A program made the position numbers and the translations under genes. A stretch of DNA of 64,000 bases, from positions 1 to 64,000 of IMG/VR virus record IMGVR_UViG_3300042402_001868; one strand, written 5' to 3'. Of the stretch, positions 1 through 64,000 are shown in pieces. The notes under the pieces are model-generated. The model did no database searches, was not told the DNA's origin, and worked only from the letters and a program-made list of their open reading frames with translations. Every line of letters starts with the position of its first letter. Positions within the stretch are counted from its first letter, which is position 1. This stretch comes from a virus.

Positions 1-253
1 CCAAGTTAATCTTCAAATCATCTGGGTGATCCACTTCACCTAAAACGGAGTTACCTTCTTTAATCTGTTGATTAATAGTATTAACTGCCTTAGATATCTC
101 GTGTAAAGGATAGACACGTTCATTTGCATTGCGCTTGTTGCCTTCAATACAAATGCCTTTAAGATAGAGATTCTTACCTCCGCTGATATCAGCTTCCTCC
201 AACACCTGAATGTTGGCCTGATTAAAGGTAAGTTGTTCTCTTAGCGTCTTCAT
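1..253 (-). CDS. 21: Prohead core protease gp21, N-terminal part (cut by window edge)
   Basis: Seen: an open minus-strand frame starts at ATG 253 and runs off the left edge (84 codons). It begins MKTLREQLTFNQANIQVLEE and contains GNKRNANERVYP followed by LGEVDHPDD. Known: T4 gp21, the serine protease that matures the prohead, has the matching pair NRNKRLYP and LGELNHP near its N-terminus, including the conserved His. The gene lies directly downstream of the acidic core protein (3 bp gap) and in the T4 order 20-67-68-21, which supports the call. The catalytic Ser lies outside the window. It probably cleaves scaffold and capsid precursors during head maturation. Confidence 0.85.
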   Translation of the reverse strand, partial: MKTLREQLTFNQANIQVLEEADISGGKNLYLKGICIEGNKRNANERVYPLHEISKAVNTINQQIKEGNSVLGEVDHPDDLKINL

Positions 254-256
254 TGC

Positions 257-1075
257 TTAGTTACGTGGTAGTGGGCTTCTAGCATTCACACCTGAGGCCT
301 GTGTTTTAACAGGAGCAGGAGCTGCCGACTTAAATGCCTTCTTACCTGCATCTTGTGTAGGTGTCACGCCGAGTTCTTTGACTGTGTTTTTGTAAGCACT
401 AGAGTCATGGTGTCCACCACCATCAGCACCTGTGTGTACTGGCTTGGCCATTGCACCACGTGCGCCTGAGTTGGCTGCTACTGTAGACTTTTTGTTTGTG
501 TTGCCTTCTTCAGAAGTAACTGGCTTTGGGGCTGCTTTTAGTTCAAGAGCTTCCATCATGCCCATTTCTTCTGTGTCGTCCATTTCAATAGCGTCGCCGC
601 CTTCGTCTGGACCCATCATGTCGCCGTTGCCGCCCATGTCGTCGTCACCCATTAGGTCTTCAAACTCAGCCATCAACTGGTCTAGTTTGTCTTCTAAATT
701 CATGATGTCGTCTTTGGTAGCCGGCTCGTCGCCGCCAAATTCATCATTGTCCATTTCCATGTCTTTGGTAAAATCTTCGCCGTCTTCTTCTGCTTCGTCG
801 TCAAACTCCGCATCAGATTCGTCGCCTTCGGCTTCCATGTTCATGTCAGATTCTTCTTCCATTTCCACGTCGTCGATTAGCTCATTACTAGCGTCGCCGC
901 CCATGCCTTCGTCTAGGTCTTCGTCTGCGCCTTCTTCAATTTCTTCGGCTTCTTCAGCCATGATGTCTTCGTAGATCTGGCGGCTTTTTTCCACAACGAT
1001 GTCGTGGAATAGTTCGCGAGCTTTTTGCTCGTCATCATTGATCACATATTCAATCAATTGTTCAAAACGGTTCAT
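257..1075 (-). CDS. 67: Acidic prohead core protein (gp67-like)
   Basis: 272 residues. The N-terminal ~40 residues (MNRFEQLIEYVINDDEQKAR, then ELFHDIVVEKSRQIYEDIM) resemble the start of T4 gp67, a short prohead core protein with an N-terminal helix followed by an Asp/Glu tract. Residues ~40-175 are almost entirely Asp/Glu/Gly/Met, and the rest is Ala/Lys/Gly-rich and probably disordered. It is much longer than T4 gp67 (about 80 residues). It sits between the small ORF after gp20 and gp21, exactly where core/scaffold proteins lie in T4-like phages. Inferred role: scaffold of the prohead, probably degraded by gp21. It has its own SD (TAGGAG at about 1085-1090) and a late-promoter-like site upstream. 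Confidence 0.7.
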   Translation of the reverse strand: MNRFEQLIEYVINDDEQKARELFHDIVVEKSRQIYEDIMAEEAEEIEEGADEDLDEGMGGDASNELIDDVEMEEESDMNMEAEGDESDAEFDDEAEEDGEDFTKDMEMDNDEFGGDEPATKDDIMNLEDKLDQLMAEFEDLMGDDDMGGNGDMMGPDEGGDAIEMDDTEEMGMMEALELKAAPKPVTSEEGNTNKKSTVAANSGARGAMAKPVHTGADGGGHHDSSAYKNTVKELGVTPTQDAGKKAFKSAAPAPVKTQASGVNARSPLPRN

Positions 1076-1106
1076 ATGAAAAACTCCTATAGGTAAAGTG
1101 TAATGT

Positions 1107-1114
1107 TATTTACG
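1107..1114 (-). promoter_or_regulatory. Putative gp55-type late promoter (CGTAAATA) for the prohead core gene
   Basis: The minus strand reads CGTAAATA, six of eight matching the T4 late consensus TATAAATA. It lies about 30 nt upstream of ATG 1075, with an SD (TAGGAG) between. The 108 bp gap in which it sits otherwise holds only a weak inverted repeat near 1137-1161. Judged by motif and position only. Confidence 0.4.
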
Positions 1115-1183
1115 CATAGGTAGAAATATAGGAGGTTTATGGCCACAAAACGACCATAAATTACCACTTTTGTGTAAGTTTTA

Positions 1184-1402
1184 TTACATCGGTGGTGCGG
1201 CTGGAGGTGCGTATTGTTGACGAACTAGTTTGAGTTTTTCTTTGTACTCATATGTTCGTACATCGTTCATTTTGCGCAGTTTGTTCAACTGACGTAAGGT
1301 AAGGCGACTCTTGCGCAGGTCGCCAATTTGCGGTTGACTATTGTCTTGTGCTGTGTCCTGATATGCTTCAGGTTCTTTGTGCCAAAATTCTGTTAGTAAC
1401 AT
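1184..1402 (-). CDS. Small conserved protein between gp20 and prohead core gene (gp67/68 region)
   Basis: 72 residues, basic in the middle (LRKSRLTLRQLNKLRKMNDV) with a Pro/Ala tail (APPAAPPM). It sits directly downstream of the portal gene. Small ORFs of this kind are conserved after gp20 in T4-like marine phages. By position it could be a head-assembly or core factor, but no T4 protein is clearly similar. The start ATG lies 5 nt after a perfect TATAAATA that itself contains the gp20 stop codon, so the gene may have its own late transcript with almost no leader. Function not known. Confidence 0.6.
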   Translation of the reverse strand: MLLTEFWHKEPEAYQDTAQDNSQPQIGDLRKSRLTLRQLNKLRKMNDVRTYEYKEKLKLVRQQYAPPAAPPM

Positions 1403-1407
1403 GATAC

Positions 1408-1415
1408 TATTTATA
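1408..1415 (-). promoter_or_regulatory. Perfect T4-type late promoter TATAAATA overlapping the gp20 stop codon
   Basis: The minus strand reads TATAAATA exactly. Its internal TAA is the stop codon of gp20, and the motif is followed by GTATC and then ATG at 1402. A T4 late transcript normally starts about 6 nt downstream, which would make the 72-residue gene nearly leaderless. The same arrangement occurs at 28996. Confidence 0.6.
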
Positions 1416-3192
1416 CTGGAGGAGGCGTAGGCATACCGGCACCGCCCGGAGCAGGTGGTACAGCCGCACCCATACCAGGCATGCCGCCAGGACCTGCTGG
1501 TGCCATCATTCCAATATCTTCACCAGTTTGAATGTCAGTTTCTAGCGCACCTGGGGTGATACCAACTGAACGTAGATCCTGCCCCGTAGCAGGTTGCATT
1601 TCTGGTGAATCGCGTTCTTCACGCCACAACTCTTCGTTCTTCTTGATTTCGTCTTCTGTCAAGCCCAAGAAACGTTCTAACATAAAACGTTTGCTCATGT
1701 AAGGCAAAGGTTCCATGCTGGTAAATGCTTGAATCCGTGTGTTGTCCAGTTCACTTTGACGATAACTTGCAAAGTTTTGAGGTGCATTAAACTTGATGGT
1801 AAACAGGCTAGAGTCTATGTTAAACCCACGCCATTTCATGAACATCTTGAATTCGTCGTCTAGTTTTTGGCAGATCAATGCTTGTAAACGTTCGCAGTAC
1901 TGGTTGAATCTGTATTCTTGTATCAGTGCTGTGCCCACTTTTCCGTCGTCAAATGTCTTGCCCGAGTCGTCTGGACCAGTGGGCAAATAGCTCGACGGCA
2001 CACGCAAGCCACGGGCCATTTTGTTGTTAAAGTACTTTAAGTCGTCAATTTCGCCTAGGTTTTGGCCACCTGGCAGGGTGTCTACTGAGCTGCCACGACC
2101 GTCTGCTGTTTGTGGGAAAAAGTAGTCTTCGTTGATACTGAGTGGGTTGTAACTGGCATCCATCATGTTTTGTCCGCCGCCACTCACTGTAGGGATTCTA
2201 CGCTGGTGCATTTCGTTTTTAATACGTTCTACAAACTGCATGGCCAAGTGACTGGGCATGTTGCCCACATCAATCTTGAAGATGCGTCGTTCAGGAGCAC
2301 GGCTCACACGATAGATAAGAATTGAGTCTTCCAGCAGTTCTTTCTGCTTGAACACTTTGTAGATATTTTCTAAGATGCTTTTGCCAAACGGCCAAAACAC
2401 ATCAAGTCCTTCGTTCAGGCTCATGTGCACCACGTGCTTGGCATCCAAGCAAACTTCGTTCATGGCCTGCATGAATCTGCTGTTGCCCACACCGCCTCCG
2501 GTGCCGCCATTGGGCATGGTATAGTTGGCAGAACCTGAAACTGATCCTGTCACAGGGTTGGTCATGTAGTCTGTGGTGGTCTTGGCTGCCACAGTCATGT
2601 TTTGAAAGTTGGGATTGATGTCTCGAATCACGTACTGTTCAGGACGCTTGCCTTCTGATTCGTTCACAATCACACGAGCCACTTTGGTCATGTCCACCCA
2701 CATCATTTCAAATGTTTCTGGATCACGCACAAAGATTTGATCGCCATACTTGATGGTATTACGGAACAGTTTGAAAATACGTTGATCTAGTTTGTTCAGC
2801 TTGACCCACTGTTGCAACTGCTTGCGAATAATATCAATCTCGTGATCAGTAGGTGTGTCAGAATATTTTACTTCAAATGGTGTGCCGTTTGTTTCGTTTG
2901 GCTGAGTAGAAAACTCTGAAATAATGTCCAAACAAGCATTGATCTCTGAATCCATGTCCATGTTTTCGTACTGGTTATATCGTTCAATACGATTGGGATG
3001 ACCCGAATAAACTTCTGGCAGTCGGCTGGCATAGTTACGATACACCATGTCTGCAGGGTAGTTGTCTGTGCCGTTATTCTTGCCGTACTGCGGATATCCG
3101 TCAGCATAGCGGCCAGAGATGGGACCTAACTGTCCAGTGGTATCAGCCACTTTGAAATATTTTTTCCAGCCGGGGGATTGTTTTTCTGCCAT
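1411..3192 (-). CDS. 20: Portal vertex protein gp20
   Basis: 593 residues. The N-terminal half contains the hallmark of the T4 portal family: RIERYNQYENMDMDSEINAC followed by LDIISEFS. Later segments also fit: FVRDPE, ISLNEGLD-type VHMSLNEGLDVFWPFGKSIL, YRVSRAPERRIFKIDVGNMP, and DDLKYFNNKMARGLRVPSSY. T4 gp20 is 524 residues. The C-terminus adds a Gly/Pro/Met-rich tail. Known role: dodecameric ring at one capsid vertex, initiator of head assembly, DNA entry channel and docking site for terminase and neck. Neighbours (gp67-like, gp21) are in T4 order. No clear SD precedes ATG 3192; a late-promoter-like GGTAAATA lies 7 nt before it. Confidence 0.95.
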   Translation of the reverse strand: MAEKQSPGWKKYFKVADTTGQLGPISGRYADGYPQYGKNNGTDNYPADMVYRNYASRLPEVYSGHPNRIERYNQYENMDMDSEINACLDIISEFSTQPNETNGTPFEVKYSDTPTDHEIDIIRKQLQQWVKLNKLDQRIFKLFRNTIKYGDQIFVRDPETFEMMWVDMTKVARVIVNESEGKRPEQYVIRDINPNFQNMTVAAKTTTDYMTNPVTGSVSGSANYTMPNGGTGGGVGNSRFMQAMNEVCLDAKHVVHMSLNEGLDVFWPFGKSILENIYKVFKQKELLEDSILIYRVSRAPERRIFKIDVGNMPSHLAMQFVERIKNEMHQRRIPTVSGGGQNMMDASYNPLSINEDYFFPQTADGRGSSVDTLPGGQNLGEIDDLKYFNNKMARGLRVPSSYLPTGPDDSGKTFDDGKVGTALIQEYRFNQYCERLQALICQKLDDEFKMFMKWRGFNIDSSLFTIKFNAPQNFASYRQSELDNTRIQAFTSMEPLPYMSKRFMLERFLGLTEDEIKKNEELWREERDSPEMQPATGQDLRSVGITPGALETDIQTGEDIGMMAPAGPGGMPGMGAAVPPAPGGAGMPTPPPV

Positions 3193-3199
3193 AGTAAGT

Positions 3200-3207
3200 T
3201 ATTTACC
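3200..3207 (-). promoter_or_regulatory. Putative late promoter (GGTAAATA) for gp20
   Basis: The minus strand reads GGTAAATA, ending 7 nt before the gp20 ATG at 3192, in the 19 bp gap after the tape-measure gene. It matches six of the eight late-consensus bases. As at 1408 and 28996, the spacing predicts a very short or absent leader. Motif and position only. Confidence 0.4.
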
Positions 3208-3211
3208 GTGT

Positions 3212-6031
3212 TTACATGGAAGTTTGCAGTATTCGTTCCTGGATACTGTTGCTGTCTTTCTGTGTTCGTATCATTTCAGCTAGTGCATCAATCATTCTAG
3301 ATGATTGTTCTTCTTGTCGAGCTGATTGTTTTTCCAGAGCATCTGCCAACATTCGTTCATATCTTTGCGCACCATCATCTAGAGCTGACTTTGCGTCTGT
3401 TGAGTTTGATTTTAACATTTCCTGAGCATCTGCTAATCCAAATTGTCCATTTTTAAAATCAGCTATGGTAGATTTTAACAAATCTATGTCAGTTAGTTTA
3501 GCAAACTGTGTGGACAGTTCTCCAAACCCTGTTTCAAATATTTTACTCATGTGATTATCATCTGGTGATGGTCCCATGTTTAAATTAATCGGAATTGCAC
3601 CGTTTACTAGTGGAATCATTGCCTCTGGGCCTTTTTCAGCAACCATGGCAATTTGTGGAGTTGATGCAATTCCCCCGTCAGCATACCCGGGAATCTGTGC
3701 ATGTATATGTCCAGCAGTGGCTTTTGAACTAGGGAAATTGTATTCGTCTATTACTACACTAGCACCCATACTTTTAAGATATTTAGAAATTTCCTGGCCT
3801 TCTTCTACACTAGGTGCTTGTGACAACGCAAAGTCCATAGCACGACCACTGGTGTGACTACTGCTTGGAGATTTTTCCTGGTGGAACTTGTCGTTAAATC
3901 CAGAAAAATAAGCAAAGTTAGGAAGATTTGCCTGTACTTGTTTGGCTATATCAATTATCTTAGGGCTGACTTTGCTGCCTTCAGCATGCACGTCACCTTC
4001 TTTGATAGTGAGTCCTTCTAGATCTCCTTCGCCTGTTTTGGTAGGTCTGCCAGTCGATGGAGGTGCTACTGACTTGGGTGCCGATGCTTGTTGTTTTGCA
4101 AGGTCTGCTTTGGCAGCGTCACGCATGCCGCCTTTGTTGGCTCTAAGATCTTTTTGTTTGTTATACGCCTCCCACATTTCTTTTTGTTTTGTCTTTTGCT
4201 GGTTGTCAAGGTCAAAGCCCCATTGTTGTGCCGTGGTGCCTGTGCTTTTTGCTTTCTCAAAAGCGGCTATTTTAATTTTAAGTTCCTCGTCGGCACGTTT
4301 TAGTACTTCGGCATCAAGTTTAGCGTTTGTTTCTTGTTTGACTATTACTGCTTTTTCTTCGTTTAGTAAGTCAATTTTTTCTTTGTAAAAGTTGGCTTCT
4401 CGGTCAGCGGCTACTTTTTCATCAGGAGTTTTTGCTGATTTTTGTGCGGCTTGTGCTTCTTTTAATTTTGATTCTGCAGTTCCAATTTCTTGTTGCTTTA
4501 CCGCACTTGCGTCTTCTTTGGTTCCAAGTCCAAGAATGTTCAATAACTTGTTGACTCCTGTGGTCAATGTTTCAAACGCTGTGGTCAAAGCACTGGTTGC
4601 ATTGCCCAGTTTATTGGTAAGACTCAATGCGTTGTCAATACCTTTGAACACAGCATCTTCCAGGCGTTTGTTGAGTTCTTGCTGTTGCTTGATATTCTTA
4701 GCATACTGTTCAGTTATCTTATCTGCGGCTGTTCCACCTTCAATACCTTGCTTTTTGGCATCATCAACGATTTTTTTCATTGCATCAGCCTTATTTTCTT
4801 CTGTAAATATACCAAATTGTACTGTTTGTGCATAGTCTATTGCAAAGTCGTTAAGAACACCCAACTGCGCAGACATATTCATGTCTTTGCCAAATTGTTT
4901 AGCAACTTTTCCAATGTCTGTTACTGCCTGAAATTCGTCCTTTTGTCCAGCAAGCATTTGTTGTGTACTACGCATTAGTTCTCCCTGCGTAGTCATATTG
5001 CCTTTTAAAGCTGCTTCGGTGGTGAGCATGCCAGTGGAAGTGTCTCGGAAGGCCTGTCCCATTTCTTTGCTTTGACTGCTGATAATTATGTTGGCATTTT
5101 CCAGGCGTTTGGCCGCGTCTTCACCTTGTTCTGCTCGTACTTGTTCTAGCTTGGCTCGGAAACGTTGCTCGCTACGAGCGGCTTCCATTTGATCTTCTAT
5201 TTCTTTGCGCGATGTTCCAGTTAGCTTGGTCAATGCATCTTGTTCAATCAAATAACGTCTAGCACCTTCTGCCAATTGATCGGTAGTCATGCGTTGTGCC
5301 GCACCAATCCTGGTCTGCAGTTTTAGATATCCCATTGAACCTTCATTGATCATTTCCTGAGATATACCAGCCGCAATCAAACCCTTGCGATAGGGCTCCA
5401 TGGCTTCACCCATGTCTTCAAACTGTTTACGTCCTGCATATACTGATCCAGATAGCAATGCTAGATCTTTGGAATTCTGACCTATTAGACCTATGTACCC
5501 GTCTAATTCATTCATGCTCAGGCCAAGTTTCTTGGCACCGTTATACACACCAGTCATGCCATCACTAGCAGCGGCACCCGACTTGGCCAGCCCCGAATAT
5601 CCTTTGTACAGTTTATCAGCCATGTCGTTGGCTGCTTTGACATATTCTGCTGTGGCTGTGACTGCCGCAGTCAACCCTGCAATAAACAACTTGATCAGCG
5701 GGCCGCCAGGAATCATCAAAGCCAGTGCAATACCAGCTGCCTGGGCAGCCTTGGCCATACCATCAATACTGTCGTTAAACGCCGCGGCACCTTTTTTGCC
5801 TTCGTACATGGCCTTGCCGGCTGCCACACCAGCACCAGCAAGCGAAGTTAGGCCTTCGCCCAAACTGGCTAGACCTTTGGTAGCGTTGTTGATGCCAGTT
5901 TTGTTTTTCATTTCAGCATCAAACTTGTCGTCAGCAGTTTGCTTGGTTATTCTGCCGTAGTAGGCCATTTCCCGATTTACATCTTCAAGTATTCGAGCTA
6001 GTTCTTCCATCTGTGCATTTGTGTCGGCCAT
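3212..6031 (-). CDS. Tape-measure-like tail protein with M15-type peptidase domain
   Basis: 939 residues. Residues ~35-140 are Ala/Gly-rich and hydrophobic (GPLIKLFIAGLTAAVTATAE). Residues ~240-480 and 510-660 are long helical, Lys/Gln/Glu-rich segments. Residues ~690-780 look like a D-Ala-D-Ala carboxypeptidase (M15) fold: SSHTSGRAMDF near 722-732 and GHIHAQ near 776-781 supply the expected His, Asp and His zinc ligands. Directly after it is GYADGGIA..VAEKGPEAMIPL, the GG...GEAGPEAVIPL type motif common in tail tape-measure proteins. Inferred: an internal tail protein that sets length and helps cross the cell wall. It replaces T4 gp29 in role, though no gp29 similarity is evident. Divergent from the gp26-type gene across a 41 bp shared promoter. 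Confidence 0.75.
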   Translation of the reverse strand: MADTNAQMEELARILEDVNREMAYYGRITKQTADDKFDAEMKNKTGINNATKGLASLGEGLTSLAGAGVAAGKAMYEGKKGAAAFNDSIDGMAKAAQAAGIALALMIPGGPLIKLFIAGLTAAVTATAEYVKAANDMADKLYKGYSGLAKSGAAASDGMTGVYNGAKKLGLSMNELDGYIGLIGQNSKDLALLSGSVYAGRKQFEDMGEAMEPYRKGLIAAGISQEMINEGSMGYLKLQTRIGAAQRMTTDQLAEGARRYLIEQDALTKLTGTSRKEIEDQMEAARSEQRFRAKLEQVRAEQGEDAAKRLENANIIISSQSKEMGQAFRDTSTGMLTTEAALKGNMTTQGELMRSTQQMLAGQKDEFQAVTDIGKVAKQFGKDMNMSAQLGVLNDFAIDYAQTVQFGIFTEENKADAMKKIVDDAKKQGIEGGTAADKITEQYAKNIKQQQELNKRLEDAVFKGIDNALSLTNKLGNATSALTTAFETLTTGVNKLLNILGLGTKEDASAVKQQEIGTAESKLKEAQAAQKSAKTPDEKVAADREANFYKEKIDLLNEEKAVIVKQETNAKLDAEVLKRADEELKIKIAAFEKAKSTGTTAQQWGFDLDNQQKTKQKEMWEAYNKQKDLRANKGGMRDAAKADLAKQQASAPKSVAPPSTGRPTKTGEGDLEGLTIKEGDVHAEGSKVSPKIIDIAKQVQANLPNFAYFSGFNDKFHQEKSPSSSHTSGRAMDFALSQAPSVEEGQEISKYLKSMGASVVIDEYNFPSSKATAGHIHAQIPGYADGGIASTPQIAMVAEKGPEAMIPLVNGAIPINLNMGPSPDDNHMSKIFETGFGELSTQFAKLTDIDLLKSTIADFKNGQFGLADAQEMLKSNSTDAKSALDDGAQRYERMLADALEKQSARQEEQSSRMIDALAEMIRTQKDSNSIQERILQTSM

Positions 6032-6040
6032 GGTGTTTTA

Positions 6041-6066
6041 CCTATAAGTAGAAGTATATTTATAGG
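6041..6066. promoter_or_regulatory. Near-palindromic bidirectional late promoter with mirrored ribosome binding sites
   Basis: A 26 bp imperfect palindrome fills most of the 41 bp between divergent starts at 6031 (minus) and 6073 (plus). The plus strand carries TATAAGTA at 6043-6050 (one mismatch to the T4 late consensus) and the SD-like TATAGG at 6061-6066. The minus strand carries a perfect TATAAATA at 6064-6057 and the SD-like TATAGG at 6046-6041. Each half therefore appears to serve as promoter on one strand and ribosome binding site on the other. Confidence 0.65.
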
Positions 6067-6072
6067 TGCAAA

Positions 6073-6915
6073 ATGACCCAAACTGCTAACCCTTTACGTC
6101 AATTTTTTAGACAACCAGCAATTTACTTGAGACTGCCGAGCAATGGAAATTTCTGGCCCAAGGACTCGATAGATTTTCCAGCCAATATGGAATTGCCAGT
6201 TTTGCCAATGACTGCTATCGACGAAATCACGTATCGTACTCCAGATGCACTGTTCAACGGACAAGCTGTGGTTTCTGTTATTCAAAGTTGTGTGCCAAAC
6301 ATCAAAGATGCATGGAAAACTCCCAGCATTGATATCAACGCCATTTTGGTTGCTCTTAGAATTGCCAGCTACGGGCATGAACTAGAAATAACATCCACTT
6401 GTCCAAAATGTGCTGAACCAGGAGACTTTAATCTTGATTTAAGAACCGTACTTGATCAGATCAAATCTCCAGACTTTGCAGAAAGTATCAAGCACGGGGA
6501 TCTAGAAATATTTTTCAAACCCATGGACTATGCTGAACAACATAATACCAACCACGAGCAGTGGCAGGAACAACGGTTAATTCAGATGATTCCCGGTTCA
6601 GACTTGCCTGATGACGAAAAAATTGCCAAACTCAATGAGGCATTGCAAAAACTCACCAAGCTCACTGTGAATGCACTAAAGCACAGCATTGCCTGTATCA
6701 AAACACCCAAAGCAATGGTAACCGAAACAGAATTTATTTCTGAATTTTTAAGCAACTGCGATAGAAAATTGTTTAACCAGATCAGAGATCAAGTGATTGT
6801 CTATAGAGAAAGCACAGAGTTCAAACCCATGCATTTGACTTGCCATAGTTGTGAACACGAATATAATCAAGCGTTAACATTGGACATGGCAAGTTTTTTC
6901 GAACCCGCCTCCTGA
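6073..6915 (+). CDS. 26: Baseplate hub assembly chaperone, gp26-type (T4_baseplate family)
   Basis: 280 residues. The first 110 residues carry the conserved signature of the marine T4-like gp26 family: FRQPAIYLRLPSNGNFWP, PVLPMTAIDEITYRTPDALF, SVIQSCVPNIKDAWKTP and ALRIASYGHELEI. Two CxxC pairs (C110/C113 in CPKC, C257/C260 in CHSC) probably form a zinc ribbon bringing the two ends together. T4 gp26 is about 208 residues and acts in assembly of the central baseplate hub. The next gene is in the place of T4 gene 51, as in T4 (26-51). The SD TATAGG lies 6 nt before ATG 6073. Confidence 0.8.
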   Translation: MTQTANPLRQFFRQPAIYLRLPSNGNFWPKDSIDFPANMELPVLPMTAIDEITYRTPDALFNGQAVVSVIQSCVPNIKDAWKTPSIDINAILVALRIASYGHELEITSTCPKCAEPGDFNLDLRTVLDQIKSPDFAESIKHGDLEIFFKPMDYAEQHNTNHEQWQEQRLIQMIPGSDLPDDEKIAKLNEALQKLTKLTVNALKHSIACIKTPKAMVTETEFISEFLSNCDRKLFNQIRDQVIVYRESTEFKPMHLTCHSCEHEYNQALTLDMASFFEPAS

Positions 6916-6932
6916 CCGCCAATCACTCCCAA

Positions 6933-7130
6933 GTGGAGGATTTGTTAAATCAAATGGAGCGGGAGGCTAACGAATTAAAACGTCAAGGTTTAAAAATGTC
7001 ATGGTACATGCGTGGTGGTGCCACATATGATGATGTGATGAATATGAGTCATGCCGAGCGAACCATGATCAGTGAGTTGATCAAGGACAATCTTGAAACA
7101 ACTAAAAACAGTAAACTACCGTTCTTCTAA
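6933..7130 (+). CDS. Small baseplate-hub-region protein (gene 51 position)
   Basis: 65 residues from GTG 6933, with an alternative ATG at 6954 giving 58 residues. It contains MSWYMRGGATYDDVMNMSHA followed by ERTMISELI and ends LETTKNSKLPFF. This SWYMRGG ... ERxxI ... NLETTK pattern is conserved in small T4-like phage proteins. T4 gp51, the hub assembly catalyst, lies directly after gp26, so this is likely its counterpart or a fragment of it, but the identity is not proven. Its TAA stop overlaps the next ATG (TAATG), so translation is probably coupled. Confidence 0.6.
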   Translation: MEDLLNQMEREANELKRQGLKMSWYMRGGATYDDVMNMSHAERTMISELIKDNLETTKNSKLPFF

Positions 7131-7633
7131 TGGATATAGATCAAGTTAAACAAGATATTGAAAAGTGGATCATGGATTTTGTAGAAGTCCCTCATGCTGC
7201 CTTGGGTGGATTTCCACCTTGCCCTTACGCACGTAGCGCAAGACTAAAACAAAGCTACGATATATTCATTGGTAGCGATCCTTACTTTGACCTAAAAAAT
7301 CGAGCCCGTTATGGCATGGGCAATCGAGAAGTTGTGGTGTATGCATACGACCCTCAAGAATGGCCACATGATTTGTTTGCCAGCAGTTTAGATCAAGCCA
7401 ACAGAGATTTTTTACTGGCAGCAGATATACTAGCCCTGGAAGATCATCCCAACGATGTGGAAATAGTAAATGGCATTTGCATGAATCAAGGCACATATGC
7501 CCTGGCTCTTGTGCAGAGTCTAAGTGATCTCAATGTCAAAGCACGACTAATGGCCAGCAAAGGATTTTACGACTCCTGGCCAGACGATTATCTAACTGCG
7601 CTATTTCAGCACAGGGAGGATCCTCGCAAATGA
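7130..7633 (+). CDS. Conserved phage protein of unknown function (CPYA motif)
   Basis: 167 residues. The N-terminus has WIMDFVEVPHAALGGFPPCP followed by YARSARL, a motif in which a Cys-Pro-Tyr-Ala stretch precedes Arg residues. The middle part, VVVYAYDPQEWP, looks like a beta strand-helix unit, and the C-terminal half has a Cys in EIVNGICMNQGTYALALVQ. No membrane segment or signal peptide. The gene overlaps the previous gene (TAATG) and the next one (ATGA), so it belongs to the coupled accessory cassette 7130-10550. I do not recognise its function. The PPCPYA segment faintly recalls DUF1415-type proteins, but too weakly to assign. Confidence 0.65.
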   Translation: MDIDQVKQDIEKWIMDFVEVPHAALGGFPPCPYARSARLKQSYDIFIGSDPYFDLKNRARYGMGNREVVVYAYDPQEWPHDLFASSLDQANRDFLLAADILALEDHPNDVEIVNGICMNQGTYALALVQSLSDLNVKARLMASKGFYDSWPDDYLTALFQHREDPRK

Positions 7634-8064
7634 CATATCAATTTGCTAGAATAAATCTAGAAAAAACTACCTACAAGCCCGCAGTTGATTGGTTTTATAT
7701 CACCAAACCCAATATTGCAGAGCTACAAGACATATACAGAACCTATTGCACCTACAAACACTTTGCTAGTGTAATGCCGCTGTTTGACAGTCAGTTCACA
7801 GAGCCAGGCACAGATTTAATTGGCTATAGAGACAACGGTGAACTGGCAGCGTTTTCCATGATAAAACGGTACGACGACAAGAATTTATTAGCCGCACAAT
7901 TTGCCTGGAACTATCGCAAACCCCGACTACGTTTGGGAATCTCAAGTTTACAAACAGAATGTGCAATCTACAGAGACCGCGGATTCCAGTACTTGTATCT
8001 GGATCAAGCGCACTTGTACAAACAAGACCTTGAAGGTTTTGAAATACTGGGACCGTTAGAATAA
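7630..8064 (+). CDS. GNAT-like acyl/aminoacyltransferase
   Basis: 144 residues. The segment LIGYRDNGELAAFSMIKRYD followed by AAQFAWNYRKPRLRLGISSL has the strand pattern of a GNAT fold of the type seen in the C-terminal domain of arginyl/leucyl-tRNA-protein transferases and FemX-like enzymes. ECAIYRDRGFQYLYLDQ then fits the helix and strand near the cofactor site. It is short for a full ATE enzyme and lacks the Cys-rich N-terminal domain. Substrate unknown. It overlaps its neighbours by 4 and 1 nt. The downstream amidinotransferase also works on arginine-like groups, so a shared pathway is possible, but this is inference. Confidence 0.5.
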   Translation: MTYQFARINLEKTTYKPAVDWFYITKPNIAELQDIYRTYCTYKHFASVMPLFDSQFTEPGTDLIGYRDNGELAAFSMIKRYDDKNLLAAQFAWNYRKPRLRLGISSLQTECAIYRDRGFQYLYLDQAHLYKQDLEGFEILGPLE

Positions 8065-9200
8065 TGTACAGTGTATATCAACATTGGGACCCACTTCGAG
8101 TATGTGTGGTAGGTAGAAGTTATCCTCCAGAGTTTTACTCCTGGATCAACGTACCTCACGTGCGCAGTTTGTTTGAAAAAATTGCAATCGAAACTGAAGA
8201 AGACTATCAGAACATTATTAAAAAACTCCAGGAGTTTGGTGTTGAAGTTTTACGTCCAGATTTATCTAGTGAAACATTTGTCAAGGGTCAGTATGTTCCT
8301 CCTCCTATGACTCCTAGAGATTATACTGTCATGGTTGGCGATACATTTTACACGCAATACGGCAACATTGATCATCAAATAAAATTATTTTATAACAGAG
8401 TTAAAGATATTTCCTGGCCAAACTGTAACAATCTGTCAGAGTTCAATAATCTACCAGTTTATATACAAGACGAATGTAAAAATGTTCATCAATTTGACCA
8501 GTATGTTTTTAAAACAAATCCGTACAACAAAATTGTCGAGCATATCAAACAACATGGTAATGTTGTTAAAACACTAGACAACCAGAATATCAACGGTGCT
8601 ATGATATCTCGCATAGGAAAAGACTTGTACTTTGGTACAGACTTGTATCAAGATAATCAAACAGATATCAAGAATCAAATGGATCTTGAATTTTCAAATT
8701 ACAGAAATCATGTTGTCAATACTGGTGGTCACTCTGATGCAACATATTGTCCAGTATGCCCTGGACTAATTGTAAGTCTAGTAGATGTACCGACCTATGC
8801 AGACACTTATCCTGGATGGGAAGTGATATATTTGCCTGGTCAGAGTTGGCACAAGGTCAGACCTTTTTTAGATCTTAAAGAAAAAAATAAAGGCAAGTGG
8901 TGGATTCCTGGGTTTGAATACGATCAAGATGTAGTTGATGTTGTTGAAACCTGGTTAGGACATTGGACTGGGTATGTAGAAGAAACTGTGTTTGACGTTA
9001 ATATGTTGATTGTTGATCCTAAAAATGTTATAGTATTTAATTACAACAAAACAGTTTTTGATGCGCTAGATCGTTATGGCATTACCCCGCATATTGTGCC
9101 TTTCAGACATAGATATTTTTGGGACGGTGGTATACACTGTGTAACTAGTGATATACACCGAGAAGGCACAATGCAAGATTATTTTAAAGAAAGAAGTTAA
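8064..9200 (+). CDS. Amidinotransferase-family protein (glycine amidinotransferase-like)
   Basis: 378 residues. The start YQHWDPLRVCVVGRSYPPEF matches the first strand of the guanidino-group modifying (pentein) enzymes. The C-terminal FRHRYFWDGGIHCVTSDIHR contains the nucleophile, Cys at about 359, in the same context as the GGSLHCxTxDxRR motif of arginine:glycine amidinotransferase. A likely catalytic His is in NTGGHSDATYCP (about 223). The expected active-site Asp, usually in a DAAD segment about 50 residues before the His, is not evident; the corresponding stretch reads NINGAMISRIGKDLYFG. Known chemistry: transfer of an amidino group from arginine to an amine. The acceptor is unknown. Length fits the family (about 350-420). 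Confidence 0.8.
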   Translation: MYSVYQHWDPLRVCVVGRSYPPEFYSWINVPHVRSLFEKIAIETEEDYQNIIKKLQEFGVEVLRPDLSSETFVKGQYVPPPMTPRDYTVMVGDTFYTQYGNIDHQIKLFYNRVKDISWPNCNNLSEFNNLPVYIQDECKNVHQFDQYVFKTNPYNKIVEHIKQHGNVVKTLDNQNINGAMISRIGKDLYFGTDLYQDNQTDIKNQMDLEFSNYRNHVVNTGGHSDATYCPVCPGLIVSLVDVPTYADTYPGWEVIYLPGQSWHKVRPFLDLKEKNKGKWWIPGFEYDQDVVDVVETWLGHWTGYVEETVFDVNMLIVDPKNVIVFNYNKTVFDALDRYGITPHIVPFRHRYFWDGGIHCVTSDIHREGTMQDYFKERS

Positions 9201-9201
9201 C

Positions 9202-9540
9202 ATGGCAGACATTTACACAATTTGGGCAGACAAAGAAGGCGACATCTCAGACTTGGACTGGGTCAACGGCATGAAAAGTTTTTTTGATCATTTAAAATCA
9301 GAAGGCCGTATGGAGGACTATCGCATCACTAGATGCAAGATGGGGTTTAGATCAATCGCAGACATGCCCGAATGGATGATACTCATGGAGTTCCGAGACA
9401 TGGCTCAGATGGATTCAGCTTTCAAACGTGTTGCTCCGTTGTCTGGAGAATTAGAAGCCAAACACAAGAGTTTTAATCAATTTGTGTCAGGAACAATTCA
9501 GCATGCATTGTTCCGTGATTGGCCCGACACGTTTGTATGA
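9202..9540 (+). CDS. DUF6614-like conserved phage protein
   Basis: 112 residues from ATG 9202, one base after the amidinotransferase stop; a longer upstream start at 9148 would overlap that gene heavily and is less likely. It starts MADIYTIWADKEGDISDLDW and continues with MPEWMILMEFRDMAQMDSAF and KHKSFNQFVSG. This looks like a small ferredoxin-like alpha/beta fold (ABM-type) and matches from memory a family named DUF6614 in marine phages and bacteria. No catalytic motif. The stop overlaps the next ATG (ATGA). Function unknown. Confidence 0.65.
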   Translation: MADIYTIWADKEGDISDLDWVNGMKSFFDHLKSEGRMEDYRITRCKMGFRSIADMPEWMILMEFRDMAQMDSAFKRVAPLSGELEAKHKSFNQFVSGTIQHALFRDWPDTFV

Positions 9541-10550
9541 AGATTTGCATTTTTTCTGGCAGATCAATTGGAGGTACATTCCTTGATTGGAGCATACATT
9601 TTCTAACTGGCCAGACACAGTATTTTTCGTCAAAACAAAATCAGTTTATTCCTCTAAGCCAAAATCCAGTAAATCACATTCAACACAATGCTCATGGGCA
9701 TTTAAAAAATCATCCAGCAGGAGCCGACAAAACAAAACAGTTTCTTGAAACGTGTAACTCGACTGAATTATACTCGTTATACGCATGTCCACTTCATAAC
9801 AGTACAATTATAGAAAAATATAAAATTGATCCTGTAAAAGAAAATCTCAATGAGATCACTCAACACAAGTTAGCTGACATAAAAAAATTATTCACAGTAA
9901 TGGCAGAACACGGTTCAGCAACTGTTCATCTAGCTGGTGAATCGTTTGTTCCGTTGTATTTTTTAGGTGTTAGAGATCTTGGTACGTTTGTGCTTAAAAA
10001 TGGAAAGCCAGCATCAGTTGAAGAATTAAAAAATGATTTTGAGACTGTATTTTTTAGTGACAGCAATGAAAAGTGGAATGCCGCAGGATTAACCAACAGT
10101 TGGGATATTAGAGAAAAAAATGCTTTAAACATCAGACCACTGGATCCCATACACGAACATTACCTATCAATTCCACACCTGCGTATTGACTGCAGAGAAT
10201 TATGGCATAACGGAATCAGTGTTATCAACAGAGTCATAAACTATCTTAAACTCAAGATTGTACCAGACAGATTTGCCCAATGGAAGAACGTTTATGCCCA
10301 ATGGAGCAAGACACATATAGAATCCATGGAGTTTGTATACAACTGTGATCATATTGTGTCAGCAATTGTTAACAATTGGGACTATGCTATCAATTTGACA
10401 TTTGAGCAAGAGGTAATAATACAACACTTTTTGATTTACAAACATGGTCTTAATCTTAAAACCTGGCAACTAGACAAATTTCCCAGCAATACAAATCAAC
10501 TGCACAGTCTTCTAGAAAACAACATACATCAAATTCCCAAGATCTACTAA
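9537..10550 (+). CDS. Unknown protein, possibly sulfotransferase/P-loop-like at N-terminus
   Basis: 337 residues from ATG 9537, which overlaps the previous stop; the frame is open from 9519. The start MKICIFSGRSIGGTFLDWSI has a strand-turn-helix like that of sulfotransferase-type nucleotide-binding folds, although the turn lacks a proper Walker Lys. A second protein with a similar opening (FLFVRFNEGAAGKFLLSLL) lies at 14640-15464. The remainder is rich in His, Asn and Lys, with no membrane segment. It ends the plus-strand cassette, and a perfect 8 bp inverted repeat follows its stop codon at once. No function can be assigned. Confidence 0.55.
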   Translation: MKICIFSGRSIGGTFLDWSIHFLTGQTQYFSSKQNQFIPLSQNPVNHIQHNAHGHLKNHPAGADKTKQFLETCNSTELYSLYACPLHNSTIIEKYKIDPVKENLNEITQHKLADIKKLFTVMAEHGSATVHLAGESFVPLYFLGVRDLGTFVLKNGKPASVEELKNDFETVFFSDSNEKWNAAGLTNSWDIREKNALNIRPLDPIHEHYLSIPHLRIDCRELWHNGISVINRVINYLKLKIVPDRFAQWKNVYAQWSKTHIESMEFVYNCDHIVSAIVNNWDYAINLTFEQEVIIQHFLIYKHGLNLKTWQLDKFPSNTNQLHSLLENNIHQIPKIY

Positions 10551-10568
10551 AGATGTGCAAGCACATCT
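10551..10568 (+). terminator. Perfect hairpin directly after the 10550 stop codon
   Basis: The arms AGATGTGC and GCACATCT are perfectly complementary with a 2 nt centre, starting the base after the TAA. No T-run follows directly; a run of seven T occurs at 10594-10600 inside the next hairpin. It is a possible RNA 3' end or stability element rather than a textbook intrinsic terminator. Confidence 0.4.
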
Positions 10569-10963
10569 ATTGACTCGCTATCGCTCATCAATGTTTTTTT
10601 AATACTTGAGCGAAGCGATTTAAGCTATTATCTAGATTACGTGGTCATAGTTCACCGTATGCACGGTGAACAAAAAACGCCATTATCTGAGTATAGCAGT
10701 CATCTATCATAATGAGATTGTAGTTTCCTACACGGAGGCGGTTGACCGGTACCCCCTACTCAAGCTTCACGTATCAACGGAACCCTAGTAACCCGATATA
10801 GATCCAAGTCCTATAAGCTGGGGTTGTATCTTTTTCACATCTCCCCGACCATTTGTTGCCTTAAGTTAGCAATTGCCTTTGACGCCCAAGTCTAAATATG
10901 GTATCGCACATATCCTCAATGGGGTTGAGCCACATCGCCCAACACAGTGTCCTAATTGATGCC
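10569..10963. other. Convergent non-coding gap with structured sequence; possible small RNA or gene remnant
   Basis: About 400 bp without a supported gene. Besides the hairpin at 10575-10618 there is a strong 9 bp stem with a 4 nt loop at 10650-10671 (GTTCACCGT / ACGGTGAAC). The stretch 10735-10860 looks richer in G+C than its surroundings and contains GGTACC-type self-complementary segments. On the minus strand a frame of 36 codons is open from 10755 to the stop at 10645, but the only ATG (10710) leaves 21 residues (MIDDCYTQIMAFFVHRAYGE plus L). No tRNA, tmRNA, RNase P or group I intron core was recognised. It could be a structured RNA, or debris from the neighbouring mobile nuclease gene. 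Confidence 0.35.
10575..10618. terminator. Second imperfect hairpin with T-rich loop in the convergent gap
   Basis: The arms at 10575-10587 (TCGCTATCGCTCA) and 10607-10618 (TGAGCGAAGCGA) pair with a single bulged A, around a loop containing seven T on the plus strand. On the minus strand the arm pair is the same and is preceded by the A-run. It lies between two convergent genes and could end transcription from either side, but no T-tail follows the stem. Confidence 0.35.
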
Positions 10964-10971
10964 TTACAGTT
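10959..10971. repeat. 13 bp direct repeat, copy 1 (at the 3' end of the GIY-YIG gene)
   Basis: ATGCCTTACAGTT on the plus strand, overlapping the stop codon of the GIY-YIG gene. An identical copy lies at 11426-11438, in the gap between that gene and gp46, so the two copies bracket the nuclease gene at a distance of 467 bp. Confidence 0.6.
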
Positions 10972-11392
10972 TGTCTATTATATGAGAGCCATGCACACGC
11001 ACTTGTATGTGGCCATTGTAATAATCTCGTGATTCCAATACTCTTCTTGAAAATTGCTCTCTTGCTTCGATGTAACTACATTCCGATTTGGAGTTGCAAT
11101 AAAAAAGTATTTCTCTGGTGAAGTTTTCGGTGCCTAGTTTGATTACGTCTAAAGTTAATTCTGGGCTTGACCCATAGTACTCTCTCCAGTCTGAGTCGAC
11201 CTTTGATCGTATCTTTTTCTTCTTCTTGATGCCGTTCTTTTGCTTAACTGTCTTGTATGTTGTCTTGCTAAATTTTGCTAATTTTTTGCCTATGTACTTG
11301 CGTCCAGTGAGATTATTTGTGATCAAGTAAACAAATCCAACACACTCTTCGGGCAACGTCTCGATTGGGGTATCTTGATATAGCCATGTCAT
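10964..11392 (-). CDS. GIY-YIG nuclease family protein (Seg/homing endonuclease-like)
   Basis: 142 residues. The GIY-YIG core is visible: FVYLITN at 20-26 in place of GIY, YIGKK at 33-37, a basic tract (KKKKKIRSK) at 56-64, WREYYGSSPEL at 69-79, and E109 in SYIEA as the likely metal-binding Glu. Known relatives are stand-alone nucleases of T4-like phages, some of which are homing endonucleases. There is no clear separate DNA-binding domain, and the length is at the short end of the group. It lies directly downstream of gp46 on the same strand, with a 13 bp direct repeat at either end. Whether it is mobile or domesticated is not known. Confidence 0.8.
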   Translation of the reverse strand: MTWLYQDTPIETLPEECVGFVYLITNNLTGRKYIGKKLAKFSKTTYKTVKQKNGIKKKKKIRSKVDSDWREYYGSSPELTLDVIKLGTENFTREILFYCNSKSECSYIEAREQFSRRVLESRDYYNGHIQVRVHGSHIIDKL

Positions 11393-11425
11393 GTGTTGTA
11401 TGCGATTTATCCTTGCTTTATAGTT

Positions 11426-11438
11426 ATGCCTTACAGTT
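11426..11438. repeat. 13 bp direct repeat, copy 2 (between gp46 and the GIY-YIG gene)
   Basis: ATGCCTTACAGTT, identical to 10959-10971. It lies in the 59 bp gap between the gp46 stop and the nuclease start. It may mark the edge of an insertion of the nuclease gene. Confidence 0.6.
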
Positions 11439-11451
11439 GATTTTTAAAATT

Positions 11452-13533
11452 TTATGCCAGCTCTATGTCTGTATTGTAGCTAGTGAAGCCGTTTTCTTTG
11501 ACAACTTTCAGGATGTTTTCCACACGTCCTGCAAGCTCATCTCTATGACTCACCAGCCAAATTGATTTGTGTCGTTCTCTGCTCATCTTCTTCAGCAATG
11601 CCAAGGCATTTTCCACGCCTTGTGTGTCTAGCCCGTTGTCAATTAGTTCGTCAATAAACAACAAGTTGATTGGCGAGTACAAACTTTCCCAAACATCTCG
11701 GAATGCCCAGCTCATGGATAAGATCAAGCGATTGCGCTCACCACGTGATAAGTTATCAAAGTCCAGTTCACGACCCAGTTCTTCAATCATCACACTCAAG
11801 TCGTTTTGGAACTTCACAGTATGTGGCAAACCAATACGATCTAAGTAGTGTGTGAGTCGTGCATTTAGATAACTCAAATTCTGATCAATAATCTTCTTAC
11901 GCACAAAACTATCTTTTGATGTCAATAGTTTGAGCAAGAAGTCTTGATGTTCTTGAAGTCTTGTAAGGTCATTGAGTGCATCGTAGCTTACAACTTGTAA
12001 TGCCTGTTGTTGCATTTCGACAATCTGTTCTGTGTAAGGATCCTTCTCTTCACCTTTGGTGGCAATCTGTGTCAGCAGAGTGTTCATGCGACTACGATGA
12101 TCAACTGCCTGTGCTTCTGTATCGTAATGTGTGACAGGTTGTGTGCCAACCTCTACAGGTGTATGTTCTGCCAGTTGTTCAGCATAGGGATCTGTTTCTG
12201 CACGTTTAGCATCAATCTTGTGCTGAATGTTTTCCAGTTCACTTGAGTGACGAATGGCTTGTGTTTCTGTTCGGTAATGTGTGGTAGGTTTAATACCCAG
12301 TTCACCTAGTGCAGCCAATGCATCTGTATTTTCCATCCACTGACCATTTGTGGACAATGCTTGTAGTGCGGCGTCCTGCAGAGCTTTTTCTTTTGTGCCC
12401 AATACTGTTTCGTGATTGGCGTCATGAAAGTCTTGACCACATGCATAACATTTGTGATTTTTTAGTTCTTCAATTTCAGTTCTGAGTTTATCAATGACTT
12501 TTTGTTCTTTGGCTTCATCCGCAACACATCTGGCAATCAGTTTCTCAAGGTCTGCAATGTCCTTGGCTTGTTGTGTGTAAGCGACCAAGTCCACATGTGC
12601 CTGTAGTTCTGCTTGAATATCAATATGGCTGAGATTGTTGTAAGTTAGTTCCAACTCGCTGATGTCTTTTTGTTGTTTTTGTTTCCAAGCAGTTTGTCGA
12701 CCAACTAGAGCAGTATACGCATCTTGTTGTTGTTTCCTTGTGGTCCACACGGCTAGATCTTTGTGAGCCAGCAATTCTACTTCGATGTCAATCTTGGCTA
12801 GATCATCATATTGTGCCACAAGGTACGCTACATCACTGTCGTACTTTTTTTGCCAAAGCACTTGCCTGCGTTTCAAACTTTCGATCTGTTCTTCGATGCG
12901 TTTGTTGGCTTCTTGCTCGGCGCGGATACGGAATTCTTCTTGTGAGATGCTGTCTTTGGTCTGACGGTTGAGTTCTTTGATGGCGTCTGCACGTTCCGAA
13001 AGCAAGGTGATGCCCAACAACTGTTCAATGATGTTGCGTTGGTCATTGGCTTTTAAACTCAAGAATGGTTCGGTATAAGTGTTCAACGCCAACACATGTT
13101 TAAACATGTCGTGGCTCATATTCATCACACGTTCGATGGCATCTTGTGTTTCTCGGCTGTCGCCTTGAGCTTCGTCTGTGGCTACCTGAGCCTCATTGTT
13201 TACATAGAATCGTAGCACGTTGGGTTTACGCCCACGCTCAATCTTGTATTCTTGTCCGTTAACAGCAAAATCCAGACTCACAAGCATGTTCTTACCATTG
13301 GTCTTGTTCACAAGATTGTCTTTGCGGATATTACTCAAGGCCTGGCCGTACAGGGCATAACTCAGCGCATTGATGATTGTGGTCTTGCCTGTACCGTTTC
13401 TAGAACCGTCGCCACCAAGATCCAGATTCTCTCCTAGCACAAGCGTAAGATCGTTGCGATCAAAGTCAATGCCCTGTGTGGCATTGCCCACACTCATAAA
13501 GTTCTTAACAGTTAAATTTTTAATTTGAATCAT
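11452..13533 (-). CDS. 46: Recombination endonuclease subunit gp46 (Rad50/SbcC-like ATPase)
   Basis: 693 residues. N-terminal ATPase half: IKNLTVKNFMSVGN, then Walker A GTGKTT at 47-52 inside an extended SRNGTGKTTIINALSYALYG. Long coiled-coil arms at about 170-350 and 400-560. Zinc hook CYACG near 358-362. ABC signature LSRGERNRL near 594 and Walker B LLFIDELID near 624, followed by the H-loop WLVSHRDEL. T4 gp46 is 560 residues, so the arms here are longer. With gp47 it forms the Mre11-Rad50-type complex that processes DNA ends for recombination-dependent replication. Start overlaps the upstream gene by 4 nt. Unlike T4, four sugar/surface genes separate it from gp47. Confidence 0.95.
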   Translation of the reverse strand: MIQIKNLTVKNFMSVGNATQGIDFDRNDLTLVLGENLDLGGDGSRNGTGKTTIINALSYALYGQALSNIRKDNLVNKTNGKNMLVSLDFAVNGQEYKIERGRKPNVLRFYVNNEAQVATDEAQGDSRETQDAIERVMNMSHDMFKHVLALNTYTEPFLSLKANDQRNIIEQLLGITLLSERADAIKELNRQTKDSISQEEFRIRAEQEANKRIEEQIESLKRRQVLWQKKYDSDVAYLVAQYDDLAKIDIEVELLAHKDLAVWTTRKQQQDAYTALVGRQTAWKQKQQKDISELELTYNNLSHIDIQAELQAHVDLVAYTQQAKDIADLEKLIARCVADEAKEQKVIDKLRTEIEELKNHKCYACGQDFHDANHETVLGTKEKALQDAALQALSTNGQWMENTDALAALGELGIKPTTHYRTETQAIRHSSELENIQHKIDAKRAETDPYAEQLAEHTPVEVGTQPVTHYDTEAQAVDHRSRMNTLLTQIATKGEEKDPYTEQIVEMQQQALQVVSYDALNDLTRLQEHQDFLLKLLTSKDSFVRKKIIDQNLSYLNARLTHYLDRIGLPHTVKFQNDLSVMIEELGRELDFDNLSRGERNRLILSMSWAFRDVWESLYSPINLLFIDELIDNGLDTQGVENALALLKKMSRERHKSIWLVSHRDELAGRVENILKVVKENGFTSYNTDIELA

Positions 13534-14639
13534 AGGTTGATTTTATTATACAGGGGTTTGTATTCTGTTTCAACGTATTCGAGCAACCGAGCACGATTGT
13601 GTTCTAAGATAGGTGTCATAGCTTGGTACATGTCAACCAGCTCGCTAATCGGTTTAGTTATAATGCTCTGTACAACGTTGCAACACTTTAAAAATCTTAA
13701 CTGCGGATCCAATTCATTGTCATAACTTTCATCCCAAAAGTTGTCAAAAGTTTTAAACCCATGTTTTCTTAGATACCTTAGTGTGCCTTTGGCTGAGAAA
13801 AGTACAAACGGAGTTTTGAACAATAATGGCTTTAACGTTTTTTCGCTAATGAAAACATGAGGGTAATCAAACACAGTCTCTAATACAACTTCAAGAAAAA
13901 AATCATTGTAGAAGTTGCTAGAGTCGCCTTCTAGGTCACTGCGAGGATAGTCTCTAAAAGAATTTAAGTCTATAATATCGTTATATTGACTTTGCGAAAA
14001 ACATGTCTCGTTAATACGATGTGGAGATGTGTATATCATATTTGACAAACTCTTTGATGGATACACTAGGTTGTGCAGGTGCTTGGTGCCAACAGAGTTG
14101 GATCTTAATTTTTTATGAAATTTAGACTTATAATTCACCTTGATGTAGTCAAATAAGTTATTTTTTACAAGGTATTGAAAAAATTTAGTACGAGGTTGTC
14201 TTTCAACACCTAACAAACAAAATGCACTGTGTGAAATTTTTTTAGACGCTATAAACGTCGGCACAGCAAGCACTCCGTTCCATGAATGGTTATTAACTAA
14301 AGTTGGTATAATCAACGGACGATCACGCTGATGTACAATAAACGGATCAATGGCAGCATCAAGATCACTGTGATTGGTATAAACTACCATGACATGATAT
14401 GGGATATCCAAGTCTCTCCAACAAGTTAATAGATTGTGCATGGTAAACCCTAACTTGTTTCCGTAATAGAAGTATTCTGTATCGTTATGCAGTATTATGA
14501 TTTTATCAGATGGTGTATATTGGTCTTTTTTTACAGCAGTTAACTGTTCAACCAGCAGATCAAAATTCTGATCATAGTCCAGCAGATTGAACACATTGAG
14601 TACATTGACATCGGCATTGATAAAATCTTGATGAGTCAT
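13530..14639 (-). CDS. Glycosyltransferase-like protein (GT10-like C-terminal motif)
   Basis: 369 residues. The C-terminal third contains FISEKTLKPLLFKTPFVLFS followed by LRYLRKHGFKTFDNFWDESY. A pattern of TEKxxKPxxxxxPFV ... GFxTFxxxxDExYD recurs in the proteins at 55872-56996 and 61182-62120, so the three form a family. A TEK...P segment of this kind is typical of the nucleotide-sugar site of alpha-1,3-fucosyltransferases (GT10), but the N-terminal halves are not obviously shared. Inferred: sugar transfer, substrate unknown. It lies within the sugar cassette between gp47 and gp46, adjoining the next gene without a gap. Confidence 0.5.
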   Translation of the reverse strand: MTHQDFINADVNVLNVFNLLDYDQNFDLLVEQLTAVKKDQYTPSDKIIILHNDTEYFYYGNKLGFTMHNLLTCWRDLDIPYHVMVVYTNHSDLDAAIDPFIVHQRDRPLIIPTLVNNHSWNGVLAVPTFIASKKISHSAFCLLGVERQPRTKFFQYLVKNNLFDYIKVNYKSKFHKKLRSNSVGTKHLHNLVYPSKSLSNMIYTSPHRINETCFSQSQYNDIIDLNSFRDYPRSDLEGDSSNFYNDFFLEVVLETVFDYPHVFISEKTLKPLLFKTPFVLFSAKGTLRYLRKHGFKTFDNFWDESYDNELDPQLRFLKCCNVVQSIITKPISELVDMYQAMTPILEHNRARLLEYVETEYKPLYNKINL

Positions 14640-15464
14640 TTAAAATTTAAAAATATGTAATCTTATCCAATGGGCATGTGCTTGCTGTAGATAAACATGA
14701 TCAATGGGTGCAATACCTAATTGTTTACACAACAAGTCTATTGCAGGCACTAGTTTGTTTATATCTAAAATTTCGCTCAGATTGATAAAAATACTGTTCT
14801 CTGGAAAGTTAGCTTGATTTGCAAAAAATTTAGTGTTTGGATTGTTCCATAGTACTCGACGATAAAAACTAAACACGCTCTCGTCTACAAACATTGGATT
14901 GTTGAATCCCTTCATGATGGATCTAGTAGGTTCTGGATACATATCAGGATTGTTAATCTTGAGATAAATTTTGTTATCTTTGACACCGTAGTGTTTAAAC
15001 CAAAGCGACTTTCTTAAAAATCTCAAGGATGGTTGATCATTGATAATAACCAACGGTGCTAGATTCTGATAGGCCACAGGAGGGACTGGTTTGTTGTTTA
15101 CAATCAAAATGTGCTTGTTGATACTAACAGACTTCCAAAAATATTCGCTAGCATCTGTTTGCAGTTGAGTGTTAAAGTCGGTAATTGTTTGGCTACTGCC
15201 ACGGGCCATTTTGTTACTGATCCAATGTATATTCCACGGAGTCACTGGATTTGGCTCAGTCTTTAACCATGAATCAAAAGAACTAAACGAATTGCGCACG
15301 TAAGACAGTAGTTGATCATTGGTTTTATTTTCTTCAATTGATTGATCAAAATGTGCTACGGATCGACTGCCCATTAGTAATGATAGAAGAAACTTTCCGG
15401 CAGCTCCTTCGTTGAAGCGCACAAACAAAAAATTAGGTTTCAACTGTTGATACCTTGAACACAC
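14640..15464 (-). CDS. Unknown protein of the gp47-gp46 sugar cassette
   Basis: 274 residues from GTG 15464. A TTG at 15443 overlaps the epimerase stop codon (TTGA), has AAGG 9 nt upstream, and may be the true start (267 residues). The opening NFLFVRFNEGAAGKFLLSLL resembles the strand-loop-helix of sulfotransferase-like proteins (GxxGK, but with EGAAGK instead of a canonical P-loop). Other stretches, such as TPWNIHWISNKMARGSS and SIFINLSEIL, carry no known motif. It could act on the sugar made by the two upstream genes. No function can be assigned with confidence. Confidence 0.5.
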   Translation of the reverse strand: MCSRYQQLKPNFLFVRFNEGAAGKFLLSLLMGSRSVAHFDQSIEENKTNDQLLSYVRNSFSSFDSWLKTEPNPVTPWNIHWISNKMARGSSQTITDFNTQLQTDASEYFWKSVSINKHILIVNNKPVPPVAYQNLAPLVIINDQPSLRFLRKSLWFKHYGVKDNKIYLKINNPDMYPEPTRSIMKGFNNPMFVDESVFSFYRRVLWNNPNTKFFANQANFPENSIFINLSEILDINKLVPAIDLLCKQLGIAPIDHVYLQQAHAHWIRLHIFKF

Positions 15465-16402
15465 TGTTGAATACTTTGATCTATAGTTTGATAGTGATAT
15501 TTGCCAAAGGTTAACGACAACTTATCAACTGATGGAATTCTGACTAAAACATCATGCGAGTACTCCTTGACTGTTTGAAATTCCAAGTGGTCGGTAGAGT
15601 CTTGCCAATGAAAAATCTTTTCAGCAAGTTGTTTCATAGTAACAGGCTCAACATTGCAAATGTTAAATGCTTGGTTAAGTGCGCGATCATCAAAACTGTA
15701 TCGAGATATAATTTCAGCAACATCGTCAATCCATGTAAAGCATCTAATCTGATTGCCGTCTCCAATTATTGGTAACGGATTGAGTTTGTTAACTAGAATG
15801 TTGTTAATAAAATCTGCAAACACATGACTAAAGCCTTGTGTGGGCATAGACTTTTCGTACGGAGTAATAATATTAAAAGGCCGCCACACTGTGTAGTTGA
15901 TGCTGTATTGTTTATAAAATGCCTGGCACATTCTCTCACCGAGCAGCTTGCTCAAGCCGTAGTCTGTTTTAGGAACAACACAGTCATTGACTAAATCTTC
16001 AGTCACTGGATAATGGGGGTCTTGAATGCAAGATTCGTATACCATACTAGAACTAATGTACACTACATGTTTAACATTGTGCTTGGCACAGCTTTGTAAT
16101 ATGTTGCCTTGAATCGCAGTGTCGTCGGCAATGATATCACCACAATAGTGATTAAACCCTCCGACACCGTAAATTTTTGCTGCCGCTAAAAACACAACGT
16201 CAAACCCCTGACAAAGATCAGCAGTTGCTTGCCGATCAGCTAGGTCTTGATTGATAAACTTGTAATCTTGATTTGCCAAAGTAGAAACCTTGCCATGTCG
16301 ATACAAGTTATCAATTCCGACTATGGTATGCCCTTGTTTTAGAAGTTTTGGAATGACAGCTTGCATCAAACTGCCTTCGCTTCCGGTAATTAATATTTTC
16401 AT
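15440..16402 (-). CDS. NAD-dependent nucleotide-sugar epimerase/dehydratase (extended SDR)
   Basis: 320 residues. The Rossmann start MKILITGSEGSLMQAVIPKL gives the TGxxGxx nucleotide loop (here TGSEGS). GIDNLYRHG is the second strand with its acidic residue, VVFLAAAKIYG the third. The catalytic set is SSSMVY with YGLSK near 149-153 (Tyr and Lys), and WRPFNIITPYEK follows the substrate region. Length is normal for UDP-glucose 4-epimerase/GDP-mannose dehydratase relatives. The exact sugar cannot be told. It overlaps the upstream UDP-sugar dehydrogenase-like gene by 4 nt, and together they would make an NDP-sugar for the downstream transferase-like proteins. Confidence 0.85.
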   Translation of the reverse strand: MKILITGSEGSLMQAVIPKLLKQGHTIVGIDNLYRHGKVSTLANQDYKFINQDLADRQATADLCQGFDVVFLAAAKIYGVGGFNHYCGDIIADDTAIQGNILQSCAKHNVKHVVYISSSMVYESCIQDPHYPVTEDLVNDCVVPKTDYGLSKLLGERMCQAFYKQYSINYTVWRPFNIITPYEKSMPTQGFSHVFADFINNILVNKLNPLPIIGDGNQIRCFTWIDDVAEIISRYSFDDRALNQAFNICNVEPVTMKQLAEKIFHWQDSTDHLEFQTVKEYSHDVLVRIPSVDKLSLTFGKYHYQTIDQSIQQCVQGINS

Positions 16403-17169
16403 TTAAAATTTTTGTTGTCGTTAACAATAGCTGAAAACAGATTTAAATCTGTCAGACCTAAAGACTGTGCAAACGAAGCAAATGCTTCGGTATCCTTGGG
16501 CAAACAATGCCCGCCAAATCCTCTATAATTGGCACTACAAAGCAAGTAGTCTGGAAGGATTCCGCGTTTTTTAGTAATAGCTTGCAACACGTTTTGATAA
16601 TCAGCTTTTGTTTTTTGACAAACTTCAAACATGTTGTTGGCAAATACAATTCTTAATGCATTATACAAGTTGGAAAAATATTTAACTATTTCTGCTTCAG
16701 TAGGTGTTACTCTACTAGAAGATTTGGGAATGAGTCTGTGGCTAGCAACAATTTGTTCGTAAACATAGTTGTTATCAGTACCGACTACCAGTACATCGTG
16801 ATTATTAACAAAATCTGCAAGTGCAGATTTGGCCCTTAGAAATTCTGGAACCATACAAATTTTTAAATTAGGATATTGCCCAATCAATGATTCGGTGGTG
16901 CCAGGTAACACAGTGCTTTTAATAGCAATAATTCCAGAGTACATTAAGTCATTGAGATTCTGAACAATCTGATAAATCTGAGTCAGATCGCAATGTCCGT
17001 TGCTGGTGTCAGTTGGCACACAAACAAAGATGATATCAGTGGTTACTACGTCATTTATAGAGGTGTCGGGGTGAGCAATGTCATAAAAATACATATCATT
17101 ACCAACCTGTCCCAAGCCTTGGTAAACAGCTAGTCCGACTACACCTAATCCAATGATTCCAATTTTCAT
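16399..17169 (-). CDS. UDP-glucose/GDP-mannose dehydrogenase-like protein lacking the C-terminal domain
   Basis: 256 residues. N-terminal NAD domain MKIGIIGLGVVGLAVYQGLG (GxGxxG), IIFVCVPTD and IKSTVLPGTTE, then the central dimer helix (EAEIVKYFSNLYNALRIVFA NN). The catalytic Cys is in GFGGHCLPKDT at about 219. Full-length family members have about 390-450 residues with a third, UDP-binding domain. Here the protein stops about 35 residues after the catalytic Cys, with a proper stop that overlaps the next gene, so the short form looks real and not a frameshift. Such short forms may still oxidise a sugar, or use a different substrate. Upstream it overlaps gp47 by 4 nt. Confidence 0.8.
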   Translation of the reverse strand: MKIGIIGLGVVGLAVYQGLGQVGNDMYFYDIAHPDTSINDVVTTDIIFVCVPTDTSNGHCDLTQIYQIVQNLNDLMYSGIIAIKSTVLPGTTESLIGQYPNLKICMVPEFLRAKSALADFVNNHDVLVVGTDNNYVYEQIVASHRLIPKSSSRVTPTEAEIVKYFSNLYNALRIVFANNMFEVCQKTKADYQNVLQAITKKRGILPDYLLCSANYRGFGGHCLPKDTEAFASFAQSLGLTDLNLFSAIVNDNKNFK

Positions 17170-18182
17170 AATGTTTGATAAATCCTTAGTAACAATTTGT
17201 TGTCGTAGAACTCTGACTCGATGTTAGTAAGTTGATCTGTTACAATTTGATCCACAGATTCAAATTTTACTTCTCCAGGTGCCATGTCTGTATCTACACC
17301 AGAGTTTTTGTTGGGAATCAATGCCATTTCTCGCAGTTGATATTGTTTAATAAATGTTTCTTTGATAAAGTTAGCTTCTTCATAACTGATTTCAATGTCT
17401 AGTTGCACACGAACATGCATGTCTTTTGCAAGTAGCGTGGCAGCGTTGTCAATAACCGAGCTCAGGCCTAGCACACGATATCTAGGTTGGTCAGGCCAAG
17501 CATGATGTACAGGATCCTGCCCCCATTCTAAAATAGTTAATCCGCGATCATCATCACCAGCGTCAGCATAGTTGTGCGGAAAGCAGTTGCCAATATAGGT
17601 GATGTTCTTTTTGGTTTGACGTTTGTGAAAGTGTCCAGTGAATACATGTTCGAAGTTGTTGAAGTCTTCTCTGCGGATCTCGCCGTGGTCTGGCATTTCT
17701 ACCATGGCATTCATCATGTAGCCGGGCAGTTCAAAGTGTCCAAACATGTACTTGCCTGACAGTTTTGGTATGCGTTTGTGATCGTCACCACACAGCCAGG
17801 GAGCAATAACCACATCACCACTGCTGAACCAATCGTTGCATATAGTAACATTAGGTAGATGCCTTGCCCACTCCACACTTTGTATATCGCGATTGTCTCG
17901 ATAATATAGATCGTGATTACCGGGAATAAAATAAACACGCTCAAAGTTGGCACTCATGTGCTCCAATGCTTGGAGACTGTAGTTGAGTGTAACAATGTTT
18001 AGGCTGGACCGGTTGTTGTGCCAGTCGCCTAAGAACAAACAGGTTTCGCAACCCTCTGCCTGGGCTTTAGCGGTGGCCCACTTGACAAAAGCCAAGCAGT
18101 CTTCGTTGTGTAACGTACTGTTTGACTTTAGGCCAAAGTGGATGTCTGTGAAGATTGCGGCTTTTTTAAATAGATTTGTCAT
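17166..18182 (-). CDS. 47: Recombination endonuclease subunit gp47 (Mre11/SbcD-like nuclease)
   Basis: 338 residues from ATG 18182 (MTNLFKKAAIFTDIHFG); an ATG five codons earlier (18197) is possible. The metallophosphatase motifs are complete: D13-I-H15, GDWHNN at 52-57, GNHD at 88-91, and GHFH at 183-186. T4 gp47 is 339 residues, a close match. It forms a complex with gp46 and resects DNA ends for recombination and replication initiation. It is separated from gp46 here by four genes, all overlapping or touching. The SGNH-like gene upstream overlaps it by 17 nt. Confidence 0.95.
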   Translation of the reverse strand: MTNLFKKAAIFTDIHFGLKSNSTLHNEDCLAFVKWATAKAQAEGCETCLFLGDWHNNRSSLNIVTLNYSLQALEHMSANFERVYFIPGNHDLYYRDNRDIQSVEWARHLPNVTICNDWFSSGDVVIAPWLCGDDHKRIPKLSGKYMFGHFELPGYMMNAMVEMPDHGEIRREDFNNFEHVFTGHFHKRQTKKNITYIGNCFPHNYADAGDDDRGLTILEWGQDPVHHAWPDQPRYRVLGLSSVIDNAATLLAKDMHVRVQLDIEISYEEANFIKETFIKQYQLREMALIPNKNSGVDTDMAPGEVKFESVDQIVTDQLTNIESEFYDNKLLLRIYQTL

Positions 18183-19074
18183 ATAGCAATTGTACATGAT
18201 CTAGTAGGCATTTAGCAAGAGCCTGGTGGCTCAAAGGACCAACATGTACCCCGTCTGTGCCAAAATCCACAATATAATCTGGAGAATAACAATATTCTGG
18301 GTGTGTCAGGTATTCATGCAGATATCTAGATCTATATTGATTAGAACCAGCTAGTATACTAGTTATGACAAATTTACATTTTTTAGATCGAAGATATTTT
18401 GCCCCAGCTTGCAACATTGACAGTTGATTAAAAAACAAAATGTCGTCGTTGTATACTTTTAATAACTCTCGAGAGTTGCGTAATTGGGCTTCAACTGATT
18501 GGCAGTTTTGAAATAGTGTTAGTCTTTCGGGAGTAGTTAGTTGCCATACTACTGTGTCTTGTTGTTGTATATCTGCTTCGACAAGGTGACGAAACGACCA
18601 ATGAGTTGAACTACCACCTTTAGCTATAATTTTTGAAGGTATACCAATTGCCTCACCTAGTAGCACACCAAACGATTTTTCTTTTGGTAACAATCCAACT
18701 CCGGCACTATGACTGCAACCAAACACCCATACAACTGGATCGTTGTTGTGTCTTGATAATTGTTGATTGGCATCTGTGAACACAACTGCTCGGCCACCGT
18801 GAAAATTAGTTACACGACATCTATGCTTGAGAAATTGCAATAGTAGTACAGTTTCTCTATAAAGATCTGAGTTGATATCAAATTGATCTTGTACAAAATT
18901 TACAACATCAAAATGTTTGCTAATAGAAATAATTTCTTCTGCAGACAAATCGCCTAATGAAGTGTGATACTGATCAGCAACAACCTTGATGTTTGTATTG
19001 GTAATTAATACAGATGTTGAGTTTATTAATCCAAAATCTACTACTGGATTAAACAAATGTAGTGTTTTTGTCAT
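18166..19074 (-). CDS. SGNH/GDSL-like hydrolase
   Basis: 302 residues. The central-to-C-terminal part has VWVFGCSHSAGVGLLP at about 116-130 (block I, with Ser121 in place of the GDS serine), AKGGSSTHWS at about 151-160 (block II Gly and the oxyanion region), and DFGTDGVHVGPLSHQAL with D274 and H277 (block V DxxH). These are the expected positions of the SGNH catalytic dyad. The first 110 residues are of unknown fold. Known relatives are esterases or acetyl-transfer enzymes acting on carbohydrates and peptidoglycan. Given the sugar genes nearby, deacetylation or O-acyl modification of a glycan is possible. It overlaps gp55 by 1 nt. Confidence 0.7.
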   Translation of the reverse strand: MTKTLHLFNPVVDFGLINSTSVLITNTNIKVVADQYHTSLGDLSAEEIISISKHFDVVNFVQDQFDINSDLYRETVLLLQFLKHRCRVTNFHGGRAVVFTDANQQLSRHNNDPVVWVFGCSHSAGVGLLPKEKSFGVLLGEAIGIPSKIIAKGGSSTHWSFRHLVEADIQQQDTVVWQLTTPERLTLFQNCQSVEAQLRNSRELLKVYNDDILFFNQLSMLQAGAKYLRSKKCKFVITSILAGSNQYRSRYLHEYLTHPEYCYSPDYIVDFGTDGVHVGPLSHQALAKCLLDHVQLLYDKSI

Positions 19075-19973
19075 CAGTCATCTAAGCTACTAGTAACCGG
19101 TCCGGACATGGCTGCCATGCCAGCCTTGCCAGAATTCTGACGAGTCCATGATGGATTCAATCCGTTCATTTCCAAAATGTCATCACGGATGTTTTGATTT
19201 TTCTTTTCGATGTTTAGGATTCGAGTAAAGCTATTGGTGATAGCTGCCGTGTAGTAGGCAAAGGGATTTTGTGATTTTGATTCGTCAAACTGTAGGCCAA
19301 TTTGACTGAGCTGTAACAATGCTTGTCCGCGCATTTCTTCATTGTAGGTGTAGCCACGCCAGTTTGACCGTGTGGCATAACGTTCGCACAGTTTCATAAA
19401 CATCATGGCAAGTTTGCGTGTCATGTTGCCGTGATCACGAGAGAACTCGCCTGTTTCTAAATCGCCACGCCAGTGACTACGCCCAACCATAAAAGGAGTT
19501 TTATTTTCATCCAATCGATAGTGTTCAAATGGTGGAAAGTTCAATCGCACATAGTTCATGTTCAGCACAGGCACATCAATCAAATCTGCTAGTGGATCAT
19601 CTTCTACGGCGTCGTCGAGATCCAGTATTTCTTCTAGTTTTTTCTTTTTGGCTTCGGCCTTGGTGATCTTCTTGGGTGCTTTGGGAATATGATCCCAGCA
19701 AGTGATACGAAACACAAGATCAGTGTTGGGTATTTTCTTTTGATCAATGACCACACCTGTTTCGCGTTTGATACGGTCTGCACGGTTTTTACGAGCATCA
19801 ACTATGGTACGCTGATTGATTTTGTCAACACTGGGAAGTATTAAATCAAACTGATGATCGAGATCTCTGTCGCGATACCAGCAGTAAGTGTTTTTGCTGT
19901 GGTGAATTTCTTTTAAAATATCTCTGTTGTTGAGATAGTTGACCTTGGCGGCCGGCTTGGGCAATAAAGACAT
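19074..19973 (-). CDS. 55: Late-transcription sigma factor gp55, long form with insertion
   Basis: 299 residues. The N-terminus KVNYLNNRDILKEI matches the start of T4 gp55 (YNYVNNKELLQAI). The conserved sigma region comes at about 195-262: WRGYTYNEEMRGQALLQLSQ, FDESKSQNPFAYYTAAITNS, then FTRILNIEKKNQNIRDDI, close to T4 GYTQSWKQEM / [20 protein letters not shown]. Between them lie about 160 extra residues (including KKITKAEAKKKKLEEILDLD and FPPFEHYRLDENKTPFMVGR) absent from T4 gp55 (185 residues). The T4 C-terminal hydrophobic clamp-binding tail is not seen; this one ends SGPVTSSLDD. Role: directs host RNA polymerase to TATAAATA late promoters. Confidence 0.8.
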   Translation of the reverse strand: MSLLPKPAAKVNYLNNRDILKEIHHSKNTYCWYRDRDLDHQFDLILPSVDKINQRTIVDARKNRADRIKRETGVVIDQKKIPNTDLVFRITCWDHIPKAPKKITKAEAKKKKLEEILDLDDAVEDDPLADLIDVPVLNMNYVRLNFPPFEHYRLDENKTPFMVGRSHWRGDLETGEFSRDHGNMTRKLAMMFMKLCERYATRSNWRGYTYNEEMRGQALLQLSQIGLQFDESKSQNPFAYYTAAITNSFTRILNIEKKNQNIRDDILEMNGLNPSWTRQNSGKAGMAAMSGPVTSSLDD

Positions 19974-20002
19974 ACTTGGTATGAACTCCTAAAATATAAT
20001 AT

Positions 20003-20030
20003 AGTGTAGCATATTTACAACATTTGTCAA
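20003..20030 (-). promoter_or_regulatory. Putative host sigma70-type promoter for gp55 and the downstream recombination operon
   Basis: The minus strand carries a perfect -35 TTGACA (20030-20025), 16 bp, then TACACT (20008-20003) as a possible -10. AT-rich TATATTAT follows, and TAGGAG serves as SD before ATG 19973. This would give gp55 expression before the late genes. Motif only. Confidence 0.4.
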
Positions 20031-20073
20031 CCTGTTTAACTGATTATGGATAAACGGCACACATTTTAAACCC

Positions 20074-20081
20074 GGTAAATA
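20074..20081 (+). promoter_or_regulatory. Putative late promoter (GGTAAATA) of the tail/baseplate module
   Basis: GGTAAATA lies 18 nt before ATG 20100, followed by SD-like ATAGGAAC. It is divergent from the gp55 promoter in the 126 bp gap 19974-20099, which otherwise holds no gene. Six of eight late-consensus bases match. Confidence 0.4.
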
Positions 20082-20099
20082 ACATATAGGAACACACAT

Positions 20100-22754
20100 A
20101 TGGCAAACGGCTACGATCCAGCAAAGGCGGCGGAATTTAACAAACTGATATTGCAGGGCATTCCCTACGACGAAGCCTTGATCATGGCTGACATTCCATT
20201 GAACGAAATTGGCAACTACAGCTTTGATCCTGTGACCAGTGTGCTAAGTCAGCAAGAAGGACCACCAGAGACGCAGACGCCGGTTAACCCTGCTAGCGAT
20301 CCTAACACAAATGCAGGTGCAGATACTCCACGTGCAGAGCGCATAGGAACTGTGGATGCGGCTTCAGATCCCAACACCAATGTGGGAGCAGATACTCTAC
20401 GTGAAATACCCATAACTGAATCAGTGTTTGATCCTAGACAAGATGTTGGCGAGAGCGTGTTTGATCCTAGAGCAGCCACACCCAATCCTGCTGTTACCAT
20501 AGCGGCACAACTCAACGATCCGTATGCTGGCTTGACTCCCAAACAATTACAAGATCTAGGCGGAGCAGATCCCACTGATCCTTACATTCGTGCTAGATTG
20601 GGCATTCCGCAATTGCCTGGATCCGTACTGGCATCTACTCCTGGATTTGGTACAGTTAAAACTGGTATTCCGCTGGTGGATACTGCATTGTCATCATTGG
20701 GTTCATTGTTCAGTTTTAGCGGAAAAACAACAAAACCATCAGTTACAAAAACAGGCACTACCACTGGTACAACTACACCTGTTGATACTTCGGCCACAGC
20801 ACAAGATGCTGCCAAGCTTCTGGTTCAAAATCCTGCCTTAACAGATGATGAAGACCAAAATTTACAAAACATTGTGGGCGCACAAGGTGAAATTGTTCGA
20901 GCAGAAGAAAACATTCAAAGTAACAATCGTCAAATCTTGGCCAATGAAGAATCGCAGGCAGCGGCACAAGAACAACAACGACAAGCACAGGCAATCATTG
21001 ATCAAAACAATCTTGAACTAGCAGATGATAACTTGCCTGATGATCGTCGAGCTGAACTTGAGGCCAACAATGCCGCACAGCGTGCCAGCATTGCTGAGAA
21101 CGCCGCCGTAATTGATGAAGCACAAAACAATATTGATAGTGCTACAGTAAACAATGAACAGCAGTCAGACTCTATAGTAACTAACCAAGGAGTACTTACA
21201 GAAAATTCTGATGCATTTACTGCTAATAGCAATGAGCTAGGAGCGCCAGTAGTTGCTGACAATGATCCAGAAACTGCTGTGGATCAGAATTTTCTTGACG
21301 CCAATGCAGAAGTTCAGTCAGAAACTACTCTAACTATATTAAGCGAAGAAGAAACCAACGCATTGTTTGACGGTGCTGAACCAGGACTGGTTGATTCGTT
21401 TGTTGAAGTTGACGAAACAGTCACAGAATTAAGTGAAGAACAAACTGAGGCATTGTTTGAAGCTGGTGATCCTACAGTGGTGGATGAATTTGAAAATAGT
21501 AATATTGAACAAGAGCTGCCAGTGTTGTCCCCAGAAGAAGTTGACGAAGCCATTGCCAATGCCGGCATTGATGTAGATGACGAAATAGAAAGAGCTGCAG
21601 CCGAAGGTGTTGAAAACTTTGAACCAGAAGCTGTGGATGAATTTACTAACATTGATGAACAAATTGCAGCCAACGAAAATGATGAACAAGAGCTGCCAGT
21701 GTTGTCTCCAGAAGAAGTTGACGAAGCCATTGCCAATGCCGGCATTGATGTAGATGACGAAATAGAAAGAGCTGCAGCCGAAGCTGCCGAACAATATGAA
21801 GCCACAGACGTTAATTCAAGTGATGACGAAGGCTTGCCGCAAGATGACGGAACCACACAAGGCATACAAGATCAAATCAACGATCAAGATGCAGCCGACA
21901 CAGCCGCTGCCAAAGACAATGCCAAAAACCAAGCCACACTACAAGCACGGTACAAACAACCTGCCAGCGCAGACTGGCGTGTACGACTACAACTTGCACC
22001 TGCCGCAAACTACCTGTACAAAGCTGGCAAAGACGGAATTGACGCTGGAATATTGAAACCATTATACGACACCGACGGAGTTATATTTCCCTACACTCCG
22101 TCAATTGAAACATCATACAACGCCAACTATGAAATGTATGATCTCACACACTCAAACTTTCGTGGATACTTCTACAAAAACAGTCGTGTGAATGACATCA
22201 ACATTCGTGCCACATTCACGGCACAGGACACACAAGAGGCTGCATACTTGTTGGCAGTGATTCACTTTTTCCGCAGTGTAACCAAAATGTTCTACGGTGC
22301 CAAAGATGCCTATCGTGGTGCACCACCTCCACTGACTTATCTAAGTGGTCTAGGTGCTTATCAATTTAACAATCACCCCTGTGTGGTATCGCAGTTTAAC
22401 TACAGCCTACCACCTGATGTTGACTATATAAGAGCAGATGCTCCTAACAATTATGGTACAAATTTGTTGACACAACGTGCTAGAACAGGTGCAATTGCTC
22501 CTACTTTGGGATCTGCTAGTTTGACTCGATTGTTAGGAACACTGACCAAACCACCAGTGGGCGCTACTGCAACTCCTCCAACACCGGGTATGATAAATCA
22601 AAACATCAACAACACGTCGCAGGCAACCTACGTACCAACTAAAATTGAACTCAGCATTACACTGTTGCCAATCAACACACGCAGTCAAGTGAGCACACAG
22701 TTCAACATGAAAGAGTTTGCATCGGGTGCGTTGATCAAGGGAGGATTCTGGTAA
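20100..22754 (+). CDS. Large tail/baseplate structural protein with long disordered region and conserved C-terminal domain
   Basis: 884 residues in three parts. Residues 1-45 are a small folded start (ILQGIPYDEALIMADIPLNE). Residues ~50-620 are low complexity, rich in Ala, Glu, Asp, Asn and Gln, with repeats: DPNTN(A/V)GADT twice, SVFDPR-type, LSEE(E/Q)T..ALF..., and a duplicated 100 bp unit. Residues ~625-884 are a folded domain: ADWRVRLQLAP, GVIFPYTPSIETSYNANYEM, FTAQDTQEAAYLLAVIHFFR and GLGAYQFNNHPCVVSQFNYS, ending ALIKGGFW. I recall this domain from structural proteins of marine T4-like phages; by position, next to gp53 and gp5, it is a baseplate or tail-tube-end component. Exact T4 counterpart uncertain (gp48/gp54 role possible). 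Last base overlaps gp53. Confidence 0.65.
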   Translation: MANGYDPAKAAEFNKLILQGIPYDEALIMADIPLNEIGNYSFDPVTSVLSQQEGPPETQTPVNPASDPNTNAGADTPRAERIGTVDAASDPNTNVGADTLREIPITESVFDPRQDVGESVFDPRAATPNPAVTIAAQLNDPYAGLTPKQLQDLGGADPTDPYIRARLGIPQLPGSVLASTPGFGTVKTGIPLVDTALSSLGSLFSFSGKTTKPSVTKTGTTTGTTTPVDTSATAQDAAKLLVQNPALTDDEDQNLQNIVGAQGEIVRAEENIQSNNRQILANEESQAAAQEQQRQAQAIIDQNNLELADDNLPDDRRAELEANNAAQRASIAENAAVIDEAQNNIDSATVNNEQQSDSIVTNQGVLTENSDAFTANSNELGAPVVADNDPETAVDQNFLDANAEVQSETTLTILSEEETNALFDGAEPGLVDSFVEVDETVTELSEEQTEALFEAGDPTVVDEFENSNIEQELPVLSPEEVDEAIANAGIDVDDEIERAAAEGVENFEPEAVDEFTNIDEQIAANENDEQELPVLSPEEVDEAIANAGIDVDDEIERAAAEAAEQYEATDVNSSDDEGLPQDDGTTQGIQDQINDQDAADTAAAKDNAKNQATLQARYKQPASADWRVRLQLAPAANYLYKAGKDGIDAGILKPLYDTDGVIFPYTPSIETSYNANYEMYDLTHSNFRGYFYKNSRVNDINIRATFTAQDTQEAAYLLAVIHFFRSVTKMFYGAKDAYRGAPPPLTYLSGLGAYQFNNHPCVVSQFNYSLPPDVDYIRADAPNNYGTNLLTQRARTGAIAPTLGSASLTRLLGTLTKPPVGATATPPTPGMINQNINNTSQATYVPTKIELSITLLPINTRSQVSTQFNMKEFASGALIKGGFW
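21507..21606 (+). repeat. 100 bp in-frame duplication, copy 1
   Basis: Nearly identical to 21684-21783 (offset 177 bp, only small differences such as tcccca versus tctcca). It encodes EQELPVLSPEEVDEAIANAG followed by IDVDDEIERAAAE. The two units lie in the acidic, probably disordered region of the 884-residue protein. Confidence 0.85.
21684..21783 (+). repeat. 100 bp in-frame duplication, copy 2
   Basis: Second copy of the unit at 21507-21606. The near-identity at the DNA level suggests a recent duplication or gene conversion within the linker. Confidence 0.85.
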
Positions 22755-23053
22755 TGTCTAACTACGTATCAACAAGTCCATACTATCAAACTGGCTACAG
22801 TCAATTCTTTTTAGATGTCATGGTCAATCGACCTATTCCCAAAGAAACTGATGACTTGGAATTCATTATTAATCAAACATATCAGTATCGTCCAGACCTG
22901 TTGGCATTTGACTTGTATCAAGATGCTGCCTTGTGGTGGGTGTTCTATCAACGCAATCCCAACACACTCACAGCACCGCCCTTGGATTTCAAGTCAGGTG
23001 TAAAGATATTCTTGCCCAAACTTAATACTCTTAAAACATCATTGGGATTCTAA
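22754..23053 (+). CDS. 53: Baseplate wedge protein gp53
   Basis: 99 residues. The sequence FINQTYQYRPDLLAFDLYQD type core (here IINQTYQYRPDLLAFDLYQD), LWWVFYQRNPN and PLDFKSGVKIFLPK fits the LysM-like domain of the gp53 baseplate wedge family (Phage_gp53). T4 gp53 is 196 residues, so this is the short form common in marine T4-like phages. Role: joins wedges around the central hub when the baseplate forms. Its ATG overlaps the stop of the preceding gene. Confidence 0.85.
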   Translation: MSNYVSTSPYYQTGYSQFFLDVMVNRPIPKETDDLEFIINQTYQYRPDLLAFDLYQDAALWWVFYQRNPNTLTAPPLDFKSGVKIFLPKLNTLKTSLGF

Positions 23054-23056
23054 CAT

Positions 23057-26000
23057 ATGGCTACCGCGGCAGAAATCCAGCAACAAATTAATAGTTTACA
23101 AAACCGTTATCGCATTGCACAAAACGGACTTGCAACTCTAAACAAAAATTTGCAAAGTAATCAAGTTATTATTGCAAGATATACTGCTGAAGTATCAACT
23201 ATCCCGGGACAGGTACAGGCGCTTGAAGCACAGTTAAATTCAATACAACCTACTCCGGGCACCAGTGCTGGTCAAACTGTCAACGATGATCAAATACCAA
23301 ATCCCAGCAAGCCGCCGCCATTACAAGCAGGGCCAGATGGACGAGTAAGTGTACCACCTGCAACAACTACCCCAACCAATGCCACACAACCAGACGTGGG
23401 AGAATCAAGTACAGGAACTGATCAGCCTACCAAAACATTTGACACAACACAGGCCACCTACAACGGAGTGTCAGGTCAGACCATGCCGGCACCACCAACA
23501 GATACCGCATCTGATCCCAATACCAATGTTGGCAAAGAAGCACCTACCACTACCGGGGTTGGACAAGTTGATGATAATATTCCGCCTACTCCTGAATCAC
23601 AGGCTGTAAAAACCAACAACGGATTTAACGATCCACAGCCTATTACACCACAGCCCAACATTCTAAGTAAGTTTGCCACCTCAACATACAATGCTTCTGT
23701 GTATTTGTTGACACCAACACAATATGAAACATTGATAAAAAACAAACAGAAAAAAGTCAACGGTTATAATTTGCTATTTCAAACAGGCGGAGCACCAACC
23801 AATGTTGGCGGTGCAAAAGGCGCATTGGGAACAGCAAACGCAGCCACACAATCAGATTTAGAGGCCGAGGGCATTGGCCTGGCAGCAAACGTGGCCACTC
23901 CGGGTGCTAAAGATCCTGACGCTGGCCGCAATCCATTTTTTCCTGATGATTTTTACATTGACAATATCACACTTGAAACCATGTTTCCGGGCAAACAAAC
24001 CAGCGCCGCACACATGGTTACCAATATAAAATTTACCGTGGTCGAGCCTGGCGGCATCACATTGCTTGATAGATTGTATCAAGCAGTACAAGATCTAGCA
24101 CCCAAGAACAAAGCAGGTGCTATCAACTATACCGCGGCACAATATCTCATGGTCATACGTTGGTATGGTTACGACGAAGCAGGAAATTTAATACGACCAG
24201 GAGCCAAAGGCAAAGATGGCCTAAGTGATCCCAATGCCGTTTGTGAAAAGTTTGTTCCGTTTATTATCAAAAAAATCAATTGGGGAGTGAGCAACAAACT
24301 GGTAAGTTATGAATTTGAAGGAGCACCAGTAGGTCAAAACATTGCTGGGACAACTGCCCGCGGCACAGTGCCGTTTGATCTTGAGTTGAGTGATTCAACT
24401 GTGGGCGGCTTATTAGGTGGTGCCGCCAAGTACGGTACTGGTGCCACAACTGCTGCCTCGCCAGGCGCATTCACAACCGCTAATACAGATTCAAGCGGAC
24501 GAGTGATAAATGATCCCAGACGAACGGACAGCGCCACCGGAGGTTTGAACTCACTCGACGGTACGGCATTGGCTAGTCCGGCAAAGGCCACAGCCGCTCC
24601 TACCCCAAAGAAAACTATTACCGCTGGACTCATGGGTGCCATGAATGATTTGCAAGCCGAGCGTGTGGCCAGCGGTGTTTATCAACATGCTGACAAATAT
24701 GAGCTGGTGTTTGCCAACGGAGCAGAATCCATCAGAGATGCACTAATCACACTGCCAGGTAAAATAAAAAATCAAAGAGCCAGTCCAATGGCACCGGCAG
24801 CGGCTGTTGATCCCACAAGCAAAGACACTGCTAGACAACGAACTGACAACACTGTGAGAAATTTTAATATCACTGCAGGCCAACAATTGTTGCAGGCCAT
24901 TGATCTAACAATTCGCAACAGCAGTTATATCTATAAACAAGCGGCTGTGCAAAATTCAGAAACTCCTGACCCAGAAAAAATGGACAAAGAAGGAGTTGAC
25001 GAAACGTCATCTAAAAACAAAGTACCAGCCAGAGCGACCTTAAATTGGTACGAAATTACCATGGAAGCAATTCCAGGACCTTATGATTATGAACGTAATG
25101 ATTATTCTTATACCATCAGATATATCGTCAGTCCCTACAGAGTACAAAACTTCAATAGTAAATTTTATCCTATTCCTAAATTTGCCGGAATACACAAGCA
25201 GTATAGCTATTGGTTCACCGGTGAAAACACTGACGTATTAGATTATCAAGCCACATTCAATTACATGTACAACATGACCATGACTGGCAGCGAGCCAGGA
25301 AACAATGCTCTGGCCGCGTTAAGAAAAAAATACACCAGTAGCATGAGAGAGTTGACAAAATACACATGGCAGGCTGCTAGTGATCAAACACGATCAGGCG
25401 CAGAGTCGGATGCCAACGAGATTGGTGCAAATGCAGCAGAGTCATTGTACAATCCTAGTGACCTGGCCAAAGGCAAAGTTAAGATTGTGGGCGACCCAGG
25501 ATGGATTCAACAAGGCAGTGTGGCCGCCGGAGTTGGAATTGGCAACTTTAATTACGGTGGATTCTTGCCCGACGGCACTATAAATTTTGATTCACAACAG
25601 GTGATGTTTTCAATTGAGTGGCAACGACCGCAAGACTATGACATAACCACTGGCCTGGCCAATCCTTACGGTCGTGAAGGCGGTGCTAGAAAACCACTCA
25701 ACAGCTATGTGTATCTAGCAACTAAATGTGTATCTGAATTCCGACAAGGAAGATTTGAACAAACCATTGACGGAACGCTGTATGTGTATCCTGTTGAAAA
25801 CTTAAAGAACGCAGTAACACAACCAAGTAACGGAGTTGCAAACGACGGGTCCAATGGCAGATCAGAAGACACTGCATCAACCGCCAAAGCTGGAGGCGCA
25901 AAACAAGCACCAGCACAAGTTGATAACACCGAAACAGCCAGTGCATCAATCACCAGTACCACACCTAATGATGACTCATCTCCGGGTCCTCAACAAAATT

Positions 26001-26143
26001 CCACATCCAGCAGTGATGGTCAGGACATTGGCCTAAATCAGTTTCTGGCACCACCAAAGATGGGAGTGGATCAGAATTTTATTGATGCCAACGCTGAACC
26101 GCAGACAGACGATACAGTACAAACAATTTGGAAAGACTTCTAA
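23057..26143 (+). CDS. Large baseplate structural protein (hub-region)
   Basis: 1028 residues. Residues 1-70 are a coiled coil (IQQQINSLQNRYRIAQNGLA). Residues 70-200 are a Pro/Thr-rich linker containing DPNTNVG, as in the 884-residue protein. Residues ~290-460 are a folded domain (DDFYIDNITLETMFPGKQTS, GITLLDRLYQAV, AAQYLMVIRWYGYDEAGNLI, FVPFIIKKINWGV). Residues ~600-930 are a second folded part (NWYEITMEAIPGPYDYERND, YSYTIRYIVSPY, YWFTGENTDVLDYQATFNYM, VMFSIEWQRPQDYD). The C-terminus repeats VDQNFIDANAEPQ, shared with the 884-residue protein. Position between gp53 and gp5 suggests a hub component, perhaps with a gp27-like role. No T4 counterpart is certain. Confidence 0.6.
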   Translation: MATAAEIQQQINSLQNRYRIAQNGLATLNKNLQSNQVIIARYTAEVSTIPGQVQALEAQLNSIQPTPGTSAGQTVNDDQIPNPSKPPPLQAGPDGRVSVPPATTTPTNATQPDVGESSTGTDQPTKTFDTTQATYNGVSGQTMPAPPTDTASDPNTNVGKEAPTTTGVGQVDDNIPPTPESQAVKTNNGFNDPQPITPQPNILSKFATSTYNASVYLLTPTQYETLIKNKQKKVNGYNLLFQTGGAPTNVGGAKGALGTANAATQSDLEAEGIGLAANVATPGAKDPDAGRNPFFPDDFYIDNITLETMFPGKQTSAAHMVTNIKFTVVEPGGITLLDRLYQAVQDLAPKNKAGAINYTAAQYLMVIRWYGYDEAGNLIRPGAKGKDGLSDPNAVCEKFVPFIIKKINWGVSNKLVSYEFEGAPVGQNIAGTTARGTVPFDLELSDSTVGGLLGGAAKYGTGATTAASPGAFTTANTDSSGRVINDPRRTDSATGGLNSLDGTALASPAKATAAPTPKKTITAGLMGAMNDLQAERVASGVYQHADKYELVFANGAESIRDALITLPGKIKNQRASPMAPAAAVDPTSKDTARQRTDNTVRNFNITAGQQLLQAIDLTIRNSSYIYKQAAVQNSETPDPEKMDKEGVDETSSKNKVPARATLNWYEITMEAIPGPYDYERNDYSYTIRYIVSPYRVQNFNSKFYPIPKFAGIHKQYSYWFTGENTDVLDYQATFNYMYNMTMTGSEPGNNALAALRKKYTSSMRELTKYTWQAASDQTRSGAESDANEIGANAAESLYNPSDLAKGKVKIVGDPGWIQQGSVAAGVGIGNFNYGGFLPDGTINFDSQQVMFSIEWQRPQDYDITTGLANPYGREGGARKPLNSYVYLATKCVSEFRQGRFEQTIDGTLYVYPVENLKNAVTQPSNGVANDGSNGRSEDTASTAKAGGAKQAPAQVDNTETASASITSTTPNDDSSPGPQQNSTSSSDGQDIGLNQFLAPPKMGVDQNFIDANAEPQTDDTVQTIWKDF

Positions 26144-26152
26144 GGACCTACA

Positions 26153-27658
26153 ATGGCAGAAAATACACAACGCAGTCGTGGACGTCCCGGGAATTATAAA
26201 TTAGACCGCGGCGGCTACCCATCAGAGAACGGTCCGTTCTTGGGTATAGTAATGAACAACATTGATCCCACACGAGCAGGGCGATTACAAGTGTTCATTA
26301 CCAACTTCAACGACGGCAACATGACGGATGATACCAAGTGGACCACAGTAGATTACTTGCCTAGCTTCTATGGTGCCACACCCAAGTCAGGAACCAGTTC
26401 AGGAGCAGGAACATATCCTGGCAATAGAAACAGTTATGGCATGTGGTTCACTCCTCCTGATCTTGGAGTTACTGTTGTTTGTATATTCATCAACGGCGAC
26501 AGAGATCAAGGTTTTTATATTGGAGTTGTGCCTGAACAAGGAATCAATCACATGATTCCAGCCATTGGCTCTTCCCCAGCACCAAACTTTGTTCCACAAA
26601 ATGAAAATCAAAAAGTGTACTTGGCAGATGCTACCCAAGCACCTGTTACAGAAATCAATGACACTAACATTGCAATAATTAACAATCCACGATTCTTTGA
26701 ACAACAAAAACCAGTTCACAGTGTTGTGGCAGCCGCACTATTCCAACAAGGCCTGATAAATGATCCTGAACGCGGTCCTATTGCTAGCAGTTGTCAACGT
26801 GAATCTCCTAGTGCAGTGTTTGGAGTCAGTACTCCAGGTGTGGCAGTTTATCAAGGTGGTATCAAGCCTGGTGAAATTAGAGATCGCATTGACGCAGGAA
26901 AACTAAAACCACAAGATGTCAAAGTCATTGGCCGCATGGGTGGACACACTCTAGTGATGGATGATGGCGACACGGATGGTAACAATGCCTTGTTCCGTTT
27001 GCGAACAGCCAAAGGTCACCAGATCACCATGAGCGACTCTGGTGATTTCTTCTACATCACACATGCCAACGGACTCACATGGTTGGAGTTTGGATCCGAA
27101 GGCACAGTAGATGTGTTTGCCACAAACTCTGTAAATGTTCGCACTCGTGGCGACATTAATTTGCATGCTGATCGAGATATCAACATGTACGCAGGACGCA
27201 ATATCACAGCCAAGGCCAAAGAAAATATCACCCTGGAAGCAGAAATGTCATTGACCGCTACTGCCCAAGAAAATTTAATATTGTACAGTAAAAGTTATAT
27301 TGGAATCAAGTCAGATGGATCACTAGCACTGGATAGCTCAAATGGTTCTTGGAAAGGCGGCAGTACATTGACATTCTCTGCAGGCGGTATTGATCTAAAC
27401 GGACCAAGTGCAGCCTCAGTAACTTCGCCAAAACCAGTGGTCAAAACTGTAATGGACGACACAGAGTTTGATACTAGCAAAGGGTGGCAAACTGTAACAG
27501 ACGGACTTGAAAGCATTGTGAGCCGTGCTCCTACTCACGAGCCTTACAGTTATCACAATGAAGGTGTTGATGTCAAGCTGAGTCTTGAACAAGGCAAACC
27601 CCCACCACCGCCAGGAGCAGAACCTGTTCCCGAAGGCATAGAAATACAGGCAGAATAA
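26153..27658 (+). CDS. 5: Baseplate hub spike gp5 (no lysozyme domain)
   Basis: 501 residues. The N-terminal OB-fold has FLGIVMNNIDPTRAGRLQVF, WTTVDYLPSFYGATP and YGMWFTPPDLGVTVVCIFIN. A middle domain has GRMGGHTLVMDDGD and LFRLRTAKGHQITMSDSGDF. A repeated beta-helix needle follows (INLHADRDINMYAGRNITAK, then AKENITLEAEMSLTATAQEN). This is the gp5/VgrG-type spike layout. T4 gp5 is 575 residues and has a lysozyme domain between OB-fold and needle; no lysozyme motif is found here. Role: membrane-puncturing spike at the centre of the baseplate. It ends in a Pro-rich tail (KPPPPPGAEPVPEG). SD AGGA lies 9 nt before the start. Confidence 0.85.
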   Translation: MAENTQRSRGRPGNYKLDRGGYPSENGPFLGIVMNNIDPTRAGRLQVFITNFNDGNMTDDTKWTTVDYLPSFYGATPKSGTSSGAGTYPGNRNSYGMWFTPPDLGVTVVCIFINGDRDQGFYIGVVPEQGINHMIPAIGSSPAPNFVPQNENQKVYLADATQAPVTEINDTNIAIINNPRFFEQQKPVHSVVAAALFQQGLINDPERGPIASSCQRESPSAVFGVSTPGVAVYQGGIKPGEIRDRIDAGKLKPQDVKVIGRMGGHTLVMDDGDTDGNNALFRLRTAKGHQITMSDSGDFFYITHANGLTWLEFGSEGTVDVFATNSVNVRTRGDINLHADRDINMYAGRNITAKAKENITLEAEMSLTATAQENLILYSKSYIGIKSDGSLALDSSNGSWKGGSTLTFSAGGIDLNGPSAASVTSPKPVVKTVMDDTEFDTSKGWQTVTDGLESIVSRAPTHEPYSYHNEGVDVKLSLEQGKPPPPPGAEPVPEGIEIQAE

Positions 27659-27659
27659 C

Positions 27660-29000
27660 ATGGGAACATTTACATTTAACATTGATCAAGTACCAGGCGC
27701 CCCAGTAGATGCCGACAGTGCAAAAACATTTAAAATCACCGGCCCTAACACCTTAACACAAGCGCAGGCCCAGGCTATATTTGAAAAACAAGTCAAGACA
27801 GGTGGACTGACAGGATTCAAAGCTGGTGATGTACTGAACGCGGCCACACAAGTAGCTGATGGATTAAAATCAGCACAATCTCAACTGACCTCGGGCATAA
27901 GCAGTATAGGAGCGTCAGTTTCCAAAGCAACCAACGGCATTACCTCTGCACTTGCCAAGACTGGAGTTGCCAACGGAATCAATCCAGGCAACTTTGTCAA
28001 AGCATTGCCGGCACTTGGCAGCATTGGAAAGTTAGATACTTCACAGGTTACCGGAACACTGGCACAGGCAAGCAAGCTGGTAAACCAGCCAACAAACATT
28101 GTAAGTAATTTTGGCGGCGCTGGTAATTTTGGACTTGATGTTAATCAACTAGAAAAAGCAGGATATATCAAACCGGGCATGGCAGCCAAATATGTTTCTG
28201 CAGGACAAAATTCCATAACCAGTGTGTTGAACAGTCCTTCTGTATGGACTGGCAAAGATGGTGTTAATCAGGTTCAAAACATGTTGACTAACCCGGCAGC
28301 ACAAACCAAAGTACAACAGACTCTAATGACTACTGGACTAGCTCAAGTTAAATCTCTAGGACTTCCTGTAGATCAATTATCAGTACAAGTACTCAGCGGA
28401 GTTGCATTAAATGCAGCCAAGGATGTTACTGCAACACTTGCCTGGGCCAAAGGGCAAACAGCAGATCTGAGTTCAGGTCTTGTTGCAAAGTTTAATCAAA
28501 CAGCCAAGGACGCATCGTTTGCGGTAAACTTAGTGGATGAAAAAATAGCCAACGAGTCATTGAATATCAAACAAGTTACAGGATCTGTGGGAACAATTAA
28601 TAAAACAACTCTCAATGCCGCTGTTGGTAGAGTGATTGGCAACGATAAGATTCCCAGTTTGAACTTCAGCAAAGGAACTCCAAACCCTGCAGCCGAGCAA
28701 GAATTAAAAGAAATTGGCAAGCAACTCAGTACTATCGGAAACAAGGATCTGGCAATTATTTCTGAGCCACTGACATCTGATAATGTCGACGCTAGAGAAG
28801 CAAGAATAACAGCATTGAAATCTGAAGTCACACCACTTATTGGCAAGCTAGATGCGTTGGCAACATCTGTAGCAGCCAGCAACAAACCGTTGGCTACAAA
28901 AGCACGATTGGCACTTGGAAACGCTCAGGCCTTGATTGAATTGCTAGATACCGATCTTGAAAATATTCGACGATTTAAAGCCGAAACGCAAAGCATATAA
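27660..29000 (+). CDS. Virion structural protein between gp5 and gp25, unknown
   Basis: 446 residues, Ala/Gly/Ser/Thr/Lys-rich and largely helical by appearance. A segment LEKAGYIKPGMAAKYVSAG with SVWTGKDGVNQVQNML near 160-210 recurs in structural proteins of marine T4-like phages. The end (TKARLALGNAQALIELLDTD, LENIRRFKAE) is a likely coiled coil. No enzyme motif. By position it belongs to the baseplate module. The last codons (AGC ATA TAA) run into the TATAAATA late promoter of gp25. Confidence 0.55.
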   Translation: MGTFTFNIDQVPGAPVDADSAKTFKITGPNTLTQAQAQAIFEKQVKTGGLTGFKAGDVLNAATQVADGLKSAQSQLTSGISSIGASVSKATNGITSALAKTGVANGINPGNFVKALPALGSIGKLDTSQVTGTLAQASKLVNQPTNIVSNFGGAGNFGLDVNQLEKAGYIKPGMAAKYVSAGQNSITSVLNSPSVWTGKDGVNQVQNMLTNPAAQTKVQQTLMTTGLAQVKSLGLPVDQLSVQVLSGVALNAAKDVTATLAWAKGQTADLSSGLVAKFNQTAKDASFAVNLVDEKIANESLNIKQVTGSVGTINKTTLNAAVGRVIGNDKIPSLNFSKGTPNPAAEQELKEIGKQLSTIGNKDLAIISEPLTSDNVDAREARITALKSEVTPLIGKLDALATSVAASNKPLATKARLALGNAQALIELLDTDLENIRRFKAETQSI

Positions 29001-29003
29001 ATA
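28996..29003 (+). promoter_or_regulatory. Perfect late promoter TATAAATA overlapping a stop codon, before gp25
   Basis: The TAA of the preceding gene forms part of TATAAATA, followed by TTATC and ATG 29009. The spacing of 5 nt is the same as at 1408. The predicted start of transcription is at or next to the ATG. Confidence 0.55.
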
Positions 29004-29008
29004 TTATC

Positions 29009-29383
29009 ATGACTACATTCATTGGGTTTAACACCATTAATCAATACAAAAAGTTTACGTTGACTGACTTTGATTTGATCAAACGAGACCTGCTAAATGC
29101 GTTCAATATCCGCCAGGGACAACTGCCTGGTCGTCCGGCATATGGCACAGTAATTTGGGATTTTTTGTTTGAACCACAGACTACTCAAACTCAAAACGGA
29201 ATAGAAGCAGAAATACAGCGTGTGGCAGGCGGCGACCCACGTATCTACATCAGTGACGTACAAACATATCCACAAGAAAATGGTATCTTGATTGAAATAC
29301 AAATCACTGTGGTACCTACACAAAATGCAGAAATACTCAGCATTTTCTTTGACCAGCAACAACGAGTAGCCTCCTACGTATAA
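29009..29383 (+). CDS. 25: Baseplate wedge protein gp25
   Basis: 124 residues (T4 gp25 is 132). The family core is visible: DFDLIKRDLLNAFNIRQGQL, GRPAYGTVIWDFLFEPQT, EIQRVAGGDPRIYISDVQTY and ILIEIQITVVPTQN. gp25 is the most conserved wedge/sheath-initiator protein of contractile tails, homologous to type VI secretion TssE. It lies directly before gp6, as in T4. Confidence 0.95.
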   Translation: MTTFIGFNTINQYKKFTLTDFDLIKRDLLNAFNIRQGQLPGRPAYGTVIWDFLFEPQTTQTQNGIEAEIQRVAGGDPRIYISDVQTYPQENGILIEIQITVVPTQNAEILSIFFDQQQRVASYV

Positions 29384-29402
29384 CTACGCCGTTTTTAGTA
29401 AC

Positions 29403-29410
29403 CATAAATA
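29403..29410 (+). promoter_or_regulatory. Late promoter CATAAATA before gp6
   Basis: Seven of eight bases match the T4 late consensus. It sits 27 nt before ATG 29438, with AGAAGG (about 29420-29426) as SD between. Spacing is typical for T4 late genes. Confidence 0.6.
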
Positions 29411-29437
29411 CTTTAGTGACAAGAAGGTTACAGAACA

Positions 29438-32400
29438 ATGGCAACAACCACAAGACAGACGGCAATATTTGGTGTAGAAGATTGGAAGCAGATCTATCAA
29501 ACGTATAGAGAAGCAGACTTTCAAAGCTACGATTTTGAAACTCTACGCAAGAGTTTTGTAGATTATCTACGTTTGTATTATCCAGAAACATTCAATGACT
29601 ACATTGAATCAAGTGAATTTATTGCGCTCTTGGACATTATTGCGTTCATGGGCCAATCACTTGCTTTCCGTACTGACCTTAACACTCGTGAAAATTATCT
29701 AGACACAGCGGAACGACGTGATTCAGTTGTGCGACTGGCTAACCTAGTGAGCTACAGTCCCAAGCGCAACACAGCCGCCCAAGGCCTGTTGAAAGTGTTC
29801 AATGTTACCACAACAGAAAACGTTGTGGACTACAACGGAGTCAACTTATCCAACGTCACAGTTGACTGGGCTGATCCCACAAATCCAGACTGGCAAGAAC
29901 AATTCACAGCAATTATCAATGCTTCCTTGGTTGATACCCAACGTGTTGGCCGTCCAGGCAACAGACAAACATTATTAGGCGTGGACACGGCTGAGTATGC
30001 AGTGAATCTAGTGCCAGGGTTTTTGCCTGTTATTCCTTATACTGCCACAGTTGATGGCGTCAACATGCCATTCGAAGCAACCACATCTACTAGTGCTGGA
30101 CGTGATTACTTGTACGAACCACCACCAGTGCCAAACACAAGTTTTAATGTGTTATTCCGTAATGATCAGCTGGGTTTTAGTTCTGCCAATACTGGTTACT
30201 TTTTTATGTTCAAGCAAGGAACATTGCAGAATACAGATTTTAACTTGGCAGAACGCACAAGCAATCGTACTGTGAACATCAACGTGGAAGGCGTCAACAA
30301 TGAGGATCGTTGGTTGTTTGAACTTACCAACGTAGGTAATGTCAACCGCGAATGGCAATATGTAGAAAGTGTGTACACCGCAGCCGCAGAACAAACTGTA
30401 TTACTGCGGCCTATCTATTCTACCACCAGTCGTAGCAATGACCAAATTACTTTGGTATTTGGCGATGGTGTGTTCTCAGAAATTCCTGTGGGTATCTTCC
30501 GTTGTTACACTCGTGCGTCAAATGGCTTGCAGTACATTATCAATCCAGAAGAAATGCAAAATGTCACGTTGCCAATCAGCTACACTGACCGTAATGGTAA
30601 TGTACAAACAATTACATTCACTTGTGGTATCACTCAACCAGTGAGTAATGCGCAAGCTCGTGAAACAATTGATGCAATCAAGCAACGTGCACCTGCTAGA
30701 TACTACACACAGAACCGCATGGTCAACGGCGAAGACTACAATCTGTTTCCGTACACTGCTTATAATAGTATTATCAAATCCAAAGCACTGAATCGTAGTT
30801 CAATTGGCACAAGCCGTTATTTGGATCTAGTTGACAACACTGGCAAGTACTCGTCTACTAACACATTTTCTAGTGATGGTGCTGTATGGGAACAAAATAT
30901 TCTTCCTACTATATTATTCTCTTGGATCAACCGAAACGAAATTGCAGATTTTGTGACAAACACTGCTCAACCACAAATTGGACAGGCCACAATGAAGCAG
31001 TTCTATTATTCTAACTTTCCGCGACCTGAAGTTAACATAACAGACTCGGCCACAGCATTGAGCACCTGGCAACAAAGCACAACATTGGCCAATGAGACCA
31101 CAGGCTATTTTAAAAACGCCAATGGAAATGCTATTCCTGTTGGCGGCAGCACTACAACTGTTTTTGAATATATTCAGGTTGGTAGCATTATTAAATTTAC
31201 TGCTCCTACAATCAATGGTATCACTTACTACTTTGATCGTAACAATAGATTACAACCTGGAGTACCAACCAAGCCTGATGAAAGTTTAGAAATCTGGGCA
31301 AGCCCTCAAGCTATCATTGGCGACGGATACAACGGCGGCCTAGGCAATTTATCGTCTGGCGCTGGGCCAGTAACTCTCAACAACTTTGTGCCAACAAATG
31401 CAGTAGTTGACAGTATTATTCCTGTTTTTATTACAGATTTGCCATTGTCATTAGAACAACAGATGGGCGATCAAATTGAGTTGTTTCGTAATTTTGGTAT
31501 TGGATATGCTAGCACTGAAATTACCACGCCACAGGGCAATAAGATTGAACCAGGTACTTGGTATCTAATCACCAGTACAAATCTTGATGCCAATGCCACT
31601 TGGAGCCAAGACTATGCTGGAGACACATCAGGCACAAACAAAGATGCCAGCTGGTTAGCACAATTTGTGGTTGAAAACCAAAACTACACAGTGACATTCC
31701 GTGGACTTGCATATAACTTTGGTAGTGTGTTACAAACACGTTTCTTCTTCTATGATGACCAATTGGTTTACGATAGCCGAACTGGCACAATTATCAAAGA
31801 CTTTATAAATGTGTTGGCCATGAACACACAACCAAACGACAGCAAACCGTTGCAAAGTGATATCTATATGAATATCATTGGACAACCTGTTGAAAGTGAC
31901 GGTTATGTTGACGACTTCCAGGTGTTAGTAAGTTTCCGCGACAGTGACAATGACGGTGTTCCAGACAACCCAGACTTCTTTGAAGAGATTGTAGGGCCTG
32001 TTCCTGATATTCCTAGCACAGGACCCTGGGTGTTCTTACAACAAACTGTGGACTTTGACAATTTACAACGTTACTTGCTAGTTGAAGAAGGCGTAGTCAA
32101 TTCTGACTATGCCACACTTGATGACATTGAGTTGGTAAAAGCTGAATGGAGTCCTGGACAAGTATTCTATGCCTACGGAACCTACAACAGCAGTGGCGAA
32201 ATAATTGTTGCACCGGCATTTTATCTACTGAGCATTAATGTTGCCGGAGCCAGAACATTGGTTGAACAGTCAGGATGGATTGCAAGATCAGGTCGACAAA
32301 ACTTGTACTTCCAATACCGCCACAACTCACCGCTGACCAATCGTATTGACCCAGGTACCACCAACATCATTGACCTGTATGTGGTAACACAAGCATATTA

Positions 32401-32935
32401 TACTTCTTACCAGAACTGGATCAAAGACACCACTGGCACAGTTACACAACCTGATGTTCCTACAATTGACGAGTTGTCAACTGCTTACCAAGGTCTACAA
32501 GATTACAAAATGATATCAGACAACATTGTGTTGAACTCTGTGAACTTCAAACCATTGTTTGGTGCCAAGGCTGCACAGCAATTGAGAGCCACAATCAAAG
32601 TGATCAAGGCACAAGGATCTACAGCAAGCACCAGCGAAATCAAGAGCAGTGTGGTGGCAGCAATGAACACCTACTTCAGTATTGACAAGTGGAACTTTGG
32701 TGACACCTTCTACTTCTCAGAACTGGCAGGATACTTGCACAGAACACTTGGCAGTATCATCAGTTCAGTGGTGCTAGTACCATTAAACAGTCAGAAGAGC
32801 TTTGGTGACTTGTATGAGATTAGATCCGAACCCAACGAAATCTTTGTGAATGCCGCAGACATAACTAATATAGAGGTGATTGAAGCATTGACCAGCACCA
32901 ATCTTAGAACAGCACCCGGCAGTGGAGTCATTTAA
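29438..32935 (+). CDS. 6: Baseplate wedge protein gp6 (long form)
   Basis: 1165 residues. The N-terminal 200 residues carry the gp6/gpJ-family signature: SFVDYLRLYYPETFNDYIES, EFIALLDIIAFMGQSLAFRT, DLNTRENYLDTAERRDSVVR and LANLVSYSPKRNTAAQG. The middle has ITLVFGDGVFSEIPVGIFRC and NRMVNGEDYNLFPYTAYNS. The C-terminus has VNFKPLFGAKAAQQLRATIK and DTFYFSELAGYLHRTLGSII. T4 gp6 has 660 residues; the extra length is mostly in the middle (~500-1000), with an Asp-rich segment (SDNDGVPDNPDFFEE) that looks like a calcium-type loop. Role: dimeric backbone of the baseplate inner ring. The stop overlaps the next ATG (TAATG). Confidence 0.95.
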   Translation: MATTTRQTAIFGVEDWKQIYQTYREADFQSYDFETLRKSFVDYLRLYYPETFNDYIESSEFIALLDIIAFMGQSLAFRTDLNTRENYLDTAERRDSVVRLANLVSYSPKRNTAAQGLLKVFNVTTTENVVDYNGVNLSNVTVDWADPTNPDWQEQFTAIINASLVDTQRVGRPGNRQTLLGVDTAEYAVNLVPGFLPVIPYTATVDGVNMPFEATTSTSAGRDYLYEPPPVPNTSFNVLFRNDQLGFSSANTGYFFMFKQGTLQNTDFNLAERTSNRTVNINVEGVNNEDRWLFELTNVGNVNREWQYVESVYTAAAEQTVLLRPIYSTTSRSNDQITLVFGDGVFSEIPVGIFRCYTRASNGLQYIINPEEMQNVTLPISYTDRNGNVQTITFTCGITQPVSNAQARETIDAIKQRAPARYYTQNRMVNGEDYNLFPYTAYNSIIKSKALNRSSIGTSRYLDLVDNTGKYSSTNTFSSDGAVWEQNILPTILFSWINRNEIADFVTNTAQPQIGQATMKQFYYSNFPRPEVNITDSATALSTWQQSTTLANETTGYFKNANGNAIPVGGSTTTVFEYIQVGSIIKFTAPTINGITYYFDRNNRLQPGVPTKPDESLEIWASPQAIIGDGYNGGLGNLSSGAGPVTLNNFVPTNAVVDSIIPVFITDLPLSLEQQMGDQIELFRNFGIGYASTEITTPQGNKIEPGTWYLITSTNLDANATWSQDYAGDTSGTNKDASWLAQFVVENQNYTVTFRGLAYNFGSVLQTRFFFYDDQLVYDSRTGTIIKDFINVLAMNTQPNDSKPLQSDIYMNIIGQPVESDGYVDDFQVLVSFRDSDNDGVPDNPDFFEEIVGPVPDIPSTGPWVFLQQTVDFDNLQRYLLVEEGVVNSDYATLDDIELVKAEWSPGQVFYAYGTYNSSGEIIVAPAFYLLSINVAGARTLVEQSGWIARSGRQNLYFQYRHNSPLTNRIDPGTTNIIDLYVVTQAYYTSYQNWIKDTTGTVTQPDVPTIDELSTAYQGLQDYKMISDNIVLNSVNFKPLFGAKAAQQLRATIKVIKAQGSTASTSEIKSSVVAAMNTYFSIDKWNFGDTFYFSELAGYLHRTLGSIISSVVLVPLNSQKSFGDLYEIRSEPNEIFVNAADITNIEVIEALTSTNLRTAPGSGVI

Positions 32936-35900
32936 TGGCAAAAGTACGAAGCGTAGATTTTTTACCTGAAATTTTTCAGACTGACGTAAACAAACAGTTC
33001 CTAGCGGCCACGCTGGATCAGTTGATACAAGAGCCCAAGTTTAAAAAGACTCAAGGATTCATTGGACGCACAGTAGGCCCAGGTGTGAACCCCAATGAAA
33101 AATATGTTGTAGAGCCAACCAAGGTTCGTGCTGACTATCAACTCGAGCCAGGAATCGTCAGCCTCAAGCCAGATACCAATACCATTGAAGATGTCATCAC
33201 ATACCCCGGATTGCTTGATTCGATTGACTATCAAGGTGGCAGCTCAGCCCGTCCAGACAGACTGTTTGAAAGCGAATACTATACCTGGGATCCGTTTGTT
33301 GACTGGGATACCTTTATTAACTTCAGTCAGTACTTCTGGTTGCCGGGTGGTCCGGGTGCGGTTGATGTGGCTGCCACAGGTGTACCAGCAACTGATAATT
33401 TTGTAGTAACCAGAGCCAATGGCGTTTATACGTTTTCTGGGTTGAATGGGGACAACCCCACAGTTGATCTAGTACGCGGCGGCAGTTATACTTTTCAAGT
33501 TGCACAAAACGACAAAGAAACAGTAAATTATCGTGTGACCAATTCTGGGACCAGTGCGTATGTTATTGATTATGTTAACAATCCTACACTGACACTAACA
33601 CGTGGTAACACGTATGTGTTTAATTTAAACTTGAATGGAGTATATCCATTCTATATTAAAACAGCCGCCACCACAGGGTTAAACAATGTTTACAGTTCAG
33701 GCGTGACCAATAATGGTGCAGTCACAGGACTTGTGACATTTGTAGTTCCACAAGATGCACCAGATACGCTGTACTATTCTAGTGCCACGCAATCAAACAT
33801 GCGTGGGCAAATTAATATTATTGACGGCACCGCAGGCACCGGAGCAGGTTTTTGGATACAGGCTGCACCAGGCATCAGTGGCAAAATACCTGCCACCCCA
33901 AACATCAGTTCTAGAGATGTGTACGGTGTAACCAACAATGGCGAAGACCTAGGTACCATTACATTTAACGTTCCTACCAAAACTGCACAACAGTTCTATT
34001 ATGACCTGCCTAGCCTTGGATCCGTTGATTTATTGACTGATTTACGATTTGATCAAATCAATAATATCACTGTGGCGGACTTTATTGCTACCTATGGTGG
34101 TATTGATGGCATCACAGCACTTGACGGCAGAACATTGGTATTTGAAGGTACATCAATAGACACTGATCAAGGCGGCTGGACCAAAACAACTTTTTTTGAT
34201 CCCTTGACACAAAGTGATAGTTTTACAGGACAACCGGGCAGTTATGACAGCTTGTTGTATGCACAACAACTTGAAGTGCCTGTATCTCAACGTCGTGGAA
34301 TTTGGCAAATTAACTATGTCAACAATGCTGGATTTGTTTACATCAGCCTGACCAATGTGGGCAATATCAACGACTTGGAAAAGTTTACTATCTTGTATGG
34401 CAACGTTTATGCAAGCACAGGATGGTTCAAGAACGATGCAGGAGTGTTTAAACAAATACCTTTGTTGACAGCTTCGCAAGATACGCTGTATTACCAAGAT
34501 GGCACAGACCCAGGTATATTTGGTCGAATCAGATTGATTGACCAAACACAAAGTTCCACATTGTACATTGACGAAATTATTGGTAAAAAAAATTACACCA
34601 GTCCCAACGGTGTGGCATTTACTAATGGACTTAAAGTTGTGTTCCGTGGAGATGTTGTTCCGTCTAGCTATATTAATACAGAATATTACATCAGTGGTGT
34701 TGGTGTTGCTATACGGCTGTTGCCAGTATCAAATTTTGTCTGTCCAGAAACTTATGTAGTAGATGCTGATACCAGTACTATTGACACAGAACCATCCACA
34801 TTAGATTACCTGACTATTGATCGTGCAAGTCTAGATCTCAATGCATGGTCCAGAAGCAATCGATGGTTCCACGTTGACGTTATCAATGCCACAGCAAAAT
34901 ACAACAACACTGAAGTTACTATTGACAACCAATATCGTGCCAAACGTCCAATCATTCAATTCCGCGCAGGAATACGTTTGTTCAACATGGGCACTGAAGG
35001 TAAACAGCCTGTTAATGTCATTGACTTTGCAGAATCTGATGCATTTAGCAATGTAGAAGGCAGCACTGGTTACACAGTAGATGGATACAACTTTGTCCAA
35101 GGCAGTCGGGTTATTTTTGCCAAAGATGCTGATGCCAATGTACGCAACAAAATTTGGATAGTTAATTTTGTATCGCCAGATTCGATATCACCAGTGATTT
35201 CTCAACCTATTATCAATTTAACACTGGCCGCTGACGGTGACGTGCTAATTGATCAAAGTACTGTGTGCCTGGATGGTGATACACTTACCGGTGTTACCTT
35301 TTGGTACAACGGAGTTGAATGGACTGAAGCACAATTAAAAACCAAAGTTCAACAAGCACCGTTGTTTAACGTGTATGATGCTGATAGTATAAGTTTTGGG
35401 AACAAGGTAACGTATCCGTCGACTACATTTGTTGGATCAAAATTATTCAGTTATGCCCAAGGAACAACTGGTATCTTGGATCCTATTTTGCAATTCCCGT
35501 TGCAATATTTAAATTTAAACAACGTTGGTGACATTGTATTTGAAAACAACTTGTACAAAGATACATTTTTGTATGTGCGTGATAACGTTAGTACAACATC
35601 ATTGATCAGTTCAGGATTTCCCAGAGAATACGCCACACGATTGTTGTATAATCGACTGCTGGGATGGAACACAGCAATCACGCCATCTCAAGTTAGACAA
35701 CAGTTTAAGTTCACATACGACGGCCGCCCACTACTGTTGGATATTCAAGCACAAAGCGATGGCATTGTTCCTGCGGTAAAAATTTATGTTGGTAGCAAAT
35801 TCAAAGATCCAGGAACGTATACACTTGCAACTACCTCTAACTCATCTACCATCACACTGGATGATACCTATGTGATTGGTGATATTGTTGAGATATTGGT

Positions 35901-38900
35901 ATTGAGTGATCAAACAAGCCAGGCAGCATTTTACCAAGTTCCAATCAACATAGAGAACAATCCGTTAAATGGCAATAGTGATGCATTTACCCTGGGTACT
36001 ATTCGCACACACTACGAATCAATCTGCGAAAATTTAATCACGTTAACTGGCACAATTAACGGTGCAAACAACACACGTGACCTAGGCGCAATTGGACCCT
36101 ACGGGTTAATTATTCTGCAACAAAGTAGTCCGTTGACCTTGGCAGGATATTTTAACCGTAGCAAAGAATACAATATTTTTGCTTCATTACAATATAACTC
36201 ACGCGAATATCAAAAGTTCAAAGACCTGTTGATGAACGAAGTTACTAACTTAACTTTATACACAGAAACTCCTGCAGAGATATTGGTAGAAGCAATGGCC
36301 AACATCACACTGGGACGACTAGAATCTAATCCATTCTACTGGTCAGACATGGTGCCATCTGGATCAGTATACATTGAAAACAAATACACAGTGAGTTTGA
36401 TCACGACTAATGTATTTGATACTGTGCAAGTTTACAATTACACGTCGTCTAACTATCTAGGATTGTTGGTTTACAAAAACAATGAGTTGTTGACTCGTGG
36501 GTTTGACTATACAGTGGCTACAGATGGCCCGCGAATCACAATACTAACACCATTGGCTGTTGGTGATGTCATTGCCATCCAAGAATATTCAGCCACCTAT
36601 GGCAACTTTGTTCCTAACACTCCTACCAAGATGGGATTGTACCCGTCTTTCCGTCCAGTAATAACCACAATTAATGCCACATCTGGTCCCCGACTGGTTA
36701 TTGTTGGCCATGACGGCAGCCAAACTCCGGTTTTTGGCGATGTTCGAGATCAAGTATTACTTGAATTTGAAACACGTATTTTTAATAATTTAAAACTAGA
36801 TGGTAATCCTGTGCCAATTAACGTCAGTGACGTAATACCAGGACAGTTCCGTAGCACTGGATATTCGTCGGCAGAAATTAATGATATATTAAATGTAGAT
36901 TTCTTAAGCTATGTTGGATGGAACAAGTTAGATTACAACACACAAAATTACATTGCAAGCAATGAGTTCTCGTGGAACTACAGCGGCTCTCAAAACAAAT
37001 TGACCACAAGTCAAAATCTAATTGGATCTTGGCGCGGCATCTACAAATATTTTTATGACACCCAAGACCCTGCTAAAACTCCGTGGGAGATGTTGGGATT
37101 CAGTATTAGACCATCATGGTGGAATGATGTTTACGGGCCAGGGCCATACACATCAGAAAACATGGTGTTATGGGATGACCTAGAAGCAGGTATTGTAGCT
37201 AACCCACAGGGATCGTATGTACTTCCAGCATATATTCGTCCTAATCTTACGCAAGTAATACCAGTTGATAGTGAGGGTAATTTAGTAAGTCCATTTGAGT
37301 GTGTGGTCAGCAACTACAACGAAACAACATTTCAAAAGAGCTGGAGCACCGGGGACGGCAGTCCAGTTGAAGCGTCGTGGTGGAATTCAAGTGCATACCC
37401 GTTTGCTATCATGCGATTGTATGCATTAACTATTCCTGCTAAGTTTTACGCATTATACGCAGACAGAGACTTATATCGCTACCAAGCTGAGTTTGGGCAA
37501 TTTCTTTACAATGATCGATATCGTCTAGATGCCAATGGTATACAAGTATATGGTAATGGCACAAGCAAAGCCAGTTTTATCAACTGGATTGTGGACTATA
37601 ATCGTGTTACTGGCATAAACAGTACCACGGCTCTTGAAGCAAATCTTGCTAGCATTGACGTTCGCTTGTGCTATAGGTTAGCTAGTTTTACTGACAAACA
37701 GTATATTAAATTATACACTGAAAAATCTAGCCCTAATAGCTTGAATGCAACATTGATGATTCCCGATGAAAGTTATGATCTGTTGTTGTACAAAAATCAA
37801 CCGTTTGATCGGTTGATTTACAGTTCAGTTGTGATACAAATTGTTGAAGGCGGCTATGCTGTTTACGGATATTCAACTACCCAACCTTACTTTGATATTT
37901 TAGTAAGTCAATCAGCTGGCAGATTAAAACCATACACCGTCGGCGATGTTACTGTAAGGGTGCCCACAACATACACCAACACTGTGGCACAAGTTCCGTA
38001 TGGATATGTGTTTACAAATCAAACCAGCGTGTGTGATTTCTTGTTGAGTTACGGAAAACTATTAAATGAACAAGGGCTGGTATTTGATGATAGAGTCAAC
38101 GGTTACCAACTGGACTGGGATCAAATGGTTGTTGAGTTCTTGTACTGGAGTCAGCAAGGATGGGAAAACAATTGTTTGATCAATCTCAACCCATTGGCCA
38201 GTGCGTTAACAATTACAAAACCAGGCGCGGTAGTTGACAGCATTATTACACAAACTAGTGAAAATGTTATATTAGACCAAAACAAGCGTGAGTTGCCTAC
38301 TCGCAATATCAATATTGTGCGACTAGAGAACACATTGACGCTACAACCGCTAACCGACCAAAGTCTAAGTTTTGCTGATTTGCGTTTTACAAACTTTGAA
38401 CACATGATTGTGTTAAACAATCAAAGTGTGTTTGGAGATTTGATTTATGAACCTATTACCGGCGCTCGTCAGAGCAGATTGAACTTTGTTGGCATAACCA
38501 GCACCGAATGGAATGGAACTGTTGATGCCCAAGGCTTTATCTTGAACCAAGATAATGTTGAAGAATGGTCTGGGCTTAAAAAATACAGCAAAGGCCAAAT
38601 TGTCAAGTACAAGGATCAGTATTGGAGTGCCATGGTCATTGTTGATCCTAGCACGGAGTTTGATTTCAACAAGTGGTCCAAGAGCGACTATAGTCAAATT
38701 GAGTTAGGGTTGTTACCAAATATTGCTAACAAGGCAAATCAACTACAAAATTCATACAGTGTTAACACTGCCAATCTAGAAGGCGACAACGACTTGTTGA
38801 GTTATGGATTAATTGGATTCCGTCCACGTGAATACATGGCAGCATTGAATCTGGATGATGTTAGTCAGGTAAATGTTTACTCACAGTTCCTGGGCAGTAA

Positions 38901-41900
38901 AGGAACAATTCTTTCAGCAGAGCTGTTGAGCAATGCCAACCTTGGTAAAGAATCTGCAGACTATCAAATTTACGAAAACTGGGCAGTACAACGTGCAGTA
39001 TACGGCGCCAATGCTAACCGTAGCTTTGTTGAACTAAAATTAAATCGCGCACTACTAAGTGCCAACCCAAGTCTAGTACAGGTTATCCAACCCCAAGAAC
39101 AAAGCCAAGCTGATCAAACTATTTTCTTGAGCAATGTATGGCGACAGAGTTACAAGCTAACTTCGCCAGACTTCTTACCTACCACAATGACCGAAGTCAC
39201 AGACACCGCCTTACCAAGTGCGGGATATGTTAACCTTGAAGATGCTGATATCACCACATTTGATCTTGGCACAAGATCTACTATTGCTGCCAACTTAGGA
39301 TTGGTAAGTGTTGGTGCCACTGTTTGGGTAGCCAAAGTCAACAACTACGACTGGGACATTTATCGTTGTGTTAATATTCCTGGATTTATTGACCACGTGT
39401 GTGACAATTTGGATGGAACATCAATTGTAAACTTTACAAAACCACACGGCTTGTCTGTAGGCGATCGACTGATTATCAAGCAGTTTGATGTGAGAATTGA
39501 TGGCGTATATCGTGTGCTAACTGTTCAGGGCATTAACCGTGTTACTATTGCTTATACATTTACACCTGGAGGCCAAACAGTCATCAACGGCGTTGGCATT
39601 GGATTTACACTGCAAACTCAACGTGTTGCACAAGCCAGCGACATTATAAATTTACCTTACACAGATGATATTCAAACAGGTGCCAAAGTATGGGTAGACA
39701 ACGACGGCACGGGACATTGGCAAGTTTTACAAAAAGAAAACCAGTTCTCGGATGTTATTGAACTAGCACCAGTACTGCTAGATGCAACTGAAGCATATGG
39801 GCAAAGTGTTACCCAAGCTCGTAATCGTTTTGCCGCATTGGTAGGTAGTCCACGTTATGGATTCCCAACAGGTGCAGAGCAAGGTGCTGTGTATGTGTAT
39901 GTTAAAAACTACAGTGATCAATACGCACCAGTGAGTCCAGTGGCCAATGGCGATGCTATTTTAACACTTGACATAACTGGTGTGCGGGGATATGGTAATG
40001 CAGTAGACTTTGGCAATCAAACATGGGCAGTAGCAGGTGCCAGCAAAAGTCTAGGCCCGGCCAGCGAAGTTGATGTAGGATACGCCGCAGTAATTTACCG
40101 TGATCCAAGTCTTGGTGAGCCCGGTGTGATTCCTTATGTACAGTGGCAGTTGTTGATATCTCCTAACAATATCGAACCAGGCTTGTTTGGACACAGTGTG
40201 GCAATCAGCACAGACGAACGTTGGTTGTATGTTGGTGCTCCTGCTGCCAACAAAGTTTATGCATATGGACAGGTTGACTGGCAAGATCAGTTTGTCAAAG
40301 TAAGAGGCGACGGTGTTACCAAGACCTTTAACATATCTCAAACCATACAAATTAATGCTGCCACTCAGTTGCTTGTGACAGTAGACGGAACAGAGCAGGC
40401 TCTTGGTACAGACTATACAGTTGACAGCAGCCTGGCTGTAGTGACTTTTGCAACTGCACCAGCAGTTGGTGTTTTAGTTGACATTCATCGCTACAATCGT
40501 AAAAACATTGACGGCGGCAATTACTACAACGTTACAACTCCAACTACCTCTGGAGCAGGATCAGGTGCTGAGTTTACTATTAGACGAGTTCGAAATGAAG
40601 TAGGACAACCAGGTAGTGTTTCTGGCGGTGTAGGCGTCACATTTGGTGGTACCGGATATGCCGGCGGCGATACTATAACATTTGCACCAAGCAAATTTGG
40701 CGGTCAGGTAAACTTGATTTTAACCGTTAGCACGGTTGGATCAGGTGGATCAGTTGAGACCTTTACTATTGCATACGGCCCAGGGGGACTAACACTAACA
40801 ACTGTATTCTCATTAAACGAATTCTTCTTCACAGTTGATAACATTTATTCATTCTCTGTATATGTCAATGAGGTGTTGTATCGACCAGGTATTGATTATA
40901 CATTTAATACTGGAACTAAAGACATAACATTTGTAACAGTTCCTGCTGCCGGTACTTTAATCACAGTGCAAGCTCAGAGTTATTATGAATATGTTGACAC
41001 ACTAACCATTGCTGGACTGGCAGCCGATGCGCAATTTGGTTACAGCGTGACCACCACAGTTGATGGCCGCCAGGTCATGGTTGGTTGCAAAGACGAAGAC
41101 ATTGATGGCAAAGTTGATGCTGGCAGTGTGTATGTGTTTGATCGTAATGTCCAACGTTTCATATACGGAACTGATCCTAGTTCAACCATGTTCACAGTGT
41201 TAGGCACAGTGACTGCACCTGTGAGTGTTATAGTAAACAATGTGTTTTTGATAAACCAAACAGATAGCATTATTGGAGCACCAAACAGTTTCACAGTTGC
41301 TGGTAATGACATTACGATCAACTCGGATTTGCAAATTGGCGATGTAATTGATATTGAAACAAATCAATTTTCATTGATGCAACAAGTTATACAACAGACT
41401 GTGAATTCGTCTAGTGCGGTTGTTGACAACCCAATGGAGTTTACTAATTTTGGCCATGCTGTAGATATCTGTACATACAGTTGTAGTTTGTACATTGGTG
41501 CACCACAAGACAGTACCAACGGCTGGAAAGCTGGTAGTGTTCAACGCAACGTGAATCAAAGTAGAATATATGGCAGCACGGTAACATTAACCAAAGATCC
41601 TGTATTAACTCCTGGCGATACGTTACGAGTTAATAATCAAGATATTGAAATTTTATTCCCCACTGCTGAACAGACCAGTCTTCAGCGCCTGGCACAGTCT
41701 ATTACAGAAACTGTGCCAAACGTCGTGGCCAGTGTAGCCAATGGGTATTTGACCATTGCTGTGGCCAACACCACAGCCGCAGCCCCCACTAATAAACTTC
41801 AGGTGGCACCGGGTTCAGTGGGATCTGCGTTTGATGACATTGGATTTACTACATTTGTTTACACACAAAGTATTTACAGTCCTTACCCAGTAGATTTTGC

Positions 41901-44900
41901 AGGGTTTGGATCAAGTCTCAGCATAGATGATTCGGCTGTTAACCTAGTGGTAGGAGCACCTCGTGGTACATTATATTTGATCACAATCTTTGATGATGGC
42001 ACGACAGACTTTGATGAGAACAGCACAATCTTCTTCTCAGAAGTGGTACAAAGTGGAGCGGTGTACACATATGACTATCTGCGCAGTGCAAACGAAAGCG
42101 CAACCAATCCAGGCAAGTTTGTGTTTGGTTTACAAATAACTGACAGCAACATTTATTCATATGATGTGTTTGGCGCATCGGTAAGCTATGTTGACGGAGT
42201 GTTAATGGTTGGTGCATCAGGAAACGATGCTACGGCTGCCGACAGTTCGGGTTCTAATTATGGTCGTGTGTTTGTGTTTGAAAATGCCACTCGTACACCA
42301 GCTTGGACACCAATAAGAGTACAACAGCCAGTGGTAGATATTCGTCTGTTAAATTCAGTGTTCACATACGATGTACTAACCAGTGCAAGAACACAGCAAT
42401 TTGATTTCTTCGACCCACTACAAGGAAAAATCCTTGGAGCAGCCAAACAAAATATCAATTACATAAGTGCAATTGATCCAGCAGGGTATAATGTTGGCCC
42501 AGTTAACAATTTGGGCAATACTTGGCTGGGCGAACATGTAGGTCAAGTTTGGTGGGATATTAGCACAGTGAGATTTATTGATCCCAACCAAGATGATATC
42601 GTGTATGCAAGTCGTCGTTGGGGACAAGTGTTTCCGGGCAGTTCCATTGACATGTATCAATGGATTCAATCTAGTGTGCCGCCAGCAACATATACCGGCG
42701 AAGGTACACCGTTGAATGTTTACTCGTATACGGTGAGTACAAGATTAGGTATTGACGGTACGTTTAATACCTATTACTATTTCTGGGTCAAAGGACTTAC
42801 AACTGTTGCTACTCAACAAGGCAAGACGTTGTCTCCACAGACTGTGGCCAACTATATTGAAAATCCCAAAGCCAGTGGAATTGCATACATTGCTCCGGTG
42901 AATGCAAGTACTATAGCAATTTACAATGCCACGACAATCATTGAAGCAGAAGACACAGTGATCAGTGTTGAATTTGATCGCGAATATACCGATAATAATG
43001 TTCACGTTGAGTATGAGTTGATTGCTCAAGGCAAGTCGGATGCATTCCTGAGCACCAACTTGTACCGCAAACTGCAAGATAGTTTCTGTGGTGTTGACAC
43101 TGCTGGCAATTTAGTCCCAGATCCTACATTAAATGCCGCTGAACGTTACGGAGTACAGTTCCGTCCACGCCAGTCAATGTTTGTGGATCGCTTTGAAGCT
43201 CTAAAAAACTACATTGTGCGCACAAACAATGTGTTATCATTGTACCCAATTGTTGAGAATCGCAGTTTTGTGCTGTTAAATTCTAGCGAACCAGAGCCGC
43301 CATCAACGGCTGTTGGCGTTACGAATTGGAACATGCGTGTGGCCAACTTGGAAATTTTAAGTTTCCAAGATATCAATGCGGTGCCAATTGGTTACAAATA
43401 TTTGGTTGCCAGTGACAGCCGAAATAACGGACTATGGACCATTTACACAGTGCAATATGGCCAAGGTGTGTTGATCGGTGTAAAAGAGCTGGTGTTAACT
43501 CGTGTGCAAAACTACGACACTCGTAGATACTGGAGTTATGTCAATTGGTATCGACCAGGATATAACTCAAGTACCAAAATTATTGCTGAAGTTCCTAACT
43601 ACAGTGCATTGGCAGCAGTTAGTGTACCAATCGGATCTAGTGTAGAAGTTATTTCTAACGCTCAGGGTAAGTTTGAAATTTACTTGTTTACTGAACTTGG
43701 CTGGGAACGTGTGGGATTACAAGACGGCACAATTGAAATTTCTGCAGAAATTTATAACTATGCCCTGGGACGATTTGGATTTGACGTTGAAGTATTTGAT
43801 GCACAGTACTACGATCAAGAACCTGTGATTGAAACACGCAAGATTATTCAAGCCATCAATGAAGAATTGTTTATCGACGAACTTGCAATTGAACGTAACA
43901 AAGCATTGACCCTGATGTTTAACTTTGTGTTGAGTGAATTCTCTGCGCCTGAATGGTTGGTTAAAACATCACTGATTGATGTGGATCACAATATTCGTAA
44001 CCTAGAACCATTCCAAAACTATCGCCAGGACAATCAAGAGTTTGTGCTTGACTACATCCAAGAAGTCAAACCTTATCACGTGCAAATTCGTGAATTTAAC
44101 TTGTTGTACAACGGTCAAGATGCATACGCTGGCGACATAACTGACTTTGATGTGCCAGCATACTATAACACCAGTTTGGTTGTGCCACAATACACCAGTC
44201 CAATTTTGAATATTGATGATACTACTGATCCTCGTTATCAACAACCGTACTTGCATAGCACACATCAACAGGACAACACATTAAGTGATACGCCACCATC
44301 AAGCCTAGTATGGCAAGCATGGCCATATAGCCAATGGATCAACAATTACTTGTTGAATTTGCAAAGTATCAAGATGGTCACTGGCGGTAGCGGCTACACT
44401 GAAGCACCCACAGTCACACTCGATGGTGATGCAACAACACCGGCGATACTGCAAGCATTCCTAGGCCCAGTTACTGAGTCAGGCACAGCATCGGTATTGT
44501 ACATTGCAATCATCGATGCAGGTTCAGGATATTATGCAACACCCACTGTGGTGTTTAGCGGAGGCAATGGATCTGGTGCACAAGCATATGCAGTGATAGG
44601 TAATGATCTTGTTCGTAGTTTCCGCACAGTTATCAAATACGACCGATATCAATACCAAACAAATATTCTAACCTGGAACACAAACGGCACCTACGAAGAT
44701 GGTACGCTGGTTAGATATGACGATCAAGTTTGGAGAGCTGCCAGTACTGACTCAACAGCAGTAGTTGGGCCAACATTTAATTTAGATCAATGGCAATTGG
44801 TTCCTGCTAATGATCTTAGCGGTGTTGATCGTACCATGGGTTACTATGTGCCAGGTGTGAACGAGCCTGGAGTTGATTTACCTCTGCTGATTGACGGCAT

Positions 44901-47784
44901 TGGTTATCCCGGGGTTCAGGTATGGGGCGATTACTTCTTGGGTAGCAATCCCAATAGTACACAACTTGAATGCACTGCAACCTCAGCAACCAACAATCAA
45001 ATTACCTGCGCCAACACTCTAGGACTACAAGCAACTGCACCAATCAAGTTTTTGGGCACTACGTTTGGTGGAATACAACAAGATGTTAACTATTTTGTAA
45101 AAGACATTGTTGATCAAACGCATTTTACTATTTGTACAGATGTAGGTGGATTTGCACTTGATTTAACAACAGCAACCGGCTCCATGCAAGCCATCAGCTT
45201 GCAAATTTTAGACGCTGTATACTCCAGCAGTTTTGGTGACATTTATCTAGGCACTAGATATTCGGATATCAACATTGATGGTGGTGAATTCATTGGATTG
45301 TACGAAGGACATGCACCCGAAGAATTAGTCAATGGTGCTGAATTTGATACCCTGGACATGCGTGTGTACACACGCCCGGGATCAGACTGGTCGTTATACA
45401 ATAACATTGCCGGCGCAGACGGACACGGCTTCCAAATTTCCAGCCGTCGATATGTCTACGAAACAGACCAATTGTTAAACTGGGATGGCCTAGTAGAAAA
45501 CCCAGTGCACCTTGAAGTTAGTAATGTTAATACAGGACTAGATCTTGTGCCCGATGTAGACTTTGTTGTTGATTGGGTTAACCGCACTGTTGATATGATT
45601 GCTAGAGTTTCTGTTGGTGAAATTGTAAATATCTCAGCGTACGAACTAGGTGGCGGAAGTCAATTGTATCGACAAAATTATGTTGGTAGTGATGTTTTGG
45701 ATACACTGATAGTTCCGGTAAATTCTACCGAAATTTATCAAGCTGTATTATTCGTCAATGGCGTTCTTACTCCAGTAGATAGTTGGGAACCATACTATCC
45801 AGGAACAGAGTGGGATCAGTTGATTGCTTACAACAAACTTGATGTAGTGTATACTACTGGACCTACAACTTATTATCGAGCATTACAAAATGTCATTGCT
45901 GGAATTGATATTACCAATGCCGCATACTGGCAAGAGTTTGTACCAGTAACACTGAGTAAAATCACACTGGATCAAGAGTACTCTAGTACCGATGCTCTCA
46001 ATATCACAATACTTGGATTCACAACTCCAGTACAATATTCCTGGAGTACTCTGCAAACTGAATATTTTGCAGTTACACCGGCAATCAATACTAGTAAAAC
46101 TGTGAATTTAACCAATTCAGTTGCTGGCACAAACATACCTAACATGATTGTGGAAATTGATGGCATTAGATTGCGCCCATATGAAGGCATTGAGTGGATT
46201 GGAGATAACAGTTCCACCAGCTTTGGGTTGCCACAACGAGGTGGCTATCCGCAATCAATTATCAATCCCATCATTGACGTTACGGTTTTTGTGGACGACG
46301 TGTTGCAAACACAAAGTTTTGGTGCATTCACTGGAGACTACAGCGTGAGCAACTGGGATGGTTCTAACACGCCAGGTCGTCAGGTACAGTTTATAACCGC
46401 TCCTGATTATGGTGCTAGAATTTTAATATCAGTAAGTGTTGCGGCATCGTACTTTGTGTCAGGCTCGCAATTGCAGTTGATTAGTCCTCCGCCTGTCGGA
46501 GCCACTATCTCTGTGGGTACATTTAATGATACATCACAACAAAATATATTGACTCAAGTTTATCAAGGTCCTATTGTAGGAGGTGTTGTAATTGATGAAC
46601 CATATGATACTACTGCATTTGACACCGGAGTAGTTAACAATGATCCAGGATCATACGACTACTCTGAAGGTATTCCTTTGCTATCAAATCAATTTGACCT
46701 TGGCAGACCCGGTGTTGACGCAAGCCGACTTTGGGTAACACTCAATGGTTATAGATTATTTGATGGTCAAGACTACACAGTACAAGGACAATACGTAATT
46801 TTTGCTGGCGGAGCAATTGCTTCTAGTGATATTGCAGTAATCCAACAATTTACCAATAGTGTTGTTCCAGAAGCTATGGCTTTCCGTGTGTTCCAGGACA
46901 TGCGTGGAGTACAGGCAACTTATAGAATTACACCCAGCACAACTACAGAGTTAGTACAAAGCATGTCCGCAACAGCTGACATTGCATATGTGCGTGATGC
47001 GACTCACCTAACAGAACCTGATTTAATAAACGGGATATTTGGTGTATGCACTATTGGCGGTGAACGCATCATGTATCGTACTCGTAACACTGCTATGAAT
47101 ACTATTTCAGGACTCATGAGAGGTACTGCTGGTACTGGTGCTGACAACCATATTGTTGGTGACCCAGTGTATGACATGGGTCGTGGCAATTTGTTAGGCG
47201 AAGAATACCAAGATCGAATCATCAAAGATGACACATTAGCAGACGGATCAACCACTATATTCTATGCCCCTAGCATCTATCTACCTATTGTGGATCCTAA
47301 AGATTCTAGTACTGTGTACATTGATCACAGCATCGAAGTGTATGTTGGTGGTATTCGTCAGTATCCCATAACAGAAGTTGATACACCTAGTCAATATCGC
47401 TACACCATCTTTACTGTAGATCCATTGGTACCTGGTAACCCCTACACAATTGGCGTAGAATTTATCACTGATAATGATCCGTACAATCCGTTAGTGGCTC
47501 CAGCCGCTGGATCTGCTGTTACTATTGCACAACGTCGTGGATATTTCTGGTACAACAACGGTGCTGTTCGTCCAGTAACCACAGCAATTGCCAGCGATAG
47601 CTACTTTATTAATGCGTTAGGAAATACTGATTTTACCCTAATTGGCGCACCAGAAAACACCGTGGGAATATTGTTTGTTGCCACCGGACCAGGCACTGGA
47701 ACTGGCACAATAAGCACTGTTTCGGATGGTGTTGCTTTACAAGAAACTAACACACAAGCCGCAAGGTTCTTGCGTGGTTTATAA
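32935..47784 (+). CDS. Giant baseplate wedge/tail protein (gp7 position), modular
   Basis: 4949 residues in one uninterrupted frame, nearly a quarter of the window. The N-terminus KVRSVDFLPEIFQTDVNKQF followed by LIQEPKFKKTQGFIGRTVGP GVNP is the start of the large gp7-position proteins of marine T4-like phages. Gene order 25-6-this supports it. T4 gp7 has only 1032 residues. Modules: a cupredoxin-like beta domain (~215-297); several beta units with a GxDYT ... G(D/V)xIxI pattern (for example near 980, 1200, 2480 and 2650); seven FG-GAP-type repeats (~2286-3118); a gp7-like core rich in YFWxP and DQEFVLDYIQEVKPYHVQIR (~3700); GGSGYTEAPTVT repeats (~3818-3888); and a terminal GTGTGT beta motif. 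No protease or enzyme motif seen. Likely a wedge arm with adhesin-like modules. Confidence 0.75.
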   Translation: MAKVRSVDFLPEIFQTDVNKQFLAATLDQLIQEPKFKKTQGFIGRTVGPGVNPNEKYVVEPTKVRADYQLEPGIVSLKPDTNTIEDVITYPGLLDSIDYQGGSSARPDRLFESEYYTWDPFVDWDTFINFSQYFWLPGGPGAVDVAATGVPATDNFVVTRANGVYTFSGLNGDNPTVDLVRGGSYTFQVAQNDKETVNYRVTNSGTSAYVIDYVNNPTLTLTRGNTYVFNLNLNGVYPFYIKTAATTGLNNVYSSGVTNNGAVTGLVTFVVPQDAPDTLYYSSATQSNMRGQINIIDGTAGTGAGFWIQAAPGISGKIPATPNISSRDVYGVTNNGEDLGTITFNVPTKTAQQFYYDLPSLGSVDLLTDLRFDQINNITVADFIATYGGIDGITALDGRTLVFEGTSIDTDQGGWTKTTFFDPLTQSDSFTGQPGSYDSLLYAQQLEVPVSQRRGIWQINYVNNAGFVYISLTNVGNINDLEKFTILYGNVYASTGWFKNDAGVFKQIPLLTASQDTLYYQDGTDPGIFGRIRLIDQTQSSTLYIDEIIGKKNYTSPNGVAFTNGLKVVFRGDVVPSSYINTEYYISGVGVAIRLLPVSNFVCPETYVVDADTSTIDTEPSTLDYLTIDRASLDLNAWSRSNRWFHVDVINATAKYNNTEVTIDNQYRAKRPIIQFRAGIRLFNMGTEGKQPVNVIDFAESDAFSNVEGSTGYTVDGYNFVQGSRVIFAKDADANVRNKIWIVNFVSPDSISPVISQPIINLTLAADGDVLIDQSTVCLDGDTLTGVTFWYNGVEWTEAQLKTKVQQAPLFNVYDADSISFGNKVTYPSTTFVGSKLFSYAQGTTGILDPILQFPLQYLNLNNVGDIVFENNLYKDTFLYVRDNVSTTSLISSGFPREYATRLLYNRLLGWNTAITPSQVRQQFKFTYDGRPLLLDIQAQSDGIVPAVKIYVGSKFKDPGTYTLATTSNSSTITLDDTYVIGDIVEILVLSDQTSQAAFYQVPINIENNPLNGNSDAFTLGTIRTHYESICENLITLTGTINGANNTRDLGAIGPYGLIILQQSSPLTLAGYFNRSKEYNIFASLQYNSREYQKFKDLLMNEVTNLTLYTETPAEILVEAMANITLGRLESNPFYWSDMVPSGSVYIENKYTVSLITTNVFDTVQVYNYTSSNYLGLLVYKNNELLTRGFDYTVATDGPRITILTPLAVGDVIAIQEYSATYGNFVPNTPTKMGLYPSFRPVITTINATSGPRLVIVGHDGSQTPVFGDVRDQVLLEFETRIFNNLKLDGNPVPINVSDVIPGQFRSTGYSSAEINDILNVDFLSYVGWNKLDYNTQNYIASNEFSWNYSGSQNKLTTSQNLIGSWRGIYKYFYDTQDPAKTPWEMLGFSIRPSWWNDVYGPGPYTSENMVLWDDLEAGIVANPQGSYVLPAYIRPNLTQVIPVDSEGNLVSPFECVVSNYNETTFQKSWSTGDGSPVEASWWNSSAYPFAIMRLYALTIPAKFYALYADRDLYRYQAEFGQFLYNDRYRLDANGIQVYGNGTSKASFINWIVDYNRVTGINSTTALEANLASIDVRLCYRLASFTDKQYIKLYTEKSSPNSLNATLMIPDESYDLLLYKNQPFDRLIYSSVVIQIVEGGYAVYGYSTTQPYFDILVSQSAGRLKPYTVGDVTVRVPTTYTNTVAQVPYGYVFTNQTSVCDFLLSYGKLLNEQGLVFDDRVNGYQLDWDQMVVEFLYWSQQGWENNCLINLNPLASALTITKPGAVVDSIITQTSENVILDQNKRELPTRNINIVRLENTLTLQPLTDQSLSFADLRFTNFEHMIVLNNQSVFGDLIYEPITGARQSRLNFVGITSTEWNGTVDAQGFILNQDNVEEWSGLKKYSKGQIVKYKDQYWSAMVIVDPSTEFDFNKWSKSDYSQIELGLLPNIANKANQLQNSYSVNTANLEGDNDLLSYGLIGFRPREYMAALNLDDVSQVNVYSQFLGSKGTILSAELLSNANLGKESADYQIYENWAVQRAVYGANANRSFVELKLNRALLSANPSLVQVIQPQEQSQADQTIFLSNVWRQSYKLTSPDFLPTTMTEVTDTALPSAGYVNLEDADITTFDLGTRSTIAANLGLVSVGATVWVAKVNNYDWDIYRCVNIPGFIDHVCDNLDGTSIVNFTKPHGLSVGDRLIIKQFDVRIDGVYRVLTVQGINRVTIAYTFTPGGQTVINGVGIGFTLQTQRVAQASDIINLPYTDDIQTGAKVWVDNDGTGHWQVLQKENQFSDVIELAPVLLDATEAYGQSVTQARNRFAALVGSPRYGFPTGAEQGAVYVYVKNYSDQYAPVSPVANGDAILTLDITGVRGYGNAVDFGNQTWAVAGASKSLGPASEVDVGYAAVIYRDPSLGEPGVIPYVQWQLLISPNNIEPGLFGHSVAISTDERWLYVGAPAANKVYAYGQVDWQDQFVKVRGDGVTKTFNISQTIQINAATQLLVTVDGTEQALGTDYTVDSSLAVVTFATAPAVGVLVDIHRYNRKNIDGGNYYNVTTPTTSGAGSGAEFTIRRVRNEVGQPGSVSGGVGVTFGGTGYAGGDTITFAPSKFGGQVNLILTVSTVGSGGSVETFTIAYGPGGLTLTTVFSLNEFFFTVDNIYSFSVYVNEVLYRPGIDYTFNTGTKDITFVTVPAAGTLITVQAQSYYEYVDTLTIAGLAADAQFGYSVTTTVDGRQVMVGCKDEDIDGKVDAGSVYVFDRNVQRFIYGTDPSSTMFTVLGTVTAPVSVIVNNVFLINQTDSIIGAPNSFTVAGNDITINSDLQIGDVIDIETNQFSLMQQVIQQTVNSSSAVVDNPMEFTNFGHAVDICTYSCSLYIGAPQDSTNGWKAGSVQRNVNQSRIYGSTVTLTKDPVLTPGDTLRVNNQDIEILFPTAEQTSLQRLAQSITETVPNVVASVANGYLTIAVANTTAAAPTNKLQVAPGSVGSAFDDIGFTTFVYTQSIYSPYPVDFAGFGSSLSIDDSAVNLVVGAPRGTLYLITIFDDGTTDFDENSTIFFSEVVQSGAVYTYDYLRSANESATNPGKFVFGLQITDSNIYSYDVFGASVSYVDGVLMVGASGNDATAADSSGSNYGRVFVFENATRTPAWTPIRVQQPVVDIRLLNSVFTYDVLTSARTQQFDFFDPLQGKILGAAKQNINYISAIDPAGYNVGPVNNLGNTWLGEHVGQVWWDISTVRFIDPNQDDIVYASRRWGQVFPGSSIDMYQWIQSSVPPATYTGEGTPLNVYSYTVSTRLGIDGTFNTYYYFWVKGLTTVATQQGKTLSPQTVANYIENPKASGIAYIAPVNASTIAIYNATTIIEAEDTVISVEFDREYTDNNVHVEYELIAQGKSDAFLSTNLYRKLQDSFCGVDTAGNLVPDPTLNAAERYGVQFRPRQSMFVDRFEALKNYIVRTNNVLSLYPIVENRSFVLLNSSEPEPPSTAVGVTNWNMRVANLEILSFQDINAVPIGYKYLVASDSRNNGLWTIYTVQYGQGVLIGVKELVLTRVQNYDTRRYWSYVNWYRPGYNSSTKIIAEVPNYSALAAVSVPIGSSVEVISNAQGKFEIYLFTELGWERVGLQDGTIEISAEIYNYALGRFGFDVEVFDAQYYDQEPVIETRKIIQAINEELFIDELAIERNKALTLMFNFVLSEFSAPEWLVKTSLIDVDHNIRNLEPFQNYRQDNQEFVLDYIQEVKPYHVQIREFNLLYNGQDAYAGDITDFDVPAYYNTSLVVPQYTSPILNIDDTTDPRYQQPYLHSTHQQDNTLSDTPPSSLVWQAWPYSQWINNYLLNLQSIKMVTGGSGYTEAPTVTLDGDATTPAILQAFLGPVTESGTASVLYIAIIDAGSGYYATPTVVFSGGNGSGAQAYAVIGNDLVRSFRTVIKYDRYQYQTNILTWNTNGTYEDGTLVRYDDQVWRAASTDSTAVVGPTFNLDQWQLVPANDLSGVDRTMGYYVPGVNEPGVDLPLLIDGIGYPGVQVWGDYFLGSNPNSTQLECTATSATNNQITCANTLGLQATAPIKFLGTTFGGIQQDVNYFVKDIVDQTHFTICTDVGGFALDLTTATGSMQAISLQILDAVYSSSFGDIYLGTRYSDINIDGGEFIGLYEGHAPEELVNGAEFDTLDMRVYTRPGSDWSLYNNIAGADGHGFQISSRRYVYETDQLLNWDGLVENPVHLEVSNVNTGLDLVPDVDFVVDWVNRTVDMIARVSVGEIVNISAYELGGGSQLYRQNYVGSDVLDTLIVPVNSTEIYQAVLFVNGVLTPVDSWEPYYPGTEWDQLIAYNKLDVVYTTGPTTYYRALQNVIAGIDITNAAYWQEFVPVTLSKITLDQEYSSTDALNITILGFTTPVQYSWSTLQTEYFAVTPAINTSKTVNLTNSVAGTNIPNMIVEIDGIRLRPYEGIEWIGDNSSTSFGLPQRGGYPQSIINPIIDVTVFVDDVLQTQSFGAFTGDYSVSNWDGSNTPGRQVQFITAPDYGARILISVSVAASYFVSGSQLQLISPPPVGATISVGTFNDTSQQNILTQVYQGPIVGGVVIDEPYDTTAFDTGVVNNDPGSYDYSEGIPLLSNQFDLGRPGVDASRLWVTLNGYRLFDGQDYTVQGQYVIFAGGAIASSDIAVIQQFTNSVVPEAMAFRVFQDMRGVQATYRITPSTTTELVQSMSATADIAYVRDATHLTEPDLINGIFGVCTIGGERIMYRTRNTAMNTISGLMRGTAGTGADNHIVGDPVYDMGRGNLLGEEYQDRIIKDDTLADGSTTIFYAPSIYLPIVDPKDSSTVYIDHSIEVYVGGIRQYPITEVDTPSQYRYTIFTVDPLVPGNPYTIGVEFITDNDPYNPLVAPAAGSAVTIAQRRGYFWYNNGAVRPVTTAIASDSYFINALGNTDFTLIGAPENTVGILFVATGPGTGTGTISTVSDGVALQETNTQAARFLRGL
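39794..42290 (+). repeat. Seven FG-GAP-type repeats (predicted beta-propeller) inside the giant protein
   Basis: Each repeat follows the pattern (F/Y)Gxx(V/L) ... VGAP/VGAS ... G.VYVY or similar: AYGQSV, GYGNAV, LFGHSVAI..YVGAPAANKVYAYG, QFGYSV..VMVGCKD..GSVYVFD, NFGHAV..LYIGAPQD, GFGSSLSI..LVVGAPRG..GAVYTYD, and VFGASV..LMVGASGN..GRVFVFE. The count of seven equals the blades of an integrin-alpha type propeller. Blades 3 and 4 are separated by about 280 residues of inserted beta domains. Confidence 0.65.
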
Positions 47785-47788
47785 CACG

Positions 47789-47796
47789 CATAAATA
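47789..47796 (+). promoter_or_regulatory. Late promoter CATAAATA after the giant gene
   Basis: Seven of eight bases match the late consensus. It lies 5 nt after the stop of the giant gene and 8 nt before ATG 47804, so the leader would be very short. It probably drives the small gene and the rest of the tail-fibre genes. Confidence 0.55.
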
Positions 47797-47803
47797 AAAG
47801 ACC

Positions 47804-47956
47804 ATGTCAAACACAACGCCAAACAAGCCCGTAGCTACTGCTCCACAGCAGGAACGCCCACGTCGTCCAAACGAAATGGGCACAATCAGTGTACAGGCAC
47901 ATTTTAGAATCAGTGATCCAGTAACACAGAAAACCATTGTGGAGGGACGAGGATGA
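47804..47956 (+). CDS. Small virion-region protein, 50 residues
   Basis: Starts ATG 47804 and ends TGA 47956, overlapping the next ATG (ATGA at 47953). Starts MSNTTPNKPVATAPQQERPR, then RPNEMGTISVQAHFRISDPV, ending with an Arg-Gly dipeptide. A Pro/Gln/Arg-rich tail is followed by one strand-rich stretch. The late promoter before it and the coupled stop/start after it support it being real. Function unknown; similar small proteins occur between wedge and fibre genes of marine T4-like phages. Confidence 0.65.
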   Translation: MSNTTPNKPVATAPQQERPRRPNEMGTISVQAHFRISDPVTQKTIVEGRG

Positions 47957-48558
47957 TAACTCCCGGGCTTGCTAAGATCACAGGGCACGTTAAAATACAT
48001 GACCCTGCTAGCGGTGAGATTTTTTACAATGATCACAACGCTATTCACTACGAAAACATTTCAATTGCCATGGCACAAACCCTGGCAGATCGTAATACAG
48101 GATACATCTATCAAATGGCGTTTGGCAACGGAGGATCTAGTGTGGATCCCACAGGCGTTATTACCTATTTGCCCCCAAACACCACAGGTCAAAATGCTGA
48201 CCTGTACAATCAAACCTATGCCAAAGTAGTCAACGACAACTCGGCAGCAGACACAGATCCAGAAAATAACAAAATGACAGTGTTGCACACGTCTGGAAAC
48301 GTTTACACAGATATTTTGGTAAGTTGTTTGCTGGACTACGGCGAGCCACCCGAACAACAGGCATTTGATAACAGCACAAATTACAATGGTGAATATGTGT
48401 TTGACGAATTAGGGCTGAAAGCCTGGAACGGAAGTGCAGATAATCTGCGGTTAATTACGCACGTGATCTTCCACCCAGTGCAAAAGAGTTTGAATCGACA
48501 GATTCAAATCGACTATACATTGCGTATACAGACATTAAGCAATATTAATGCTGTATAA
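47953..48558 (+). CDS. Virion structural protein, unknown (tail fibre/wedge region)
   Basis: 201 residues. ITGHVKIHDPASGEIFYNDH NAIHYEN gives a typical N-terminal fibre-attachment-like start; then MAFGNGGSSVDPTGVITYLP and YVFDELGLKAW with IDYTLRIQTL at the end. All-beta appearance. By position it would be near T4 gp8 (334 residues), but no gp8 motif is evident. Its TAA is part of the next TATAAATA promoter. Assigned as structural by context only. Confidence 0.55.
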   Translation: MITPGLAKITGHVKIHDPASGEIFYNDHNAIHYENISIAMAQTLADRNTGYIYQMAFGNGGSSVDPTGVITYLPPNTTGQNADLYNQTYAKVVNDNSAADTDPENNKMTVLHTSGNVYTDILVSCLLDYGEPPEQQAFDNSTNYNGEYVFDELGLKAWNGSADNLRLITHVIFHPVQKSLNRQIQIDYTLRIQTLSNINAV

Positions 48559-48561
48559 ATA
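48554..48561 (+). promoter_or_regulatory. Perfect late promoter TATAAATA overlapping a stop codon, before the tail fibre gene
   Basis: The stop TAA of the 201-residue gene is inside TATAAATA. ATG 48587 is 25 nt downstream, with ACAGGAACAGGT between as SD. Normal spacing for a T4 late gene. Confidence 0.65.
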
Positions 48562-48586
48562 TTGATAACAGGAACAGGTAACTGAC

Positions 48587-50329
48587 ATGGCATATACAAT
48601 TAATCTTACTGATGGTGCAGTTTTTGCAACAATAGCAGACGGCACAATCAATACATCTAGTAGCATGACGCTAGTAGGTAAGAACTATGCTGGCTATGGT
48701 GAATTCTTAGACGAAAACTTTATCCACTTGCTAGAAAATGGTTCTAACACCACAGCACCCAGTGCTCCATTAACAGGACAACTTTGGTGGGATAAAACCA
48801 ATAACTTGCTCAAAGTTTATAACGGTTCTATCTTTAAAACTATCAGTGCTGCCACTGCCAGCAGTACAGCACCTACATCAAACGTCACTGGCGACTTGTG
48901 GTACGACACAACTAACCAACAGTTAAAAGTATACACTGGTTCAAGTTTTATTGTGGTTGGTCCTGCTTATACCAGCAGTGAAGGCACCGCCGGTGCTATT
49001 CCAGGCACAGTTAATGATTCTGGTGGCTCGCCACACTTTATTACCAGCCTGTTTGTAAATAATCAGCAAATTGCCATTGTTAGTGTTGATAGTGCATTCA
49101 CTCCTGCTGCCCCTACAAATACAAATTTTCCAACAATCTATCCAGGTATCACAGTTACCAAGAGTGCTTCTAGCACACTAGCCGGTAACGTAACCAACAC
49201 TGGCAACTTGACATTAAGTGCAGGCGGAGCAACTACTGTTAATGTAACATCAACTGGTGCCAATATTGCTGGTTACTTAACTGGCACAGGTAATATCACG
49301 GGTGGTAACCTATTGTCTGGTGGTACTGCGGTTGTCACTGGCACAATTGTTGGCGGTAATCTGGGCACAGGTGGTATCATAACTGCTACAGGTAACATCA
49401 CTGGCGGCAACATTATCACTGCAGGTTCATTCCAGTCAGCCAGCATTAGCTCGTCTGGCAACATTGATGGCGGCAACCTTCGCACAGTAGGATTGGTTAC
49501 TGCTACAGGTAACGTCACTGGCGGTAACGTTATTTCAGGCGCACTAGTACAAGGTACTAACATGAGCGCAACAGCTAACGTGCAGGGCGGAAATCTACGT
49601 ACAACCGGACTGATCAGTTCTACAGGTAATATCACAAGTTCTGGCAACGTTGATGCTGTTTACTTTATTGGTAACGGGTCTGCGCTAACAGGTATCAGTG
49701 CTGCCGTTTCTGTAACAAAGATTCAAAACGGCACATCAGAAGCCAACGTTGGCGCAAGCGGTGGTAACATCAACTTCAACATTGGTGGCACATCAAACGT
49801 CGTGGTAGTATCTGGTTCAGGTATTATTGTACAAGGATTAACAACCCCAAGTATCGCCAAATCAGGTTCAAATGCTGTGGGTAATATCGGATCGGACGTT
49901 AACTACTTCAACCAAGTGTTTGCCACTGCTACCACAGCATTATACGCTGACGTTGCAGAACGATTTGAAGCAGACGAAGTCATGGACCCAGGAACTGTGG
50001 TAGAACTTGGTGGAGCCAAAGAAATCACTAGATCTCGCACAGATTTAAGCGAAAATGTGTTCGGAGTAATAAGTACAAGACCAGCGTTCACTATGAATGG
50101 TGGTGCCGGCCAAAACGATACACACCCGCCAGTTGCAATGACTGGGCGTGTACCAGTTAAAGTCGTAGGACGAGTTACCAAAGGCGACCGATTGGTCAGT
50201 GCCGGCAATGGTATTGCCCGTGCCGCACTAGCCGGCGAACCAACCCCATTTAACGTGATCGGAAGATCATTAGTGGATAAAACAACTGATGATCTAGGCA
50301 CAGTTGAAGCCATTGTAAGCATAAATTAA
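48587..50329 (+). CDS. Tail fibre protein with GNITGGN repeats and DxAERFEADE C-terminal domain
   Basis: 580 residues. N-terminus: a small fold repeated twice in the pattern P..P..G.LW(W/Y)D.T(N/-).LKVY.GS.F (LTGQLWWDKTNNLLKVYNGS and NVTGDLWYDTTNQQLKVYTG). Middle (~200-370): beta-helix repeats of the type TGN(I/V)TGGN(L/I)(R/I)T. C-terminus: YADVAERFEADEVMDPGTVV, FGVISTRPAFTMNGG and VGRVTKGDRLVSAGNGIARA, a domain seen at the ends of phage fibres, perhaps a trimerisation or chaperone domain. Inferred: trimeric fibre that binds the host surface. The S74 chaperone motif is not present. Confidence 0.75.
   Translation: MAYTINLTDGAVFATIADGTINTSSSMTLVGKNYAGYGEFLDENFIHLLENGSNTTAPSAPLTGQLWWDKTNNLLKVYNGSIFKTISAATASSTAPTSNVTGDLWYDTTNQQLKVYTGSSFIVVGPAYTSSEGTAGAIPGTVNDSGGSPHFITSLFVNNQQIAIVSVDSAFTPAAPTNTNFPTIYPGITVTKSASSTLAGNVTNTGNLTLSAGGATTVNVTSTGANIAGYLTGTGNITGGNLLSGGTAVVTGTIVGGNLGTGGIITATGNITGGNIITAGSFQSASISSSGNIDGGNLRTVGLVTATGNVTGGNVISGALVQGTNMSATANVQGGNLRTTGLISSTGNITSSGNVDAVYFIGNGSALTGISAAVSVTKIQNGTSEANVGASGGNINFNIGGTSNVVVVSGSGIIVQGLTTPSIAKSGSNAVGNIGSDVNYFNQVFATATTALYADVAERFEADEVMDPGTVVELGGAKEITRSRTDLSENVFGVISTRPAFTMNGGAGQNDTHPPVAMTGRVPVKVVGRVTKGDRLVSAGNGIARAALAGEPTPFNVIGRSLVDKTTDDLGTVEAIVSIN
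49260..49665 (+). repeat. In-frame TGN(I/V)TGGN repeat array in the tail fibre gene
   Basis: About six degenerate units of roughly 20-23 codons, each with GN(I/V)(T/D)GGN followed by a Thr/Gly-rich turn: GTGNITGGNLLSGG, TGNITGGNIITAG, SGNIDGGNLRTVG, TGNVTGGNVISGA, TANVQGGNLRTTG, and TGNITSSGNVDA. It encodes a predicted beta-helix or triple-beta-spiral shaft. Confidence 0.75.
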
Positions 50330-50342
50330 TTAGGATAAGAAA

Positions 50343-51311
50343 ATGACATATTCAGTAGGTGGACTAATACAAGCAACAGACTATAATGGTTTTGCTAATG
50401 ACACAGGCGGCGCCAACGCCAACGCCATATGGGCAACAGGCTCCACAGATAGAGGATATGGGCAGTCGGCACTGGGTACAGTAGCCGCTACAAACACTGT
50501 TACTGCCACTCAGTGGGCCAGCTTGGTCAACACCATCAGTTCAATTGCCAGCCATCAAGGCACAACAATTACTGCCAGAACCGCACCAACTGCTGGTAAT
50601 CTTATTAATATTCTGGCAGCACTAAGCACTGACCTAACAAATTGCACTACCAACCGCGGAAATGCAGTAGCAAACGGTACACAATTTACTGGATGGACTG
50701 GTACTAACTCTAAGACTGCTACTACATCTGGTGCAAGTTGGACAATTACATTTACTAATACTGTGACATTTGCGTCAGCTGATGCCGCACGTTATTTCTT
50801 CAACGCAGGTGGCCGTATTAAAATTGACGTGGCAAAATCGTCAACTGGTAACACCGGAGATCCCGAATGGAATGACTTGGCAACTACATTGTGCGGAGAC
50901 ATTTTTATTACTGGTGGCACAGCAACTCAAACAATCGCTGGAGCATCATATACAGGTACAACCAAAGTTGGTGGTACAGGCACCCCAACCACATTGACTA
51001 CCACAACCGGTTGGTACGACTTGACTGCTGGCGCAGCCGCTACCATTGTTTACAAACAGTTTGCCGACACTGCTCCATACACAGCCAATTTTATCCAACA
51101 CTCGCTTGCAAAAGGTGCAAGTTCTAACACCTTGGTAATCACAACACTTTGGCAAAACACTGACAGCGACCCAATTACTGGTGGCACAGCTTCAAGTGGC
51201 GCAACACCTGGTACAGCCCCAACAACTATTGTAACCTATTTCCCACCAAGTTCAACATACTTGACAACTGCTGCCTGGGGCACACCCACAGTGGCAGCCA
51301 CAACAGCTTAA
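50343..51311 (+). CDS. Virion structural protein, Thr/Ala/Gly-rich (fibre or adhesin)
   Basis: 322 residues, starting TYSVGGLIQATDYNGFAND and QWASLVNTISSIASHQGT. The rest is rich in Thr, Ala and Gly (TATTSGASWTITFTNTVTFA). It has an all-beta look and ends in a Thr/Ala tail. It is the last gene before a strong terminator, separated by 13 nt from the fibre gene, with SD TAGGA. I recognise similar proteins after tail fibres in marine T4-like phages, where they are called structural. A tip or adhesin role is inferred from position only. Confidence 0.6.
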   Translation: MTYSVGGLIQATDYNGFANDTGGANANAIWATGSTDRGYGQSALGTVAATNTVTATQWASLVNTISSIASHQGTTITARTAPTAGNLINILAALSTDLTNCTTNRGNAVANGTQFTGWTGTNSKTATTSGASWTITFTNTVTFASADAARYFFNAGGRIKIDVAKSSTGNTGDPEWNDLATTLCGDIFITGGTATQTIAGASYTGTTKVGGTGTPTTLTTTTGWYDLTAGAAATIVYKQFADTAPYTANFIQHSLAKGASSNTLVITTLWQNTDSDPITGGTASSGATPGTAPTTIVTYFPPSSTYLTTAAWGTPTVAATTA

Positions 51312-51329
51312 TAGCACTGTACTTCACCA

Positions 51330-51349
51330 AAAGGGGCAATTGCCCCTTT
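51330..51349 (+). terminator. Intrinsic terminator at the end of the structural module
   Basis: A perfect 20 bp palindrome AAAGGGGCAATTGCCCCTTT begins 18 nt after the stop at 51311 and is followed by ACTTTTATC. The GGGGC stem with T-rich flank is typical. It separates the late structural block from the accessory operon. Confidence 0.75.
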
Positions 51350-51375
51350 ACTTTTATCTAAAACTAGCGTATACT
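51347..51375 (+). promoter_or_regulatory. Putative host sigma70-type promoter of the accessory/radical SAM operon
   Basis: TTTACT (51347-51352), 17 bp, TATACT (51370-51375), then ATG 51382. Four of six and five of six bases match the sigma70 boxes, with ideal spacing. The likely start of transcription would be very close to the ATG, so the first gene may be leaderless. No SD is seen before it. Confidence 0.5.
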
Positions 51376-51381
51376 ATCACT

Positions 51382-51687
51382 ATGGATACTGATGACTTGA
51401 TTGCTCATGCACGAGCACGGTTTGATCACGTTGCCGCAAAACGTGTACTTAAAGAAAAATACGAAGCTCGTATGTTGTTTGCCTTGGCCGGAGGTATGTG
51501 GCGAGCAGGACCTGAACTACTGAATACATTGGCTACATGTCCTGACGAATCAGCTGTACTATTAGATCTGTATGAAACTCCAGTAAAGATCAATGTACGA
51601 GAACTTGAACTGGCAGCACAACAACGTTGGCAAGAGCAAATGAACGGCTGGCTTGCGGAACACGAAGAACTTAGAAAACAACGATGA
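51382..51687 (+). CDS. Conserved phage protein, unknown, first gene of the accessory operon
   Basis: 101 residues from ATG 51382 (frame open from 51340, but those codons lie in the terminator). MDTDDLIAHARARFDHVAAK, YEARMLFALAGGMWRAGPEL, LYETPVKINVRELELAAQQR and WQEQMNGW: a mostly helical small protein. I recall near-identical proteins across T4-like cyanophages and pelagiphages, without a function. The next gene starts at the ATGA of its stop codon. Confidence 0.7.
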   Translation: MDTDDLIAHARARFDHVAAKRVLKEKYEARMLFALAGGMWRAGPELLNTLATCPDESAVLLDLYETPVKINVRELELAAQQRWQEQMNGWLAEHEELRKQR

Positions 51688-52514
51688 CCCAGGGTGTGCT
51701 AATATTTGCTTTCAACAACGAGGAAACTGATTACCTTGCAATGGCCGAATGGAGTGCTGATAATATTCGTCGTCATTTAAATCTTCCTGTTAGTGTGGTT
51801 ACCAATAACAAATACACAGGTACTGCATTTGATCGTGTGATACTTGCCGATGCTGAGTCAGGCGGCACACGTTATTTCGAGGACTACAACAGCACGGTAA
51901 CCTGGCACAATGCCGGACGTGTGGATGCATATAATCTAACACCTTATGCCCAAACCATTGTGCTTGATGCAGACTATGTTGTAGCCAGCAACAACTTAAA
52001 ACGCCTGTTAAATGCATCACAAGACTTCTTGTGTCATAGAATAGCATTTGACATGGCTGGACAAACAGACATGCGTGGTCTAAACTCATTTGGCAAATAC
52101 GACATGCCCATGTGGTGGGCCACTGTAATGATGTTCCGTAAGAGCAACACTGCACAGTACATCTTTGATTCTATGCAAATGGTGCGTGACAACTGGCAGC
52201 ACTATAGAGACTTATACAACATTGATCGTGCTACATACCGCAACGACTTTGCACTCAGCATTGCTTTAGGCATTGTGAGCGGGCACACAATGAAAGTGGA
52301 TGAAATACCCTGGGCTTTAGCCAGTGTTATGCCCAACACAAAATTATTAAGGAATCTGGATCTAGATTCGTACACGATAGAATACACTGATAGTGATCAA
52401 AAACTCAAGCACATGGGCTTTGAAGGCCTGGACTTTCATGCCATGGGTAAAAAACATCTAGGAGACATTGTTGAAACCGATCGCCGAACAAGGCTACCTG
52501 ATAGTAGCAATTAA
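51684..52514 (+). CDS. Glycosyltransferase-like protein (GT-A fold, DxD)
   Basis: 276 residues. MTQGVLIFAFNNEETDYLAM with SADNIRRHLNLPVSVVTNN is a typical first strand/helix of a GT-A fold, and IVLDADYVV carries the metal-binding D95-A-D97. WWATVMMFRKS follows, resembling the acceptor side of GT8-type enzymes. Donor and acceptor unknown. It overlaps the preceding gene by 4 nt and the next by 47 nt. Confidence 0.6.
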   Translation: MTQGVLIFAFNNEETDYLAMAEWSADNIRRHLNLPVSVVTNNKYTGTAFDRVILADAESGGTRYFEDYNSTVTWHNAGRVDAYNLTPYAQTIVLDADYVVASNNLKRLLNASQDFLCHRIAFDMAGQTDMRGLNSFGKYDMPMWWATVMMFRKSNTAQYIFDSMQMVRDNWQHYRDLYNIDRATYRNDFALSIALGIVSGHTMKVDEIPWALASVMPNTKLLRNLDLDSYTIEYTDSDQKLKHMGFEGLDFHAMGKKHLGDIVETDRRTRLPDSSN

Positions 52515-53256
52515 CACTCCAGGTACCAACTATGTAGGTTGTGCCGAGACGTTGGCTAAGACCATCAAGTACTGGCATCCAGATGCTGAAATTTGCTTGT
52601 TAACCAATGCCACAGATGCTAGTAATCCGCCATTGTTTGATTATGTGCGTGAGTTTCCTTATCCAGTAGACCTGGACAACCCTTGGGCAAACGACTGGCA
52701 AATATTTAAAGCAACCCCATTTCGTGAAACAATCAAACTAGAAGCAGACATGCTGATTACTAGCCCTATTGATCACTGGTGGACCTTGTTGCGCAATCGT
52801 GATGTGGTTGTTTCAACAGGTTGCAGAGATTGGCGAGACCAGCAGTCAGTAAGCAGATACTACCGCAAGGTGTTTGATGCCAATAACTTACCAGATGTGT
52901 ACAACGCCATCACATACTGGAGACTTAGCGAAACAGCCAAGGAATTCTTTGATACTGTGCGTGTGATATTTGAGAACTGGGCAGACTATCGTAAACTCAT
53001 AAAGTTTCCCGAAGATGTACCTTCGACTGATCTAGTGTATGCTATGGCAGCCAACGTCATTGGCTCAGAACGTTGTACCATGCCGTTCGCTGGCTATCCA
53101 CAGATTGTACACATGAAACGGCACCATGCAGGTAGTCAAACTGAATCATGGTTGGATGAGTTTGTGCTTGAATACCAAAACTATCTAGCTAGAATCAATA
53201 CCATTGCGCAGTGGGGAGCCTTACACTACAGAGTCAAGGAGTGGACACATGACTGA
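52468..53256 (+). CDS. Glycosyltransferase-like protein, second copy type (EAD motif)
   Basis: 262 residues from TTG 52468, with an SD AGGAG at 52460-52464 close by; the next TTG at 52471 is possible too. It overlaps the previous gene by 47 nt. LIVAINTPGTNYVGCAETLA then IKYWHPDAEICLLTNATDA, and ETIKLEADMLITSPIDHWW with E92-A-D94 in the place of the DxD. The layout parallels the previous gene (strand, helix, CLLTN/SVVTN, DxD, WW), so the pair is probably related in fold. Function: sugar transfer, unknown substrate. Confidence 0.55.
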   Translation: MLKPIAEQGYLIVAINTPGTNYVGCAETLAKTIKYWHPDAEICLLTNATDASNPPLFDYVREFPYPVDLDNPWANDWQIFKATPFRETIKLEADMLITSPIDHWWTLLRNRDVVVSTGCRDWRDQQSVSRYYRKVFDANNLPDVYNAITYWRLSETAKEFFDTVRVIFENWADYRKLIKFPEDVPSTDLVYAMAANVIGSERCTMPFAGYPQIVHMKRHHAGSQTESWLDEFVLEYQNYLARINTIAQWGALHYRVKEWTHD

Positions 53257-53590
53257 TGAAGAATTTTGGCAAGTTCTAAGAGACATGCCCGAACCCAAGC
53301 CTGTATTCTATCGACTGTATTACAACGAACAAGGCGAGCCCTTATTCTACAGCATGGAAGATGTTCCAGGTACATACTTGACCATTGATGCAGATGCATT
53401 TACTCGTAGTGCAACCAATGTTGTGGTGCAGGATGGCCAACTGTTTGAAATTGTCAACACCACCACTGTTAAATTATACCCCGGCGATACGGGCACACCA
53501 TGCCACCCCGATGATGTGTGCATAGTAGTACCTGAAACACACGAACACCAAAGATGGAGCAAACAAAGACATGGCCTTAAACCAAATTGA
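53249..53590 (+). CDS. Conserved small phage protein, unknown
   Basis: 113 residues from ATG 53249, which overlaps the preceding stop by 8 nt. PVFYRLYYNEQGEPLFYSME, DVPGTYLTIDADAF, VVVQDGQLFEI and DTGTPCHPDDVCIVV. A beta-rich fold with two conserved Cys in PCHPDDVC. Similar proteins are widespread in marine T4-like phages without a known role. The next gene starts 20 nt before its end. It always appears with glycan-type genes here. Confidence 0.65.
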   Translation: MTDEEFWQVLRDMPEPKPVFYRLYYNEQGEPLFYSMEDVPGTYLTIDADAFTRSATNVVVQDGQLFEIVNTTTVKLYPGDTGTPCHPDDVCIVVPETHEHQRWSKQRHGLKPN

Positions 53591-54503
53591 TGTAGCAGAT
53601 CTAGACTGCATTTACTTGACTTATGATGAACCACAGAAAGAAGAATTCTGGGTAAAGATACGCAACATGGTACCCTGGGCCAAACGTGTGGATGGAGTCA
53701 AGGGATCGGATGCCGCACACAAGGCAGCCGCTGCCGCTAGCGATACAGAACGGTTTATATTGATTGACGGCGACAACATGCCCGATCCAGAGTTTTTCAA
53801 TCAAACCATAACATTTCCCACAGCAGATTATGAACAAGCTGTGTTTCGCTGGAGAGCTCGCAATCATATCAATGGACTCATGTACGGCAATGGCGGTTTG
53901 AGCTCATGGACACGTGAATTTGTCAACAACATGCGCACACACGAAGCCACAGATGGGCGCACAGAAACCGAAGTAGAGTTTTGTTTTGATCCATTGTACT
54001 GGCCCATGTACGACTGCTATTCAACAACATATCCCAACGGTGATGCATTCCACGCCTGGCGTGCCGGCTTTCGTGAAGGTGTGAAGATGTGCCTAAACAA
54101 AGGCGCCAAGCCCACAGTGGAAGACTTCAAAGAACAAGCACACCGAAAGAATCTAGAGAACTTGACCATCTGGCACAACGTGGGCACAGATGTTGAGTAT
54201 GGTGAATGGGCCATTGCCGGAGCACGACAAGGCACCTACATGACCATGCTCACAAACTGGGATCATAAACAAGTACAATGGTTTGATGCGCTAGAAGAAT
54301 TATGGGCCACAGTTAAAGATAGCCAGCCAAGACTGATCAGCAACCAACTTGGTGTTGATCTAGGCACACAGTTAGATCTACCCATGGCCATACTAGAACA
54401 AGAACAAAGTGCATTCTTCAAACGTCACTATCGTAGCAATTGGCACAACCAAGGCGTCATGGTCAGAGAAATTGATGTGATACGCCGTCAAGAAGGTTGG
54501 TAA
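53571..54503 (+). CDS. Glycosyltransferase-like protein (GT-A, DGD motif)
   Basis: 310 residues. CIYLTYDEPQKEEFWVKI, VDGVKGSDAAHKAAAAASDT and RFILIDGDNMPDPEFF with D66-G-D68 match a GT-A type nucleotide-sugar binding core. NHINGLMYGNGGLSSWTREF is conserved in proteins of this type from pelagiphages and cyanophages. The C-terminal half (FREGVKMCLNKGAKPTVEDF) is helical and without a motif. Donor and acceptor unknown. The stop TAA (54501-54503) overlaps the ATG of the first radical SAM gene by one base. Confidence 0.6.
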   Translation: MALNQIDVADLDCIYLTYDEPQKEEFWVKIRNMVPWAKRVDGVKGSDAAHKAAAAASDTERFILIDGDNMPDPEFFNQTITFPTADYEQAVFRWRARNHINGLMYGNGGLSSWTREFVNNMRTHEATDGRTETEVEFCFDPLYWPMYDCYSTTYPNGDAFHAWRAGFREGVKMCLNKGAKPTVEDFKEQAHRKNLENLTIWHNVGTDVEYGEWAIAGARQGTYMTMLTNWDHKQVQWFDALEELWATVKDSQPRLISNQLGVDLGTQLDLPMAILEQEQSAFFKRHYRSNWHNQGVMVREIDVIRRQEGW

Positions 54504-55888
54504 TGAGCAAAGGTGATCAGAGCCGATTCATGACATCGGCAGAGCAAATGAAACAGGATCTTGGTCCTGCACTATGCTTGGCAAAATGGAAACAGGTTAG
54601 TTTTCACTTGCCCACAGGACTGAACAATAGCTGTTATCACCCGCCCTTGCATCAGATCAACGCAGATGATCTTGCTCGCACAGGTGGCCTACACAACACT
54701 GCACATAAAAAACAACAGCGTGTGATGATGTTGCAAGGTGAAAAGCCCGCAGAGTGTCAGTACTGCTGGAACATGGAAAGCCTGGACAAGCTGAGTGATC
54801 GTCATTATAGATCAGGAGAACCCTGGGCAGCCGTGGACCTTGAACGCATAAAGAACTACTCGGGACAGGAAGATGATGTTGTGCCTAGTTATGTAGAAGT
54901 CAATTTCAATCATGCCTGTAATCTAAAGTGTAGCTATTGTAGTCCACAGTTTAGTTCAAGTTGGGGCGATGAAATAGAACGGCAGGGTGCTTATCCTACA
55001 TCAAAGCCGCACAATGCTCCTGAACACTTTGTGGGCAATCGTAAGCCTATTCCTGCTCGCGAAGCCAATCCTTATGTGGATGCATTTTGGGAATGGTGGC
55101 CCACGCTGTATCCACAACTAGAACACTTCCGTATGACTGGCGGCGAACCTTTAATGGACCGGAACACCTACAGAGTATTTGACTATGTGTTAGAGAATGA
55201 CAATCCCAAACTACATTTAAATGTAACATCAAACTTTTCAGTAGAAGACGCATTGTTTGAAAAGTACATGGATTATGCAAAAAAACTATGCACACCACGT
55301 ATTGAACACTTCATGCAGTATGTTAGTTTGGATTCAGGTATTGCCGCTCAGGCAGAGTACATACGCCACGGATTGGACTATGCACGTATGGCTCGTAATG
55401 TTGAAAGATTTCTTCATGAGATACCGCATCGTAACAGTCTGACATTTATCATCACCATGAACAATCTTGGTGTCACTGGATTACCGGCATTTCTAGAGTG
55501 GATATTAGAACTACGTAAAAAATATTCAACAACATATCAGCGTGTGTGGTTTGACACTCCTGTGCTTAGAGAACCTGCTTGGCAAAGCCTACAACTCTTG
55601 CCCGAAAGCTATGCTATACAACTGGAACGAGCAAGAGACTTCATGCTGGCCAACATGGTTACAGAAGAAAATTCATTGCATGGATTTAAAGACTACGAAG
55701 TACAACGACTAGAGCGTGACATTGCTTGGATGCGTGAAGGACAGAGTCAAAACTTGTCAGCGGCCAAAGCTGACTTTTATAGATTTTTCAACGAGCACGA
55801 CCGTCGTAGAGATACTAACTTCCTGAAAACGTTTCCTGAAATGCGCTCCTGGTGGGCAGAATGTGAGTACCATGCTAGGAACACATAA
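54503..55888 (+). CDS. Radical SAM protein with N-terminal Cys module, type A (1 of 6)
   Basis: 461 residues from ATG 54503, six bases after AGAAGG (SD). N-terminal module: C25 in LCLAKW, C44 in NNSCYHPPLH, C85 and C88 in ECQYCW; then the radical SAM cluster C139/C143/C146 in CNLKCSYC. MTGGEPLM is the SAM-binding GGEP strand. Known: CxxxCxxC binds a [4Fe-4S] cluster that cleaves SAM to a 5'-deoxyadenosyl radical. The N-terminal cysteines probably bind a second cluster, as in twitch/SPASM proteins but in reversed order. Substrate unknown. The C-terminal part (from about 300) is helical and conserved with the next radical SAM gene. Confidence 0.85.
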   Translation: MSKGDQSRFMTSAEQMKQDLGPALCLAKWKQVSFHLPTGLNNSCYHPPLHQINADDLARTGGLHNTAHKKQQRVMMLQGEKPAECQYCWNMESLDKLSDRHYRSGEPWAAVDLERIKNYSGQEDDVVPSYVEVNFNHACNLKCSYCSPQFSSSWGDEIERQGAYPTSKPHNAPEHFVGNRKPIPAREANPYVDAFWEWWPTLYPQLEHFRMTGGEPLMDRNTYRVFDYVLENDNPKLHLNVTSNFSVEDALFEKYMDYAKKLCTPRIEHFMQYVSLDSGIAAQAEYIRHGLDYARMARNVERFLHEIPHRNSLTFIITMNNLGVTGLPAFLEWILELRKKYSTTYQRVWFDTPVLREPAWQSLQLLPESYAIQLERARDFMLANMVTEENSLHGFKDYEVQRLERDIAWMREGQSQNLSAAKADFYRFFNEHDRRRDTNFLKTFPEMRSWWAECEYHARNT

Positions 55889-56996
55889 GATTGTTGTCGA
55901 CGAATGGTCCGAAGTGTGGGACCTGCTCAAACCCTATGCAGATGAATCGTTTTGGCAACTACCTGATTTAAATCCTGAAAACATTTACATTGTTGGCCGT
56001 TTGCTGTTAAAAGACAACTGGACAACAATAACCACCTGGGCCACAGAACATCCAGGACGAATTGTGTTTTGCAATCCAGCAGAAGGCAGCGAAACAGTGT
56101 TGCTACAGCTACGTCGGTTGCGAATTGCAGATCATGTGCGTGATGGTCGCATATTGTTAATGACATCTGGTGACCTAGAACCTGGATGGAATCATTTCAG
56201 TACAGATTGTTACTTTTCAAACATTGTTGAATACCAGGAAAACAGGTCAGCACAGATACAAGCATTGTGGGAGTACTCTGATCAACGACCCTACGAGTTT
56301 TTGTTTTTAAATGGCCGCTTACGACCGCACCGTAAATGCTTAATTGACGGTCTTCGTGAGCGCAAACTGCTGGATCATGCATTGTGGTCCAATCTAGGCA
56401 GCCAAGTAGAAATGGAATTTACATCCAAGCTCGAGCCTGACAAACAAGAGTCCATAAGACTATTGCCTCCTGATTATGAAATAGAACGTGCTGTGACACA
56501 ATTAAATACTGTGAGCACATCGGGTTTTGTCAAGCATGAGCTGTTTGGTAACACCTGGGGAGATGCCATAGTCAATCATCGTTGCTATACAGACACCTGG
56601 TTCAGTTTAGTGTCTGAAACCATATTTGATTATCCATATTCATTTAGAACAGAAAAGATCTACAAGCCCATTTTAATGGCACACCCGTTTGTGGTTGCTG
56701 CCAATTGTGGCTACTTACGAGATCTACAAAACGCAGGCTTCCAAACATTTGACAGTATCATAGATGAATCGTACGACCAAATTGATTGCCCACATGCCAG
56801 GATCAAGCGTATAATAGAAACAGTGCGTTATCTTGTGAAGGGCGGCCCCGAACATTTCTGGGAGGCCAGCCGCGCCATCTGTAAATACAATCAGCAACAT
56901 CTTGTGGAGTACAATCTCGAACAACGTGCTCGACTTCCATTACTATTAGAGCAATTTTTAAATGAACGATCTAGAATTTCGTCAACAACAACTTGA
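55872..56996 (+). CDS. Glycosyltransferase-like protein (GT10-like motif family)
   Basis: 374 residues from ATG 55872 (a GTG at 55863 would add three). The motif DTWFSLVSETIFDYPYSFRT EKIYKPILMAHPFVV..GFQTFDSIIDESYD near 240-300 matches the two paralogues at 13530 and 61182. N-terminal half: NIYIVGRLLL, PGRIVFCNPAEG and RPYEFLFLNGRLRPHRKCLI, with NGRLRPHR resembling the beginning of the second domain of GT-B enzymes. It overlaps the radical SAM genes on both sides. Probably transfers a sugar, or acts on the same glycan as them. Confidence 0.5.
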   Translation: MLGTHKIVVDEWSEVWDLLKPYADESFWQLPDLNPENIYIVGRLLLKDNWTTITTWATEHPGRIVFCNPAEGSETVLLQLRRLRIADHVRDGRILLMTSGDLEPGWNHFSTDCYFSNIVEYQENRSAQIQALWEYSDQRPYEFLFLNGRLRPHRKCLIDGLRERKLLDHALWSNLGSQVEMEFTSKLEPDKQESIRLLPPDYEIERAVTQLNTVSTSGFVKHELFGNTWGDAIVNHRCYTDTWFSLVSETIFDYPYSFRTEKIYKPILMAHPFVVAANCGYLRDLQNAGFQTFDSIIDESYDQIDCPHARIKRIIETVRYLVKGGPEHFWEASRAICKYNQQHLVEYNLEQRARLPLLLEQFLNERSRISSTTT

Positions 56997-58296
56997 CACC
57001 AAGTCAGCTAGCTTTTGTGCCGCTAAATGGTACAATGCTACCATATGGCTGGGCTCAGGGCAGACCACAAGCTGCCACCATCCTCCAGCACATCACGTTA
57101 CTGAAAAAGAAGTAATTATTAATCCTGCTGCCTTGCACAACACACGACAAAAACGTGATGACCGTGCAAAAATGCTAGCAGGCGAACGTCCAGCAGGCTG
57201 TGAATACTGCTGGAAGATTGAAGACATGGGCCGCGACGCCATCAGTGACCGTGTGTATAAATCACGAATATATCCTATAGAATCATTAAATGAAGCATTT
57301 AACACACCTGTACATGAAGATGTCAACCTACGCACCTTGGAAATTGCTTTTGATCGCACTTGTCAGCTTGCTTGCAGTTATTGTAATCCTGCATTTTCAA
57401 GCACCTGGGTCAATGACATCAAGCGAAATGGACCTTATGTCAAGCTGGAGTCAGATGGTCGTAACCACTTTACTCATGAGCATAATAGTGCTCAACTTTA
57501 TAAATTCGGTGAGGATAATCCTTATGTCAACGCCTTCTTTGAATGGTGGGAAACAGACCTCCATCGAACCTTACAAGAACTAAGAATCACAGGCGGAGAG
57601 CCACTAATGTCAGGCTACACCTGGAAGCTGATTGACTGGTTCAAATTGAATCAAGGCAAGTCCAATACAAAACTGGCTATTAACTCAAATCTCAGTTTTG
57701 AAACTGAAAAACTCCAGGAGTTTATTGATGCCATCAGCTCACTTCCACATGTGGAACTGTACACCAGCATGGAAGCCACAGGTGCATCAGCAGAGTACAT
57801 ACGTGATGGCCTGGACTATGCACAATGGCTGTCAAATGTAAATTTGTTGTTGCAGAGTAACACAGTAAAAGCACTACACGTGATGTGTACAATCAATGCT
57901 CTGTGCTTGACCACACTGCCTGCACTGCTGGATCAACTGCTGGAACTAAAACGCACATACGGCCGCGAGCGGGTGAACTTTACGTTAAATATATTGCGAT
58001 TTCCTAGCTTTCAATCAGCCTTGGTTTTACCTGACGACCTACGCAATCAATTCCGCAATGATCTGGCTACGTGGCTTGCAACCAATATCACCAATCCTTT
58101 ACTGCAAGAACACGAAGTAAATCACACGCAGAGATTAATAGACTATTTGGATGTGGTCAAAACTCCACACTCAGACACATTTGAAATGCCCAAGTTACAC
58201 AATGACTTCAGTGAATTTTACACACAGTACGATGTACGTAGAAACAAAAACTTTGAACTGACATTTCCCAAATTAAAGAAACTCTTAAACAAATGA
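56962..58296 (+). CDS. Radical SAM protein with N-terminal Cys module, type A (2 of 6)
   Basis: 444 residues. N-terminal module: C19 in FCAAKW, C38 in TSCHHPPAHH, C80 and C83 in CEYCWK; radical SAM cluster C134/C138/C141 in CQLACSYC; ITGGEPLM at the SAM site. The layout is that of the protein at 54503, so the two are paralogues. It is the only member whose first cluster Cys is followed by Gln-Leu-Ala. It overlaps the GT-like gene before (35 nt) and the next gene (4 nt). Substrate unknown. C-terminal region (TLPALLDQLLELKR) helical, as in its paralogue. Confidence 0.85.
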   Translation: MNDLEFRQQQLDTKSASFCAAKWYNATIWLGSGQTTSCHHPPAHHVTEKEVIINPAALHNTRQKRDDRAKMLAGERPAGCEYCWKIEDMGRDAISDRVYKSRIYPIESLNEAFNTPVHEDVNLRTLEIAFDRTCQLACSYCNPAFSSTWVNDIKRNGPYVKLESDGRNHFTHEHNSAQLYKFGEDNPYVNAFFEWWETDLHRTLQELRITGGEPLMSGYTWKLIDWFKLNQGKSNTKLAINSNLSFETEKLQEFIDAISSLPHVELYTSMEATGASAEYIRDGLDYAQWLSNVNLLLQSNTVKALHVMCTINALCLTTLPALLDQLLELKRTYGRERVNFTLNILRFPSFQSALVLPDDLRNQFRNDLATWLATNITNPLLQEHEVNHTQRLIDYLDVVKTPHSDTFEMPKLHNDFSEFYTQYDVRRNKNFELTFPKLKKLLNK

Positions 58297-59981
58297 CACT
58301 AGATGAACTAAAAAAACAATACGATGTTGTTGGCGTAATTGATTTATCAGCTTGGACTAACAACTACGAGAACAGTACTCAGTGGCTGCGCAAACAATGC
58401 GAAGCTGTGTACCAAGCGGCCTACGCAGAAAATCAACGCATTGTATTTGTACATTCACATGATTACTATATAAAGAACGCCCACTCGGCAGGAATCATTT
58501 TAAAGAACATACAAGTGGCATTAAATGAAACTGATATTTCAAATTACTTTGCTGTGGTTCTTAGTACAAATCCCAATATTGAACAAGAAGTAGCCTATAT
58601 CAATTCACAGAGCTCTGATCCTGTGCCTGTAAAATTTGAATACATGTTGGGAAAATTTTCTACAACAGAGTTGCCCCAGCATCCTTACAGTAGAAAAGAA
58701 CAGTATCAATATGGATCAGCTAACCCTATTAAAATCAGCTTGAACGAAGTCAGTAATCAAGACAAGTTTTTACTCAGCGAAAGCAAAAACTTCTGTATAT
58801 ACCCTTGGATTCACATGCACGCCTGGCCCACAGGCGAGGCATATCCTTGCTGCCATGCCACCCATTCACCTGTTTATGGCAACACACGCAAAGAAACTCT
58901 GTTAGATGTATGGAATGGCACACGCATGCGACAACTCAGACAAGACATGTTAAACAACACTGCCAATGAAACTTGCCGTAAGTGTCACGAGCAAGAAGAT
59001 TCAGGATTCTTTTCAGGGCGACAAAGTGCCAACAAGCATCACGGGCACCATATTGATCGTGTGCATAGAACCCAGCCCAATGGCACATTTGATGAGTTTG
59101 AAATGACTTACTGGGACATTCGTTTCAGTAATCTTTGCAATTTAAGTTGCCGCAGTTGTGGACATATTTTTAGCTCAAGCTGGTATCAAGACCAAGCCAA
59201 ATTAGCCGGCGGCGATTGGAAGCAAAAAAATCCTGTGCTTAATTATGCTGGACGTACTGAAACTGACATGTGGGAACAGTTGATTCCTCACCTGGACTAC
59301 GTAGAACAGATTTACTTTGCTGGCGGTGAGCCGTTATTAATGGAAGAACACTATCGCATCTTAGACGAGTTAGTAAAACGCAAAAGATTTGATGTACGAT
59401 TGATATATAACACAAACTTCACACATACTGATTTAAAAGGTAATAGTGTATTTGAATATTGGAAACAATTTGATAGTGTGGCAGTGGGCGCAAGTTTAGA
59501 TGCAAGTGGCGCACGTGGTGAATACATACGCAAAGGCACAGACTGGGCAGTGGTAGAACAAAACCGCAGAGACATGCTGGCAATTTGTCCAGGGGTAGAC
59601 TTTTATATTTCTCCCACACTCAGCATTATGAATGCTCTACACCTACCGGACTTTCACAGAGATTGGGTGGAAAAAGGACTGTTAAAACCACAGGATCTAA
59701 ATGTAAATATATTGCAGGATCCTGTGCAATATAGACTGGACATTGCCCCATTGGCCTACAAGCAACAGGTCAAACAAAAGTTTGAAGAACACCTGGAGTG
59801 GTTGCGGGTGCAAGATCCCTTGCACAGAGCCACAGTGGGCTTTGAGTCAGCAATCAACTACATGATGAGCACCGACAACACACACCTGATTCCTAAATTT
59901 TGGAGCACAACTGATCGATTAGATGAAATTAGACGAGAAAACATCTTGGACGTGATTCCAGAATTAACGGCATTAAAATGA
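58293..59981 (+). CDS. Radical SAM protein with extra N-terminal domain, type B (3 of 6)
   Basis: 562 residues, the longest of the set. Residues 1-160 form an extra domain (YDVVGVIDLSAWTNNYENST, RIVFVHSHDYYI, YFAVVLSTNP) with alternating strands and helices, of no family I recognise. Then the N-terminal Cys module: C168 in FCIYPW, C186/C187 in EAYPCC, C228/C231 in CRKC. The radical SAM cluster is C282/C286/C289 in CNLSCRSC, followed by FAGGEPLL. WNGTRMRQLRQDML is typical of the twitch domain before radical SAM cores. The extra domain may bring a substrate or a partner. Coupled to its neighbours by 4 nt overlaps. Confidence 0.85.
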   Translation: MTLDELKKQYDVVGVIDLSAWTNNYENSTQWLRKQCEAVYQAAYAENQRIVFVHSHDYYIKNAHSAGIILKNIQVALNETDISNYFAVVLSTNPNIEQEVAYINSQSSDPVPVKFEYMLGKFSTTELPQHPYSRKEQYQYGSANPIKISLNEVSNQDKFLLSESKNFCIYPWIHMHAWPTGEAYPCCHATHSPVYGNTRKETLLDVWNGTRMRQLRQDMLNNTANETCRKCHEQEDSGFFSGRQSANKHHGHHIDRVHRTQPNGTFDEFEMTYWDIRFSNLCNLSCRSCGHIFSSSWYQDQAKLAGGDWKQKNPVLNYAGRTETDMWEQLIPHLDYVEQIYFAGGEPLLMEEHYRILDELVKRKRFDVRLIYNTNFTHTDLKGNSVFEYWKQFDSVAVGASLDASGARGEYIRKGTDWAVVEQNRRDMLAICPGVDFYISPTLSIMNALHLPDFHRDWVEKGLLKPQDLNVNILQDPVQYRLDIAPLAYKQQVKQKFEEHLEWLRVQDPLHRATVGFESAINYMMSTDNTHLIPKFWSTTDRLDEIRRENILDVIPELTALK

Positions 59982-61192
59982 ACATACCACACGATAAATT
60001 TTGCGTTTTGCCTTGGGTCAGCTTAGAAGCCAGTCCCATTGGTACAGTACGCCCTTGTTGTTTAGCTGATGATGAAATAGTTGACAACACAGGCAACAAG
60101 TTTGAACTCAGCACAGCTAACTTTGGGGACATACAAAATAGCAATCACATGCGTGAATTGCGACAACAGTTTCTAGCAGGAGAAAAACCGCAAACATGCC
60201 GCAAGTGCTGGAATGAAGAACGTAGCAATCGCACCAGCAAACGCATGCACACACTTAACAGACTCAAACATGTGTTGCCTGAAGGTGAATGGACTGCTGA
60301 CGCTAAACCTCTAATGTTCCTGGATCTCAAGCTGGGCAATATCTGCAATTTAAAATGCCGCATTTGCGGATCCTGGTCCAGTTCTCAGTTTGCCACAGAA
60401 GAACTAAACCAATTGCGTGGCGAAGACAAAAAAGCCAGCTTTCATTATCAGATGTTAAAACAAGGTGCCTGGCCTAAAGAAAACCTATCATTCTGGGATC
60501 AAATTGATCATATGCTAACGGACATTCGTTACATTGAATTTACTGGTGGCGAACCATTCATGATTGAAGAACACTTTGACATGCTACAGGGCATTGTTGA
60601 CCGTGGTATTGCAAATCAAGTTGAAATACACTACAACACAAATGGTACACAATTCCCCGAAAAGGCTCCAGCTATTTGGAAACATTTTAAAACAGTAGAA
60701 ATAGCATTTTCAATTGATGACATAGGAGATCGCTTTGAATATCAACGCACTAATGCTGTGTGGGCGGATGTGGTGTTCAATATTGATCGTTTCCGTTTAC
60801 TCCGGGAAGACTATCCAAATATTCAACTACAGATCTGCACCACTGTGAACGTGTTTAATGTACGTTATCTAGGCGAAGTTGCTGCCTGGATAGAACGCAA
60901 CCGTAACGCATTTAACTTTGTGTACTGGAACATGATGCACGACGCCTGGTACTTCTCTATTGCCACCTTGCCAGACACAGCCAAAACAGCCATTACAGAA
61001 TACTTAGACTCAGTTGAAACCATTTACCGAGATGAATTTGATCGCATAAGAGACTTTATGAATCGTGGCGCTTCAACAGATGGTGGCATACTGCGTATGC
61101 GTGTGCGAGATCTAGATCGTAAACGTGAACAAGATTTATCAGTTGTAGAACCTGAATTTGCCGCACTGATTAACTACACCTATGCCACTTAA
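59978..61192 (+). CDS. Twitch domain-containing radical SAM protein, type B (4 of 6)
   Basis: 404 residues. N-terminal twitch-like module: C9 in FCVLPW, C27/C28 in VRPCC, C74/C77 in CRKCW, with MRELRQQFLAGEKPQTC between. Radical SAM cluster C123/C127/C130 in NICNLKCRIC; FTGGEPFM at the SAM site. SIDDIGDRFEYQRTNAVWAD conserved with the protein at 62117, to which it is close along its length. Family likely the one I recall as twitch domain-containing radical SAM proteins. Product unknown; such enzymes often modify peptides or sugars. Overlaps both neighbours (4 and 11 nt). Confidence 0.85.
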   Translation: MNIPHDKFCVLPWVSLEASPIGTVRPCCLADDEIVDNTGNKFELSTANFGDIQNSNHMRELRQQFLAGEKPQTCRKCWNEERSNRTSKRMHTLNRLKHVLPEGEWTADAKPLMFLDLKLGNICNLKCRICGSWSSSQFATEELNQLRGEDKKASFHYQMLKQGAWPKENLSFWDQIDHMLTDIRYIEFTGGEPFMIEEHFDMLQGIVDRGIANQVEIHYNTNGTQFPEKAPAIWKHFKTVEIAFSIDDIGDRFEYQRTNAVWADVVFNIDRFRLLREDYPNIQLQICTTVNVFNVRYLGEVAAWIERNRNAFNFVYWNMMHDAWYFSIATLPDTAKTAITEYLDSVETIYRDEFDRIRDFMNRGASTDGGILRMRVRDLDRKREQDLSVVEPEFAALINYTYAT

Positions 61193-62120
61193 ACTGCTGT
61201 TGCATAACAATGATCGTAATTCGTTTTCTCATGGACACATTCAGTCATTGTTGCGACAGTATTTTGACATTGTGATCTGGCAGCCAAATACCATGTACAG
61301 TCAAGATCATGTGTTGGTAGTAGATTCATTTAAACTACATCGTGTTGATCCTAATTATTGGTACATATCTTATCTCAGAGATGGATACAAAGTACTGGTA
61401 GATAATATGTGGGAAATACCAAATTTTATAAACACTCATTTCCCCAAGGATGACCCTGGTTACCACGTGATGCAAAACACCAATTGGTTTTGGTACAACG
61501 AATCCTTGATGTATACCCAACAAGGATTTGATCAATATCAGCCAAATAAAACATATGATCGCCTGGCTCTCATGCCCATGCGCATTGGTCGCGGTCACCG
61601 CCGTGATCTTGTGATTGAACTAAGTAGTGTTCTGGACAATTTAATCTGGAGTTTGAATTCACATGGCCGTCAATTGCCCGACGATTTACCACAAGACCAT
61701 CCAGACTATCAGAGACATTTCAATCCTACCTGGTATGACCGCACACATTTCAGCATAGTGGCAGAAAGTCAAATTAGCAATCCAGAAATGTTTGTTACAG
61801 AAAAAATATTCAAACCCATGGCATTTTATCATCCATTTGTTGTGATGGGACAATCGGGGATATTGAATTACCTGCACACACAAGGATTTGAAACATTTAA
61901 CAATCTATTTGATGAAAATTATGACACCATTGCAGACTATTACACTAGGTTATTGGCAGTAACAGATGCAGTTAAACGCTATGCTTGTGTGCCTTATGAT
62001 ACATTAACACAACAAAAACTCGCGCACAATCACAATCGTTTCTTTGATCAAACTTTAGTAAGTACAATGTTCGTCAGAGAAATTATTGACCCTATTAAAG
62101 AATATGTTGAATCATTATGA
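61182..62120 (+). CDS. Glycosyltransferase-like protein (GT10-like motif family)
   Basis: 312 residues. The C-terminal segment FVTEKIFKPMAFYHPFVVMG ... GFETFNNLFDENYD matches the proteins at 13530 and 55872. N-terminal half begins LKLLLHNNDRNSFSHGHIQS with HVLVVDSFKLH and WYISYLRDGYKVLVDNMWEI, as in a strand-helix fold. LALMPMRIGRGHRRDLVIEL lies mid-protein, with a Gly-Arg-Gly turn. Function: probably sugar transfer. It sits between two paralogous radical SAM genes and overlaps both. Confidence 0.5.
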   Translation: MPLKLLLHNNDRNSFSHGHIQSLLRQYFDIVIWQPNTMYSQDHVLVVDSFKLHRVDPNYWYISYLRDGYKVLVDNMWEIPNFINTHFPKDDPGYHVMQNTNWFWYNESLMYTQQGFDQYQPNKTYDRLALMPMRIGRGHRRDLVIELSSVLDNLIWSLNSHGRQLPDDLPQDHPDYQRHFNPTWYDRTHFSIVAESQISNPEMFVTEKIFKPMAFYHPFVVMGQSGILNYLHTQGFETFNNLFDENYDTIADYYTRLLAVTDAVKRYACVPYDTLTQQKLAHNHNRFFDQTLVSTMFVREIIDPIKEYVESL

Positions 62121-63337
62121 TAATACCAAGTGAAAATTTTTGCATTGTGCCCTGGTTTGGAATTGAAACCACACCTGTTGGCACAGTGAGACCGTGTTGT
62201 ATTGCCCGTGATGAAATTGTGGACGACAACGGTGTTGCATTTAATCTGCATTCAAGTACATTTGACCAGATTCTGAACAGTCAGTCCATGAAAGAACTAC
62301 GTCAACAATTCCTGGACAACAACCGTCCTGCGACGTGTAACAGTTGCTGGAATGTTGAAGTTGCTGGTCACAAGAGCAAGCGTTTACAAACCTTGGAATC
62401 TGACCTGGCAAAAAATCTTGACAACCAGTCTTATACTACAGATCCTATACCATTGAAATACATTGATCTTAAACTGGGCAACATCTGCAACTTAAAATGT
62501 CGTATATGTGGTGCATTTAGCAGTAGCCAGATAGCGTCGGAAAAGGTGGCAACATTGCCACCTGACCGTAAAAAACACAGCTACGAATACAAAATGTTAC
62601 GTGATGGGGCCTGGCCAAGAGAAAGCCCTGCGTTCTGGACCGAGTTAGAAAAAGTTCTGGGCCAAATCAAAAAGTTTGACATATCAGGCGGAGAACCGTT
62701 CTTGATCGAAGAGCACTTTGATATGTTACGCAACATGGTTGCTAAAGGATATTCGCATGACACAGAAATATATTACAACTCAAATGGCACAGTATATCCC
62801 GAGTCTGCAGAAGAAATTTGGAAAGATTTTCAGACTATTAAAATAGCTCTAAGCCTAGATGATATTGGATCCAGATATGAATATCAAAGATCCAACGGAA
62901 ATTGGGGGATGGTATTAACCAATTTGGAAAAGTTCAGACAACTGCGTTCAAGACACAGCAATATCATTCTAGAAGCATGTTGCACTGTGAGTGTTTATAC
63001 TGTGTTATATCTGGCAGAAATACTAGATTGGTTACATACGCAACAGCTAGATTATGTAAACATAAATTTTTTACATTATAATCCAGCATTGAGCGTTGCT
63101 AATTTGCCACAAGGGATCAAAGATCAAATAATACATCATTTAATCAGTGCGAACCAGACTGCAAATTATGAAGAAATCTCTGTTGTGATCGATTTCATGC
63201 GTCACGGAAACAGCAACAATGATCTATCAGCTACTCTGGAATTAATAACCCATTATGATCAACTAAGGTCAACTGATCTCAGAGATTCTTCTCCTGAGCT
63301 TGCAAAAATACTAAATTACCAGTATAATAAACAATGA
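62117..63337 (+). CDS. Twitch domain-containing radical SAM protein, type B (5 of 6)
   Basis: 406 residues. C9 in FCIVPW, C27/C28 in VRPCC, C74/C77 in CNSCW; radical SAM cluster C124/C128/C131 in NICNLKCRIC; ISGGEPFL; LSLDDIGSRYEYQRSNGNWG. A clear paralogue of the protein at 59978: the opening, the spacing of all cysteines and the DDIG segment agree, so one arose from the other by duplication. Only a GT-like gene separates them. Coupled by ATGA overlaps to the previous and next genes. Confidence 0.85.
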   Translation: MIIPSENFCIVPWFGIETTPVGTVRPCCIARDEIVDDNGVAFNLHSSTFDQILNSQSMKELRQQFLDNNRPATCNSCWNVEVAGHKSKRLQTLESDLAKNLDNQSYTTDPIPLKYIDLKLGNICNLKCRICGAFSSSQIASEKVATLPPDRKKHSYEYKMLRDGAWPRESPAFWTELEKVLGQIKKFDISGGEPFLIEEHFDMLRNMVAKGYSHDTEIYYNSNGTVYPESAEEIWKDFQTIKIALSLDDIGSRYEYQRSNGNWGMVLTNLEKFRQLRSRHSNIILEACCTVSVYTVLYLAEILDWLHTQQLDYVNINFLHYNPALSVANLPQGIKDQIIHHLISANQTANYEEISVVIDFMRHGNSNNDLSATLELITHYDQLRSTDLRDSSPELAKILNYQYNKQ

Positions 63338-64000
63338 GTGATTCTTTAAATAAACCCCTGTGTGTTTTGCCATTTATACATGGTCTAATGGAAACAACCG
63401 ATCAACTGTTGCCGTGTTGTGCGTATGACCACCGTTATGGCAAACAATATCAAGTACATGAGTTTGATACCTGGTGGGAGTCTGGACTGACCGAGATTAG
63501 ACAAGACATGCTGGCCGGGCGAAAACACGAAGGCTGCAATCGTTGTTGGAAAGAAGAAGAACAAGGAATATCAAGTTACCGCCAGCGTCAGAATGAACAC
63601 TGGGCTCAATATCAAAATATCCAACAGCCTCTACCCAAGCCTGTATTTTTAATGATGGGAATTGGAAACTATTGTAATATCAAGTGTATCATGTGCTCCC
63701 CACAAAAAAGTAGTTTATGGGCTGACGAATACGAAAAGAATCAAAAAACATTTAACAAAATTGACATACGCTTTAATAACTACAGCAACGGTGCCTGGAG
63801 TGAACCGGAAAAAATTGAACGTCTACTAGATCGTGTGGCCACCAATGTAGAGATGTTGCACTTCAGCGGTGGAGAACCACTAATTACTCCGGAGTACAAA
63901 CAAGTACTACGTTCAGTGATCAATCCCGGCAATGTAGAATTACATATCAATACCAATTTGACCATGCTTAGTGAAGACTGGATCACATTATTAAAACAGT
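63334..64000 (+). CDS. Radical SAM protein with N-terminal Cys module, type B (6 of 6), cut by window edge
   Basis: At least 222 residues from ATG 63334 (overlaps the previous stop); open to the window end. C10 in LCVLPF, C28/C29 in LLPCC, C68/C71 in CNRCW, radical SAM cluster C114/C118/C121 in YCNIKCIMC, then FSGGEPLI. TEIRQDMLAGRKHEGC is the twitch linker. It continues beyond the window, so at least one more gene may follow in the operon. Substrate unknown. Confidence 0.85.
   Translation, partial: MSDSLNKPLCVLPFIHGLMETTDQLLPCCAYDHRYGKQYQVHEFDTWWESGLTEIRQDMLAGRKHEGCNRCWKEEEQGISSYRQRQNEHWAQYQNIQQPLPKPVFLMMGIGNYCNIKCIMCSPQKSSLWADEYEKNQKTFNKIDIRFNNYSNGAWSEPEKIERLLDRVATNVEMLHFSGGEPLITPEYKQVLRSVINPGNVELHINTNLTMLSEDWITLLKQ

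Follow-up and report, generated by a model that had tools for sequence, protein, structure and literature searches.

A giant modular protein of the PHROG 10938 family in the gp7 position of uncultured T4-like jumbo phages

Gene organization of the locus

The window analysed here is a stretch of 64,000 nucleotides from a viral IMG/VR record of 155,922 bases. Since related IMG/VR records extend up to 317-342 kb, the phage behind it is probably a jumbo phage and the present record a fragment of its genome. The window carries a series of baseplate genes (Table 1), among them a 14.85 kb open reading frame for a protein of 4949 residues (544 kDa, pI 4.4), referred to below as the giant. Its first base is also the final base of the gp6 frame. 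The initial annotation described it as one protein in the gp7 position, and a single frame directly after gp6 bears this out. Contractile tails usually have the gene order gp25-gp6-gp7, and gp6-gp7 or gp25-gp6-gp7 was observed in T4 and P-SSM2.

The surroundings of the giant are fixed among its relatives, in the order gp25, gp6, giant, 201-aa protein and fibre gene. Genes for gp5, gp25 and gp6 lie upstream in 23/23 relatives, and the 201-aa protein and the fibre N-terminus lie downstream in 24/24. The initial annotation saw no genes resembling T4 gp9-gp12 directly after the giant; the genes that follow it are those of the 201-aa protein and the fibre-like protein, and the record has no gp12 match.

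The 201-aa protein is a strongly conserved partner (77-98% identity among relatives, exceeding the conservation of the giant), and the cultured phages that carry the two proteins are nearly identical sets (87 and 84 records). Its counterparts are virion proteins in PA5oct and in phAPEC6, where it is gp251c (PMC7247149 Table 1). The family has no assigned function, and the protein is a possible candidate for an unrecognised wedge subunit.

Table 1. Baseplate genes of the window and subdivisions of the giant protein
Feature	Coordinates	Strand	Family or remark
Baseplate hub/tail lysozyme, gp5-like	26153..27658	+	phrog_13211
446-aa protein			upstream, listed between gp5-like gene and gp25 gene
Baseplate wedge protein, gp25-like	29009..29383	+	
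Baseplate wedge protein gp6	29438..32935	+	phrog_10646; phrog_219 is T4 gp6
Giant protein, putative virion protein, gp7 position	32935..47784	+	PHROG 10938
Conserved N-terminal piece, residues 1-145	32935..33369	+	common to RaK2, PA5oct, Atu_ph07, SCTP-2
Cupredoxin-like clade-specific insert, residues 146-545	33370..34569	+	absent in PA5oct, SCTP-2, RaK2
Conserved core, residues 546-2150	34570..39384	+	common to cultured jumbo phages
Seven FG-GAP repeats, residues ~2280-3130	39772..42324	+	absent in RaK2
Second conserved core piece, residues 3101-3760	42235..44214	+	
Variable C-terminal part, residues 3761-4949	44215..47781	+	GGSGYT units, RG-x-GT module
201-aa protein, strongly conserved partner gene	47953..48558	+	phrog_11259
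Fibre-like protein, conserved ~190-residue N-terminus	48587..50329	+	

Elsewhere in the window, a 939-aa protein (3212-6031, - strand) reads as tape-measure-like, and its C-terminal stretch resembles a peptidase domain (HTSGRAMDF, AGHIHAQ); Pfam gives no match. Genes resembling those of recombination nuclease subunits 46 and 47 enclose two sugar-nucleotide genes (15440-17169, - strand), which are unusual at such a site: one for an NAD-dependent epimerase and one for a short UDP-glucose/GDP-mannose dehydrogenase (only 256 aa). The stretch 54497-59981, after glycosyltransferase-like genes that are themselves downstream of the fibre gene, encodes two or more radical-SAM proteins, of which one has a SPASM domain.

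Distribution and conservation of the frame

The giant is a real protein that is widespread among T4-like jumbo phages. A scan of IMG/VR with residues 1-1333 finds 237 encoding stretches, and profile scans with its cores find more than 550 relatives per scan among the matches listed. In each of the 37 IMG/VR records that were matched through the C-terminal part, the protein is encoded by a single unbroken frame, 4162-5014 aa long; the complete sequences taken from 24 of these records measure 4153-4992 aa. Comparison of the giant with three close relatives gives whole-length omega (dN/dS) values of 0.049, 0.054 and 0.071. Because omega is also low (about 0.02-0.11) in every segment where it could be computed, the whole giant, modules included, is under strong purifying selection. 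A scan of bacterial genomes returned only three matches, all in metagenome-assembled genomes and unusable for host assignment.

Architecture of the giant

Whole-length alignment of the giant with its relatives and with proteins of cultured phages separates a conserved core from clade-specific inserts. The core totals ~2400 residues (1-145, about 546-2150 and 3101-3760), and the clade-specific parts are residues 146-545, about 2150-3100 and the variable C-terminus, 3761-4949. The clade-specific modules gain or lose pieces. The place of residues 2100-3130 is filled by 160 aa in RaK2, 300 aa in PA5oct, 457 aa in SCTP-2 and 1489 aa in Atu_ph07. The initial description of a large, modular protein is upheld, and most of the modules listed there were recovered.

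The first insert is a cupredoxin-like domain, as annotated; both a profile match and fold comparison place it at residues ~146-545. An AlphaFold model of residues 1-1180, built with 68 sequences, has a mean pLDDT of 76.5 and good confidence over residues 146-545. Its top Foldseek matches are two-domain laccases, CueO and rusticyanin, the leading entries having probabilities mostly of 0.75-1.0. The C-terminal module of phrog_677, a cyanophage wedge-fibre connector, aligns with residues 178-297 (E 8.8e-19). The connector has this module in common with the giant, whereas its T4 gp9-type N-terminus has no counterpart there. The four copper-ligand sites, H, C, H and M in a P-SSM2 fibre copy, are Y237, S282, Q286 and M289 in the giant. 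A copper-binding role was rejected because three of the four ligands are lost (Y, S and Q; M is kept). Many fibre and connector proteins of cyanophages contain a cupredoxin-like module of this type. Cyanophage BLAST matches were discarded as homologues of the giant, since their alignments are limited to this module.

The second insert contains the seven-fold FG-GAP repeat of the initial annotation. There are exactly seven copies of the motif [FY]Gx[SAN][VL], at residues 2288, 2353, 2418, 2701, 2839, 2991 and 3079, all in one block and nowhere else among the 4949 residues. Pfam FG-GAP_2 scores above cut-off in the giant and matches 24/25 relatives. The suitable model here is PF14312, not PF01839; the short PF01839 model gives no FG-GAP match in the window record. 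When repeats 3, 4 and 7 serve as training set, repeats 1, 5 and 6 score 9.9, 12.4 and 5.2 bits, compared with at most 2.7 bits for shuffled controls, and repeat 2 is recovered only by a model trained on repeat 2 itself. The number of repeats suggests a propeller of seven blades, in which additional beta modules would separate blades 3 and 4, 4 and 5, and 5 and 6.

Smaller beta repeats complete the list. Of five hand-picked DYT units (the GxDYT beta units of the initial annotation), three pass a leave-one-out test and two fail. The GGSGYT-type repeats were located as units at residues 3817 and 3863. An RG-x-GT module at residues ~4669-4760 aligns with residues 67-170 of cyanophage gp7 (hhalign 91.8%).

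Homologues in cultured jumbo phages

The giant matches PHROG 10938 in four stretches that cover most of the core (E 4.7e-285), and its pieces also match separately. Members of this family include RaK2 ORF070 (3326 aa), SCTP-2 gp140 (3807 aa), PA5oct gp355 (3857 aa) and Atu_ph07 gp180 (4449 aa). The homologues in these four phages and in phAPEC6 have the core in common with the giant, at 23-30% identity over residues 1-145, ~546-2150 and ~3100-3750, and all five are shorter. Those of RaK2, PA5oct and SCTP-2 lack the cupredoxin insert present in the window. The FG-GAP motif series was sought at the corresponding place in RaK2, PA5oct, SCTP-2 and Atu_ph07 and not found, which sets these four apart from the window giant; Atu_ph07 also has no Pfam FG-GAP match.

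The family member directly follows gp6 in PA5oct, Atu_ph07 and RaK2. PA5oct has the same gene order as the window, phAPEC6 has gp25-gp6-giant, and Atu_ph07 and RaK2 have gp6-giant; the neighbours of SCTP-2 gp140 are unannotated. The PHROG category of the family is 'head and packaging', a label that this position does not support.

Two of the homologues are known to be virion proteins. PA5oct gp355 is marked as detected in virions by ESI-MS/MS. The phAPEC6 protein gp245 (381.9 kDa) was found in the virion by 17 unique peptides, and its gene lies beside that of gp244, a baseplate wedge protein (PMC7247149 Table 1). The window phage itself is uncultured.

Relation to T4 gp7

T4 gp7, whose length of 1032 aa was given correctly in the initial annotation, follows gp6 as the giant does. 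It is nearly five times shorter, and no profile similarity between the two proteins was found. The T4 gp7 family (phrog_964; PF21427, PF21428 and PF21456) has no PHROG or Pfam match in the giant, and profile searches with all five giant segments found no significant match among solved structures. Foldseek searches with models of residues 1-1180 (residues 1-115 at low confidence) and 3090-4130 returned no gp7 among the matches shown. For residues 3090-4130 there was no significant match in the PDB, and BFVD returned mainly the giant's own family. Because there is neither a profile match nor a T4 gp7 match from the two AlphaFold models, 'gp7' is a positional assignment here. The giant may nevertheless work like gp7.

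A stronger version of this likeness holds that the giant is a true but very divergent homologue of T4 gp7, with wedge helices in its core beyond the reach of profile detection. These helices would bundle with two gp6 chains. This is a narrower form of the explanation favoured below and compatible with it. The position directly after gp25-gp6 fits such descent. Cyanophage giant gp7 proteins keep the helical segment of T4 gp7, so giant homologues exist, and the N-terminus of the window giant, LPEIFQTDVNKQFLAATLDQL, superficially resembles the start of that segment. However, comparisons by hhalign argue the other way. As a positive control, cyanophage gp7 N-termini align with T4 gp7 over its helical stretch (71.8%, E 3.5e-5), whereas the N-terminus, core 2 and core 3 of the window giant reach probabilities of only 0.1-0.4% with eight Straboviridae gp7 sequences. 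The N-terminus and cores of the window family also find no match among cyanophage gp7 N-termini. With the Foldseek results pointing in the same direction, true homology to gp7 is a reasonable minority view, with the odds moderately against it.

Giant proteins after gp6 in other phages

The initial annotation presented the giant frame as a replacement for T4 gp7. That such a protein is exceptional is not upheld, since giants after gp6 are usual in cyanophages (3274-6198 aa) and in Rak2-like jumbo phages. P-SSM2 has the order gp25-gp6-gp7-gp8 with an annotated gp7 of 5195 aa. Annotated coordinates put the frame after gp6 at 4314 aa in S-CAM7, 4225 aa in ACG-2014f, 4067 aa in Bellamy, 6198 aa in S-RIM14, 3274 aa in S-RIM44 and 3446 aa in S-WAM2. 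According to a published description, pelagimyophages and cyanomyophages carry VrlC in place of T4 gp7, which they lack (PMC7029224). Huge phages encode proteins of up to 7694 aa, some of them tentatively structural (PMC7162821).

The giant gp7 proteins of Kyanoviridae resemble the window giant in their place directly after gp6, in size class and in small beta modules (the RG-x-GT module and GSGY units). They differ in that their N-terminus retains the helical segment of T4 gp7, which was not found in the window giant, and no core common to the two families was detected. In P-SSM2, gp8 immediately follows the giant gp7, unlike the arrangement in the window. With giants in this slot already known, what is new here is the extra modules only, chiefly the seven-repeat FG-GAP region.

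Fibre attachment and host contact

Matches to the gp7, gp8 and gp12 families are absent from the window record and from the long records (317-337 kb) of four relatives. As a control, gp8 is recovered from T4 and P-SSM2 by the same search. The lack of gp8 and gp12 matches in these five records would fit a giant that is mainly a host-contact and fibre-docking protein and has taken over the jobs of T4 gp8-gp12, its core being only an anchor. The cupredoxin, propeller and C-terminal modules would then bind fibres or surface glycans. The phrog_677 module that the giant has in common with cyanophage wedge-fibre connectors is in keeping with this role, as is the clade-specific gain and loss of module pieces. 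Several observations weigh against it. In three of these four relatives, other frames of the long record encode gp9/gp10-type N-termini, and a fibre gene lies directly downstream. Selection on the modules is strongly purifying and they do not change fast, and close homologues do without them. A mainly host-contact role is doubtful. Because relatives keep separate proteins with gp9/gp10-type N-termini, fibre attachment need not be the job of the giant; a combined wedge and fibre-attachment role, as first proposed, is possible and not required.

Processing and integrity of the protein

Very large mosaic proteins invite the suggestion of post-translational cleavage into several mature proteins, in which case the core and modules of the giant would act apart. 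The mass spectrometry reports give partial peptide coverage only; that of phAPEC6 gp245 is 7.6%, a value compatible with processing. However, both phAPEC6 and PA5oct list the whole gene product as a virion protein, and processing is improbable. Neither T4 gp7 nor any of its fellow wedge proteins in T4 is known to be cut.

An artefact of assembly or chimera formation, which the initial annotation had named among the findings that would refute its reading, can be dismissed with near certainty: IMG/VR contigs may hold concatenation artefacts (PMC7162821), yet nothing in this case was found to favour one, and the single long frame in 37/37 relatives from separate records, an omega of ~0.05 and the fixed flanking genes rule out such an origin.

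Probable role of the giant in the baseplate wedge

The explanation we favour, at roughly two chances in three, is that the giant is a PHROG 10938 virion protein that serves as the arm of every baseplate wedge, with clade-specific modules, in place of T4 gp7. Because no similarity to T4 gp7 or to any solved wedge protein was detected, the wedge-arm location rests on gene order. By analogy with wedge stoichiometry, six copies would probably be present per virion. The ~2400-residue core (1-145, 546-2150 and 3101-3760) would bind gp6 and neighbouring proteins and frame the wedge. The clade-specific beta modules inserted in it (cupredoxin-like, FG-GAP propeller, DYT, GGSGYT and RG-x-GT) would stand out from the rim of the baseplate, where they could act as spacers, fibre docking sites or cell-surface contacts. 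In RaK2-type phages this core occurs without the modules, which are thus dispensable for assembly. The best reading is of a wedge protein at the baseplate periphery whose modules serve for spacing or surface contact. A more speculative extension, which we hold only tentatively, is that this uncultured jumbo lineage has put a complete integrin-like, seven-bladed FG-GAP propeller with inserted beta domains, together with a copper-less cupredoxin block, into its wedge arm and so gained a receptor- or fibre-binding surface of its own.

A length of 4949 aa alone is not unusual for the gp7 slot. The usual view of the wedge gene that follows gp6 is of a conserved part of the machine. In the present family and in cyanophages alike, this gene is instead a large scaffold that takes module insertions while its frame stays under strong selection. 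The existence of members with and without the propeller makes the diversification of the baseplate wedge testable.

Follow-up and report, generated by a model that had tools for sequence, protein, structure and literature searches.

Gene content and organization of the locus

The window, a 64,000-nucleotide stretch of viral DNA, corresponds to positions 1-64000 of a 155,922-b virus record in which no end repeats were found. A T4-type portal at 1411-3192 (Portal_T4, E 8e-105), together with a baseplate hub/tail lysozyme homologue also encoded in the record, identifies it as a T4-like phage. Since its long relatives measure 317-364 kb, the record is probably a fragment. A gene for a TctC-type tripartite tricarboxylate transporter receptor lies at 90208-91122 (9208-10122 of locus L018); Burkholderiales are rich in such genes, and its presence is a faint hint of a Burkholderiales host. 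Tail-fibre, glycosyltransferase-like and radical SAM genes follow one another through the 3′ half of the window and past its end:

32935-47784, + strand: TF, 4949-aa long tail fibre, called from position and size; heads the conserved block
48587-50329, + strand: tf1, virion structural protein, with phrog_14394 (virion structural) at the N-terminus
50343-51311, + strand: tf2, candidate glycan acceptor, 30% Ser+Thr (z 5.9)
51340-51687, + strand: fa, 115-aa conserved protein, in 109 of at least 160 loci
51684-52514, + strand: GTA1, GT-A-like, DAD motif, in 121 loci among the matches listed
52468-53256, + strand: GTA2, GT-A-like, phrog_1903 (function unknown), in 127 loci among the matches listed
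53204-53590, + strand: S128, small conserved protein, in 118 loci among the matches listed
53571-54503, + strand: GTA3, GT-A-like, DGD motif, median identity 77%
54503-55888, + strand: R1, N-terminal-twitch radical SAM, own clade (NF033640 E 4.6e-91)
55863-56996, + strand: F1, predicted GT-B-fold glycosyltransferase
56962-58296, + strand: R2, N-terminal-twitch radical SAM (NF033640 E 2.6e-90)
58293-59981, + strand: R3, N-terminal-twitch radical SAM with a ~160-aa N-terminal extension (NF033640 E 4.4e-121)
59978-61192, + strand: R4, N-terminal-twitch radical SAM (NF033640 E 1.8e-98)
61182-62120, + strand: F2, F1 paralogue, GT-B-like (F1 HMM E 1.6e-58)
62117-63337, + strand: R5, duplicate of R4 (46% identical), an NF033640 match within the R4 clade
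63334-65790 of the record, + strand, cut by the window at 64000: R6+R7, tandem double radical SAM (NF033640 E 3.3e-160)
65741-66847 of the record: U1, phage-specific protein (model pLDDT 86.7)
66947-68422 of the record: NodU-type carbamoyltransferase (PF02543 E 9e-36, PF16861 E 6e-48)

Throughout 51340-66847 each gene runs into its successor, which bears out the overlapping organization of the original prediction, and the first gap (99 b, 66848-66946) precedes the carbamoyltransferase. The cluster runs past the window, as had been foreseen: the last ORF ends at 65790 and is followed by U1 and the carbamoyltransferase.

The six CX3CX2C/GGEP proteins counted earlier are present, all on the + strand from 54503 to the window end. 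In a profile search all six exceed the curated whole-model cut-off (170 bits) of NF033640 (N_Twi_rSAM, NCBIfam), the profile of N-terminal-twitch radical SAM proteins, with scores of 303-534 bits (E 1e-90 to 1e-160; 303-405 for R1 to R5, 534 for R6+R7) that exclude chance; among 14 control bacteria and archaea, none passed this cut-off. The ORF cut by the window edge contains two NF033640 stretches, each a complete module, so the array comprises seven: R7 is the conserved half and falls in the R7 clade, and R6 is an additional module fused to it. The ATG of R1 overlaps the TAA of the preceding gene (the mechanical ORF starts at 54497), and R3 matches SPASM (PF13186) at 168-232. In an alignment of 14 modules the twitch cysteines C9, C74 and C77 are invariant and C28 is nearly so. 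Among the matches listed, the twitch pattern C...C...CX2C recurs in 594 of 595 orthologues, and CX3CX2C plus GGEP in all 595. On these cysteine patterns, the proteins are assigned an N-terminal twitch holding one predicted auxiliary Fe–S cluster.

A tree of 77 sequences resolves R1, R2, R3, R4 and R7 as distinct clades with support of at least 94%, which argues for sequential, non-redundant steps; branches are long, so the deeper joins are unsure. Outside this record R5 occurs only in locus L022 among the matches listed, and a viral scan with R5 alone, which used unconserved patterns, returned no match. Two of the seven modules, R5 and R6, are specific to this lineage as judged by sequence. 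Pfam marks 16 radical SAM places in the record. Beyond the window lie seven further NF033640 members (ORFs over the cut-off at 68424, 69689, 102371, 107464, 108660, 131352 and 142303) and four other radical SAM genes; two of each fall within 68424-73043, and the remainder are scattered to 148 kb. The record thus shows both arrangements contrasted earlier, the dedicated cluster and scattered radical SAM genes.

The interposed genes F1 and F2 form one family, recognized by a common T-E-K...K-P...P-F-V block and present in two more copies in the record, at 74032 and 75197. A confident AlphaFold model (pLDDT 92.6) gives F1 a predicted GT-B glycosyltransferase fold, with EXT1-EXT2 and SenB as top Foldseek hits; a PDB sequence search with the family found no match. 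This pair had been called GT10-like. The broad fold class is retained in the GT-B model, but the GT10 assignment was rejected, as the family matched no Pfam family, GT10 included (38 members searched). F2 varies between phages, and is the best match of 50 ORFs in related loci among the matches listed. Upstream, GTA1-3 appear GT-A-like by their DxD-type motifs, in keeping with the original description. Pfam matched only GTA3, and only weakly (7 of 31 members to Glyco_tranf_2_3, glycosyltransferase family 2, best E 0.005); GTA1, which had no Pfam match and is related to GTA2 by HMM, and GTA2 itself are classed by motifs only.

U1, for which a confident model was obtained, has nine relatives, all uncharacterised phage proteins, and no PDB relatives by sequence or by fold. 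The carbamoyltransferase has both the N- and C-terminal domains of NodU/TobZ proteins and scores under the NodU equivalog cut-off. Often found further downstream are an amidinotransferase, further GT-B enzymes, a DegT aminotransferase and an NAD epimerase. The record holds three amidinotransferase-family paralogues, at 8064-9200, 73047-74072 and 98470-99525; the second has the highest median identity (84%) among the block genes compared and matches inosamine-phosphate and Arg:Gly amidinotransferases. At 76317-79928 (14317-17928 of locus L017) lies a 1203-aa protein with nine ~65-aa repeats of W-x-P-x-P-x-x-P-P-Y-I-Y-V-F-G-N-Q, which weakly matches the GTA3 profile and is the best match of 64 ORFs in related loci among the matches listed. 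Hydropathy predicted no membrane segment in any cluster protein, so the products are probably cytosolic.

Conservation of the block and its link to tail fibres

Viral contigs were scanned with R4/R5 and with R1/R2/R8, which yielded at least 160 loci, and the genes of the record were compared by BLASTP. Deduplication by R2 sequence left 126 distinct R2-bearing loci (among the matches listed) on contigs of up to 364 kb. R1, R2, R3, R4 and R7 occur together in 116 of these 126 with a median span of 8.6 kb (again among the matches listed). As loci were picked as R2 or R4 relatives, these counts measure the constancy of the block among loci that have it and not its frequency. The gene order is TF, tf0, tf1, tf2, fa, GTA1, GTA2, S128, GTA3, R1, F1, R2, R3, R4, R7, U1, carbamoyltransferase, often continued by amidinotransferase, F3, F4 on the other strand and the 1203-aa repeat protein; among the matches listed, the core order R1, R2, R3, R4, R7 is nearly invariant. 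The dense, dedicated cluster originally proposed is thereby upheld, and the neighbourhoods are the opposite of single copies lacking conserved neighbours. Pairwise divergences of R1, R2, R3, R4, R7, GTA3, carbamoyltransferase and U1 correlate (r 0.30-0.83), the pattern of a block whose genes have mostly been passed on as a unit, with some exchange.

NF033640 matches number 5 to 21 in every one of the 38 relative records tested. Cultured phages (INPHARED set) gave no match to R2 or U1 and weak ones to R5 and R7, mainly in Vibrio phages K566/K567, which possess their own small radical SAM group. In Vibrio phage K566 (L196; 161-167 kb; seawater, oysters), three genes annotated as radical SAM lie near one another. 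The name of NF033640 refers to a domain architecture and not to a reaction; in these phages, five orthogroups sharing that architecture make up a fixed operon, one of them within a tandem double.

Fibre genes adjoin the block wherever the contig stretch extends that far (among the matches listed), and TF is matched in 22 loci as the gene before tf0 (likewise). tf1 contains GN-x-GGN repeats and 23% Ser+Thr (z 3.6). The Ser+Thr content of tf2 is kept across 99 orthologues (median 0.299), and among listed ORFs of at least 100 aa these two proteins are the richest in Ser+Thr, apart from a 108-aa ORF at 83696-84022 (+ strand) that is probably spurious. Ser/Thr-rich tail fibres without glycans are frequent.

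This constant neighbourhood, together with the repeated GN-x-GGN units of tf1, is what would be expected if the radical SAM enzymes modified amino acids in proteins, most likely the repeat-rich fibre proteins, by RiPP-like epimerisation or cross-links. SPASM/twitch radical SAM enzymes act mostly on peptides and proteins, and an aspartyl/asparaginyl hydroxylase stands beside the enzymes in a bacterial island described below. We nevertheless consider this explanation unlikely, as five separate enzymes per fibre would be unusual and the small precursor peptide envisaged earlier did not materialize: no intergenic room exists for such a gene between 51340 and 66847, and S128, the one small conserved gene, which has no Pfam match, shows no leader/variable-core pattern in its alignment.

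Fe–S supply and bacterial islands

In ten of ten relatives of 317-364 kb, a single IscU-type scaffold is encoded along with two or three matches to A-type carriers. In the two relatives inspected, each of about 345 kb, the IscU and IscA genes are neighbours with phage genes around them (G017:C1:291412-292087 and G006:C1:163553-164222). For cysteine desulfurase, these ten relatives gave no clear match, only weak partial Aminotran_5 matches; the window record, probably a fragment, shows none of these. IscU and A-type carriers alongside radical SAM genes in phages are already known (PMC5332604). That paper describes TARA_ERS488813_N000010, a T4-like viral genome of 183 kb from the environment, in which 12 radical SAM genes are accompanied by an A-type carrier. 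It shares with our phages the T4-like type, the many radical SAM genes and a phage Fe–S assembly protein; the published account gives gene counts and a general Fe–S reading (PMC5332604).

An R2 scan of genome contigs recovered four marine phage contigs binned in MAGs and ten Bdellovibrionota or unclassified MAG loci. The four phage contigs keep the block, with R7 preceding R4 where both are seen. The Bdellovibrionota islands come from MAGs, in which short contigs may be misbinned; several are chromosomal by their neighbours (L187 near obgE and rplU, L201 near ATP synthase genes), and L201 and L188 belong to the same genome. Like the phage block, the islands carry R1, R2, R3, R4 and R7 homologues in tandem, with R2-R7-R4-R3-R4-like and R1-R2-like runs in L187; unlike it, they lack tail fibres, GTA1-3, S128 and U1. 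Of the 119 genomes in the class of L194, 39 have proteins over the NF033640 cut-off, and a single bacterial genome has up to 37 matches. The amidinotransferase of L198 and the carbamoyltransferase of L199 are 32% and 31% identical to their phage counterparts, and the islands also hold an aspartyl/asparaginyl hydroxylase and a PP-loop protein. One chromosomal island of a Bdellovibrionia MAG (G050:C1:745513-774880; L197, L198) packs ~15 N-twitch matches into 30 kb with an amidinotransferase and a hydroxylase. Because the islands dispense with fibres and GTA1-3, the radical SAM chemistry needs no fibre protein, which weakens any fibre-dependent reading.

The islands resemble biosynthetic clusters, and natural products of the aminocyclitol type are built with amidinotransferase, DegT and carbamoyltransferase enzymes together with radical SAM ones; both features would suit auxiliary metabolism in which a small molecule (a cofactor, an amino sugar or an antibiotic-like compound) is made or salvaged during infection. 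The constant linkage to fibre genes and the several glycosyltransferases in phages make this quite improbable. More improbable still is the making or modification of a hypermodified DNA base: glycosyltransferases and other group transfers do serve phage DNA hypermodification, but the block sits among tail-fibre and not replication genes, and the related arrays in bacteria are chromosomal. A Tet_JBP search found no match, and its control was equally silent.

Proposed pathway and its significance

The cluster, shared by a family of large uncultivated T4-like phages, is probably a modification pathway for phage surface proteins or host sugars. Our preferred reading, put forward tentatively and at somewhat less than an even chance, is that cytosolic enzymes assemble a carbamoylated glycan on the tail fibre and modify it by radical chemistry; the fibre as target is the part we infer. 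Acting in the cytosol and, to judge from gene position, late in infection, the glycosyltransferases would put together a short glycan, with the Ser/Thr-rich tf1/tf2 or a nucleotide-linked carrier as acceptor. Its unactivated C-H positions would then be altered one after another by the radical SAM enzymes through epimerisation, deoxygenation, oxidation or cross-linking, and the carbamoyltransferase would cap the glycan, with Fe–S clusters supplied in part by phage IscU and A-type carriers.

The enzymes might instead act on the surface of the infected host, changing its lipopolysaccharide or capsule, perhaps so that other phages are kept out. Glycosyltransferases, DegT and epimerases are usual in O-antigen pathways, the Bdellovibrionota islands combine amidinotransferase and carbamoyltransferase without fibres, and the same reading was published for pelagimyophage glycosyltransferases in the same genome region (PMC7029224). 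The cluster, however, includes no flippase, polymerase, ligase or membrane protein, and it lies in a tail-fibre run whose expression is expected late, which leaves host-glycan modification rather unlikely.

Pelagimyophages carry radical SAM cassettes and glycosyltransferases in a host recognition cluster (PMC7029224), and thus share with the present block its tail-fibre-region location and mix of gene classes; their cassettes are a difference between two genomes (PMC7029224), whereas here the block is fixed over more than 100 loci. Tasman Sea viromes are enriched in radical SAM and glycosyltransferase genes (PMC7150976). Published work already covers both marine T4-like phages rich in radical SAM genes and cassettes of this kind in tail-fibre regions. 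No account of the Bdellovibrionota islands, or of five such enzymes in a fixed cluster, was found in the open-access literature, and both appear undescribed.

Five members kept over wide divergence, together with Fe–S supply proteins, indicate that the product must matter to these phages. Five dedicated radical SAM steps served by phage Fe–S carriers could point to a novel virion structure, made by an enzyme set shared with islands of predatory bacteria, a prospect we regard as doubtful. Radical SAM chemistry is within reach of few other enzymes; the block supplies a testable enzyme set and a likely target in tf1/tf2, and the bacterial islands provide a second, independent context for substrate finding. 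The cluster may also account for the abundance of radical SAM genes in some aquatic viromes.
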